DNA of 40,150 bases from a virus, in IMG/VR virus record IMGVR_UViG_3300007076_000018, positions 1-40,150 of that record; one strand, given 5' to 3'. The translations under genes and the position numbers were made by a program. Positions 1 to 40,150 of this stretch are shown piece by piece. Each line of letters opens with the position of its first letter. Positions within the stretch are counted from its first letter, which is position 1. Under the pieces are notes generated by a model. It worked only from the letters and a program-made list of their open reading frames with translations. It ran no database searches and was not told the DNA's origin.

Positions 1-1394
1 TGAATCGTTGTTGCACCAGCTATGGCAACCGGGCCAGAAGATGAAACGGATAGAAGAAAAGGACCACTTGTGGAAGTTCCAACAGCCATCGTGAACTGCT
101 GGCTATTCCCTATAACTGTCAAATTTGCAGCCGGCGTAGTGGTGCCTATACCAACTCGATAATTGCCTGTAAGGGTAGCGTTTCCGAGTGAAGCACAATC
201 AGAACATCCCACGCGCGCTAGATTTCCCAATGCCATGCCATCATTCAATACAGTCTGCGAAGAAATGACCCCGGTCTGAGAGCCCAAAAAAGTCATGGTC
301 TGAGATGCTGGATTAGGAATGGTTGCGGCATTTGTAACATTGCCACCGGCCTGATCTCCAACTGCTGTATTAGAAATTCCCGAAACGTTATTGGTTAAGG
401 AAAAATTACCAACGGCTATATTCCTCCAGCCAGTAGTATTAGCTGTCAGAGAATTGATGCCGATAGCAATGTTCTCAAATCCGCTGGTATTGGCAGTTAA
501 GGCATTTTGCCCGATAGCAACGCACTCTCCATAACTTGCTAAGTGCCGGAGAGCGCCCTGACCAATAGCAACATTGTTTGCCATGCTCGGCCCAATGCCG
601 CTAGCCATAGCATTGTGACCTATGGCAATGTTTTCGCCAGCAGAAAGACTCGATTGGCCTAAAGCTTGTTCCCCGATTGCAATATCGTTTCCACTGGAAC
701 CAGAAGTGCTCGACAGCGCAAAAAAACCAATTCCTATGTTTGATACACCGGGATTGGCGCAAACGTTATTCCCAAAACAAGTTTGAAATTGGCCCGTCTG
801 ATTACCGGCTGTTGGACCGCCATAGATGGATCCGTTTTTCCCGAACATCCAGCTATTTGTATCTCCAGTGAAAGTAAACGTAGATGCGGAAAGACCGGCA
901 ACAGCAGCCAGAGTGATTCCATTTGGCGCCGGCAGACGGCTCGAAGAATCGAGCTTGACTAACTGATTGCTTGAATTAAATGTGTTGCCTTGCAGCGTCG
1001 CGCTAGATGGATTCAGCGTAAGAAAAACCGTGGCGGCATTAACAAGCGATCCGACGAAAGTATTGGAATCGACAATTACTTTTACAGTGGGAGAACTAAT
1101 CGTTATAGGAACAGAGGCGGAACCGCTGGAAATATTGAGGCTCGAAGCGCCCCCTCCTCCTCCAGCGCTGCATTGCGCGCCAGTAGTAGCCAGAAGGCCG
1201 CCAGTCGTTGTCTGGACACATTGATTCGGCGATAAACCGCTAACGGTAAGGCTCTGGACTTTTCCTGTCTGAGTGCTAAACCCGCCAGACTGTACAGCAC
1301 CAGTGGTAATTTGAACATATCCGACAATGGGGAAAGCTTCCGATCGCACCGACAATCCGAAGAGAGCGACCATGGCAAAAAGTAATTTCTTCAT
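1..1394 (-). CDS. Tail fibre/adhesin with signal peptide and YadA-like head repeats (N-terminal part of junction-spanning gene)
   Basis: The minus-strand frame opens at ATG 1394, with AAAGG a few bases upstream, and its ATGA overlaps the stop of the preceding fibre gene. It stays open to base 1. The N-terminus (MKKLLFAMVALFGLS) is a typical signal peptide ending near SEA. A Gly/Ser/Thr-rich stretch follows, then at roughly residues 230-370 repeated NIAIG/NAVAIGQ..AL units like the head repeats of trimeric autotransporters and many phage fibres. A VGIGTTTP motif comes after these. The same frame resumes at base 40150 and ends at 39511 in a lectin-like domain. The likely role is host-surface binding as a trimeric fibre. 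A cleavable signal on a virion fibre is unusual. Confidence 0.8.
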   Translation of the reverse strand, partial: MKKLLFAMVALFGLSVRSEAFPIVGYVQITTGAVQSGGFSTQTGKVQSLTVSGLSPNQCVQTTTGGLLATTGAQCSAGGGGGASSLNISSGSASVPITISSPTVKVIVDSNTFVGSLVNAATVFLTLNPSSATLQGNTFNSSNQLVKLDSSSRLPAPNGITLAAVAGLSASTFTFTGDTNSWMFGKNGSIYGGPTAGNQTGQFQTCFGNNVCANPGVSNIGIGFFALSSTSGSSGNDIAIGEQALGQSSLSAGENIAIGHNAMASGIGPSMANNVAIGQGALRHLASYGECVAIGQNALTANTSGFENIAIGINSLTANTTGWRNIAVGNFSLTNNVSGISNTAVGDQAGGNVTNAATIPNPASQTMTFLGSQTGVISSQTVLNDGMALGNLARVGCSDCASLGNATLTGNYRVGIGTTTPAANLTVIGNSQQFTMAVGTSTSGPFLLSVSSSGPVAIAGATTI

Positions 1395-1924
1395 GTAAGC
1401 CTTTGGCTAGATAAAACGCCATCAACAAAAACTATTTGATAAGTGGCGCCAGTAACAATGTCGGTATAGACAGGATTTTGATTTGGAACATTTAGTTGCT
1501 GCAAAATCATGGTGATGTAGTCATAGGCATCTTCCAGATTTGCGGGATAAAAACTTCCCTGATTCCGTACTGATAAATTTTGCGAAAGCGGCACAAGGCG
1601 CTGAATGGTAATGGTGTATCCAGTTATAAGGAATCCTCCACTAAGCCATGCTTGACCACTGTTGACAAGAGTGATCGTACCGGGAAGTGCTGGGCTTCCG
1701 TTTGGCGACAAACCCGAAACCGTAAAATCTGTGTTTAGAGTGAGGACATAGTTTGTCGATAAATCAGCGGATCGAATTGAGACTACAAGATGGCTGGAAG
1801 AAAAAACCGGAAAAGAGAATGGGAAGGCATTGGATGTCCCAGTCCCGACATAACTGACGACCGGAGTGGCGACGGCGAGAGTCATAAATAAAAAACCGCG
1901 CAGAAGAAGCCCTGCACGGCCCAT
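1391..1924 (-). CDS. T7 gp17-like tail fibre N-terminal domain protein
   Basis: A protein of 177 residues that resembles the virion-binding N-terminal domain of T7-type tail fibres. After the leader come YVGTGTSNAFPFSFPVFSS, a middle of beta-strand character, and the typical YPANLEDAYDYITMILQQL helix. The length fits this adaptor domain alone, so the receptor-binding part is probably the next gene (from 1394), which starts in a 4-base overlap. The start is uncertain. ATG 1924 gives a signal-peptide-like leader (MGRAGLLLRGFLF...). ATG 1885 gives the usual short fibre N-terminus and lies just after a terminator-like hairpin. Neither has a clear ribosome site. Confidence 0.75.
   Translation of the reverse strand: MGRAGLLLRGFLFMTLAVATPVVSYVGTGTSNAFPFSFPVFSSSHLVVSIRSADLSTNYVLTLNTDFTVSGLSPNGSPALPGTITLVNSGQAWLSGGFLITGYTITIQRLVPLSQNLSVRNQGSFYPANLEDAYDYITMILQQLNVPNQNPVYTDIVTGATYQIVFVDGVLSSQRLT
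1886..1919 (-). terminator. Probable intrinsic terminator upstream of the tail-fibre genes
   Basis: Read on the minus strand, CCGTGCAG (1919-1912) can pair with CTGCGCGG (1903-1896) as an 8-bp stem with one G-U pair and an 8-base loop. TTTTTTATTT follows directly. This is the form of a Rho-independent terminator. It sits between the large internal virion protein gene and the fibre genes and overlaps the first codons if fibre translation starts at 1924. Confidence 0.6.
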
Positions 1925-1970
1925 GACTGACGGCTTATTTCAACTAGGATATCGTTAATTCGTACTTTTT

Positions 1971-4900
1971 TCAACCCCTACGCTTCCTTCCTACCATCGC
2001 GCGGTAAATACCTTCACCAAGGGAATCGGGTTGCTCGTCACCATTCATCCAATCGTGAAGGTAAGACATGGTTTTAAGCGGTTGTCTTGTTGGTAAACCA
2101 GTCAGATAGCCTGTCGCCATAACAGCATCGCGGTAATCGCTATCCTTCCATTCCTCTTTTTCTCCAACAAGTTCTTTAATTCCAGGGGTGCTTCCAAGGA
2201 TGTTGCCGGCTGTTTTAAAAATGGTTTCCACGGCCCTATTGACTGGAGTAATCTCAACGGCTTTTTTATTTTCCAGATAATTTGCAAATTCTCTTAAGCC
2301 CGGAACCATTCGCAATGGGTAAAGCAATTCCGTCTTAGCCAGCCATTCCGGAGTACTCTCATCCTCTTTTTTAGTGTGGCCCATAATGGATTCAACCAGT
2401 GGACCAGGAATAAACCAAACCGCCATCATTGTTGCGACAAACTTGGGAATATCTTTATCTATGGCGGCCTGACGACCAGCCATCATTAACTGATTATCGA
2501 TTACGTTTACCTGACTATAGAACATCGTAAAGAGACGCCCGAGCTGACCACCAGCAGACTGTATCGCCGCCATGTCTTTCGCAGCGCCGGAACCTTTGAT
2601 ATCTCGAACCAAATTATCAGCGTACTCCACCGCCATTTGATGATTGTTTTCCGGAACATTTTTTACATCGCCTTCCAAAGCTTTTCTATAAGCTCCAAGC
2701 CACGTTGGAATAGCCACGCAAAGATCGGTTGCCTGAGAAACAGCCTTGAAAGTGGCTCTCTTTATGGGGCTCATGGTTTCGATATAGCTCAATGGACCGG
2801 GAGCAACGCCAGCAATATTCAGATTTCTGCCAGTCGCCCTCCAGTCGCGATCAAAATTATCCGGACGCGCTCTCATAAATTCAGAATTCTCTTTGACGAA
2901 TTCCCAGGCTTTAAAAATATTTGCAGAGTCGCGCAATCCGCTTAAAGCATATTTCGGACCAAGAGAGCGTGAAGCGGTTATATAAGATGGGATGTCGTTT
3001 AAAGCGGCAGCAAAATTGAAGCCGAGTTCCGCCATAGTCATCCCTTGTTGCAATTTTGAAAGAGCCTCAAGCGGACCCATGGGTGCCCACGGTCGATCGC
3101 CGGCTGTACGTTTCAACCATGGATTGAGCTGTTCATACATATTTTTGCCAGCCGCGGAACTTATACGATCGCGGACATCCGGATCGTTAATCATCTTGTA
3201 CAAATCGATAATGGGCTTTCTATAAGAGAGATCATGGATCACATCGGAGACGTGGTTCATCAGAGTCGTCATCTGCAAAGAGGGCGGCAATCCTCCGCCG
3301 CCAACACGCTCTTTGGTCCATCCATGCTTGGTCATTGCTCTGCCAGCATTTGTTCCGAACAGAGCGTTCACGTCCTCTGATTCGTTAAAATTACCCGCCT
3401 TCCATCCAATTTTTCTGTCATAGATCAATGGGAAATACCCGCCGGCCATAGCGATTTCTTTGCCATCCCTAGCAGTTACTTTGAATGGAGAAGCATCGAC
3501 CTTCTCAGGCACAACGCCCTTGAGGTCAATTTCCTGTTGCTTGATTTGTGGCCAGAACGATTCAATCAATTCCCAAATTTTATTTATGGCCTTAAAATCC
3601 TTGGCGTCGAGATGATTCCAGATTGCGCGGACCTGGGCTTCATTCCACCCATAACCGCGCATCAATTCTGAACGATTACCGTCATTGCCCCAATGCAAGA
3701 CGGTCATCATCATTTCCATCTTGTTCATGGATTTTTGAATTTCAGGAACGAAGTCTAATTTCGAATAAAATTTCGCGCGTTCAGGAACGGAGTAGTCGTT
3801 AAATATTTCGTTGAGTTTCTCAACAGCGACGCGCTGATGCTGTGTTTTGAAATTCTCCGCATCGTTCATCGGCTTCATAAATGTTTCCCAGACGGGACCG
3901 TGATACTCTCCGCCATCCATCCAGCGAAAAAAGAACTCCGGCCGCGTTCGCCAGGAATTGAACCAGGAAATCTTATCTGCACCCCAGTCCTTAAAATCAG
4001 GGTGGAAATCCCATTTTGGCGGTTTCGGAGGACCGAAATGCTTCTCTAATCCCTGAAAAACCGTTTCTTTCACTTCATTAAATGACCGCTGACGTTCATC
4101 GGCCAGCATCCGGCCCTCGTTATAGGCCATGGTTTTCATCTGCTTAAGAGTCCCAAAAACATCGTAAAGCTGGTCGACAGTCATGCTTTTCCACGATGGT
4201 CGATAATCAGGGTTAGAGATGTCTTGCGGTAGATCCAGCGGATTGCCAGTTCGCTTTTGTTGTTCGATAAATTCGAGGAGGCTCTTTCGGTTCATAGCCT
4301 CTTCCATACTCACAGATTTTCGGAAGTCGAAACGCTCTCGAAACGCATCGATTTGATCCAGCCATTCTCCGCCACCACGAGAAGCCTGGGCCAAGCGATC
4401 ACGAACAGATTTTTTATCGAAAGCGCGTTGGAAATCCAAGCCTTTATCGATTGTCTCTTTAGCCTTTTGTGCAGCGCGAAACATCTCAAAATTCAAAAGC
4501 TCTCTCTGCTTGGCCTCAAAAGCTTTCTCAAAATTTCCCTGGGTGAAAAAGTTTGCCGCCTCATTGCGAGCCATACGCTCAGCCGTCAAGTAAAGATTTT
4601 GATTTAGAGCATTGTAGGTCCGGTTGCCAATTAAACTATCGGCCTCCATGCGAACCTCTTCATTTGAAGGCACTCTGCGGGCAATCGCGCGAATAAGCCC
4701 TTTTGTAACAGCAAAATCTTGGGAAGCCAGATGTTCCAGCTCGGCGCGCAATAGTTTTGCGCGGTGTTCATTGTGAAGAGCTTTTATTGTTTCTTCCGGT
4801 AAATTTGTAGCCGAAGTTATGTCCGGCCGGCGCTCAACCATGCGCCTGTCGATTTCGCTAGCGATCAACTCCTCGCGCTTCGGCATAGTTGTTAAGTCAT

Positions 4901-7313
4901 GTAAAAGATGTGACCCTGATTGATAACCGAGCAATGGCGCTACCTGATCCGGATGCGCGCCCTCCATATCAGCGCGCTCCTTCTCAAGATCATAACGCGC
5001 GCGCTCAAGGTAATTTGAAACAGCTCCGGGCTTTTTAGGAGCTTTTATGTCACGAATCGCCTGGATTGGATCCTGGTTTTCTCCAATAACGCCGCGATCG
5101 CGTAATTCATCAATCACCTCATCGAGCGGCCGGCCAGACTTATTCTTTTTCCAAGCCTCAAACGTTTTGTATTCGTTGGCTAAATCTTCGCTTCCCCGGA
5201 GAGAAATTCCCTTGCCAATGACTTCGCGGAAAATGCCATAGCTACGGATATCATATTCATGCCGTGTTATATCGCTTTTTCTCAATTCTTCCGCATATGA
5301 CATGACCTCATCGGAAGTCGCCCTTTGCTTTCCTACAGATATGCCGCGCGGCAATTTAGAGGTGTCGACTTCAGGAAAATCACGCTTAATAGCTTCTTTC
5401 GACAGTTTTATTGGGAATTCGGTATCGTTAGGAAGAACTCCTTTTTGCAATGCTGTCAATGCGATTTGATCTTTTCTTCCATCAATTTCTTGAGTAACTT
5501 CTTGCTCTACTTGCCGGCGTTCTTCCCGATATTCGGCTGTCTTTTTTCGCAAAGCGATATCTGTCATCCGGCGCGTCAAATCCTCCTGGGCGGCGCCGCG
5601 GGCCTTTTCAATGGCTTGAGAATAACGCGCCGCTTGCTCATCAGACATGCCAACAGATTTGAGATCTTCAAAAAGTGGCTTGTGACCGAGTTCCGATTCG
5701 GTAGCTGCTAACTGCTGTTCAACTTGGTTCTTTTGGGTATTTTCTTCTTGGATTGTTCCGCGTGGAACATTTTCCTGCGGAGAGATTTCACCAGCTATTT
5801 TTTCAGAAGCTTCTTGTTCAGGGGTCTTTTGGCCCAAAAAATCCTTTGCCTCTTTGGAATTCATGGCATCAGGAGAATTACGAATCACTTCGTTAAATTG
5901 CTTTGAATGTTCTTCCGATGCGGCAATTTTCGCGTAATCTGACATCGGAACCTGGATATCGGCGCCAGTACGCATTGACTCGTCATAAGACGCTGTATTG
6001 CCGGTCAAGCTCTCAAAAACCTTGCGCGGATCAAGCTTTTGGCCTTCCCAATACGTTTGCCAATGCTCGAGCGGGACATAGACCTGACCATCCTTGGTCA
6101 TTTGCTTGACCAATTTCTGAACTTGCTCTGGCGCCATTTCTTGTATTTTGGCGTTTTGAAGAATAGTTCCAACGTTATTCCAGGCTTTTTCCGTGTTCAA
6201 AGCTTCATTAGAACGACCGAAATCTTTCCATATGCCCCAGGCTCCCAAACCGCCGCCGACCATAAATCCTGTGACCAATCCGCCGCCCGCGGCCTCTGCG
6301 GCCTTCCGGATGTTCTCTTTACTGAAAATAGTGCCTAGAATCGCAGCGGGTGATGCGTCAGGGGGTATCTGCGCGACATTCCCAAGGCCATTTTGAACAA
6401 GACTCTGGATACCACTAAAACTTCCCATGGTTATGCCGGACTCGCCAATGCCGACAATATATTTAGCAAGTGCTGTTCTCATGGCCGGATTGGAAGCGAT
6501 CGATTCTTTTGTCAAAAGTCGCAAGCCAGGGATCTTCTCAATAACGTTGGCGCCATAACCAGCCGCAACACCATTGATAACGCCAACCGCCGTTGCCCAG
6601 TTTCTAGCCTCGCCTTCGGGTATCCCGCGGTCCCGGTAGTCCGTATAGGCGTCGCCGGCAGCCATTGCCGCAAAACTGACACCAGCCGTAAGACCGGCCG
6701 GAATACTCATCTGCGCGCCAAGCGCCGACAAGGCCGTAATGCCAACTATTTGGGGTCCAGTCTCAACTGCCTTGCCAAAGAGCTTCGATATGGTTCCCGG
6801 CGCTTCTTTGTTCAAATCAAACTGCAATCGCTTCTCGATCTGTTGGCGAGCTCGGATATCATCTGGCGTTGCTATGCCAGAATATTCCTTCATTTTTAGA
6901 TACGAATTATGAAGATCATAGAAGCCGCGCTCGGCCTGATTTGAGAGGTAGGAAAACTGTCGTTCCATCGTGCCAAGAATAGGAATGTCGGAAAGGGCCA
7001 AAGCTGCGTGATGCGGATCCCGCCCCAGCCATGATGACACGATCGGATGGTCGTCTGTGAATTTTGGCGTGACGACTTCCTGAGTGCGTTGGCGCTCAAG
7101 TGATTCTACGTTCCGAGATACAAAATCTGTGGGAAACCCGGTCTGATCCGAGAGGTCCAATACTTTTGCAGCCTGATCCGGCTTGATGTCTTTGGAGAGT
7201 CGAATCGATGCGCGCGCCGGCTCAGATTCGTCTTGGTTTAAAAGCTGTCCGAGTTGGCCTTGAGATTTCTGCTCATCAGAAGTATCGGAGAGTTGGTCTA
7301 AAAGAGCGCCCAC
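1971..7313 (-). CDS. Large internal virion protein (gp16-like ejection protein)
   Basis: A protein of 1780 residues, the largest in the genome, placed last of three internal virion genes as gene 16 is in T7. Hydrophobic Gly/Ala-rich segments at about residues 180-260 and 310-350 could insert into the host membrane. The middle is long, charged and helical. The C-terminal ~350 residues (from about LGFNFAAALNDIPSY) resemble the C-terminal region of large polyvalent phage proteins, of the LPD38 type as I recall it. I found no lytic transglycosylase motif, unlike T7 gp16. The start is GTG in a TAGTG overlap with the upstream stop. It probably forms the channel for genome ejection; the assignment rests on size, position and composition. 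Confidence 0.75.
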   Translation of the reverse strand: MGALLDQLSDTSDEQKSQGQLGQLLNQDESEPARASIRLSKDIKPDQAAKVLDLSDQTGFPTDFVSRNVESLERQRTQEVVTPKFTDDHPIVSSWLGRDPHHAALALSDIPILGTMERQFSYLSNQAERGFYDLHNSYLKMKEYSGIATPDDIRARQQIEKRLQFDLNKEAPGTISKLFGKAVETGPQIVGITALSALGAQMSIPAGLTAGVSFAAMAAGDAYTDYRDRGIPEGEARNWATAVGVINGVAAGYGANVIEKIPGLRLLTKESIASNPAMRTALAKYIVGIGESGITMGSFSGIQSLVQNGLGNVAQIPPDASPAAILGTIFSKENIRKAAEAAGGGLVTGFMVGGGLGAWGIWKDFGRSNEALNTEKAWNNVGTILQNAKIQEMAPEQVQKLVKQMTKDGQVYVPLEHWQTYWEGQKLDPRKVFESLTGNTASYDESMRTGADIQVPMSDYAKIAASEEHSKQFNEVIRNSPDAMNSKEAKDFLGQKTPEQEASEKIAGEISPQENVPRGTIQEENTQKNQVEQQLAATESELGHKPLFEDLKSVGMSDEQAARYSQAIEKARGAAQEDLTRRMTDIALRKKTAEYREERRQVEQEVTQEIDGRKDQIALTALQKGVLPNDTEFPIKLSKEAIKRDFPEVDTSKLPRGISVGKQRATSDEVMSYAEELRKSDITRHEYDIRSYGIFREVIGKGISLRGSEDLANEYKTFEAWKKNKSGRPLDEVIDELRDRGVIGENQDPIQAIRDIKAPKKPGAVSNYLERARYDLEKERADMEGAHPDQVAPLLGYQSGSHLLHDLTTMPKREELIASEIDRRMVERRPDITSATNLPEETIKALHNEHRAKLLRAELEHLASQDFAVTKGLIRAIARRVPSNEEVRMEADSLIGNRTYNALNQNLYLTAERMARNEAANFFTQGNFEKAFEAKQRELLNFEMFRAAQKAKETIDKGLDFQRAFDKKSVRDRLAQASRGGGEWLDQIDAFRERFDFRKSVSMEEAMNRKSLLEFIEQQKRTGNPLDLPQDISNPDYRPSWKSMTVDQLYDVFGTLKQMKTMAYNEGRMLADERQRSFNEVKETVFQGLEKHFGPPKPPKWDFHPDFKDWGADKISWFNSWRTRPEFFFRWMDGGEYHGPVWETFMKPMNDAENFKTQHQRVAVEKLNEIFNDYSVPERAKFYSKLDFVPEIQKSMNKMEMMMTVLHWGNDGNRSELMRGYGWNEAQVRAIWNHLDAKDFKAINKIWELIESFWPQIKQQEIDLKGVVPEKVDASPFKVTARDGKEIAMAGGYFPLIYDRKIGWKAGNFNESEDVNALFGTNAGRAMTKHGWTKERVGGGGLPPSLQMTTLMNHVSDVIHDLSYRKPIIDLYKMINDPDVRDRISSAAGKNMYEQLNPWLKRTAGDRPWAPMGPLEALSKLQQGMTMAELGFNFAAALNDIPSYITASRSLGPKYALSGLRDSANIFKAWEFVKENSEFMRARPDNFDRDWRATGRNLNIAGVAPGPLSYIETMSPIKRATFKAVSQATDLCVAIPTWLGAYRKALEGDVKNVPENNHQMAVEYADNLVRDIKGSGAAKDMAAIQSAGGQLGRLFTMFYSQVNVIDNQLMMAGRQAAIDKDIPKFVATMMAVWFIPGPLVESIMGHTKKEDESTPEWLAKTELLYPLRMVPGLREFANYLENKKAVEITPVNRAVETIFKTAGNILGSTPGIKELVGEKEEWKDSDYRDAVMATGYLTGLPTRQPLKTMSYLHDWMNGDEQPDSLGEGIYRAMVGRKRRG

Positions 7314-9040
7314 TATTTACGCCTCAAAACGTTTCGCGCCCTGGTAAGATCGCCGCTCTGAGCATAGAAATAAGCCTGTTCGACTTGCTCATTGGTCGGA
7401 TCCTGAACACCAGCCTTACGTGCGTAATCTATGAGGTCCAAGCGATCCTGGCGCGGAATTTGATCGAATGGCGTAGCGTTGGACAGCACCGGGACATCCT
7501 TGCCGCCAAATTTGAATCCGAATAAACTGTGCTGACCGATACGCTTAAGCACTAATCCATCCAGAACGGACTGGACTTCCTCGGCAGATGCTTTTCGCGT
7601 TCCGCCGAGCTTTGTTTTTTCAAAGTTCAAAATCGCATCTTGCGCCGCTATATTGAAATCGTGAAATGCCTGTGCATTATCGCCCTTCAGTTTTCTCGGA
7701 TCTTTTGACGCATTGAGTCCGCCAACGCCAATCGATTTCGCCGAATCTGCAATCAATTTATTTTGGTCATGGGTAAGACTCGCATCGACGTTACTGGCGC
7801 GCGCCTTTGTCCAATCGTTCATTACCCGCGAACGATCTTTGGGAGCGATATATGGCAACCAGTCTTGTTGTAGTTCAGCGGGCGTAATGGCCTTCTTTTC
7901 CTCGGGCGTCATTAAGGTGAAAGTAGTGTATTTCTGAGCGTCTGTCGTATCATTCAAGACAAGGCGTTTTATTTTTTCCCGGTTTGCGGCGTCCATGCCA
8001 ATCCACGTAGCCGGATCAACGGCCGTTTGAATATCGATCGGTGTTCCCTTCCTCTCGGCCGCTTGAATTTGGCGGAAAGCACTTTGATAAAAATCATTTT
8101 GGATTGCTTCTTGACCATCTACTTTATCCCTTTGCAGTTCTCTTAGGCGCGCGCGCGTCATCTCCTGAACGTTAAGATTTTCTATCTTGTCGGCGGCCTT
8201 AAAAGCCTCCGTCAAATTGCCATCAGTTTTTTGCCATATGTCATTCGCGGCCCTTGTTGATTGAGTGCGGACATTCCCCTCAAGAATCGCATCGGAAATT
8301 TTCTCCTGAAATTGGGGGCTGATGTCGGATTTATTTGCCTTAAAGTAGGCATCTGCTTCCTCTGAAAATCCTTGCTTCAGCATCTGAGCAACAACGTCCG
8401 TGTGCATTTTCCCATGCGTAGCAGCGCGCAACTCTTGGGCTGAATCTTCATCCAATCGATTACGCTTCACGAAATGATCGATATTGTCATCAACGGTAGA
8501 AAAAGCCGACCGCACAATATCGGGATCACCATGGCCGAGAGCCGCTAAAGAGCTCTGATTTTTAATGAGTTCGGTAAGCGATTGTTTATCATGCTCGGTC
8601 AGTTGTTGATCGACATGAACCATCGTTACTTTGTTGAAATTTACAGCTTGCGACTGGACCCATTTCTGAAATGACCCCACTTGTTGAGCGCCATGCAGAG
8701 ACTGGGAAATTTTTTTGGCAGAGTCCTCGAAACGCTTACGACCTTCTTGTTGAGATACAAGGGCCTCTGTTCCCTTGGATCCTAAAACTCCGGTTTCCGG
8801 GTTATAGAGAATGTCCTCATGGGCGGCGGACATCTTGGCCTGGGCTTCCTCAACAGCGGTTTGGTCAGCGCGCAGTTTCTCAAAAGTAGCGATGTCGGCC
8901 GTAGCCGCTGCGATCTTGCTTACTTGATCCGCTTGAGCAGCAGCGCCGGGACCGCCTCCAAATGTCGTCTCATCGGCAGACACTTGAAGTCTTGGCGTTT
9001 GAATAGGTTGATCGGCTTCCTGGGGAATTATGATCGCCAT
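7313..9040 (-). CDS. Internal virion protein (gp15-like)
   Basis: A protein of 575 residues, mostly charged and predicted alpha-helical, with many Gln, Ala and Asp residues. It has no signal peptide or membrane segment. It lies between the 212-residue gp14-like gene and the 1780-residue gp16-like gene, which is the T7 order for the DNA-ejection core. The start MAIIIPQEADQPIQTP follows the upstream stop by one base, and its own stop overlaps the next start, so the three genes are translationally coupled. The role in the ejectosome is inferred from synteny and size, with no motif as proof. Confidence 0.65.
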   Translation of the reverse strand: MAIIIPQEADQPIQTPRLQVSADETTFGGGPGAAAQADQVSKIAAATADIATFEKLRADQTAVEEAQAKMSAAHEDILYNPETGVLGSKGTEALVSQQEGRKRFEDSAKKISQSLHGAQQVGSFQKWVQSQAVNFNKVTMVHVDQQLTEHDKQSLTELIKNQSSLAALGHGDPDIVRSAFSTVDDNIDHFVKRNRLDEDSAQELRAATHGKMHTDVVAQMLKQGFSEEADAYFKANKSDISPQFQEKISDAILEGNVRTQSTRAANDIWQKTDGNLTEAFKAADKIENLNVQEMTRARLRELQRDKVDGQEAIQNDFYQSAFRQIQAAERKGTPIDIQTAVDPATWIGMDAANREKIKRLVLNDTTDAQKYTTFTLMTPEEKKAITPAELQQDWLPYIAPKDRSRVMNDWTKARASNVDASLTHDQNKLIADSAKSIGVGGLNASKDPRKLKGDNAQAFHDFNIAAQDAILNFEKTKLGGTRKASAEEVQSVLDGLVLKRIGQHSLFGFKFGGKDVPVLSNATPFDQIPRQDRLDLIDYARKAGVQDPTNEQVEQAYFYAQSGDLTRARNVLRRK

Positions 9041-9041
9041 G

Positions 9042-9680
9042 CTAACCCGTTAAAAAATCGTCTTGACTTGAACTTCTAGACGGAGAAGAGCCGCTAGACC
9101 ACGGCATCGCAATTCCAGGCCCGCCAGAACCGCCACCCATATACCTACTCCACTTGAGATAGTTTCCATAAATAGAAAGCGGACCTGACACGGCTTGCAA
9201 TCCGCCTGTAGCGATAGATTGCTGGGCCTTCACTCTCGATGTCAGTCGTACCATTTGGCCCTGAAAAGTATCTTCCATCGCCTGTGTTTCGTGACCCCAG
9301 GCTGCGCGCGCTGCGTTATTTTTTATCGTCAATGCGTCTATTGCTCCGGCAGTTTTTATCTCGGACACAATCGCGGCCGTAGAGCCTCGATTAACATCAA
9401 TTCCAGAACCGCCGGCCGTCGCCTTAAAAGCCCCGGCTTGCCCTTTGGTAACCATTTCACGGCGCGCCGCAGCCACATCGCCGGCCTGAATTGCTTGAGC
9501 TGCTTTCAGTTTTCCAAGAGCTGCATTAGTTCTGGCGATGGTCTGGGCATAACTACTCTGAGCCTTGATCGCACTAACTTCTTGGATTGTCGAAACAATG
9601 GGAGCAATCGCGCTTGTCGCCATTGAAAAATTCAATAGCGACTTGCTTTGCGCTGCTGTCATCGCGCCAGTATCGCCCAT
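9042..9680 (-). CDS. Internal virion protein (gp14-like)
   Basis: A protein of 212 residues, rich in Ala, Gly, Gln and Ser. A weakly hydrophobic stretch lies at about residues 14-35, and an amphipathic Ala-rich helix (SYAQTIARTNAALGKLKAAQ) and a Gly/Ser-rich tail follow. This composition is typical of gp14-like proteins, which form part of the inner core and enter the host outer membrane at infection. Its ATG overlaps the stop of the nozzle gene (TAATG). The assignment comes from position just after the nozzle gene and from composition. Confidence 0.6.
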   Translation of the reverse strand: MGDTGAMTAAQSKSLLNFSMATSAIAPIVSTIQEVSAIKAQSSYAQTIARTNAALGKLKAAQAIQAGDVAAARREMVTKGQAGAFKATAGGSGIDVNRGSTAAIVSEIKTAGAIDALTIKNNAARAAWGHETQAMEDTFQGQMVRLTSRVKAQQSIATGGLQAVSGPLSIYGNYLKWSRYMGGGSGGPGIAMPWSSGSSPSRSSSQDDFLTG

Positions 9681-12600
9681 TAGACCCTTTGCGAGTAAGG
9701 AACTTTAGCGGCTGTCAGTCCAGCCGGAATAACAGCCAGGATGGAAAGTGGTATCGGATCGACATCCCGAATAAAAATTCGACCCTCTTTGCTCCAGTTA
9801 CATTCGACATTCGTAAACTGAGAATCGCTCAAAAGATTCGGCGCTGGATCATAATATCGACGATCATCTTGAGCCTTATTTTCTATCAGACCAAAAAGAG
9901 GATCGTTTAATCCGGTATTAGCACTGATGGGATTGTCGATATTCGTATCTGGATTTTCTGTCCCACCAAAGAATCCCCGAGAGTTATAGAGTGATACCAC
10001 AACGCGCGAAATAGCCTTTGGTTGATCAGCGATGGATTCACCAAAAGCCGTATCGATAGCCAGCGTTTCAAGATCAGAAACAATGGGAAGCCCAACAAAA
10101 ATTACCGAATATTGTTTGTCAAGAGTAAGAATCCCAGAGCTCGGGACAGTCATCACAGCCATGGATCGATTCAGGGGACTCGCCACAACGAAACGATCGG
10201 CCCACACGCTGACCTGTAACCCCTGAAGATAGGAAAGACCAGAGATGGTGGAAACGGCGCGCGCCCAAGACGTAAGCGGGGTTTGCAGACTTGCCGGAAC
10301 AGGTTTATCTGGTAGAACGGTTACGGTAGTTGAATTTGTAAATCCAGTTATAGTGAAGCGAACCTGATTGCCCAACTGCCCATGACTCAGGTTCCATAGA
10401 CCGTCTTGGATAAAAATCTGGTTGCCGACCATGCTTGCATCAAAAAACGCTCCACTCGATGTCAGAACCAAAGACTGTTGATATGCTGCGGCACCAGTAG
10501 CAAAGAGGCTCGTTGGTTGAAAATCGCCATCGATGAATCCTGTGGCGCTGTGAACGGTGGGGTTATACCCGATAAGAGAAGCGATAGACCTTGAAAAATA
10601 TGCGGATAAAGAACTGAAATCCAGAGTGAATGAACCGCCACCGGAGCAAGTGATTTCGATTAAACCGCCGCCCGTTACCGAGCCGGTATAGACCTGAGTG
10701 CCGGCCGCGGTCATCGCTACTCCAACGGCGGTCGCTAAAGCCGATACGGTGTAAACGCCCGGGGGAACAATGCCAAGTAATTGCGTGTTCGCCGCAGATG
10801 GTTCCGTAAAAGCTATTCCGTCGCTGATTTCTTCTTCAACAAATAATTGCGACGAATCCGTAGTAGGGCTCATTGTCATGCTGCTAACGTTTCTCCCGTC
10901 ATAGGAAGCATGACAATCCAGATATCTCGCATCGATAACATCGCTCCAAATTCGACTGGAAAGCCTTTCGATGTAACGAACATCGGAGCCATTGATCGTT
11001 CTCTTGATGCAAAGATAGACGGCATAATCACCGTTCTCTGGAATGGCGACAACATTTTCCACAATCGAAGGAGGTGAAAGAAAGTTACCGCCTGAACCGT
11101 TATCAAAATCATGCCGCGTCCATGCCACAATTTGTTGCTCTCTAACATAGGTCAAAGAAAGCAAAATACCATCATCGCGTACTGCCCAGAGGATAGAATC
11201 AGGAGTTTTTTGATAAGACCAATCGGCAATTTCATGGCCTTCAAAAAGATGCGACGAAAAAACGGTTAAGTCATTCCCGCGGTATCCATCGATCACAAAA
11301 TCGAAGGAAAGGTCGCGAATAAAACTTCCAAGCGCTTGATTGAAGAGAACGACATCTCCAGCTTTTATCGGACGGAGTTTACTCGAACCATATTGCGATT
11401 GAACGGAAGCATTTATTGACGTAGGAGTAACAACTCCAGAACCATTTCCCTGAACGAAAAGTTCTGCGCCGGCGGTCATTACGAGCATCGATTTTAATTC
11501 AAGGATGTGCTCGATAGAATTTACTTCATCACCGGCAACATTAAAATCGAATGATTGCTCATCTGTGATCGGAGTCTTTACCGTAAAATTCGTATTTGAT
11601 CCAGTGGCAGAAGCCCATGCGCCAACTGGATTATTCGGAACATTTGAAAAAATCCTTCTCTGCTGAACATAGCCGACATTCGCGGGATATTGACCTGATG
11701 CAACCAGGGATTTCAATGCGCCGGAAATAGGTGGCGAATCCTCATAATTCGGCGATATTCCGCTATCACTGAAAGTCGTATCTGTGGTGTTTCCGATAAA
11801 ACCAAAAACAACCGTGCTGGGCACAAAATTGGCGCTCAAATCATATTTATAGACTCGGTAGGAAACAGCATTTGCAACAGGCCCCCAAGTAAGAACAATG
11901 GGATTTGCAGTGGAGGCTACGATATTTCCCCCGCTAGAATGAGTGGGGTCGACGACTCCTTCATCGCCATTTGCCATGATTGCAGTGACGCGATAAAAAG
12001 TTCCTGGTTGTGGAGGAGCAGTCAGTGTTCCTCCGGCAGTGACGATTGGAAATCCTTCTCCTCCAGTACCATCAAAAGTGACTAAATTAAGATTCCAAAA
12101 AAGTGGGCCATTCCTGACGAGATCGCGCGGCGCATAATTCTGATGTGTGATTGTCAGGACATCGGCGCTCTGAGCAAAATCGAGAGTGGAAAGATCGGCC
12201 TGTAAATATGGAGTGGAAACTCGAAGTATTTTATTCGCTAGGCCGCCACTGACATATGCCGTAAACGTCGTTGAATCGAAGTTATTCCCAGATAAATCCT
12301 TAAGTTCAAATGTGGTGGGCGTAACGTTGTTGACGATAAAATATCTGTTGTTGATTTCCAGCATCCCAACAACGCCGGTTATCAAAATAAAATCGCCATT
12401 CGCAAAAGCATGGGGCACAACGGTTGTAACAACTGCTGGATTGGCCTGAGTTATTCCAGAAATTTGAACACTTGACTGAATAATGTTGGCGCCGTTTTGC
12501 CAGAACGTGACGTACTGATTTCCAAACTCAAGAACATAGCTTTGACCGTTGGAGGTTTCATCGAAAATAAAAGGAATGAGTCGAACTGAATTTCCGCCAT

Positions 12601-12781
12601 TGAGCGTGGTCCCAACGTACATGGACCCTGGACGGCGCGTAGCGCCACCATGACGCATACAGATCATATTGCGGAGCGTCCGAGCGCCAGTGGCGTATTT
12701 TACGAGGTCTGTTCTTGCGTAGAGAGGGGGCGAAATTTCTCCGCCGGAGAAGCTTCGTTCGATGATATTCTGGGCGGGCAT
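9680..12781 (-). CDS. Tail nozzle / tail tubular protein B-like (gp12-like) with FCCH-like insertion
   Basis: A protein of 1033 residues. The N-terminus carries the family signature of podovirus nozzle proteins: FSGGEISPPLYARTDL, then a YATGARTLRNM stretch and GGATRRPGSMYV. At about residues 108-170 there is a module (ITQANPAVVTTVVPHAFANG, then GMLEINNRYFIVN) like the FCCH domain of ubiquitin-activating enzyme E1, which is often inserted in these proteins. Fibronectin-like beta modules follow (YRVTAIMANGDEG). It lies between the gp11-like adaptor and the internal virion genes. The protein would form the distal tail tube and hold the fibres. The start ATG directly follows the adaptor stop. Confidence 0.85.
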   Translation of the reverse strand: MPAQNIIERSFSGGEISPPLYARTDLVKYATGARTLRNMICMRHGGATRRPGSMYVGTTLNGGNSVRLIPFIFDETSNGQSYVLEFGNQYVTFWQNGANIIQSSVQISGITQANPAVVTTVVPHAFANGDFILITGVVGMLEINNRYFIVNNVTPTTFELKDLSGNNFDSTTFTAYVSGGLANKILRVSTPYLQADLSTLDFAQSADVLTITHQNYAPRDLVRNGPLFWNLNLVTFDGTGGEGFPIVTAGGTLTAPPQPGTFYRVTAIMANGDEGVVDPTHSSGGNIVASTANPIVLTWGPVANAVSYRVYKYDLSANFVPSTVVFGFIGNTTDTTFSDSGISPNYEDSPPISGALKSLVASGQYPANVGYVQQRRIFSNVPNNPVGAWASATGSNTNFTVKTPITDEQSFDFNVAGDEVNSIEHILELKSMLVMTAGAELFVQGNGSGVVTPTSINASVQSQYGSSKLRPIKAGDVVLFNQALGSFIRDLSFDFVIDGYRGNDLTVFSSHLFEGHEIADWSYQKTPDSILWAVRDDGILLSLTYVREQQIVAWTRHDFDNGSGGNFLSPPSIVENVVAIPENGDYAVYLCIKRTINGSDVRYIERLSSRIWSDVIDARYLDCHASYDGRNVSSMTMSPTTDSSQLFVEEEISDGIAFTEPSAANTQLLGIVPPGVYTVSALATAVGVAMTAAGTQVYTGSVTGGGLIEITCSGGGSFTLDFSSLSAYFSRSIASLIGYNPTVHSATGFIDGDFQPTSLFATGAAAYQQSLVLTSSGAFFDASMVGNQIFIQDGLWNLSHGQLGNQVRFTITGFTNSTTVTVLPDKPVPASLQTPLTSWARAVSTISGLSYLQGLQVSVWADRFVVASPLNRSMAVMTVPSSGILTLDKQYSVIFVGLPIVSDLETLAIDTAFGESIADQPKAISRVVVSLYNSRGFFGGTENPDTNIDNPISANTGLNDPLFGLIENKAQDDRRYYDPAPNLLSDSQFTNVECNWSKEGRIFIRDVDPIPLSILAVIPAGLTAAKVPYSQRV

Positions 12782-13489
12782 TTAGTCAATAGCAAATCCT
12801 GAGGGATCGGCTTGCCAGGTTTGACCCTGAGTTTCTTCCATGCCAAATCCATCGCGCGCACGAACAAATTCCGACTGAGGCTCTTCCGGTCGCTGCTCTT
12901 CATTTACATTGTTGTTTCTCGCGTCTATAACAGCTTTGTCGAAAAGAGCCAAAAGCTTTTGTTGCATCTGGTAGGGATCCCCGCTTGTCAGAACAGGAGC
13001 TATGAGATAAGCCATATAGTATGACATGGCCTTTCCAAAATCGATTGTCCATTGCGAAATATTTTGGTTGTCAAAAACGTATTCGATCGTCACCGGCAGC
13101 GCGGTATTAAAACCCGGCCAATTCGTGTAAATCAAAATTCCATTCGTAGCATCGTTGGCAATGGTGTAGGGTATCCGGGTTTGCCGCGTGTCGTTGTTTA
13201 GGCGTGTACTGATAAAACGAAACATATGCAGCATGTCGGCCGGCGCTGCGTAGGCGTAGATCCATTCAATCGTCGCCATCGGGCTCGGACCAGCCACTAA
13301 AGCGGGTGTAGCGAACCGTTTAGCAAAAAGCCATGGGTGCGCGCGCAGGGTCGTCTGTCGAGCCAGATCCGCTACATTACGGCAAGCCTGGGCCTCAAGG
13401 CTTTTCTCGGTGATGACATTATTGATCGGCTTAGAAACGCCACAATGAAGAACCGCAAGAGTGGCGATATCCGTCAGTGTTTGCGGCAT
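12782..13489 (-). CDS. Head-tail adaptor / tail tubular protein A-like (gp11-like)
   Basis: A protein of 235 residues that resembles podovirus adaptor proteins. The N-terminal helix LTDIATLAVLHCGVSKPINN, a Q-A-C-R-N-V-A segment, HPWLFAKRFATP and the later W-I-Y-A-Y-A-A-P-A-D-M-L stretch are typical of this family. In T7 the equivalent ring docks under the portal and carries the nozzle. A good ribosome site (GGAGAAGTAGCA) precedes ATG 13489. The gene sits directly before the nozzle gene, as gene 11 precedes gene 12 in T7. Confidence 0.8.
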   Translation of the reverse strand: MPQTLTDIATLAVLHCGVSKPINNVITEKSLEAQACRNVADLARQTTLRAHPWLFAKRFATPALVAGPSPMATIEWIYAYAAPADMLHMFRFISTRLNNDTRQTRIPYTIANDATNGILIYTNWPGFNTALPVTIEYVFDNQNISQWTIDFGKAMSYYMAYLIAPVLTSGDPYQMQQKLLALFDKAVIDARNNNVNEEQRPEEPQSEFVRARDGFGMEETQGQTWQADPSGFAID

Positions 13490-13491
13490 TG

Positions 13492-13824
13492 CTACTTCTC
13501 CTTCTCGCCATAAATTCTCTTGCTTTTTTCATCTTTATCGGTGGATTCGTGTTCTCCGCCTTTTCCAAGATCCATATGCGTGATCTGTAAATTCACGCTT
13601 CGAAATTTGCCATGGTCGCCTTCATTGCTCATAGCTCCAGACACATGGACTTTGGCATCAAGGCGCATTTTGGTTCCGACGGGAGGAAGCTCTTTTATCC
13701 CAAGCTTTTTCAAAGCAGAATCATCGAGACGAATCTCAAGACCGTATGGATACTTTGGTTTGTTTACGGCTAGAGCGGGCTCGGATTCCTTGTTTTCCTC
13801 ATCCGTCATCATCATGTGCTTCAT
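13492..13824 (-). CDS. Capsid staple-like protein
   Basis: A protein of 110 residues, acidic and lysine-rich. The core YPYGLEIRLDDSALKKLGI, a P-P-V-G-T-K-M segment, a beta stretch AKVHVSGAMS and VNLQITHMDLG match, from memory, a small family annotated as capsid staple or minor capsid proteins near the capsid genes of BPP-1-like phages. It would clamp capsid subunits from outside. The ATG overlaps the preceding stop (ATGA), so expression is coupled to the capsid operon. The family assignment is from pattern, not from a search. Confidence 0.6.
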   Translation of the reverse strand: MKHMMMTDEENKESEPALAVNKPKYPYGLEIRLDDSALKKLGIKELPPVGTKMRLDAKVHVSGAMSNEGDHGKFRSVNLQITHMDLGKGGEHESTDKDEKSKRIYGEKEK

Positions 13825-14108
13825 TGCGCTGGTTCACTTTCTGGGGCCGGTGCTTCTGGTGCAGCCGGAGCCTCGGGAGCGGATGGCTGCTCTGGTGCGG
13901 GAGTAGCATCTGGCGCCGGCTGACTGACTTCTGGTGCTGGCGCGGGATTCTGTGGAGTCTCTTCGAGTTTTTCCATCCATCCAAACGCAGCTTTCTTTGG
14001 ATCCTGATCGTCGCGACCGGCGTAATATTTTGGATCGACATCAAAGATGGTGCCGATATCGATGTGTTGGCCTTGATAAAATCCTTGAGCAGTTGCCCGA
14101 ACTTTCAT
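13821..14108 (-). CDS. Small capsid-region protein with Pro/Ala/Glu-rich tail
   Basis: A protein of 95 residues. The N-terminal ~40 residues (MKVRATAQGFYQGQHIDIGT, then FDVD) share their layout with the start of the upstream neighbour (MRVRATKDGTYGG... GEVFDID). This suggests a common small beta domain and an old duplication. From about residue 50 to the end the protein is almost only Pro, Ala, Glu, Ser and Gln, a flexible tail. A strong ribosome site (TAGGAGG) precedes ATG 14108. I do not know its function; a head accessory role is inferred from position. Confidence 0.65.
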   Translation of the reverse strand: MKVRATAQGFYQGQHIDIGTIFDVDPKYYAGRDDQDPKKAAFGWMEKLEETPQNPAPAPEVSQPAPDATPAPEQPSAPEAPAAPEAPAPESEPAQ

Positions 14109-14116
14109 AAAGCCTC

Positions 14117-14629
14117 CTAGATTTTGACTTGTTCCTCGATTGGCTTGCCAACTTCTTCTTGCAAATCCAATGGTGCTGAAACCGGAGCTGCCACTGAAGC
14201 CAAAGGCTTCTTGCTCCGGTCTTTCATGGCAGGATGAACGCCGCGCGGTTTATCCCTATCATCGTAGGTAAGCGGCGTATCATCTGAAACTTTTTCCATC
14301 CATTCCGGACTGAACCAGCTCCACATTTTCGGGCGTAGCCGCGGACGCTCGATCGGCGCCATAACTGGCTTCTTATCGTTTCCATGAATGGGATTCCCTC
14401 GTTCATCTACGGCTTGAACCATTACCTTGTCGATGATGGGATTTCCCCTGGAATCCAAAACTTGTTCCATAATTGGCTTCAGAGTCTCTGGATCAATGGC
14501 AGGATACGGCCTGTCATCAATATCAAAAACTTCTCCCATTTGGCCGATTGTAACGCCAGGAACAGCCTCGATTGGACCTTCTCTCAAATAACCGCCGTAA
14601 GTACCGTCTTTTGTTGCTCGAACACGCAT
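14117..14629 (-). CDS. Hypothetical protein in capsid cluster
   Basis: A protein of 170 residues. I chose ATG 14629 because AAAGGAGGATCCA lies just upstream. A longer frame from 14689 would add 20 residues without a ribosome site and would run over that one. The first domain (MRVRATKDGTYGGYLREG, then GEVFDIDDRP) resembles the start of the next gene. A segment of repeated D-x-R-G-N-P units follows (DSRGNPI, DERGNPI), then FSPEWMEKVSDD, comparable to GWMEKLEE in the neighbour. The shared parts point to a paralogous pair. Function unknown. Confidence 0.65.
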   Translation of the reverse strand: MRVRATKDGTYGGYLREGPIEAVPGVTIGQMGEVFDIDDRPYPAIDPETLKPIMEQVLDSRGNPIIDKVMVQAVDERGNPIHGNDKKPVMAPIERPRLRPKMWSWFSPEWMEKVSDDTPLTYDDRDKPRGVHPAMKDRSKKPLASVAAPVSAPLDLQEEVGKPIEEQVKI

Positions 14630-14664
14630 TGGATCCTCCTTTAATTGGGCGGCGTCGACCGCCT

Positions 14665-14687
14665 GGGGGTTTTTGTCTGGAACCCCC
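14665..14687 (-). other. Stem-loop between cement-protein gene and next gene
   Basis: GGGGGTT (14665-14671) and AACCCCC (14681-14687) form a perfect 7-bp stem with a 9-base loop. On the minus transcript no U-run follows, so it is not a classic terminator. It lies just after the highly expressed capsid and cement genes and could stabilise or process the mRNA. Confidence 0.45.
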
Positions 14688-14720
14688 AAAACCAGCGCAG
14701 AAGCCCGGGAAGGCTAATTT

Positions 14721-15290
14721 TTAGGCAATGGCGTAGCCGGAACCGAAGAGGTCCGCAGCTTGGATGTTCGTCAGCATTTCGGCGAACACTGTTCCCGCCG
14801 TAAAGCCCGCCGTTCCAACCACTTGTTGCAAGCCGATGAACGCTTTGTATGCCGTTCCGCCGGCCCCGCCAGGGCTGGAATTCCCCGCCGGTAGCTGGGT
14901 TCTCCACAGAACCGATGTCGGTCCTGAAGCCAACGCTGCAACCATCGTAGCATTGCTCAGAACAGGCGACGACATCAGAACAACCATGGCAGTTGCCAGG
15001 GCCTGATCGGTGTCGGTGATTAAGTCTACTTTCCAAGTCCCGCCGCCGGCCGAAACTGCGACCGTAGCCAATAAGACCTGGATCCACATTTCTCCACCGA
15101 TGCCAAGGTCACGTCCGGCATTTGGCAGAGCCGAGGAACCACCACCAGAACCAGTTGGAAGTCCGAGCGGCGACAAGTCGATCGATTGAGGCATGATAAC
15201 TGTCGTCGCGCTGGCCGGGATGATCGTCGTCGGCTTTGGAGAAGCCGCGGTCGGCACACCACTAAAACACAATAATGCGTCACGATACAT
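14721..15290 (-). CDS. Capsid cement/decoration protein (Bbp16-like)
   Basis: A protein of 189 residues lying directly after the major capsid gene. It has the layout I know for the Bbp16 family of BPP-1-like phages: a short N-terminus (MYRDALLCFSGVP), a segment like SIDLSPLGL, then GRDLGIGGEMWIQVLLATV, a beta stretch TWKVDLITDTDQALATA and a Gly-rich region near residue 140. This is the trimeric cement protein on the capsid outside. A clear ribosome site (AAAGGAG) precedes the ATG. No catalytic motif is seen. Confidence 0.75.
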   Translation of the reverse strand: MYRDALLCFSGVPTAASPKPTTIIPASATTVIMPQSIDLSPLGLPTGSGGGSSALPNAGRDLGIGGEMWIQVLLATVAVSAGGGTWKVDLITDTDQALATAMVVLMSSPVLSNATMVAALASGPTSVLWRTQLPAGNSSPGGAGGTAYKAFIGLQQVVGTAGFTAGTVFAEMLTNIQAADLFGSGYAIA

Positions 15291-15303
15291 AGTTTTTTCT
15301 CCT

Positions 15304-16332
15304 TTAGCTGATCGCCGATTCGGTGTTCAGAATCTGATCGCATCGCCGGATAGGGACGCCCTGATACTGCAACATACCCCTTGTGACATTCCCAAACTGG
15401 TCAAGCGCCTCTGTCACACTGATGGCATTTTGGGATTTATCCAAGCCCTGAATTCTGAGCATGGAATAAGCCGTCCGGTTCATGTAGAAAACCGGCTTCA
15501 CTCCCATGAACGACGGCGCACGATCGAGCATCCTGCTCATCAGTTTGATGAGCTGTTGCGCGCCCTGCGTCCCACCACCACTGACAAGATCCGGAACGCT
15601 GATGTTGGCGCAGCGCACCACGAATCGCCAGTCCTTCAAGGCAAGACCACACTTCCATTGCCATTTGTCGACATAGGCATGGAGGTAGCCAGATCCCAAT
15701 GTCACTGAGGTCTGAATGATTCTTTCCCCAAAGTCCTTGTGGAAAAGGCCGGCGCGCGTCCCGCGAGGATAGATTCCATAGACGGTATTATCGCCCCAGC
15801 ATACCAGCCAAACGCTGGTGTTGGTCGAGCCGCCGCCGCCCGCATTGAGGATGTTCTGGGCATTGACAGCGCCGGAGATCGCTCCGAAGCGCGGTGCAAA
15901 ACCAGTGATCCTCTCTGGATTAACGGTGCTATCGCCATAGAACAAAGCCCCGGCGAATTGCTGCTCCATGGACTCAATGAACGCTTCGGCTTCCGTCAAA
16001 CGGTACTTCTGGACATTTCCGTTCAATTCCGCGATGTCATAGTCAATGACGGACCATGCTTCGAGAATGCCAGTCGCTTCGTCGATCTGGCTGGTCGTGG
16101 ATTTGGAGCTATTCGTTCCCACGTTCGGAAGTTTCCAGAAAGCTTGCGGCAAACCAGTACGAACCGTGTTGCGATGACCCGTCGGCAGATTCCCTTCTTT
16201 CCAAGCCATGTCAGCGAGGATCTCGTTGCGCTGAGAGAGAAGTTCCGCAATAACGGGTACGGCGCCATCCGGATCAGTGCGTTTAGCAATGTCCAGTAGC
16301 GTCAATACGGTATTGCTTTGAGCTGCAACCAT
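15304..16332 (-). CDS. Major capsid protein (BPP-1/GP7-like)
   Basis: A protein of 342 residues, a usual length for an HK97-fold capsid protein. Recognisable segments are NTVLTLLDIAKRTDPDG, VIAELLSQRNEIL, DMAWKEGNLPTGHRNTVRTG, the long helix AEAFIESMEQQFAGALFYGD and the ending RCDQILNTE. These match the major capsid family of BPP-1-like and related podoviruses. AAGGAGA lies just upstream of ATG 16332. The scaffold gene precedes it and the cement gene follows, the usual head-gene order. Confidence 0.88.
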   Translation of the reverse strand: MVAAQSNTVLTLLDIAKRTDPDGAVPVIAELLSQRNEILADMAWKEGNLPTGHRNTVRTGLPQAFWKLPNVGTNSSKSTTSQIDEATGILEAWSVIDYDIAELNGNVQKYRLTEAEAFIESMEQQFAGALFYGDSTVNPERITGFAPRFGAISGAVNAQNILNAGGGGSTNTSVWLVCWGDNTVYGIYPRGTRAGLFHKDFGERIIQTSVTLGSGYLHAYVDKWQWKCGLALKDWRFVVRCANISVPDLVSGGGTQGAQQLIKLMSRMLDRAPSFMGVKPVFYMNRTAYSMLRIQGLDKSQNAISVTEALDQFGNVTRGMLQYQGVPIRRCDQILNTESAIS

Positions 16333-16357
16333 ATTTTTTTCTCCTTGTTAGGAAGCT

Positions 16358-17038
16358 CTAGGCCGGGGTTGTCCCGCCAAAGAGAATTTCTTCCTTAGAT
16401 TTTTTTGTCCCTCCGGAGGAGGGGTTGCCGGCCTTTAATTGATCTTCAGAGAAAGCCGATCCAATCTTGGACAAAAAACGCAAGACCGCGTGATAATTTC
16501 CAAAACCCGTTTCTGTCATTAACTTCGCCATCTCGCCATTCGTATCGAATTTCTCGACAACGCGGCGCGATAGTTCTGCGGTTTTGTTGAAATTATCGCC
16601 ACCAATATCAGTGGCGGCTCTTGCTTGATTGGCCCAATCCTGTTTGGCTTGCTCTACAGACGCTTTGTTCCGGTCCTCAAAGTCTTTCACAGCCTTCACT
16701 TGCGTATCAAGGAGTTCTTGCGCTTCTTCCTTGGAAAGTCCCGCTGCAATAGCGTCTTTCTGGAATTGGGCAACGTACTCCTTCGTCAGCAGATTTCCTT
16801 CCGGCGCCGTAAGCTCAAACGTCCCTGTAGCTCCCGCTGGTGGGGTCGCTGGTGGCGTGGCGGGCGGTGTGACCGGTGGTGTTGCTGGCGGAGTAGCAGG
16901 AGGCGTAGCCGGTGCTGCTGGCGGCGTCTCAGGTGGTGCAGCCGGAGGTGTCGCGGGCGGCGTTGCCGCTGGCGGCGTAACCGGAGGTGTAACTGGTGGT
17001 TCTGCTGTGGCCGTCGAGCCCGAAGCAGCCTGTGTCAT
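16358..17038 (-). CDS. Scaffolding protein with Pro-Thr-rich N-terminus
   Basis: A protein of 226 residues. ATG 17038 has AAGGAGA at the right distance; an upstream ATG at 17083 would add 15 residues and lacks a ribosome site. Residues 14-68 are a low-complexity run of TPPA/TPPV units. The rest is acidic and helical, with the features of capsid scaffolds: QDWANQARAATDIGGDNF, a variable helix, FGNYHAVLRFLSKIG and SEDQL near the C-terminus. It lies directly before the capsid gene. It would guide procapsid assembly and then leave. Confidence 0.8.
   Translation of the reverse strand: MTQAASGSTATAEPPVTPPVTPPAATPPATPPAAPPETPPAAPATPPATPPATPPVTPPATPPATPPAGATGTFELTAPEGNLLTKEYVAQFQKDAIAAGLSKEEAQELLDTQVKAVKDFEDRNKASVEQAKQDWANQARAATDIGGDNFNKTAELSRRVVEKFDTNGEMAKLMTETGFGNYHAVLRFLSKIGSAFSEDQLKAGNPSSGGTKKSKEEILFGGTTPA
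16835..16999 (-). repeat. Low-complexity Pro-Thr coding repeat in scaffold gene
   Basis: About 55 codons made of repeated PPAT/PPVT/PPAA units. At the DNA level the plus strand shows many imperfect copies of a GGCGGTGT/GGCGTAGC-like 12-base unit. Such tracts are prone to slippage, so their length may vary between relatives or in assembly. Confidence 0.75.
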
Positions 17039-17159
17039 AGTGATTCTCCTTGGTTTGACATAAAAAAAACGAATCCCATGCAAAAATTTAACGGAGGGTG
17101 CAGCCTCCGAGCCCCTGCACGGGATTCGTTTCGCTTACGTCAGTTAAAGTTCTAAAGAA

Positions 17160-17549
17160 CTATTCTTCAGCACCAACCACTGATACGCGCGCACTCGGTG
17201 TCTCCATCATGCGCGGACCAGTTTCTTTATCGGCTTTTTCATCGGCCTGTTTTGATTCCTTGACCATGAGCAAATAAAGATCTGGAAATTCCTGCGTATC
17301 AACCAAAAATCTTAAACCGATATCCCTTCGACCTTCATTAAAAAACGTCGTGTTGTTTCCGGTGAAGGAGGACTTGAAAATTCCAGTCTCAGAAAGCAAT
17401 CGCCAAATAAATCGCCGGCCGGAGCGCGTACTGAGAATGTAAGCCATGTCGTTGAGTTCGGTTCGTCTATCGAGCCGTTCCTGTAATCCTTTTTTGCGGA
17501 CTCTTTCTTTGTCGGCAAGCGGTCCCTCTCGAAATCCGTCATCCACCAT
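17160..17549 (-). CDS. Bbp19-like phage protein
   Basis: A protein of 129 residues. The core SGRRFIWRLLSETGIF, SFTGNNTTFFNEGRRDIGL and FPDLYLLMVKES is characteristic of the Bbp19-like family, a small protein encoded between portal and scaffold/capsid genes in BPP-1-like phages. The molecular role is not known to me. The ATG overlaps the end of the 50-residue zinc-ribbon gene (AAATGGTGGATGA), so the two are coupled. The C-terminal ~30 residues are charged and variable. Confidence 0.75.
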   Translation of the reverse strand: MVDDGFREGPLADKERVRKKGLQERLDRRTELNDMAYILSTRSGRRFIWRLLSETGIFKSSFTGNNTTFFNEGRRDIGLRFLVDTQEFPDLYLLMVKESKQADEKADKETGPRMMETPSARVSVVGAEE

Positions 17550-17691
17550 TTAAAAGTTGCCTCGCTAGGATATGCGGCTCACGGCCGCGCAAACACAATG
17601 AGCAATACGCAGACCCGCCAAGCGCAACACCAAACGGATCCTTGCAACATCCACACTTAACCGTAACAGTCGGCGTATCTTTTTCTGTCAT
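17539..17691 (-). CDS. Small zinc-ribbon-like protein
   Basis: A protein of 50 residues (MTEKDTPTVTVKCGCCKD...). Cysteines in the pattern C-G-C-C and later Y-C-S-L-C could bind one zinc ion. Its stop overlaps the next start by about 11 bases in another frame, as is common in this operon. GAAGG lies close before the ATG. I do not recognise the family. Position between the portal and Bbp19-like genes suggests a head or packaging accessory role. Confidence 0.55.
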   Translation of the reverse strand: MTEKDTPTVTVKCGCCKDPFGVALGGSAYCSLCLRGREPHILARQLLNGG

Positions 17692-17707
17692 GCCTTCTCT
17701 AGATGGA

Positions 17708-17959
17708 TCAATCGCCATTGGGAACGATTAGCTCAAGACCGGGCTTTCCACCAAAGTTTTTTTCGTGATCGATCGTTAAGTGTTTTATCAGGTTCATAAG
17801 AAGGTAAGCCCGGAGCATTTTATCGGATTCCGAATCTAGAGCCACACGGAGAGCAACGCTGGAGGCGGCACATATTTCCGCCAGAGACGCATCGGCATGA
17901 TCGAAAATGGCTGGAATCGACTGGGAAATTTCCTGGCACTTGACTTCATCAAAACTCAT
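17708..17959 (-). CDS. Hypothetical small protein
   Basis: A protein of 83 residues, acidic and predicted mostly helical (MSFDEVKCQEISQSIP..., then LRVALDSESDKMLRAYLLM). The C-terminus is short and variable. There is no membrane segment or zinc motif. The start lies in a 4-base ATGA overlap with the upstream 42-residue gene, so it is part of the late operon. Function unknown. Confidence 0.55.
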   Translation of the reverse strand: MSFDEVKCQEISQSIPAIFDHADASLAEICAASSVALRVALDSESDKMLRAYLLMNLIKHLTIDHEKNFGGKPGLELIVPNGD

Positions 17960-18084
17960 TTGCGCTCCGGTAATTTCTTACCCTTAGATGCTTTATTAAA
18001 TTCCTTCGCCATTTTCGCGAATTTCTTAGAGCGTTTTGCCTTGTAATTAAAATACCTTCGTTGCGCCTGAGATGCGTAAGGCAT
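17956..18084 (-). CDS. Very small basic phage protein
   Basis: A protein of 42 residues with the usual look of a widespread phage small-protein type: it begins MPYASQAQRRYFNY and ends KEFNKASKGKKLPERK. Strongly basic and Lys/Arg-rich, so nucleic-acid contact is possible. It lies just after the portal stop and overlaps the next start by four bases. Function unknown; its pattern resembles short proteins near terminase or portal genes of other phages. Confidence 0.6.
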   Translation of the reverse strand: MPYASQAQRRYFNYKAKRSKKFAKMAKEFNKASKGKKLPERK

Positions 18085-18114
18085 GGTTTAGGGTACATTC
18101 CTTTTCATTTTTTT

Positions 18115-19932
18115 TCAAGGGAGAAGGCTTCCCGCATTGCCCTGATCCATCAAATCCGTGAGAGCGTTTTGTTCTCCTGTCTTGGCGCCAGACAGATCTT
18201 TCGCTGTGGCGGCGGCCGCGGCCACCTGTTGCGCGCGCTGTGCGGCTTCCTGCTGTTGTTGCCGGCCCTGGCGAATCTTTTCTACGTCCTCATCATCGCG
18301 CACACATCCCGGCGGTATCGAAAGATCCGTTCCAAGGTGCTCGATGATCTGATCGATATTGATCTTGTCCAGAACGCCGGGGTCATTGGGCTCGACCTCT
18401 CTTATTTTCATCGCATCTTCCCAGAACCGTTCGATGCCGGCAACAGATTGTGCCTTGGTTGCAGCCGCCATAATCGACATATATTCTGCGCGGATTGGTC
18501 GTCCGCGCAGTTCCCGCGGAGGGGGCGGGATAAGGCCTTGCTTTTGCAGCAAATCGAAACCGTGCTCAACGATGGGATCCAAGACTTCGACGTTCAGGCG
18601 ATCGGCCATGGGTCCAAGGTCTTGAAGTTTTTCTTCCTTAAGCGCGCGGATCTCTTCCGCCGTGACATTCGATTTTTCGATATCTGAAATCGCGCGGAAC
18701 AAATCGTAATACGCAGCCTCTTTTATGCGCTGCCGGATCTGCGCTTGCTTGTTTTCTAACTGCTGGAAATTGGGATTGATTTGATACGCGGGCTGAAATC
18801 CGACTTGTCCTTCTCGGAGATCCTGATACGTGATGTCTCCCGGGAGCACCGTTGCTTTTTGATTCCGGAGACTCGACGGCGCGACCATCGGGGGATTGAT
18901 TGATTTTTCAAGGGCTTGCATTCCCCGCCTCTCCATGGTTTGTAGCCCCATAATATCACCGAGAGCTTCCATGCCCGGGCAATAGGTTCCGTAGATATCC
19001 TCGCCGGTGACTTCCCAGCGCCCGCAGATAATCCTGAATTTGTCGTATCCCTTCTGGGACAAGAGCCGGTGAGTATCAATGAGTTCCGTGGAATACTGTC
19101 CGGTCTGCGAACCGCGTTCCCAATACACGGAGAGATATTTTTTCTTGTACGAGAGCGGCGACTGGGGATCCCAGTCGGGATTGGGGATAATGCAATGGCT
19201 GAGTTCCATCCAGGCTTCCGTGGTCCCGCCCATCCACATACTTTTCACGAATCCCGAGACGCGATCCCAGTGGATTGTTCCCGAACCGGGATCCATGGCG
19301 AATTGTTCTACGACCTGTCTAACCGTTAACTGGAAGTCGCGCATGAACCCGTTGATCTTCCACTTATCGTCGGCCATGAGGTAATACGATCCCACTGGGA
19401 ACGGGCCGTAGCACCGCATCACGGAATCGAAATCTTCTTCGATTAAAAATGTTCCGCTGGCGAACACGCCCATGTCTCCGTAAAACGTCGGCAGCGTCGT
19501 ATAGAGATTGGAGCGCATAAACATGTTCGTCATGATGTCGGTGCAGATATATAGCCATTCCTTGACGGGTTCCCACTTGTCCAAGTCGGGGTCGTAAGTC
19601 GCGAGTCGAAACCAAGGCCGGGACGGGCTTGTGAAACCGGCCATCATTCCGGATCTCAGGGTCCGAAAAGCCAGTCCCGCCGTGGAGTCGATGATGGATT
19701 GGTTCCTGCGGTTTCCGCGGTCACGATCGGTCGTGAAAAACCGCGATCGGCGCGGCAAGATAAATCGGGAAAGCTGTTCCCAGTGTGTGATAAACGTTGA
19801 TCGTTCAACCAGGAGTTGCCCGCGGAGCCGTTCAAACTGCGTACGCGACAAGACGCCCTGATCGGGATTGTACTGATCTTTGATGCGCTGGCCTTCGGAG
19901 TTTCCGACGACTCGCTCGAATTTAGCCGGCAT
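18115..19932 (-). CDS. Portal / head-to-tail connector protein
   Basis: A protein of 605 residues, matching the length and motifs of the podovirus head-to-tail connecting family. Examples are FERLRGQLLVERSTFITHWE near residue 35, FILPRRSRFF, IIDSTAGLAFRTLRSGMMAG, FTSPSRPWFRL, FGDMGVFASGTFLIEED-like text near 155, and RRGMQALEKSINPP near 325. Twelve copies form the DNA entry ring bound by terminase. The C-terminus is Gln/Ala-rich. The ATG overlaps the preceding stop (TGATG). This stretch is visibly GC-richer than the tail genes. Confidence 0.9.
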   Translation of the reverse strand: MPAKFERVVGNSEGQRIKDQYNPDQGVLSRTQFERLRGQLLVERSTFITHWEQLSRFILPRRSRFFTTDRDRGNRRNQSIIDSTAGLAFRTLRSGMMAGFTSPSRPWFRLATYDPDLDKWEPVKEWLYICTDIMTNMFMRSNLYTTLPTFYGDMGVFASGTFLIEEDFDSVMRCYGPFPVGSYYLMADDKWKINGFMRDFQLTVRQVVEQFAMDPGSGTIHWDRVSGFVKSMWMGGTTEAWMELSHCIIPNPDWDPQSPLSYKKKYLSVYWERGSQTGQYSTELIDTHRLLSQKGYDKFRIICGRWEVTGEDIYGTYCPGMEALGDIMGLQTMERRGMQALEKSINPPMVAPSSLRNQKATVLPGDITYQDLREGQVGFQPAYQINPNFQQLENKQAQIRQRIKEAAYYDLFRAISDIEKSNVTAEEIRALKEEKLQDLGPMADRLNVEVLDPIVEHGFDLLQKQGLIPPPPRELRGRPIRAEYMSIMAAATKAQSVAGIERFWEDAMKIREVEPNDPGVLDKINIDQIIEHLGTDLSIPPGCVRDDEDVEKIRQGRQQQQEAAQRAQQVAAAAATAKDLSGAKTGEQNALTDLMDQGNAGSLLP

Positions 19933-20255
19933 CAGCTACCGATCAGCGTTTTCTGCGCCGTTGGCGCCGGAGCTATCGTGGAGGCCCCGGTATTGGTGCC
20001 TCCCGCGCCGCCCGCCTGGGTCATACTTGCCAGGAGCGCCGCCATTTTCTGAGCAGCGCCGGCTTGCGCGGTCTGGGATTGTTTCTTTTTATTTTCTTCT
20101 TCCGTGGCGTTTACTTTTTTGATCTGGTCCTGCATCTGCTTTTCCTGGGCCTGTGCCGCGCCTTTGGCGTGCTGCATATTCTGGTTCTGCTGGACAAGAC
20201 TAGCGACACTGGCTCCGGCGGTTATGGCAAGCGCGATGGCTGGGGCGGCTGGCAT
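19932..20255 (-). CDS. Hypothetical Ala/Gln-rich protein upstream of portal
   Basis: A protein of 107 residues. A short hydrophobic N-terminus (MPAAPAIALAITAGASVASL) could be a membrane helix. A highly charged helical part with many Gln and Lys follows, then a flexible Gly/Thr/Ala tail. AGGAGGACACA precedes the ATG and the stop is coupled to the portal start. The composition resembles small virion core or ejection proteins, but position before the portal gives no firm role. Confidence 0.6.
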   Translation of the reverse strand: MPAAPAIALAITAGASVASLVQQNQNMQHAKGAAQAQEKQMQDQIKKVNATEEENKKKQSQTAQAGAAQKMAALLASMTQAGGAGGTNTGASTIAPAPTAQKTLIGS

Positions 20256-20264
20256 TGTGTCCTC

Positions 20265-20732
20265 CTAGGCGACTCGTCTGGCATAGGTCAAATCCATGAG
20301 CTCGTATCCCATGCGGGTAAAAATCTTTCCGAAATCATTCTTCGCCGAGATCTGGTGAAAAATAGTCTTCACTCCTTCGGCCTTTAGCTGTTCATCGCAC
20401 CAGCGGATAAACTTGACGCCCACGATTCCTTTCCGGACTTCTGGTTCCAGGTACAGGATGTCCTGCGTGGCTTCTAGGGAATACCGGCGGTGCGGGTGAT
20501 TCATGACGAAAAATATCTGATACCCGACGAGCATACTGTCCCATGCGTCGGCCGCACCACCAAGCCTAGCCGTGAAGATCCTCAGGGTTCCGCTTTTCTG
20601 CATGAGGTCGTAGGTTTCAAGGTCTGGGTCCAGCGGCATGTCGAGTTGAGGGATTTCATCGTGGTGTTCTTCCCAGAGCGGCCGCATTTCTCTGACCAGT
20701 TCTTCGGAGTAGGGCTCGAGCGCGAATCGCAT
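20265..20732 (-). CDS. GNAT-family N-acetyltransferase-like protein
   Basis: A protein of 155 residues. ATG 20732 lies in a TGATG overlap with the preceding small gene; a TTG five codons upstream is less likely. The fold signature is GNAT-like: a central strand MLVGYQIFFVMNHPH, then EATQDILYLEPEVRKGIVG (strand plus acetyl-CoA loop), a helix KFIRWCDEQLKAEGVKTI and the ending strand/helix KIFTRMGYELMDLTYAR. Proteins of this type occur between terminase and portal in other podoviruses; the substrate is unknown. It could modify a virion or host protein. Confidence 0.75.
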   Translation of the reverse strand: MRFALEPYSEELVREMRPLWEEHHDEIPQLDMPLDPDLETYDLMQKSGTLRIFTARLGGAADAWDSMLVGYQIFFVMNHPHRRYSLEATQDILYLEPEVRKGIVGVKFIRWCDEQLKAEGVKTIFHQISAKNDFGKIFTRMGYELMDLTYARRVA

Positions 20733-20863
20733 CAGTTCAGACTCCAATACGAGCAGAACACATCAAACAAGTCGAAATTCGAATACACCCGCGTCTGATT
20801 CTCGCGCGGTCTGTGGATCAACACGCACCACACCGATATCGCCTCCAAGTTAGGCACAGGCAT
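20732..20863 (-). CDS. Short unknown protein between terminase and GNAT genes
   Basis: A protein of 43 residues (MPVPNLEAISVWCVLIHRPR..., ending CSYWSLN). Its ATG overlaps the terminase stop (TGATG) and its stop overlaps the GNAT start in the same way, which supports real coupled translation. It is hydrophobic and aromatic with two cysteines; no known family. It may act only as a translational link. Confidence 0.5.
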   Translation of the reverse strand: MPVPNLEAISVWCVLIHRPRENQTRVYSNFDLFDVFCSYWSLN

Positions 20864-22377
20864 CAGATCACCTCAAGAACCGGCAAGTCGCGGTCCTCAT
20901 CCAAATCGCGTTCCCGCACACCCGTATATATACTGCTTTTTTCAATTTCTTGCAACGGGTCGTAATCACTGAGCGCCTTGCCGCCCGCGAGGTCTCGGCG
21001 GTTTTCTTCGCTGAGATATTCCTGGGCGGCGCCGCGGAGTTCCGGCAGGGCAAACGTCAGGCACAGGCCATCGGCTTCATCCGGCGAAAATCCCAGGCGA
21101 GCCTTGATCTGTTTCTTTTCTTCGATCTGGAACTTGCCGTTCACGTATGTGTAGGTCGGCGCCGTGAGTTCTTTTTTCAGTGTCGTGGAGCGCGGCAAGC
21201 AGCCCCCGCGTTTCACCCACTGCGCCATCCGGAAGTGCATCTCCGCGCGTTTATTCAGGTACCGGGGGTCATCGGCTTTGCCCGCGAAGTTCACGGGGAT
21301 CGGCGTCATGCCGGCCTGGATCATCGAGTCGTGCACCGACGCCGCCCAGCCCCCGGTGTCATCGAGGAGACAGACTTCCCAGTTCCAGTTCTGCTTGGCA
21401 AGCCCGATTCGTGCCGCGACTTCCGGGCCATTCGCGTTTCTCAGGATGATCGGTTCAAACGCCCGCAACCCTTGCCGCGGGAACAACACGATACGGTCAT
21501 CCCCAAAACGAGCCATGTCCCCGCCCAATCGTTTCTGCGCGCGCAGGTACGATTCAGGTTTTACGATCCTCTGCATCGCGGCTTCGACTTCATCGTGCCC
21601 CAGCAAGACGTTCAGGGAGCTCGGCGGGAACCGGCCGAACACGTTCACCAGGACCCAGGGATTCTCGGCGCCGTATTCGTCGATTTGTTCCTGACACCAC
21701 TGCGCCGAGACCCGTGTCGAGCGCTTCGGATCCCTGGGATCTCCGGTGATGTGCACGACATACCAGAGCTTCGGATCGGCCCGCGATGCCCTCCACAGCG
21801 GACCCTCGAGCATCGTGGGGTTTCCCACGCACAGCAGTTTCGACTCTATGCCCGTCGCCAGCCCCGCCTCGGCAGTCGCCGCCACGGAATCCGGTATCCC
21901 GCCGGCCTCTTCCAAGACGTACATGATGTAATCCGCGTGACCCCCGGCCAGGGCATCGGCCTGTCTCTGCTTATCCGCGGTGCGCGCCCAGGTCCTGAGC
22001 GACATAAACCAGTTCTCCGGCGCGGCCCTGCACGTGATCCTCGTTTTCTTCCACTCAAAGGCCCGCTGGAAATACTCGCTCCGGGCTTGCCACTTCGCCA
22101 TCTCCGGCCACAAGTTGTCGTTTAGATTGTCCTCGGTTATCCCCGTCGCGAGGATCTTCGCATCGGGCCGCGTGCCCAAAAAGTTCCAGCAACACCACGC
22201 CGTCACCGCTGTCTTTCCCGGTCCCTTACACGCTATCGCCGCTAGCCTCTGCCTGTGCGGAAACGCGCGCAGAAAATCGATCTGCCAGGGGTCCAGGCGC
22301 TCAACCTTGAACTCCTCCATGACCATCTTTACGGGATCGTCCGTCCAGGCCCTCAGGCGTTGCGCCGCGGGATTCAC
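20863..22377 (-). CDS. Terminase large subunit
   Basis: A protein of 504 residues, the packaging motor ATPase-nuclease. The Walker A-like loop CKGPGKTA is at residues 50-57 and the Walker B region IMYVLEEAGG ends with Glu pair 156-157. In the nuclease domain GGDMARFGDDR (near 283), VCLLDDTGGW (near 335) and FSPDEADGLCLTFA (near 450) carry the acidic residues expected for RNase-H-like terminase nucleases. The start is GTG with TTTTGGAG upstream. It follows the small subunit by 50 bases. The gene is GC-rich, so a long antisense frame overlaps it. Confidence 0.92.
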   Translation of the reverse strand: MNPAAQRLRAWTDDPVKMVMEEFKVERLDPWQIDFLRAFPHRQRLAAIACKGPGKTAVTAWCCWNFLGTRPDAKILATGITEDNLNDNLWPEMAKWQARSEYFQRAFEWKKTRITCRAAPENWFMSLRTWARTADKQRQADALAGGHADYIMYVLEEAGGIPDSVAATAEAGLATGIESKLLCVGNPTMLEGPLWRASRADPKLWYVVHITGDPRDPKRSTRVSAQWCQEQIDEYGAENPWVLVNVFGRFPPSSLNVLLGHDEVEAAMQRIVKPESYLRAQKRLGGDMARFGDDRIVLFPRQGLRAFEPIILRNANGPEVAARIGLAKQNWNWEVCLLDDTGGWAASVHDSMIQAGMTPIPVNFAGKADDPRYLNKRAEMHFRMAQWVKRGGCLPRSTTLKKELTAPTYTYVNGKFQIEEKKQIKARLGFSPDEADGLCLTFALPELRGAAQEYLSEENRRDLAGGKALSDYDPLQEIEKSSIYTGVRERDLDEDRDLPVLEVI

Positions 22378-22426
22378 AGAAAAACTCCAAAATCGCCACG
22401 TGCAAAAAAAATCGACGAGGGGGGGG

Positions 22427-23074
22427 TCATGGCGTGGGCATGTCTGGGGGAGGGGATGGAGGTACTATTATCTCACTCTCACCAGCCCGGTCGACCGACC
22501 CCGGAGCCTGAACTTCTTCAGCGCCCGCAATGGGACCCTTTTCTGCTGGCTCTGCGCTGGTGTCTATGGGCTTGGCCTGATGCCTACCGGCCTGTGCCTC
22601 TTGTGCCAGTACACGGATTACAGCGTTTCCAAGCTGGGCCGCCGCTGATTCGTCCTTGTCCCTGAATAGCTGCAAGTGCTTCCCAATGAGCTCCAAGGCG
22701 CGATTGGCTTGGGATGAGTCAAATTTCCATTCCCCGGTTTCGTTGCCTTCTTTATCCGTCACCGGCACAGCCACCATACATCTGTCTACGATCTCTTTGA
22801 GTTTTTCAAGCACCCACTGCGAGGACACACCGGCGGCGATAGCAGCTTTGCTCAGGCCTTCTTCTACGAGGTCGCGGACTTCGGGTTCATGGATTAACTC
22901 GCGGGCTTTTTTCGGTGAGATTCCGACTTCGTGGGCGGCTTGTGTGAGGTTATTAGTACGGATGTATGCCGCGGCAAACGCGCGTTCCTGGTTCTGGCGC
23001 TCTAAAGAAACAGCGCGCCGCCTAGCGTTCTCGCGCATCACGGCATCAATATTTAGGTCAGCGTTTGACTTCAT
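22427..23074 (-). CDS. Terminase small subunit
   Basis: A protein of 215 residues. The N-terminal ~90 residues hold a DNA-binding helix-turn-helix of terminase small subunits (AFAAAYIRTNNLTQAAHEVG, then SPKKARELI and EVRDLVEEGL). A second part (WVLEKLKEIVDRC, SSQANRALELIGKHLQLF) matches the oligomerisation region of this family. The tail from about residue 160 is Pro/Glu/Ala-rich and probably disordered. It would recognise phage DNA at packaging start and recruit the large subunit encoded just downstream. Confidence 0.85.
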   Translation of the reverse strand: MKSNADLNIDAVMRENARRRAVSLERQNQERAFAAAYIRTNNLTQAAHEVGISPKKARELIHEPEVRDLVEEGLSKAAIAAGVSSQWVLEKLKEIVDRCMVAVPVTDKEGNETGEWKFDSSQANRALELIGKHLQLFRDKDESAAAQLGNAVIRVLAQEAQAGRHQAKPIDTSAEPAEKGPIAGAEEVQAPGSVDRAGESEIIVPPSPPPDMPTP

Positions 23075-23107
23075 TCAGCTCTGAGCGTGTCACCTATGGG
23101 CCTGAAA

Positions 23108-23374
23108 CTATGAGCCTGTAAACCTTTGTTTCTTTAGTTTATCAGGCTCCGGCAACGCGCGCAAGCTCTTAAGCAACACGTTTATTTTATCCGCGCACCA
23201 CTTGCAGTACAGACCAATCGCTAGAGTGTTCTTGGCGGCGTCCAGGCTTGCCCAGGATGAGTTAACTTGCGCCAGACACAGTTTATCATCATTCCGATCT
23301 ATTGGCTGCCCGCAAGTGCAAATACCGTTGCTTAACCACAAATACTCAACCGTTCTTTGCTGCTCCATACTCAT
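23108..23374 (-). CDS. First gene of late operon: small zinc-binding protein
   Basis: A protein of 88 residues from ATG 23374 (MSMEQQRTVEYLWLSNG). Cys pairs ICTCG and later YCKWCADKIN, about 40 residues apart, suggest one zinc site. The frame is open up to 23479, but a strong promoter lies at 23411-23439, so codons upstream of about 23404 cannot be in that transcript. ATG 23404 would be almost leaderless; ATG 23374 has GGAAG 11 bases upstream. As first gene of the late operon it could be regulatory. No family recognised. Confidence 0.6.
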   Translation of the reverse strand: MSMEQQRTVEYLWLSNGICTCGQPIDRNDDKLCLAQVNSSWASLDAAKNTLAIGLYCKWCADKINVLLKSLRALPEPDKLKKQRFTGS

Positions 23375-23410
23375 CGTTACGAGCTTCCATAATCTTTTCA
23401 CCATGCCAGC

Positions 23411-23439
23411 ATTATAGCGCGGTGATTTTATAAGGTCAA
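23411..23439 (-). promoter_or_regulatory. Strong sigma-70 promoter for the leftward late operon
   Basis: On the minus strand TTGACC (23439-23434), a 17-base spacer and a perfect TATAAT (23416-23411). Transcription would start near 23404 and read the terminase-to-lysis operon. It is the best match to the consensus on the leftward side of the control region. Confidence 0.8.
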
Positions 23440-23449
23440 TGTTAATTTT

Positions 23450-23706
23450 TGTAACGAACATGACTAATTTAGTCAACAATATAGGTCTTTAGACCCATGA
23501 AACGGATCGACTTGTGTTACAACCATAGTGTTACAAAATTTGTATTGATTTTACTATCTGTAACAGATGACTACTCTAAAAGACGTTTCAAAGAGTTATT
23601 AATATACATGAATATACTGTATATACACCATGAACATATAATTGTTTGGTAATTGGAAAGTTTACGAAACGCAATTTTATCCGTTACATCATTGAGATGC
23701 GTTACA
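23450..23706. promoter_or_regulatory. Cluster of six GTTACA/TGTAAC hexamers in the divergent control region
   Basis: GTTACA occurs on the plus strand at 23516-23521, 23530-23535, 23683-23688 and 23701-23706, and as TGTAAC at 23450-23455 and 23559-23564. The last copy touches the -35 box of the rightward promoter and the first lies just upstream of the leftward -35 box. Several share a longer core (TGTTACA, CGTTACAT). They are candidate operators of a phage repressor or activator. Confidence 0.5.
23461..23495. promoter_or_regulatory. Two palindromes upstream of the late promoter
   Basis: TGACTAATTTAGTCA (23461-23475) is a perfect 7+1+7 palindrome and GGTCTTTAGACC (23484-23495) a perfect 5+2+5 one. 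Their centres lie about 64 and 86 bases upstream of the expected late start site, where class I activators usually bind. The rest of 23375-23779 is AT-rich (for example 23600-23650) with no gene seen. Confidence 0.5.
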
Positions 23707-23709
23707 TTT

Positions 23710-23738
23710 TTGGAAATTTGATACAAATTTTATATAAT
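23710..23738 (+). promoter_or_regulatory. Rightward early promoter
   Basis: TTGGAA (23710-23715), a 17-base spacer and a perfect TATAAT (23733-23738). The leader to ATG 23780 is about 35 bases and has AAAGGAGG. It would drive the first early gene and perhaps the whole rightward block. A GTTACA hexamer lies four bases upstream of the -35 box. Confidence 0.7.
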
Positions 23739-23779
23739 ACATAAGCATACCGACATAGTTTTAATATAAAGGAGGCCAT

Positions 23780-24136
23780 ATGGCAACAGAAAACATTGAA
23801 GCAAAAGAACATGAGTGTGATTTCTGCCAACACAAGGTAATAAAATACATTCACAACTGTAAGAGGTGCACTCGGAGATGGGAATCGTATTTGGATCACC
23901 CCGTGATTTGCCCAAGATGTAAGAGTCCATACTGGGATACTGAGAGGAAGAGTTTGCGCTGGTCCGGGCTCGCAGAAATGGAGATCGGAGCGGTTCTTGA
24001 GTTTCCCTGGCCGCCGAACAGTATCGGCGTCACGCATCCCGTAATTGCTGCAGTGAAGCGAATTCAGAAACACACCGGCATGAGATTTGACGCGCAGCCC
24101 GACCATAAGGGAATAACGGTTAAGAGAATCGCGTGA
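23780..24136 (+). CDS. Zinc-ribbon protein, first rightward early gene
   Basis: A protein of 118 residues with a strong ribosome site (AAAGGAGG). Residues 13-47 contain CDFC, NCKRC and CPRC pairs, enough for one or two zinc sites. The C-terminal half (about 75-118) has IGVTHPVIAAVKRIQKHTGM and FDAQPDHKGITVKRI, which looks like a small DNA-binding or dimerisation domain. As the first gene after the early promoter it is a good candidate for a regulator of the divergent region. No exact family recognised. Confidence 0.7.
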   Translation: MATENIEAKEHECDFCQHKVIKYIHNCKRCTRRWESYLDHPVICPRCKSPYWDTERKSLRWSGLAEMEIGAVLEFPWPPNSIGVTHPVIAAVKRIQKHTGMRFDAQPDHKGITVKRIA

Positions 24137-24190
24137 ATCCCCGCGATAGAAAATACCCACGTCAAAGCCACCGACGGTAAAAAATAAGAC

Positions 24191-24225
24191 TTGACACCTG
24201 AGTAGTTATCTGTTATATTAGGTGT
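24191..24225 (+). promoter_or_regulatory. Second rightward promoter with flanking inverted repeat
   Basis: Perfect TTGACA (24191-24196), 17-base spacer, TATATT (24214-24219). ACACCT (24195-24200) and AGGTGT (24220-24225) form an inverted repeat that brackets the spacer and the -10 box. This is a likely operator: a protein bound there would block polymerase. Confidence 0.65.
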
Positions 24226-24255
24226 GTAGTTAAATGTGTAGCGAAAGGATCGCAG

Positions 24256-24477
24256 ATGAAAGCAATGAATGACAGTAGATGCCGGTGGTTGGAAGTATTT
24301 CAGATCGTCCTTGGTTGTGCGATTCTCGTCTTGACTCTGCTGACGATCGTCGCGCAATCCTATATGCTAGGCGCGCGCCACGAAATGCAGACCCACGAGT
24401 TGTACGTGAAGTCGGTTCTCGCCGCACACCGTAACCCAGCGGTCGAGATAGAGATTGAAAGGAGCCAGCCAAGATGA
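24256..24477 (+). CDS. Small single-pass membrane protein
   Basis: A protein of 73 residues. A hydrophobic segment (VFQIVLGCAILVLTLLTIVA) at about residues 14-33 is a clear membrane helix; the C-terminal ~40 residues are polar. It is read from the promoter at 24191-24219 with GAAAGGATCGCAG as ribosome site, and its stop overlaps the next start by four bases. No family recognised. Such early membrane proteins of phages often act in superinfection exclusion or host takeover, but that is only a guess here. Confidence 0.6.
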   Translation: MKAMNDSRCRWLEVFQIVLGCAILVLTLLTIVAQSYMLGARHEMQTHELYVKSVLAAHRNPAVEIEIERSQPR

Positions 24478-24830
24478 ATCGAAGAGGTGCAATGAATGTT
24501 TACGACAGATTGCGGAAAACTGAAGCCTCGCCGGCCTGGGATCGTTGCTCGGCCTACGTCATCACCGCGGAGAAAACCAGGGGCGAGATAGTGGGGAAAA
24601 TCCTCGTCGCGCATCCCCGCGATGGCATGGGGCCACTGCACGTATTCGTGTGGGACTGGACAGACCCCGAAAATCCCCGCGAGATCCAGTACGGCGCGGC
24701 CAGGGGCTGCGGATACGATAAACTCAGCGCCGCACTGAGCGGGTTGTGGTTTGGAAAACAGGAGTTCAGGGAAAACGACTGGAAAGCAGGACTGCACGAT
24801 CAGGGCTACAGTTATTTCCAGGCCCTCTAA
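24474..24830 (+). CDS. Hypothetical early protein
   Basis: A protein of 118 residues from ATG 24474 (4-base overlap with the upstream gene, GGAG just before). A second ATG at 24492 is possible. It is rich in Trp, Tyr and Gly (HVFVWDWTDPENP, then YGAARGCGYDKLSAALSGLW) and likely a compact alpha/beta domain. I do not recognise it, although the C-terminal half resembles unnamed phage proteins with a GCGYDK motif. Confidence 0.6.
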   Translation: MNRRGAMNVYDRLRKTEASPAWDRCSAYVITAEKTRGEIVGKILVAHPRDGMGPLHVFVWDWTDPENPREIQYGAARGCGYDKLSAALSGLWFGKQEFRENDWKAGLHDQGYSYFQAL

Positions 24831-24846
24831 TAAGAAAGGAAAACAC

Positions 24847-25047
24847 ATGAAAACCTTACCAGAAGTTCTGCCGGGAAGCCAGATCCTCGAAGAAGCCTAT
24901 AAGAGTAACGCGATGCTGATTATCCGCCAGAACCCGGAAGATAAGTTCCCGTTTCAATTCGGGGTCCGTAAAGCGCACCTCATCGTGAAATACATGGACC
25001 AGATACGCGCCTTTGCAGAAAAACATCCGCTGCCGGAGGCCAAGTAA
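24847..25047 (+). CDS. Hypothetical early protein
   Basis: A protein of 66 residues from ATG 24847 with GAAAGGAAAACAC upstream. A longer frame from 24751 would overlap the preceding gene. The sequence (MKTLPEVLPGSQILEEAYKS, then FPFQFGVRKAHLIVKYM) looks like a small alpha/beta protein without motifs. It shares TAATG with the next gene. Function unknown. Confidence 0.55.
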   Translation: MKTLPEVLPGSQILEEAYKSNAMLIIRQNPEDKFPFQFGVRKAHLIVKYMDQIRAFAEKHPLPEAK

Positions 25048-25217
25048 TGAAAGCCCAGCGTTACCGAATCGTAAGGTTCTTCTCAGACCACAGACCCGCA
25101 AAACGTATAAAAGTTGTGTCAAGCCTCGAACTCGCGCGCTTGCATTGCAGCTCGCCGCTCACCAGGGGAGAACTGCGATCCGGCGTGAAGTGGTTCGACG
25201 GCTTCAAGAAAATCTGA
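25047..25217 (+). CDS. Small phage protein of the WFDGF type
   Basis: A protein of 56 residues: a strand MKAQRYRIVRFFSDHRP, then LELARLHCSSP and the ending VKWFDGFKKI. Short proteins with this layout (RIVRFF start, WFDG(Y/F) end) are common in the early regions of phages, with no assigned function that I know. The start is in a TAATG overlap with the previous gene. Confidence 0.6.
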   Translation: MKAQRYRIVRFFSDHRPAKRIKVVSSLELARLHCSSPLTRGELRSGVKWFDGFKKI

Positions 25218-25233
25218 GGTTGGCTCCTTAAAC

Positions 25234-25263
25234 CCTGCCCGTCGATGATGAGCGGCGGGCGGG
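25234..25263 (+). other. GC-rich stem-loop in the gap before the next gene
   Basis: CCTGCCCG (25234-25241) can pair with CGGGCGGG (25256-25263), 8 bp with one wobble and a 14-base loop. No T-run follows on either side, so I do not call it a terminator. It is in the 92-base gap 25218-25309, which otherwise shows only the AAGGAGCC ribosome site near 25300. Confidence 0.35.
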
Positions 25264-25309
25264 AGTGTAAGGACGCACAGCATAAAGCCACACCAAAAAA
25301 GGAGCCACC

Positions 25310-25408
25310 ATGAAAACCAGAAATATGTCAACACACCCCATGACGAAAAAAGAGTGCAGGGAAGCCATCGCCCTCGCTCACGCCACTGGCCACACGGAGG
25401 GCAAATAA
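25310..25408 (+). CDS. Possible 32-residue peptide gene
   Basis: MKTRNMSTHPMTKKECREAI..., 32 residues, with a good ribosome site (AAAAAAGGAGCCACC). The stop is one base before the next ATG. It has no motif and may act as leader for the next gene. Confidence 0.4.
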   Translation: MKTRNMSTHPMTKKECREAIALAHATGHTEGK

Positions 25409-25409
25409 C

Positions 25410-25529
25410 ATGCTGACCCTACTCGTCGCGATTCAAATCGGCGTTGCCGATCAGACCATCATCGAATATCCCAAAGAACCGGCACCGCTCTGCGTGGGCG
25501 TGTACTGCATAGAGGGGAGTGAAAAATAA
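25410..25529 (+). CDS. Possible 39-residue protein with hydrophobic N-terminus
   Basis: MLTLLVAIQIGVADQTIIEY..., 39 residues. The first 14 residues are hydrophobic, so it may be a small exported or membrane peptide; the C-terminal part has two cysteines (PLCVGVYC). It lacks its own clear ribosome site and would depend on coupling to the peptide before it. Confidence 0.35.
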   Translation: MLTLLVAIQIGVADQTIIEYPKEPAPLCVGVYCIEGSEK

Positions 25530-25530
25530 A

Positions 25531-25806
25531 ATGAAAATAGCAATCAATAAATGCTTTGGCGGTTTCTCTCTGAGTAAAAAAGCCTACGAATTCCTTGGTA
25601 AGAAATGGGACGGCTACGGGTTCGATTACTCGGCTCCCGAAAAGAGAACAGACGAAAAACTTATCGAATGTATCGAAAAGCTTGGGCATAAAGCCAATGG
25701 TGGATTGGCAAAAATAGTGATCGTCGATATCCCCGACCACGTGGATTTTGAAATCCAAGACTACGACGGCATAGAAAGCGTCCATGAGAAGCACAGAAGC
25801 TGGTAA
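25531..25806 (+). CDS. Conserved phage protein (MKIAINKCFGGF type)
   Basis: A protein of 91 residues from ATG 25531. The opening MKIAINKCFGGFSLSKKAYE is a pattern I know from many phage proteins of unknown function, and it fixes the start. A GTG at 25519 is also open but would place AGGGGA too close. The ending VIVDIPDHVDFEIQDYDG is typical of the same family. Probably a small alpha/beta domain. The function is not known. Confidence 0.7.
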   Translation: MKIAINKCFGGFSLSKKAYEFLGKKWDGYGFDYSAPEKRTDEKLIECIEKLGHKANGGLAKIVIVDIPDHVDFEIQDYDGIESVHEKHRSW

Positions 25807-25915
25807 ATATCTGTCCGAAAACTGTCACAGGGAAGGCGGTACGCACCACGCCAGTTGCCGGGACCAGGGCTGCGAATGCGAATGTCACAGCGCAGAAAAC
25901 GAAGGCGGAGAATAA
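25784..25915 (+). CDS. Small His/Cys-rich protein
   Basis: A protein of 43 residues (MRSTEAGKYLSENCHREGG...), with a dense metal-binding pattern in the second half: H-H-x-x-C, then C-E-C-E-C-H. It overlaps the end of the upstream gene by 23 bases in another frame and ends in a TAATG overlap with the next gene. This tight packing and the ordered Cys/His spacing argue for a real gene. Role unknown. Confidence 0.5.
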   Translation: MRSTEAGKYLSENCHREGGTHHASCRDQGCECECHSAENEGGE

Positions 25916-26058
25916 TGACAAGGACATTTAGGGAAATACTGCTGAATGGGTTATGGGAGAGGCTGGCGCGCCACTCGCGCGCGCCCGTATATCAGCGGAC
26001 GTTCCTGATATACGAAATCACGCACGTCTTATCGTGCAGGGAGGAATCACATGAGTAA
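25915..26058 (+). CDS. Hypothetical small protein
   Basis: A protein of 47 residues (MTRTFREILLNGLWERLARH...). It begins in a TAATG overlap and ends eight bases into the next gene. Basic at the N-terminus and helical; no known family. Its last codons contain the GGAGG that serves the next start. Confidence 0.45.
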   Translation: MTRTFREILLNGLWERLARHSRAPVYQRTFLIYEITHVLSCREESHE

Positions 26059-26266
26059 GAAATCTGTAGAGGGAAATCCATACAACTACGCCAAGTGGTC
26101 GCGCCGCCGCCTGATCGAACACGCCAAGTGTCTGAGCGAGAGCATCCACGAACTCGCAAGCCAAGCCATGCAACAAGAGCATGAACTGAAGAAACTCAGG
26201 CCCTGCGCGGAGCGCCTTGCCGCGATTGACGAGTTCCGCGAATTCCTCCATGGCGGCGCGATATGA
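26051..26266 (+). CDS. Hypothetical coiled-coil-like protein
   Basis: A protein of 71 residues, basic at the start (YNYAKWSRRRLIEHAKCLSE) and then helical with heptad-like Leu/Ala/Glu spacing (QAMQQEHELKKLRPC). GGAGGAATCAC precedes the ATG. Stop and next start overlap (ATGA). No function can be assigned. Confidence 0.6.
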   Translation: MSKKSVEGNPYNYAKWSRRRLIEHAKCLSESIHELASQAMQQEHELKKLRPCAERLAAIDEFREFLHGGAI

Positions 26267-26490
26267 CCGTGACCTACGAGCCCTGTAAGCGATGCGGGGA
26301 ACCCAATGCGCTCTACGACCTGACACCGTATTGCATCGACTGCACGGAGTACAAAGAAAACGGAGGACAGATGAAATCAGAACGCAACAAATGGGCAGTG
26401 GCGACAGTCATTGCCTGGGGGTTTTTTTTAGCCACCGCGGTAGGCAGTTGGTACGCGATTTACCACATTTTGAAGTGGTGCGCGCAGTAA
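26263..26490 (+). CDS. Membrane-anchored zinc ribbon protein (first of a pair)
   Basis: A protein of 75 residues. The N-terminal part has PCKRCGEPN and YCIDCTEY, a classic CxxC-CxxC zinc ribbon; the C-terminal part has a membrane helix (WAVATVIAWGFFLATAVGSW). The domain order is the same as in the next gene. The zinc ribbon would face the cytoplasm if the helix follows the positive-inside rule (K/R before the helix). Function unknown. Confidence 0.65.
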   Translation: MTVTYEPCKRCGEPNALYDLTPYCIDCTEYKENGGQMKSERNKWAVATVIAWGFFLATAVGSWYAIYHILKWCAQ

Positions 26491-26532
26491 AGCGAAAGCC
26501 GGCGTTTTAAAACTGGAAAGGAAGCAAAGCCA

Positions 26533-26739
26533 ATGTCGTGCGTGAAATGCGGAAATTTTGTGTCCTATTCGGCCATTACAGGACGCCGTTGCGTGACGTG
26601 CTGGAATATGGCGGGAAGGGAAAAGATGTTTTTTCTCGGAGTGTTTTTATTTTGTCTCGGAGTCGTAACGGGAATTATTTGGACAGAACATAAAGGAGAA
26701 CCACATGGAAAAACTAAAAACGTTGGCACAGTTCATTAA
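26533..26739 (+). CDS. Membrane-anchored zinc ribbon protein (second of a pair)
   Basis: A protein of 68 residues with SCVKCGNFV and RRCVTCWNM (zinc ribbon) followed by a membrane helix (MFFLGVFLFCLGVVTGIIW). It repeats the architecture of the gene before it, without close sequence identity. AAAGGAAGCAAAGCC precedes the ATG. It overlaps the start of the helix-turn-helix gene by 35 bases. Confidence 0.65.
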   Translation: MSCVKCGNFVSYSAITGRRCVTCWNMAGREKMFFLGVFLFCLGVVTGIIWTEHKGEPHGKTKNVGTVH

Positions 26740-26911
26740 CGAGTCGGGATCTGTGGCAGAAGCTGGACGCAGACTCAGTATCGAAGCCTCGACGCTGCGC
26801 CGCTGGCAAAAAAATAAATCCAAACCTAGTCAGTCAATGGTAAAACTGGCGCGTCTGAAAGGGGTTGACCTAGAGAATCAGTTGCTATTGCCTGAAGCTG
26901 TGGATTGCTGA
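26705..26911 (+). CDS. Small helix-turn-helix DNA-binding protein (Cro/transposase-type HTH)
   Basis: A protein of 68 residues with the helix-turn-helix pattern TLAQFINESGSVAEAGRRLS, then ASTLRRWQKNKSKPS (residues 6-42). It resembles small Cro-like or antirepressor-type regulators. AGGAGAACCAC precedes the ATG. Its 3' end overlaps the convergent VapE-like gene by 86 bases. It is a candidate for binding the hexamers or palindromes in the divergent region. This is the last gene of the first rightward block. Confidence 0.7.
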   Translation: MEKLKTLAQFINESGSVAEAGRRLSIEASTLRRWQKNKSKPSQSMVKLARLKGVDLENQLLLPEAVDC

Positions 26912-28481
26912 TCTTCCATACGCGCTGCATGACATCGTCGATTCGCACCACAGCAGATTGCCACCCCATGCGGCGCAGAATGTTCCCCAGGCGGCGTTGA
27001 ACGGCAAAGTCTAGTTTTGCCTTGTCAACGCCGACCTGGGCAGCGACTTCGTGAAGGAAAACCTGAGTCTTGCAGCACTCCCTCAAATAAGTCGAGACGA
27101 TATTTTCCCATTCATCGTACTGCCGGCGGTCCTCTTGTTCAGAAAGCGTGGCTTCGGCCGGCATCTTGTACCAGTCCTCGCCGGCCAGATAGCGCGTGAC
27201 GGCTTCGGCGAAAAGCTGTTCCCTGTCGCGGAGTATGCCCTCCAAATCAATGTGAAAGCAAGTGATGGGCCAGAACCGGCGCCCACCGGTATTATCGCGG
27301 AGATAATGAGATTCGTTTGTGGTGCCGACAAAAATGGATTGCCGCGGGTGATCCTGGGTGGTCCGGGCGTAGGGCATACGATAGCGATCGGTACGGCACG
27401 TGATGACTTTCTTGATGCGGTTGGCGTCCGCGCGCGAGAACGAATCGAGATCCGCGATCTCCACAATGATCTTACCCGCGAGGGCCACAAAGAAATCCTT
27501 GCTTGTGATTTCCTCTGAGGCTTCCATGTACCACTTGCCGCCAATGGCTTCCAGGGCCTTGGATTTGTATATGCCCTGCTGACCTTCAAGAATGACCATG
27601 TTATCGAGCTGGCAACCGGGCCGGAATATTCTCGCAACCATACCAATCCAGAAGTTCCGGCCCACGCCACAGGAATAACCCGAATCATGGGCGCCGATGT
27701 AGTGAATAAAAAATCTATCGATTCTGGGACGGCCGTCCCATTTCAGGCGTTCCATCCATTCCCGTGGATCATTTCTGATACATTGATGCGCGCGGTGCCG
27801 TATAGCCTGGGCAACGGTTTCCTGCGAGATACGGAAAAAAGAGAACTCCCGCTGAAGCCGAACAGTCATATTGATGTCGTCAATGTCTGACCATTCACGG
27901 GCCTTTTCGCCTGGGCGCAAACCCAGGTTTGTAAAATATCTCTTGTAAAATTCATCGAACCAGATAATGAATTGAAATTTCTTCCAGACCGTGAGGATCC
28001 GAACCACGTTGTCTATGTTTGGAACCGGCGTGTTATTCTGCGACATCGCCAAGCCCAGGTTTTCCCAAAGCGCGGCGGCCGAATCTGGGATCTCATCGGC
28101 GGCTTCAACGGTTTCCACAATCACGCGCGGGAATTCACCCTTGCCGAAAACCATCATGGATTCCTTGGCCCACATCGCCAGATCACGCCAAGACATCCCA
28201 TCAGCTACAGCGGTCGCGATATTCCAGCCATGAGCCTTGCCGTTTGGCACGATTAGCTTGATTTCAAGACATGATTCGCTTACTTTCTCGGCGAACCTAC
28301 GAAAAGCTTCCCTGGACGCCGGCGCCGCATCAGGCCATAAGATGAGCTTACGGCCAGAAAAGTCGCTTAAATCGCTGTTTCCATTCGCGGGAATAGGCCG
28401 CACATCGTAGCCCGTAGCAATTTGGCTAGCGGCTTCGACAACGGCCTGTTCTACGATGATTACTGGTGGATCTTCAGCCAT
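26826..28481 (-). CDS. VapE-family (virulence-associated E) helicase/primase-like ATPase
   Basis: A protein of 551 residues. The C-terminal half is a VapE-type SF3-like ATPase: Walker A EGQQGIYKSKAL near 299-310, Walker B KIIVEIADLD near 336-345, sensor FVGTTNESHYLRDNTGGRRF near 384-403. Just upstream, RLKWDGRPRIDRFF is typical of the family. The N-terminal ~110 residues (RKLILWPDAAPASREAFRRF and VPNGKAHGWN) look like a reduced Toprim-type part. It would unwind DNA at the origin in place of a DnaB/primase set. The ATG lies inside the 30-residue gene before it (8-base overlap). Confidence 0.88.
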   Translation of the reverse strand: MAEDPPVIIVEQAVVEAASQIATGYDVRPIPANGNSDLSDFSGRKLILWPDAAPASREAFRRFAEKVSESCLEIKLIVPNGKAHGWNIATAVADGMSWRDLAMWAKESMMVFGKGEFPRVIVETVEAADEIPDSAAALWENLGLAMSQNNTPVPNIDNVVRILTVWKKFQFIIWFDEFYKRYFTNLGLRPGEKAREWSDIDDINMTVRLQREFSFFRISQETVAQAIRHRAHQCIRNDPREWMERLKWDGRPRIDRFFIHYIGAHDSGYSCGVGRNFWIGMVARIFRPGCQLDNMVILEGQQGIYKSKALEAIGGKWYMEASEEITSKDFFVALAGKIIVEIADLDSFSRADANRIKKVITCRTDRYRMPYARTTQDHPRQSIFVGTTNESHYLRDNTGGRRFWPITCFHIDLEGILRDREQLFAEAVTRYLAGEDWYKMPAEATLSEQEDRRQYDEWENIVSTYLRECCKTQVFLHEVAAQVGVDKAKLDFAVQRRLGNILRRMGWQSAVVRIDDVMQRVWKISNPQLQAIATDSLGQPLSDAPVLPLTD

Positions 28482-28566
28482 GATTACGCCGGCTGGCGAT
28501 AAATGTCACGGCCCAAATCGCAAGCACCGCGACAGCAGCAATTACTTTCCAGGCAAAATCAGACAT
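28474..28566 (-). CDS. 30-residue membrane peptide wedged between nuclease and VapE genes
   Basis: MSDFAWKVIAAVAVLAIWAV... is almost one membrane helix with a basic end (SRRNHG). Its ATG overlaps the VRR-NUC stop by 8 bases and its stop overlaps the VapE start by 8 bases. This regular packing supports a real gene and coupled translation. Function unknown. Confidence 0.55.
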   Translation of the reverse strand: MSDFAWKVIAAVAVLAIWAVTFIASRRNHG

Positions 28567-28933
28567 CGGAATTCACCCAGCAGAAATCCTCGGGAGTCTT
28601 AACGACAATTCCGATACCGCCCATGCGCCGAACCATTTCAAGGAATGATTCCTGGCCTGTTGTGGGTGATTTTTTCGGAGATTTGACCTCGCAAGCCAAG
28701 AAACGACCCTGATTGGTAAGACCTATCAAATCGCTTGAGCCCGGGCAAAGGCCGGCGTGAAGAGCGCGGGCGCCGCGGATCAAGACATCGCCTTCTTTCA
28801 TCAAAACCATCGTGGGCTTGTGGACCCGAACTTGTTCTCCCGCCCAGCCTACACCTGAGTTATTGCGGAATAGCCGATGACCTAAGGTTGACGCTTGCAC
28901 TTGGATAGCCCGCATGAGTTCCATTTCCGACAT
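28559..28933 (-). CDS. VRR-NUC domain nuclease
   Basis: A protein of 124 residues that is one VRR-NUC (PD-(D/E)xK superfamily) domain. Key parts are RLFRNNSGVGWAG near 20, GLCPGSSDLIGL near 62 (Asp of the active site), FLACEVKSPK near 80 (ExK) and Q93 in the TTGQ segment. Such stand-alone domains are found beside phage helicases and probably cut branched DNA. A good ribosome site (GGAAGGAGTCGAAA) fixes the start at 28933. It is between helicase and VapE genes in one operon. Confidence 0.85.
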   Translation of the reverse strand: MSEMELMRAIQVQASTLGHRLFRNNSGVGWAGEQVRVHKPTMVLMKEGDVLIRGARALHAGLCPGSSDLIGLTNQGRFLACEVKSPKKSPTTGQESFLEMVRRMGGIGIVVKTPEDFCWVNSDV

Positions 28934-29111
28934 TTTCGACTCCTTCCATAAGCCACTTAAACAGCGTGGTATAATGATCGTTTCCCCAAATCAGTTCTTT
29001 CGATATAGAGCGCCAACCACAACTGCAAATAAAAACAAACGCGGACATCACAGGGCCATGCTCCCACCGGCCGCCACATCGCCCGTGCTTCCTTGCGCGC
29101 CCACAAAACAT
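28860..29111 (-). CDS. Possible small Cys-containing protein
   Basis: A frame of 83 residues that begins directly after the helicase stop (TAAATG) with AAGG upstream, and overlaps the nuclease start by 74 bases in another frame. Cys 3, 12, 29 and 31 (FICSCGWRS) could bind zinc. An inner start at MSAFVFICSCGWRS is possible. The large overlap lowers my confidence. Confidence 0.4.
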   Translation of the reverse strand: MFCGRARKHGRCGGRWEHGPVMSAFVFICSCGWRSISKELIWGNDHYTTLFKWLMEGVENVGNGTHAGYPSASVNLRSSAIPQ

Positions 29112-30506
29112 TTAGATTACCTTGCCCAACTTTTTGGCTTGCCTCGCCTGAAACACGTGATGCGCCCAGCGCCGCGGAAATCGATAGCCCCTGGCTATTC
29201 CAATCTGAGTAAGCTCTTCAACCGTTTCTGCATGTCCCTGCTCACTGGCTCTCTTCTGACGCAATAGTTCAATATCGACCTCACCAAGCTCACCGTCGCG
29301 TTGGTCGATTTCGCGGGGTTTCGCTTCAAACACGAATCCGCAAAATTTACACCGAGGCTGGCCGGCAATCTGGGCTGCGAAACATCTGGGACAGACTTTG
29401 ACTGAGATTCCATTGGATTTATCCTCTCTGTTCCGCATAGATCGACCTTCGAGTGACCAGTTTCTTTCTTCGTCTGGGAGTCCAAATCGTTCATAGTTTC
29501 CAACATGGTCAAGGATAATCGCCTGATCTTTTCCATCAGACGGACGGAGCGCGCGGCCGACTTGCTGTAGATAGAGAGCCAACGATTGAGTTGGTCTGAG
29601 GAGAATTGCTGCTTCGATGGCGGGAACGTCAAATCCTTCGCCAAAGAGATCGACATTCGCCAACACTTTAATGCTTCCCGCTCTAAAATCCTCAATTTTT
29701 CCATCGCGTTCCTCCTGTGGCGTTTCGCCATCTACGTGAGCTGCCCTGATCCCAGCGCTGTTAAACTGCTCCGCAATATGTTTGGAATGCGCGACTGAAA
29801 CGCAGAAAATAACCGCGCGTTTCCCCGCACAAAATCGCCGATAATGGACAAGAACATCGCCGGTAATACTGGGCCTATCCACTATCGAAGAAAGCTCGGA
29901 TTTCACGTAATCGCCCATGCGCGTGTGAACTGCGCCAACATTGATTTTCATCGGAGCGTAGAGCTTATAGGGAGAGAGGAATTTGGAATCGATGAGGGCT
30001 TGAACGCTAGGGCCGTGAATCATTTCTTTGAAAAAACCAGCAAGTCCTCTACCATCCAGTCTTTCTGGGGTGGCCGTAAGTCCAATGTGATACGCACGAC
30101 CAAATTGCTTGAAGATGGATTCCCACGATTTTGCAGCGACGTGATGAGCTTCATCCCAGACAATAAGTGACGGGAAATGATGTCGCGTAAGACGACGTGC
30201 AAGTGTCTGCACACTGGCGAGTTGCACCAAATACCTTCGATCCTCGAAAAATCCGGCTGAGATGATCCCATGTTTTAATCCCTCCAGAGCAAATGCCCTC
30301 GTTGATTGTTTGATAAGTTCGCGGCGGTGAACGATGAATAGCGATCGCATCCCTTTCCCCGCCGCCGTATGAAGCATGTGAGCCGTAAGAGCGGTTTTGC
30401 CACTTCCGGTAGGACTCTGTATAAGGATAGAGCGACACCCCTTTTGCATGAGCGCCCGCGTTTCGTCGATTATTTTGGATTGATAAGGCCTGAGTTGAAT
30501 CACCAC
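29112..30506 (-). CDS. DEAD/DEAH-box SF2 helicase with C-terminal zinc ribbon
   Basis: A protein of 464 residues. Motifs in order: LRPYQ (Q-like, 5-9), SPTGSGKT (31-38), DEAH (118-121), TATPERLDGRG (144-154), FGEGFDVPA (288-296) and QQVGRALRPS (314-323). A zinc ribbon with C372, C375, C386 and C389 follows, then a basic tail. This layout matches phage UvsW/YejH-like helicases for branch migration or replication start. Two GTG codons in a row begin the frame; the predicted transcript from 30513-30541 starts almost on them, so the mRNA may be leaderless. Confidence 0.9.
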   Translation of the reverse strand: MVIQLRPYQSKIIDETRALMQKGCRSILIQSPTGSGKTALTAHMLHTAAGKGMRSLFIVHRRELIKQSTRAFALEGLKHGIISAGFFEDRRYLVQLASVQTLARRLTRHHFPSLIVWDEAHHVAAKSWESIFKQFGRAYHIGLTATPERLDGRGLAGFFKEMIHGPSVQALIDSKFLSPYKLYAPMKINVGAVHTRMGDYVKSELSSIVDRPSITGDVLVHYRRFCAGKRAVIFCVSVAHSKHIAEQFNSAGIRAAHVDGETPQEERDGKIEDFRAGSIKVLANVDLFGEGFDVPAIEAAILLRPTQSLALYLQQVGRALRPSDGKDQAIILDHVGNYERFGLPDEERNWSLEGRSMRNREDKSNGISVKVCPRCFAAQIAGQPRCKFCGFVFEAKPREIDQRDGELGEVDIELLRQKRASEQGHAETVEELTQIGIARGYRFPRRWAHHVFQARQAKKLGKVI

Positions 30507-30512
30507 CCGCGA

Positions 30513-30541
30513 ATCCTACAAATCACTTGTGCTAATGTCAA
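30513..30541 (-). promoter_or_regulatory. Leftward promoter of the helicase-VapE operon
   Basis: On the minus strand TTGACA (30541-30536), a 17-base spacer and TAGGAT (30518-30513). The predicted start is close to GTG 30506. The same TTGACATTA...TAGGATT layout recurs at 30742-30770 on the plus strand. AGGA may also act as ribosome site, so the -10 call is less sure than the -35. Confidence 0.55.
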
Positions 30542-30571
30542 CATTTTTGTATACATTCTCAAGGAGGTATT

Positions 30572-30745
30572 ATGAAACGAAAGAAAATATTGCGATTATG
30601 CCAGATCAACTTCCGCCTTACCGTCGAACAAAGGGAAACTTTGAGACGGAAAGCGTGGGATAAAAACGTGTCCGTATCTAACATGGTACGAGAGAATTTA
30701 GAACGCCACGGCGTTATTCCCGTCAATGGGAAAAATAATGTTTGA
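30572..30745 (+). CDS. Ribbon-helix-helix regulator
   Basis: A protein of 57 residues with the Arc/MetJ-type pattern: beta strand LCQINFRLT, helix VEQRETLRRKAWDKN and helix SVSNMVRENLERHG. A strong AAGGAGG precedes the ATG. It lies between two promoters of the same design, facing outward and downstream, so it may regulate both and itself. Its last codons contain the -35 box of the exonuclease promoter. Confidence 0.7.
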   Translation: MKRKKILRLCQINFRLTVEQRETLRRKAWDKNVSVSNMVRENLERHGVIPVNGKNNV

Positions 30746-30770
30746 CATTATCTTTACAATTTTCTAGGAT
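30742..30770 (+). promoter_or_regulatory. Rightward promoter of the recombination operon
   Basis: TTGACA (30742-30747), 17-base spacer, TAGGAT (30765-30770), and predicted start near ATG 30778. TAGGA could also be the ribosome site of the exonuclease gene. Confidence 0.55.
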
Positions 30771-30777
30771 TTCACCC

Positions 30778-31725
30778 ATGATCGAAACCATTCAACCCAC
30801 TGATGAGAAGCATTGGCTGGAATTACGCAAGCAAGACGTGACTTCCACCGAAGCAGCGGCATTATTTGGCCTGTCTCCTTATATGACGCAGTTCGAGTTA
30901 TGGCATCGCAAGCACGACAACATTGATGTCGAATTTGAAGTTAACGAGCGAATGCGCTGGGGTACGCGCTTACAGGACTCGATTGCAGCCGGCATTGCAG
31001 AAGATCAGGGCTGGAAAATCAGGCGCATGACGGAGTATATCCGCGATCCGGAATTGAAGGCCGGCGCGAGTTTTGATTTTTCTGCTTGCGCGCACAAAAC
31101 GGACGGTCTTGGAACCGCTACCGAAGGAAAAGAAAATGACGATTTTCTACTCGAAATCAAAAACGTGGATTCCCTGGCTTTCCGTGATGGCTGGGTAGTG
31201 GATGGCGATAACGTAGAAGCACTCCCACATATTGAAATCCAAGTTCAACAACAGCTTTTTTTATCGCAGCGCCGGCTTGCATTTATTGGCGCACTTATAG
31301 GGGGGAACCGTGTCGTCATTATTAAACGAGAGCAAGATCCGATCGTCATTGCAGAGATTCGGAAAAAAATTGTGGAGTTCTGGGATTCGGTTAAAAGTGG
31401 TGCAGAGCCGACTCCAGACTTCCAACGCGACGCTGATTTCATTTCGCGGATTTATTCTTTTGCCGAACCGGGAAAAATCTTCAACGCCGACGAACGTGTT
31501 TCAAAACTGGCCTACGCCTACAAGCAAGTCTCAGACCAAGCCAAAGCCGCAAGCGAAAAAAAAGACGCGCTCAAGGCGGAAATACTGACGATTATCGGTG
31601 ACGCGGAAAAAGTCCTGGGAGAAACATTCTCTATAACAGCCGGCCTTGTGGGTCCACAGCATATCGAATATGACCGCGAGGGATTCCGAAATTTCAGAAT
31701 CAACTGGAAGAAGGTAAAGGCATGA
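30778..31725 (+). CDS. YqaJ-like exonuclease
   Basis: A protein of 315 residues from ATG 30778 (an upstream non-ATG start at 30742 would add 12 residues and overlap the promoter). YqaJ hallmarks: HWLELRKQDVTSTEAAALFG, SPYMTQFELWHRK, MRWGTRLQDSIAAGI, then the catalytic LLEIKN (ExK) near 136 and the QVQQQLF helix near 170. The 5'-3' exonuclease would resect double-strand ends and hand the single strand to RecT, whose gene lies downstream in the same operon, as in other phage recombination pairs. Confidence 0.88.
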   Translation: MIETIQPTDEKHWLELRKQDVTSTEAAALFGLSPYMTQFELWHRKHDNIDVEFEVNERMRWGTRLQDSIAAGIAEDQGWKIRRMTEYIRDPELKAGASFDFSACAHKTDGLGTATEGKENDDFLLEIKNVDSLAFRDGWVVDGDNVEALPHIEIQVQQQLFLSQRRLAFIGALIGGNRVVIIKREQDPIVIAEIRKKIVEFWDSVKSGAEPTPDFQRDADFISRIYSFAEPGKIFNADERVSKLAYAYKQVSDQAKAASEKKDALKAEILTIIGDAEKVLGETFSITAGLVGPQHIEYDREGFRNFRINWKKVKA

Positions 31726-31847
31726 GCGGAAAACATAATCACCGGCGCCGATCGAACGGAAATAAGAAGCGCCAGCCCAAACCCCCATTATACGAACGTA
31801 TCAAGCAATCAACAGGAGATAAGGCACGTGGCAAGACACAAAGATAA
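31722..31847 (+). CDS. Small very basic protein
   Basis: A protein of 41 residues (MSGKHNHRRRSNGNKKRQPK...), more than a third Arg/Lys. It starts in an ATGA overlap with the exonuclease stop and ends 20 bases into the next gene. It could bind DNA or be a linker product. No family recognised. Confidence 0.5.
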   Translation: MSGKHNHRRRSNGNKKRQPKPPLYERIKQSTGDKARGKTQR

Positions 31848-32028
31848 AGATTGGGTGCTAGCGGAATCCATAGACGCTGCCGAAGAAGCGTCTCTGGCCG
31901 TCTTGATGGATATCAGGGATGAGCTCAAGAGCCTAAACAGGCTTTTGCAATGCCCCAATTTCAGCATGATCCCTAAGATTTTAAGAGGGATAAGACAAAA
32001 TACAACAAAGAAAAGGAGAACCAAATGA
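31828..32028 (+). CDS. Conserved phage protein (MARHKDKDW type)
   Basis: A protein of 66 residues, GTG start. The pattern MARHKDKDW, then AVLMDIRDELKSLNRLLQCP and IPKILRGIR is a familiar early phage protein, often annotated only as hypothetical. Helical; no catalytic motif. It overlaps genes on both sides, so it belongs to the recombination operon. Confidence 0.65.
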   Translation: MARHKDKDWVLAESIDAAEEASLAVLMDIRDELKSLNRLLQCPNFSMIPKILRGIRQNTTKKRRTK

Positions 32029-32201
32029 AACGCATCTACCTAGTTGAAAACGCAGAATCAGAGGAACAATTTCTGGTAAAGGCGCAGACCCAGGCCCAGG
32101 CAATCCGGGGCGTGGTATCGGCACGATATAAAGCCGAAGTCGCCAGCCAGGAAAATCTAGTGGAACTGGTGCAGCGCGGAATGAAGATCGTGGAGGTCTA
32201 A
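32025..32201 (+). CDS. Conserved small phage protein
   Basis: A protein of 58 residues: MKRIYLVENAESEEQFLVKA, a QAQAIRGVVSARY segment, VASQENLVELVQRGMKIVEV. The pattern (short strand, A-x-x-QA helix, VASQ-x-x-LV, RG-x-x-V end) is widespread in early regions of podoviruses with no known function. AAAAGGAGAACCAA precedes the ATG. Confidence 0.65.
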   Translation: MKRIYLVENAESEEQFLVKAQTQAQAIRGVVSARYKAEVASQENLVELVQRGMKIVEV

Positions 32202-32531
32202 ATGCTTGGCAAATTCACAGCAGAAAATGATGTTGATGGTAATGGGATGCCGGCTGGTGGGATAGTCAGAGGGGTTGGGGTGGCGATAGATTGGCAAGAT
32301 GGACCGCTCGGTCGCGGCGAGGATCGCAAGGAACCCAATGGCGCTTTCGTTGAGACTGTGATCGCGGCCGCAAAACAACGGATCGAATTCTATCAGACGG
32401 CAAACAATGGCAAGTTCGCTTGTCACTATAATAAATTGGCGATTCTCTTACTCGATTGTGCCCTGGATGTTCTCGGTTGGCGCACTGGGGAAAGAGAACT
32501 GCGTCAAGTGGAGGGAACACACAATGCCTGA
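32202..32531 (+). CDS. GRGEDR-motif small protein, copy A (possible Tad1-like anti-Thoeris protein)
   Basis: A protein of 109 residues. The signature GPLGRGEDRKEPNGAFVE (residues 34-51) is followed by a helix (AAAKQRIEFYQTANNGKF) and the end RELRQVEGTH. From memory this small phage family includes Tad1, which sequesters the cyclic ADP-ribose signal of Thoeris defence; I cannot confirm this without a search. GGAGG precedes the ATG. The second copy is at 36540-36875, about 60% identical in protein. This copy is more diverged at CHYNKLAILLLDCALDVLGW. Confidence 0.6.
   Translation: MLGKFTAENDVDGNGMPAGGIVRGVGVAIDWQDGPLGRGEDRKEPNGAFVETVIAAAKQRIEFYQTANNGKFACHYNKLAILLLDCALDVLGWRTGERELRQVEGTHNA
32301..32362 (+). 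repeat. Near-identical 62-base segment shared with 36645-36706
   Basis: The segment coding for the GRGEDRKEPNGAFVETV motif matches 36645-36706 at 60 of 62 bases, while the flanks of the two genes differ much more. This suggests recent gene conversion or a partial duplication. Confidence 0.8.
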
Positions 32532-33390
32532 AACGAAATCAAAAACAAAAATTACTCCCCAAGATGAAGTCTGCGCCTCTCTAGTCACGCGGGAGAACGA
32601 CTTCAAGATGGCGTTGCCCACCCAGATCCCGAGCGCCAAGTTCATCCGGGTAGCACAGACGCTCATTCGCCAGTCTCCGGGTCTGGCAGATCCACAGAGG
32701 GTTGATCGTCAGTCGCTCTACGCGGCCATGCACAAGTGCGCGGCCGACGGCCTGATACCTGACGGACGGGAAGCCACGATCATTCCGTTCAAGGGCAAGG
32801 CTCAGTACATGCCGATGGTCGCCGGCATCTGCAAGAAGGCCAGGAACTCCGGGGAGATCAAGACGATCAACGCTCAGATCGTCTACAAGAACGACGCCTA
32901 TGAGCATTGGATTGACGAGGCAGGGGAGCACTTCAAGCATATGCCGGCGCGCGGAGAGCGAGGGGAAGTTCTGTGCGTCTATGCCTTTGCCCAGACCAAG
33001 GACGAAGGCGTGTTTTTCGAAGAACTGAGCATGGCCGATATCGAAGCCATCCAGAAGATGTCCAGGGCAGAGGACGGTCCCTGGAAAGGACCGTTCAAGA
33101 CCGAAATGATGCGGAAATCAGCGATCCGTCGCCTTCTCAAATACCGCGTCCCATCATCGACAGATGTGGATGAAATCATTCGAGCCGACGATCCAATCTA
33201 TGAAAAGGATCCACCACCACCAGCGCGGCCGGCTGAGACAATCTCATCCAGATTGCGGGATGCCGTTGCAACCACCGCAGAGACTCCAGAAGCCAAGCCA
33301 CAAGCCCAACCAGCCACCCAAGAAGGGCCTACAGAAGCCGAAGAAGCCCAAGAACTCGCTACAGCAGCGGGTGAGGAGTTACCGCTATGA
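32524..33390 (+). CDS. recT: RecT-family single-strand annealing protein
   Basis: A protein of 288 residues from ATG 32524 with GGAGGGAACACA upstream. RecT hallmarks: KFIRVAQTLIRQSPGL, a long Q-S-L-Y-A-A-M-H-K-C-A-A-D-G-L segment, QYMPMVAGICKKARNSGEI, VYKNDAYEHWID and KSAIRRLLKYRVP. The C-terminal ~65 residues are Pro/Ala/Glu-rich and probably disordered. It anneals single strands made by the YqaJ-like exonuclease upstream. The gene is visibly GC-richer than both flanks, a sign of separate origin. It overlaps the next gene by four bases. Confidence 0.9.
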   Translation: MPETKSKTKITPQDEVCASLVTRENDFKMALPTQIPSAKFIRVAQTLIRQSPGLADPQRVDRQSLYAAMHKCAADGLIPDGREATIIPFKGKAQYMPMVAGICKKARNSGEIKTINAQIVYKNDAYEHWIDEAGEHFKHMPARGERGEVLCVYAFAQTKDEGVFFEELSMADIEAIQKMSRAEDGPWKGPFKTEMMRKSAIRRLLKYRVPSSTDVDEIIRADDPIYEKDPPPPARPAETISSRLRDAVATTAETPEAKPQAQPATQEGPTEAEEAQELATAAGEELPL

Positions 33391-33677
33391 AAATCGCCAT
33401 AGTCGTTGCAGCACTCTTAGCCCTAATCGCCCCTGCTTCCCTTGCTTGTCAGCCCAACGAAATCGCCTACGAGGGGCTTTGCGCCGCCGATCCCCGGCCA
33501 GCGGTGGCGGAAGTCGAATCCGTGAAGCCCTCTGACGAGAAACCCCGGCGTGGCCGTCAGTCGGCCTGGGAAACCGGGGAAGTGAACGCCGAAGTCACGA
33601 AGACAAAATCTCAGCACATCGACGAGATGATTGAAAAGATAGCGAATGATGGGGTGCCGGCGAGGGTGAAGAAGTGA
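33387..33677 (+). CDS. Small exported protein
   Basis: A protein of 96 residues with a clear signal peptide (MKIAIVVAALLALIAPASLA) and then CQPNEIAYEGLCAADP. Cys 21 right after the predicted cleavage site could be a lipid anchor, but the box (SLAC) is not canonical. The mature part is charged and short. It is encoded among early recombination genes, so a role in superinfection exclusion or the host envelope is possible but unproved. Confidence 0.6.
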   Translation: MKIAIVVAALLALIAPASLACQPNEIAYEGLCAADPRPAVAEVESVKPSDEKPRRGRQSAWETGEVNAEVTKTKSQHIDEMIEKIANDGVPARVKK

Positions 33678-33907
33678 CCTTCGCCGACGACGATTTGAAG
33701 CGGTTGAAAGAATGGGATGCATCTGCCATGAAGGCTGACGATGAAGAGGTTTGGGGTGAGTTTAAAGACGAGCTGTGTAAGAAATTCCCAGCTCTCCTCG
33801 CCCGGCTGGAAGCGGCGGAGTTCGCCTTAGATGGATTTGATGCTGATGAGCCAACAGTAGTTATTGACGCACGATTAAACCTCTGGCGCAAGGCGGCTGG
33901 CAAATGA
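33674..33907 (+). CDS. Hypothetical acidic protein
   Basis: A protein of 77 residues with GTG start in a GTGA overlap. Acidic and helical (DDDLKRLKEWDASAMKADDE, then LLARLEAAEFALDGFD). No family recognised. It is coupled by overlap to genes on both sides. Confidence 0.55.
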   Translation: MTFADDDLKRLKEWDASAMKADDEEVWGEFKDELCKKFPALLARLEAAEFALDGFDADEPTVVIDARLNLWRKAAGK

Positions 33908-34143
33908 TTGACGAAGCTCTTAAAGCGATGCGTAAACCCTGTAAGGGATGTGGCAAGCCCGTCTTGTTTCTAAAAGAAAAGGGTGCCGCCAAATGGCAGA
34001 TTCTTGATCCAGTGGCACCGACCTATATCGTTTTTAGACTTGGTTTAGCTGGCGAAATTCTATGCGATAGGACAACTGCCATGGTTTCACATTTTTCGAC
34101 ATGCTCAAAAGCCAATAACTTTAGCAAGGCGGCCACGAAATGA
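33904..34143 (+). CDS. Zinc-ribbon-like protein
   Basis: A protein of 79 residues. CKGCGKPVLFLKEKG near the start and HFSTC near residue 63-67 give a Cys/Cys...His/Cys pattern for one zinc. Similar small proteins, with a K-W-Q-I-L-D segment after the ribbon, are common in phage early regions. It overlaps both neighbours by four bases. Function unknown. Confidence 0.6.
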   Translation: MIDEALKAMRKPCKGCGKPVLFLKEKGAAKWQILDPVAPTYIVFRLGLAGEILCDRTTAMVSHFSTCSKANNFSKAATK

Positions 34144-34424
34144 CCCCGGAAGAGAGAGCGCAGCAGTTATACCGAAAAGCCAAATTTCTGAATGGTTTTA
34201 ATCAAGGTTTTGGTGGCCCTTCTGATGATTCTATCGAGCGCAATTTCAAAGAATTTGAAGCGATGTTTAAATCCGCCTTGGAAGAGGCCAAGCGGGAAGC
34301 CTTCTTCGAAGCGGCGAAGATTGCGGAAGACACAAATTACAAACACAAACCTGAACTAATGTCGGGTGAAATTTGGCTGCGGGACACCATTGCCGAAAAG
34401 CTGAGAGCGAAGGCGGGAGAATGA
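34140..34424 (+). CDS. Hypothetical helical protein
   Basis: A protein of 94 residues, helical and charged (MTPEERAQQLYRKAKF, then EAKREAFFEAAKIAEDT). Proteins ending with an AA..AE.....W(L)RD.IAE(K/R)LRA motif are widespread phage hypotheticals. It overlaps both neighbours by four bases, so it is part of one operon. Confidence 0.6.
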   Translation: MTPEERAQQLYRKAKFLNGFNQGFGGPSDDSIERNFKEFEAMFKSALEEAKREAFFEAAKIAEDTNYKHKPELMSGEIWLRDTIAEKLRAKAGE

Positions 34425-34789
34425 GACGGAAGAAAAACATTCAGCACGTCAAATTCACTGTAAGCAAGCGATGTCATTTTGGAATCGAGATGTACCGAAA
34501 ATTGCGAACAGGAAAGCACTACGGGCGAACTCAAACAAGTTCAAAAGGCAATCACGAAGTTTGGCTAACGGCAAATCAAAGCAACTGGGATTTCACAAAC
34601 TCGTTCTTTCATGAAATGGTTCATCTGTTTTTGGGGATGTATGGATTTAGGGGCAGGCTCAACAAAGAAGCCGAGGAACAAGTCGCTCAATGGATTGGCT
34701 ATCACTCGCGTTTATTTCTGTGCGATGTGTTGCCGATCCTTAGAAAACAGACACTTAAACAGCTTCGCCGCGAAGGAGATGGGGCATGA
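34421..34789 (+). CDS. Small HExxH zincin (metalloprotease-like)
   Basis: A protein of 122 residues from ATG 34421 (ATGA overlap). The motif HEMVHLFLGMYG at about residues 65-76 is an HExxH zinc-protease site at the end of a helix (NSFFHEMVH). A tail helix (EEQVAQWIGYHSRLFLCDV) follows; E in the EEQ segment could be the third zinc ligand. The N-terminal part is basic with KGNHEVWLTANQSNWDF just before the motif, which looks like an edge strand. The target is unknown; such mini-zincins could cut a host regulator or virion protein. Confidence 0.7.
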   Translation: MRRKKNIQHVKFTVSKRCHFGIEMYRKLRTGKHYGRTQTSSKGNHEVWLTANQSNWDFTNSFFHEMVHLFLGMYGFRGRLNKEAEEQVAQWIGYHSRLFLCDVLPILRKQTLKQLRREGDGA

Positions 34790-34902
34790 CTCTCTGGGAT
34801 CTTCGCCAAGCCATTGAGTCGCGCATTTCGGTCTCGGATTACTTAGCGGTCCTGGCGATCATCGGAATAATCGGCGTGTGGATCTTTTGGAAGGATCGAT
34901 GA
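34786..34902 (+). CDS. 38-residue single-pass membrane protein
   Basis: MTLWDLRQAIESRISVSDYL... ends in a membrane helix (LAVLAIIGIIGVWIFWK). Start and stop overlap the neighbours by four bases (ATGA on both sides), which supports a real gene. No known family. Confidence 0.55.
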   Translation: MTLWDLRQAIESRISVSDYLAVLAIIGIIGVWIFWKDR

Positions 34903-35048
34903 CCCTCACCAAAGCAGAGAAAGCCCGAGTCGAGGACATCCGGATGCGCTTGCAGCGGCTCAGAGACGAGGGCCATGACGTGAGCACCTGGGAAGCCACG
35001 TTCTTCCTCAAGATTTTGGATAGGAATATGAAAAGGAGATCGAAATGA
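34899..35048 (+). CDS. Hypothetical small basic protein
   Basis: A protein of 49 residues (MTLTKAEKARVEDIRMRLQR..., then THE W-E-A-T-F-F-L-K-I-L segment). Helical and basic. The opening is similar in style to that of many phage early proteins of two helices. It contains the AAAAGGAG used by the next gene. Confidence 0.5.
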   Translation: MTLTKAEKARVEDIRMRLQRLRDEGHDVSTWEATFFLKILDRNMKRRSK

Positions 35049-35350
35049 ACCCAAGAAAGTGGTTGTTTGTGTTGCCGTATTACGTGGTTGTTTCGACGGG
35101 ATTTGAAGGCAATGAAGATGCTTATCTCAAAACTCATGAGTATGAATCAGCGGAACCAAATGCGCGAACGGCCATCACGATGTACACGTGTCCTCCGGAG
35201 CTAAAATGCGCTGAATTCCTGAAAGACCTCGCGAACGCGCTGAATGACAGCCGGGAAAGGCGGGAGCAACTGAAATATGGATCGACGACAGGCACTCCTA
35301 TGGACTCTATAACGATTGATGATTTTAAGCGGAAAATTCAAGCTAAATGA
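35045..35350 (+). CDS. Hypothetical protein
   Basis: A protein of 101 residues with AAAAGGAGATCGAA before the ATG. The first part WLFVLPYYVVVSTGFEGNED is hydrophobic but has features of a beta strand pair, not of a signal. The rest is polar (TCPPELKCAEFLKDLANALN). No motif recognised. The stop overlaps a short open frame of 24 residues that I do not call. Confidence 0.55.
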   Translation: MNPRKWLFVLPYYVVVSTGFEGNEDAYLKTHEYESAEPNARTAITMYTCPPELKCAEFLKDLANALNDSRERREQLKYGSTTGTPMDSITIDDFKRKIQAK

Positions 35351-35434
35351 TGGATAGATTTCCCCGCAACGGCTCTAGAAGAAAATCGAACATCACGCGC
35401 CGCTCTACGGGGATCAATTAGAAAGGTGGTTGGG

Positions 35435-35971
35435 ATGAAATTCAAGATTGGCGATAAATGCTGGTATGCAAGAGCCGGGCAAGAGGAAATTAAAACCACT
35501 TGTCCTGATTGTGACGGGACTCGTCGAATCAGAATGATTCTGGCGAACGATGAGCAAATATCGATTGATTGCGGTGGTTGTGGGCTTGGTTATATGGGAG
35601 CTACAGGAACGATTACGGAATACAAATTCAAAGCCTTTGTCATTAACGCGGCAATCGATGGCATAGAGGAAACCAGAGAAAATACGAAATATCGAGTGAG
35701 TTCTTTTACAGGCGGGTATTATTCATTTGATGAGAAGGATGTATTCCTAACAGAAGAAGAAGCCGTAGAGCGATGCAAGCTATTGGTTAAAGAGGCTGAA
35801 GATGCTGAAAAAGAAAGACTTTTGCGAAAAGAAAAAGATACTAAGTCTTGGGCATGGAACGCCTCTTATCATCGCAGGTGTATCAAAGATGCTGAAAAGA
35901 ATTTGTCCTACCACAAATCAAAATTAAGCGTAGCGTCTGCGAAAGCAAAAGAAACTGCTGTAGAGAAATAG
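35435..35971 (+). CDS. Protein with DnaJ-type Cys-rich zinc motif and coiled tail
   Basis: A protein of 178 residues from ATG 35435 with AGAAAGGTGG upstream. Residues 23-55 hold TCPDCDGTRR and CGGCGLGYMG, which resemble the CxxCxGxG repeats of DnaJ. The middle (YKFKAFVINAAIDGI, then TKYRVS) looks like a beta fold and the C-terminal 70 residues are Lys/Glu-rich and helical. Found in early regions of other phages as hypothetical; a zinc-stabilised binding protein is likely. Confidence 0.6.
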   Translation: MKFKIGDKCWYARAGQEEIKTTCPDCDGTRRIRMILANDEQISIDCGGCGLGYMGATGTITEYKFKAFVINAAIDGIEETRENTKYRVSSFTGGYYSFDEKDVFLTEEEAVERCKLLVKEAEDAEKERLLRKEKDTKSWAWNASYHRRCIKDAEKNLSYHKSKLSVASAKAKETAVEK

Positions 35972-35989
35972 CCCAGAAAGGCGGCGGGG

Positions 35990-36154
35990 ATGAGTGATTT
36001 AACGGGAACAGAAGTTGGATTTGGGACTTACTCGAAAGACAATAGGCGGAGAATGATAAAGCTCCATCTCGAAAGGCAAGTGCTTCAAATCCTGACGGAA
36101 GTCGTCCATGAACAAATGCAGATTATTGACGAAGAAATAGCCGCCTCTAAATGA
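35990..36154 (+). CDS. Hypothetical small protein
   Basis: A protein of 54 residues (MSDLTGTEVGFGTYSKDNRR..., ending IIDEEIAASK), basic in the middle and helical at the end. The ribosome site is GGCGGGGA. Four-base overlap with the next frame. No family recognised. Confidence 0.45.
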   Translation: MSDLTGTEVGFGTYSKDNRRRMIKLHLERQVLQILTEVVHEQMQIIDEEIAASK

Positions 36155-36474
36155 ACGAGATGGATTTTGGGTGCTGGTTAAACTGGCTGGAATCGGGGTT
36201 CGTCGCCGACGGCAGGAGTGACTCTCTTGTCCAAGCCGCCGCAGGATTGACGGAAAGGCGGGCCACTCCAGCACCCTCTATTTTGGGGATGAGCGTAAAG
36301 GCGCATAGATGTCTTGGTGTTGCGGCAGCCAAAAGACGAATGGGTGAAATTCCCTACCATCCCCGCAATTTCGATGGGTGTGCGGCGTGGCGAGATGACA
36401 CGCACGAAAACGGAGATCGGCCCATTACCGAGCGAAAGCGACTGGCGTGTTTCTCCGTAACTGTTCGCCAGTAG
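36151..36474 (+). CDS. Uncertain open frame, possibly a broken gene
   Basis: A frame of 107 residues starting in an ATGA overlap. The beginning MNEMDFGCWLNWLESGFV may be real, but the second half does not look like a folded protein. Another frame over 36310-36460 reads more naturally (KFPTIPAISMG, then GPLPSESDWRVSP). This suggests a frameshift, a fusion of two small genes, or wrong reading. The region 36475-36539 then only carries the AAAAAAGGAG site of the next gene. Confidence 0.3.
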   Translation: MNEMDFGCWLNWLESGFVADGRSDSLVQAAAGLTERRATPAPSILGMSVKAHRCLGVAAAKRRMGEIPYHPRNFDGCAAWRDDTHENGDRPITERKRLACFSVTVRQ

Positions 36475-36539
36475 CCGGGGCAGGACTGGCCACACCCATC
36501 GAATGATTTTGAGACCAAATAGAGAAAAAAGGAGAACAA

Positions 36540-36875
36540 ATGAACGCGATTAAAGACTGTCTCGTAGAAAACAAAGTTGATGAGAACGATAACCCTGCCG
36601 GTGGCTTTGTCCATGGGGTTGGCCTGAGTATCGAATGGCAAAACGGACCGCTCGGCCGCGGCGAGGATCGCAAGGAGCCCAATGGCGCTTTCGTTGAGAC
36701 TGTGATTTCAGCAGCCCTGCAACGCATCGAGTTTTACCAGATAGTCAATGGCGGGAAATTCAAATGCCGTGAGAACGCTATCGCCATCACGAAGCTCGAA
36801 GAAGCCCTCTTGTGGCTTGATAAGCGCACAAGAGACCGTGAGGCTCGACAGGTTGAAGGCACTCACGTCGCCTAA
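36540..36875 (+). CDS. GRGEDR-motif small protein, copy B (possible Tad1-like anti-Thoeris protein)
   Basis: A protein of 111 residues with a strong ribosome site (AAAAAAGGAG). GPLGRGEDRKEPNGAFVE lies at residues 37-54, then AALQRIEFYQIVNGGKFKC, RENAIAITKLEEALLWLDK and the ending REARQVEGTH. It is about 60% identical to the protein at 32202-32531 and nearer to what I recall as the family consensus. If the Tad1 link is right it would bind the Thoeris nucleotide signal; two copies could have different ligands. Family link from memory only. Confidence 0.65.
   Translation: MNAIKDCLVENKVDENDNPAGGFVHGVGLSIEWQNGPLGRGEDRKEPNGAFVETVISAALQRIEFYQIVNGGKFKCRENAIAITKLEEALLWLDKRTRDREARQVEGTHVA
36645..36706 (+). 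repeat. Near-identical 62-base segment shared with 32301-32362
   Basis: Partner of the segment at 32301-32362: 60 of 62 bases equal, direct orientation, 4344 bases apart. Recombination between them would delete recT and the genes in between. Confidence 0.8.
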
Positions 36876-36994
36876 AGGTTTGGCCCTGCGGCAGTGGCAG
36901 TAGAAAGCCGCGAACTATCGGTGGAAGGCGCCGAGCAACCGATCAGGGCCAACGCTATAGTAAAAGTCGTCGACGGAGGGAGTAATCTTGTCGT

Positions 36995-37189
36995 ATGTCT
37001 GCACCATGGTTTAGACCAAAAAAAAAGAAACAAAAAAGACCACGCCGACCAAATTCCCACAAAGACTCAAAAGAGTTCAGGATATGGTGGAAAAAATATA
37101 AGAATCGGTACTGGCGTCCCGATAACAGGCTTCTCGGCGCTTTTGGAATCGTGGATCAGTGGGGTGTATCAAGTGAAATCGAAACCTAA
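36995..37189 (+). CDS. Small basic aromatic protein
   Basis: A protein of 64 residues (MSAPWFRPKKKKQKRPRRPN..., FRIWWKKYKNRYWRPDNRLL). Strongly basic with many Trp/Tyr. GGAGGGAG is 12 bases upstream. A GTG-started frame of 148 residues overlaps it in another phase; I prefer this frame because its composition is more natural and the neighbour starts inside it in a coupled way. Confidence 0.45.
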   Translation: MSAPWFRPKKKKQKRPRRPNSHKDSKEFRIWWKKYKNRYWRPDNRLLGAFGIVDQWGVSSEIET

Positions 37190-37340
37190 AAAATATTCCT
37201 CTCTCCTTGGTCCACTGGAATTAAGAAAAGACTATAAACCACCTCGTCGAAAAAAGAAGCGGATTCTTTTCTCAAAATCACGCATCCGTAGGCGATGCGA
37301 TATTCAAAGAGTATTAGATGAACGGTTTAAGGCTGATTAG
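37173..37340 (+). CDS. Small very basic protein
   Basis: A protein of 55 residues from GTG 37173 (KSKPKKYSSLLGPLELRK..., then KPPRRKKKRILFSK). It overlaps the end of the upstream gene by 17 bases and the convergent signal-peptide gene by four. It is the last rightward gene. The pattern IRRRCDIQRVLDERFKAD near the end is helical. Likely nucleic-acid binding, by charge only. Confidence 0.45.
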   Translation: MKSKPKKYSSLLGPLELRKDYKPPRRKKKRILFSKSRIRRRCDIQRVLDERFKAD

Positions 37341-37861
37341 ATATATGAACCCTGAATCAGACTCAAGCGCGATGTTATCGACATGACAGGCGCTGCCGAA
37401 GCCAAAGGTTGTTCAGGCTCAACAGTCCCACCAAAAGCATAGGTCCCAGAAATACCGACCCCAGGCCTTCCGTTAGTGGTATCCAGTCGCCCAAAGACAT
37501 TCAGATGTGCGCTTTTGTAATCCGCAAACACTGGAATCTCTCTCAGAATGTCGTGGCCGGCCGCGACATAGGGTTCGATCAGGTTCGCTGGACCAGTGGG
37601 CCATGCTCCATCAACGCCGAACTGAAGCGCCAGGATGTCGTGCGGCAACGTATAGACAGGCACCGAAGCGATGGCGACGGTCTTTTTATTGATCGCGTCA
37701 TAGCCTAGACCTGTCTCAGTGGTGGCAAGGTTGAAGTTAAACGTTCCATACTCTGTCTGCCATACCAGAGGTTGTGCATGAGCCTGACTGGCTTCCATGA
37801 CAATGGCGAACAGCGCCATGACAGCAACGATGATAACGAACAACGGGCTCCGAAGTTTCAT
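37337..37861 (-). CDS. Exported beta-rich protein, last gene of the leftward operon
   Basis: A protein of 174 residues from ATG 37861, with AAAGGAGATCAATCA just upstream; the frame is open further but without a site. The signal peptide is strong (MKLRSPLFVIIVAVMALFAI... ending AHA). The mature part alternates short beta-like stretches (TEYGTFNFNL, VGISGTYAFG), like a small outer-membrane or periplasmic protein. It follows the holin-like gene. It may act in the envelope during lysis or block other phages. No family recognised. Confidence 0.65.
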   Translation of the reverse strand: MKLRSPLFVIIVAVMALFAIVMEASQAHAQPLVWQTEYGTFNFNLATTETGLGYDAINKKTVAIASVPVYTLPHDILALQFGVDGAWPTGPANLIEPYVAAGHDILREIPVFADYKSAHLNVFGRLDTTNGRPGVGISGTYAFGGTVEPEQPLASAAPVMSITSRLSLIQGSYI

Positions 37862-38112
37862 TGATTGATCTCCTTTGGCGGGGTTGCCGCCGCGATTTCG
37901 TTTCTGATCTTCTCGCCTTTCAGGGCATTGAAGAATCCCACCCACCCGATGCTTGCCGCCGTGAATTCTGGCGTACTCGCCAGGTGCAGTAGATATCCCA
38001 TGCCCTGCTGTGAGAAGTTGATGCAGATCGTTCCGGTCGCGACTAGTGCCGCACCGGCGGAAGCGATCATTTGTTTCTTACCGTCGAAGAAGTCCACGAT
38101 CTTGCCTAACAT
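37858..38112 (-). CDS. Holin-like membrane protein
   Basis: A protein of 84 residues from ATG 38112, with GGAGGG eight bases upstream. It has two hydrophobic segments: MIASAGAALVATGTICINF (about 15-33) and a second near 50-65 (FTAASIGWVGFFNAL), plus a charged tail. Size, topology and place after the endolysin support a holin that opens the inner membrane. Start and stop overlap the neighbours (ATGA at the 3' end). Confidence 0.6.
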   Translation of the reverse strand: MLGKIVDFFDGKKQMIASAGAALVATGTICINFSQQGMGYLLHLASTPEFTAASIGWVGFFNALKGEKIRNEIAAATPPKEINQ

Positions 38113-38131
38113 ACGAAGTACCCTCCATTCC

Positions 38132-38395
38132 TCAATCCAGCGGTGAACGATGTTCACGGCGTGGCGTGTCCTCTGGTCTTAGTGCGTCGATTTTCTCTCG
38201 AAACCGGCCTACTTTAATGATCTGCCTGATTCTGAGGCCCTGGCGCTCCTGGCGGTCCAGAACGGGCTGCAAGCGGTACTTGTCATAGCACCAGAACGAC
38301 GCGACCTCGGCCATGACCAGGATAATAAGCACCCAGATCCGGATGTCCTTGATGTGCCGCCGGTCAAAGATAATGCGAAACACCTCTTCAAACAT
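38132..38395 (-). CDS. Membrane protein in the lysis module (spanin- or holin-like)
   Basis: A protein of 87 residues: short cytoplasmic start, one membrane helix (IRIWVLIILVMAEVASFWCY, 19-38) and a charged helical tail of about 50 residues. This topology fits an inner-membrane spanin or a holin partner. No outer-membrane lipoprotein partner is visible nearby. The start overlaps the 41-residue gene upstream by eight bases. Confidence 0.55.
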   Translation of the reverse strand: MFEEVFRIIFDRRHIKDIRIWVLIILVMAEVASFWCYDKYRLQPVLDRQERQGLRIRQIIKVGRFREKIDALRPEDTPRREHRSPLD

Positions 38396-38513
38396 CGGGT
38401 TTATCCCTGCCGCGAATCACCTGAATATCGGTTTCAATAGCGTCGAGTCTCTTCATCACAGGTTCCAAGAACCAGTCACGCAGGGCCTTCCAGGTCCACG
38501 GAAACCCCGTCAT
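38388..38513 (-). CDS. Small helical protein in the lysis module
   Basis: A protein of 41 residues (MTGFPWTWKALRDWFLEPVM...), with an amphipathic Trp-rich N-terminus and a short helix (KRLDAIETDIQVIRG). It starts in the ATGA overlap with the endolysin stop and ends within the next gene. Amphipathic design may suit membrane contact. No family recognised. Confidence 0.5.
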   Translation of the reverse strand: MTGFPWTWKALRDWFLEPVMKRLDAIETDIQVIRGRDKPDV

Positions 38514-39004
38514 ACCGTCTCCACGAGATCGTAATGACCGTCTACCATGGTCAGGATCTGGCCGCAACGCTCAGAGGTTCTGTACGGGAATCCGAGCGAG
38601 AGGTGTATCCACTCAACTGCACCATTGGCATACCCCCGGTTTTGCTTCTCCCAGATCATCTGACCGAACCTGATCTTCCCCTCTTTGGACCGGGCCCGGA
38701 GTATGCGAAACGCCTCATCGACTGGCATACCCTTGGGAACGCCGTCTCCGGCCTCACACAATAGATGTTGGCTCCGCATCGAAGAGCCCACGGCGGCATT
38801 GAGCGCCGGGCACCGGTACCCGCTTGAAATCAGGATCGGCACATTGAGGAGCTGCCAGGCCGTCTCGAAGAGTTCTGCGACTTGGATTAGCTTGATGACC
38901 TGATCGGTTGTGACATGCCGGTTAGCTTCCAGGAGATCGGCATGATCGGTTCGGGTCAAATCGTAGAGCGTGTAGTGTTCGGTTAACTTCTGGTTTTCAA
39001 TCAT
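38510..39004 (-). CDS. Endolysin, peptidase M15-type
   Basis: A protein of 164 residues from ATG 39004 (ATGA overlap with the upstream stop; a longer frame from 39085 would overlap that gene). Motifs of the M15A peptidase: ISSGYRCPALNAAVG, S-x-x-SQHLLCEAGD (zinc His and Asp) and VEWIHLSLG (zinc His). The usual Gly after SQHxx is Cys here. It cuts peptide cross-links of peptidoglycan at lysis. It has no signal peptide, so a holin must release it; candidate holins are encoded on both sides. Confidence 0.85.
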   Translation of the reverse strand: MIENQKLTEHYTLYDLTRTDHADLLEANRHVTTDQVIKLIQVAELFETAWQLLNVPILISSGYRCPALNAAVGSSMRSQHLLCEAGDGVPKGMPVDEAFRILRARSKEGKIRFGQMIWEKQNRGYANGAVEWIHLSLGFPYRTSERCGQILTMVDGHYDLVETV

Positions 39005-39222
39005 TCCTTGGTACCCCGTATAGGCTGTCCTAAGCTCCAGTCCGCGTCGGACTCTTGCGACCAGGAACAGGATGCGCTCGAGCATGTCAATCGAAATGCT
39101 CCGTCATACCACTTCTGGGCCTCACATTGACTCTTGATGTCCATAAGCAGACACCTCGGGCATAACTTATCAATCGGCCACTTCCGGTCACGGTCTGTGC
39201 TTGAACCAGGATCGGTTTTCAT
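39001..39222 (-). CDS. Zinc-ribbon-like protein in the lysis module
   Basis: A protein of 73 residues from ATG 39222 (GGAGG nine bases upstream; an ATG at 39228 is too near that site). Cys pattern LCPRC, then C and TCSSASC with WSQ after it: a zinc ribbon. The stop is coupled to the endolysin start. Not a known lysis protein; function unknown. Confidence 0.55.
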   Translation of the reverse strand: MKTDPGSSTDRDRKWPIDKLCPRCLLMDIKSQCEAQKWYDGAFRLTCSSASCSWSQESDADWSLGQPIRGTKE

Positions 39223-39514
39223 CTTCATGATCCTCCAAGCGTTTCATGCGCTTCTCCTGGCTCTCCTGAATCGCGACGATCTTTTCCAATATTCCGCTCT
39301 TGTCGGATTCCCAGGACTCTCTCAAGTTGATCCACTGGTGGATGCTCTTCAGATCGTCGTGAAGCATCTTGTTGTCCAGGGCGATGTACTTGATGGTCGC
39401 GATGTATCCCCCCACCGCCACGCAAGCCATGACAAGGCCAGTAAACACAGGCCACAGGGGTATCCAGCGCAGCACCCCGCTATCGGTGAGTCGCCGTCTG
39501 TGGTCGTCGTTCAT
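39188..39514 (-). CDS. Membrane protein with coiled-coil tail (holin/spanin candidate)
   Basis: A protein of 108 residues. The N-terminus is basic (MNDDHRRRLTDSG), a membrane helix (WPVFTGLVMACVAVGGYIAT) follows at about 21-40, and the rest is a charged coiled coil to residue 108. Its ATG overlaps the fibre stop by four bases. Such proteins between fibre and endolysin are class III holin or inner-spanin candidates. Confidence 0.6.
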   Translation of the reverse strand: MNDDHRRRLTDSGVLRWIPLWPVFTGLVMACVAVGGYIATIKYIALDNKMLHDDLKSIHQWINLRESWESDKSGILEKIVAIQESQEKRMKRLEDHEDENRSWFKHRP

Positions 39515-40150
39515 TTAAATGACCCAGTTCCAAACATTGATTGTTGTCCAAAATTCACTGATGAAAAAGAAGCTGTAGATGCCTCGATCGAAAAAGCGGT
39601 TAAAACGCTTGCGGGTTGGCTAACGACAACCGGAGCCAGATGCCGGATCGAAAAATAAAGTTGATTATTTGTGACTGTTTTACTGAACGTGATAGAAGCT
39701 GGGGTCTGCTGGGCGCACCCTGGAATAAGAGTGCAAAGATCAAAATACTTTCCTGTAATGCCCTGCTGTGTCCAGGGGCCATCTCCGGCCAGCGTAGTCG
39801 TAGATGGACTGGAAGAAAAGACTGAGCCCTGGGAGTCAATGGCTTCCTGCCATGTGCCAGATGTGAAAGGGCTACCGCCACCAATGGCATAACGAAGCTG
39901 AATCCGATATGTTCCGTTCGGAACAAAGAACCGATAGTATTGATCGCCCGATCCACTGTTAACGTACTCGCAATGTTTATAGAGATCAGCATCTGTCACG
40001 CCTGACCAGGGATCTCCTGTGAAATCACAGTTCGCGCTGCCCTGAAATCGATAGAGAGAAGAGTAGTCAGAAAACCAAGTGTTACCATTTACATCTGGTC
40101 CGTAATCCGCGAACGTCACCGTACTAAGCCTTTCGCGGATTGCACTACTG
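39511..40150 (-). CDS. Tail fibre/adhesin, C-terminal part with malectin-like domain
   Basis: An open frame from base 40150 to the stop at 39511, in phase with the frame that leaves the window at base 1: the split codon CA+C closes without a stop and the sum of the two parts (2034 bases) is a multiple of three. A GTG at 40119 is probably not a start. The sequence (FADYGPDVNGNTWFSDYSS, FVPNGTYRIQLRYAIGG, then NNQLYFSIRHLAP) resembles malectin-type carbohydrate-binding domains. It would be the receptor-binding tip, rich in Cys, Ser and Thr. Confidence 0.75.
   Translation of the reverse strand, partial: SSAIRERLSTVTFADYGPDVNGNTWFSDYSSLYRFQGSANCDFTGDPWSGVTDADLYKHCEYVNSGSGDQYYRFFVPNGTYRIQLRYAIGGGSPFTSGTWQEAIDSQGSVFSSSPSTTTLAGDGPWTQQGITGKYFDLCTLIPGCAQQTPASITFSKTVTNNQLYFSIRHLAPVVVSQPASVLTAFSIEASTASFSSVNFGQQSMFGTGSFK

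Follow-up and report, generated by a model that had tools for sequence, protein, structure and literature searches.

Tad1 is a small phage protein that sequesters the alarm molecules of infected bacteria, and it assembles into dimers, three of which form a hexamer. The family has been studied so far in a handful of proteins. In Tad1, gcADPR and dinucleotides are bound at sites separate from those for trinucleotides, and the trinucleotide sites are similar to those of Acb2, a protein of approximately 90 amino acids without a beta sheet (PMC12043709). Moreover, phage phiKZ encodes a Tad1, gp184, that reportedly blocks both CBASS and Thoeris (PMC13282480).

The DNA analyzed here, referred to as the window, is a 40,150-nucleotide stretch of the virus record IMGVR_UViG_3300007076_000018, in which two Tad1-family genes sit together on one contig. 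Copy A (32202-32531, plus strand) encodes a protein of 109 amino acids with a non-R hairpin (FACHYNKLAILLLDCALDVLGWRTGEREL...VEGTH), as determined by profile search, modeling, and Foldseek. Copy B (36540-36875, plus strand) encodes a protein of 111 amino acids with an R-type hairpin (FKCRENAIAITKLEEALLWLDKRTRDRE...VEGTH), which was additionally recovered by phmmer; the two hairpin types are described below. Both open reading frames, which the initial annotation had paired through a common motif, were found intact at these positions, and the 18-residue motif GPLGRGEDRKEPNGAFVE was identical in A and B. Credible putative ribosome binding sites were read from the sequence before each gene, namely, GTGGAGGTCTAA for A and AAAAAAGGAGAACAA for B. 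The rest of the two genes had been described as much more diverged. This held for the synonymous sites, as 17 of the 49 same-residue codons in the flanks were identical against 17.9 expected, which corresponds to saturation, but not for the proteins, which were 64-67% identical across their full length. Thus, the homology of A and B is not limited to the motif.

The suggested link to Tad1 was examined by several routes. Both proteins matched phrog_2428 (E 4e-13 for A and 3.8e-21 for B), and this group was taken as the Tad1 family because SBSphiJ7 Tad1, the founding member, matches it at E 8e-47. In the case of single-sequence searches, B found Tad1 8kbb at E 3.4e-12 (phmmer), while A matched Tad1 chains weakly, at E 0.014. 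A profile of A-type proteins found 8kbb at E 2.2e-15 and CbTad1 at E 3e-9, and when 27 sequences spanning the two types were combined into one profile, 8kbb was reached at E 5.4e-22. Over 80 aligned columns, the identity to SBSphiJ7 Tad1 was 46% for B and 39% for A. The AlphaFold (AF2) monomer models, with pLDDT values of 92.3 (A) and 93.7 (B), predicted the same arrangement for both proteins, in which three strands are followed by a loop containing the GPLGRGEDRKEPNG core and then by two long antiparallel helices. When these models were compared with the PDB using Foldseek, ranks 1-17 for A and 1-18 for B were all Tad1, and nothing else rose above noise; the structural check that had been proposed therefore returned only Tad1 crystal structures. 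Acb2 was rejected as an identity for either protein, as both models carry an N-terminal sheet and Acb2 is all-helical. Judged from sequence profiles, predicted fold, and phrog_2428 membership, A and B are Tad1-family proteins.

The other proposed check, a search with the Acb2/Tad1 hairpin model (PF24729, curated cut-off of 27 bits), came out differently. B scored 22.2 bits, which is under the cut-off, and A gave no match, while the controls SBSphiJ7 Tad1 and T4 Acb2 scored 34.2 and 71.4 bits, respectively. PF24729 is a short, Acb2-centered hairpin model and does not define Tad1. Accordingly, the result was attributed to the centering of the model on the Acb2 signature, which is absent from A. 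Searches of A and B against the NCBIfam and PADLOC families returned no matches. The pocket residues F82, N92, R109, and R113 of CbTad1 presumably correspond to Y64, N77, R94, and R98 in A and to Y66, N79, R96, and R100 in B, and the latter residues are retained in the two proteins.

Relatives were collected by profile scans of viral contigs, which yielded 182 and 203 proteins; 80 were retained from each scan. From these, 102 distinct proteins were read, and the alignment made after a length filter contained 102 proteins, including A and B. The pattern GPLGRxxxRKEPNGAFVET was near-universal in this group, which counts more than 180 relatives on viral contigs. Thus, the motif is a family trait and gives no sign of duplication. 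The division within the family was found in the hairpin. Arg directly follows F-x-C in 63 of the 102 aligned proteins (R-type), and these carry T84 (62/63) and W92 (62/63) and mostly K or H at position 85 and E at 87 and 88 (B numbering here and below). In the other 39, comprising A and 38 others (non-R type), mixed residues replace the Arg and mostly the rest of this signature; Y66, F74, C76, N79, A82, L93, R96, T97, R100, and VEGTH are nearly or fully invariant among them. The three positions R77, T84, and W92 were all occupied in 61 of 101 proteins and all lost in 33; for the question of whether R77 disappeared repeatedly along with T84 or W92, the tree provided only three supported independent pairs. 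Irrespective of this split, N79, R96, R100, and VEG are kept. B retains R77, T84, K85, E88, and W92, including T-K-L-x-E-A-x-x-W. A lacks these residues at the positions named and retains Y64, F72, N77, R94, R98 (A numbering), and VEGTH, which vary little or not at all within the family.

The same split was seen when the family was compared with Acb2. The Pfam model Acb2_Tad1_hairpin matched all 50 rows of an R-type alignment and 14 of the 50 rows of a mixed alignment, which is the number of R-type rows in the latter. Moreover, the R-type profile aligned with T4 Acb2 (Vs.4) over ENAIAITKLEEALLWLD / QLTIAKTKLKEASMWAC at E 1.8e-4, while no alignment with T4 Acb2 was obtained using the non-R profile. 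Consequently, A has lost the part shared with Acb2 and has kept the rest. In the family tree, most forks of which were without support, A lay nearest to non-R proteins and B nearest to R-type proteins with an MNAIKDC start, and a recent duplication was rejected; on this sequence evidence, A and B are drawn from two hairpin types and are not a recent duplicate pair. Two close copies were found only in this phage among 110 records that were examined over their full length, its own included, a count that is a lower bound as many of the records are fragments. A literature search for duplicated Tad1 yielded no relevant report.

Several relatives showed features of their own. One more of the 110 records, IMGVR_UViG_3300044854_000085, carries two Tad1-like genes (L040, 1477-1803, and L061, 1315-1722), one of which is an R-type member of the A/B group, while the other is a longer, distant Tad1 nearer to CmTad1 and to gp79 of Agrobacterium phage OLIVR5. 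The latter protein (QIW87727.1; L074, 1390-1788) is named 'ABC transporter ATPase' in GenBank, yet it matches phrog_2428 and A/B and, by its sequence, is probably a Tad1 under a wrong name. In Vibrio phage BX-1, of the Ackermannviridae Vibrio phages, a Tad1-family open reading frame with the non-R hairpin FNCAANAKAIHHLRIGLKEL is unannotated in the record (L073, 1411-1788). One further gene (L045, 1501-1869; genome G007) has a three-cysteine insertion in the motif loop, GPLGR-HTSDCRPKVCIAGC-TRETPNG, which is possibly a metal site or another pocket lid. The scan of genome contigs gave a single relative (L075, 3106-3474). Its contig, of only 8 kb, had been sorted into a Candidatus Amesbacteria MAG, and a host was not assigned on this basis. 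This gene has an internal tandem duplication, with GGAVHGVGLEIKWQEGP present twice, and is preceded by a GGTCGTGGTCGGG-type repeat coding GRGRGR.

The likeliest reading of the split, by the resemblance to Acb2, is that the residues lost in A are part of the trinucleotide site or help to form its shape, and A is probably impaired for cyclic trinucleotides. We therefore favor, with a probability of roughly 60%, an interpretation in which A and B are two Tad1 sponges, B having two sites and A binding gcADPR and dinucleotides while its site for trinucleotides is weak or missing, and in which their common core was converted recently. According to the models, each protein would consist of a short beta sheet and a long two-helix hairpin. 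Both would assemble like Tad1, as dimers and then a hexamer, and would bind the cyclic nucleotide alarms of Thoeris and CBASS, thereby keeping the effectors inactive. With its full Tad1 signature, B should hold gcADPR or cyclic dinucleotides in six pockets and cyclic trinucleotides in two trimer-interface sites. A, with the second hairpin type, most likely keeps the gcADPR/dinucleotide pocket, its trinucleotide site being weak or absent. The initial proposal that two versions block two signals is plausible in this specific form, with the Acb2-like signature lost in A and kept in B.

Alternatively, A and B could both be complete sponges with one and the same signal range, the hairpin of A having drifted or packing differently in the hexamer, and the two genes would then serve dose or timing, with A alongside recET and B in a separate stretch. 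The retention of the family-wide invariant residues in both A and B agrees with this, as does the variation of the replaced positions among non-R proteins, which looks unconstrained. However, R77, T84, and W92 go jointly and not piecemeal, and they fall in the segment shared with Acb2; we thus consider equal sponges rather unlikely, although the idea keeps some weight.

As regards the converted core in the favored interpretation, the segment of A at 32301-32362 (plus strand) codes GPLGRGEDRKEPNGAFVETV, which forms the beta3-alpha1 loop and the start of the first long helix, and its partner in B at 36645-36706 (plus strand) was identified by base and codon matches. The initial figure of 60 equal bases out of 62 was reproduced on recount, with mismatches at 32312 and 32333 only. 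Among same-residue codons in the core, 18 of 20 were identical, compared with 7.0 expected from the codon usage of the phage, and 18 or more matches occurred in 0 of 200,000 simulations. The contrast between core and flank codons was significant (Fisher p = 2e-5), and a scan of the pair with freely placed windows gave p = 0.0006 at 20 codons and 0.048 at 12; how significant this short tract is depends on the window length. Over a 66-base core, A and B differed at 4 positions, while the next nearest relative differed at 10 (from A) or 13 (from B). The direction of conversion was sought from this comparison with the relatives and was not found.

A constraint at the DNA or RNA level, or chance combined with shared codon bias, could also have produced an equal core. 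In its favor, the tract measures only 62 bp, the outcome of the test varies with window length, and some other pairs of relatives show similar contrasts at some point along the gene if the window may be placed freely. Against it, the mean share of equal codons in 300 pairs of relatives was 0.33 in the core and thus lower than the 0.39 in the flanks, A-B was the only one of these pairs with such a contrast at the core position, and the observed matches far exceed the prediction from codon usage. Since the relatives vary freely in the core at synonymous sites, DNA-level constraint was judged unlikely, and this whole alternative appears improbable; conversion accounts best for the matching cores, as the initial annotation had suggested. 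The simplest account of the two sequences is one recent exchange of approximately 60 bp between A and B.

In the genome, A lies between recombination genes. A RecE-like recombination exonuclease is located upstream (30742-31725, plus strand; phrog_434, E 2.1e-54), and a RecT-like annealing protein follows (32524-33390, plus strand; phrog_148, E 4.8e-50), whose ATG, as read from the sequence, lies within the end of A (8-base overlap). This pair could have mediated the conversion, so that the pocket-loop cores of A and B would have been equalized recently by a short event involving the RecE/RecT of the phage itself. The other phage genes encode head-tail connector, tail, major head, terminase, helicase/primase, and endolysin proteins. 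A second record (G001) matches the window with 100% identity at 34859-40150 and 1-12000; it confirms B and its flanks and stops short of A, and no third Tad1 copy was found in it. Between the segments matching the end and the start of the window, this record contains approximately 4.8 kb (23232-28045) that are absent from the window. This shows a circularly permuted map and a genome of approximately 45 kb. In a relative (G028) with RecE 68% and RecT 72% identical, a different sequence without A is present between recE and recT, and A accordingly looks like a movable cargo gene. Promoter and terminator scans detected sites no more frequently than in shuffled sequences. It is very improbable that A left the sponge function to become a Tad1-derived subunit or a binder of another ligand, such as a different ADP-ribose signal or a nucleotide from the adjoining recombination module: although the recT ATG within its end suggests translational coupling and its hairpin type, with mixed residues, is common to 39 of 102 relatives, the presumed gcADPR pocket residues Y64, N77, R94, and R98 are kept in A and nearly all non-R proteins, the non-R phiKZ gp184 was reported active against Thoeris and CBASS (PMC13282480), and G028 places A outside that module.

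The Tad1 kind itself is already known. What is new is that one phage combines two unlike types, that the whole family splits at residues shared with Acb2, and that a short conversion tract is present. The compact Tad1 group of more than 180 loci in uncultured phages, with two hairpin types that differ at these residues, opens the direct question of which residues confer the trinucleotide site of Tad1. A second question is whether the site was dropped where hosts lack such signals. Because this phage encodes both types, its two proteins are well suited to such a comparison, and their genes also provide a naturally occurring example of conversion within an anti-defence gene pair. A more far-reaching scheme, which we regard as quite unlikely, would divide the Tad1 family by function, the R-type forming a class with two sites and the non-R type a class in which the trinucleotide site was abandoned. 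The phage would possess both, and conversion would keep the pocket loop equal, allowing A and B to form mixed dimers and hexamers whose shared pockets remain intact. The result would be a two-gene sponge with a signal range set by the A:B ratio.

The nearest known proteins are SBSphiJ7 Tad1, CbTad1 (7uav, 8smd, 8kbe, and 8kbf), and CmTad1 (8kbb, 8kbc, and 8kbd). A and B belong to the same group as SBSphiJ7 Tad1, phrog_2428, and their predicted fold is that of Tad1; SBSphiJ7 Tad1 has N79, R96, R100, and VEGTH of B in common. Compared with Tad1, the N-terminal part of A and B is shorter (three predicted strands), the loop ahead of the first long helix is approximately four residues longer (GRGEDRKEP), and A lacks the REN...TKLEEA..W signature. 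In the case of Acb2, the TKLxEAxxW helix segment of T4 Vs.4 (7uq2) is common to B and all R-type relatives, while A has no sequence match to Acb2 and its structure search listed Vs.4 at E 3.7 only; PaP2 Acb2 (p26; solved structure 8h2j) shares this segment in part only. The phiKZ Tad1 gp184 (8y6v_I) has a non-R hairpin, FACEENQVVINSMDRALSAIHQR, like A. Unlike A, it is a virion-injected jumbo-phage protein of 230 amino acids, of which the C-terminal part alone aligns. As this non-R protein was reported to be active against CBASS and Thoeris (PMC13282480), the non-R type can be functional.
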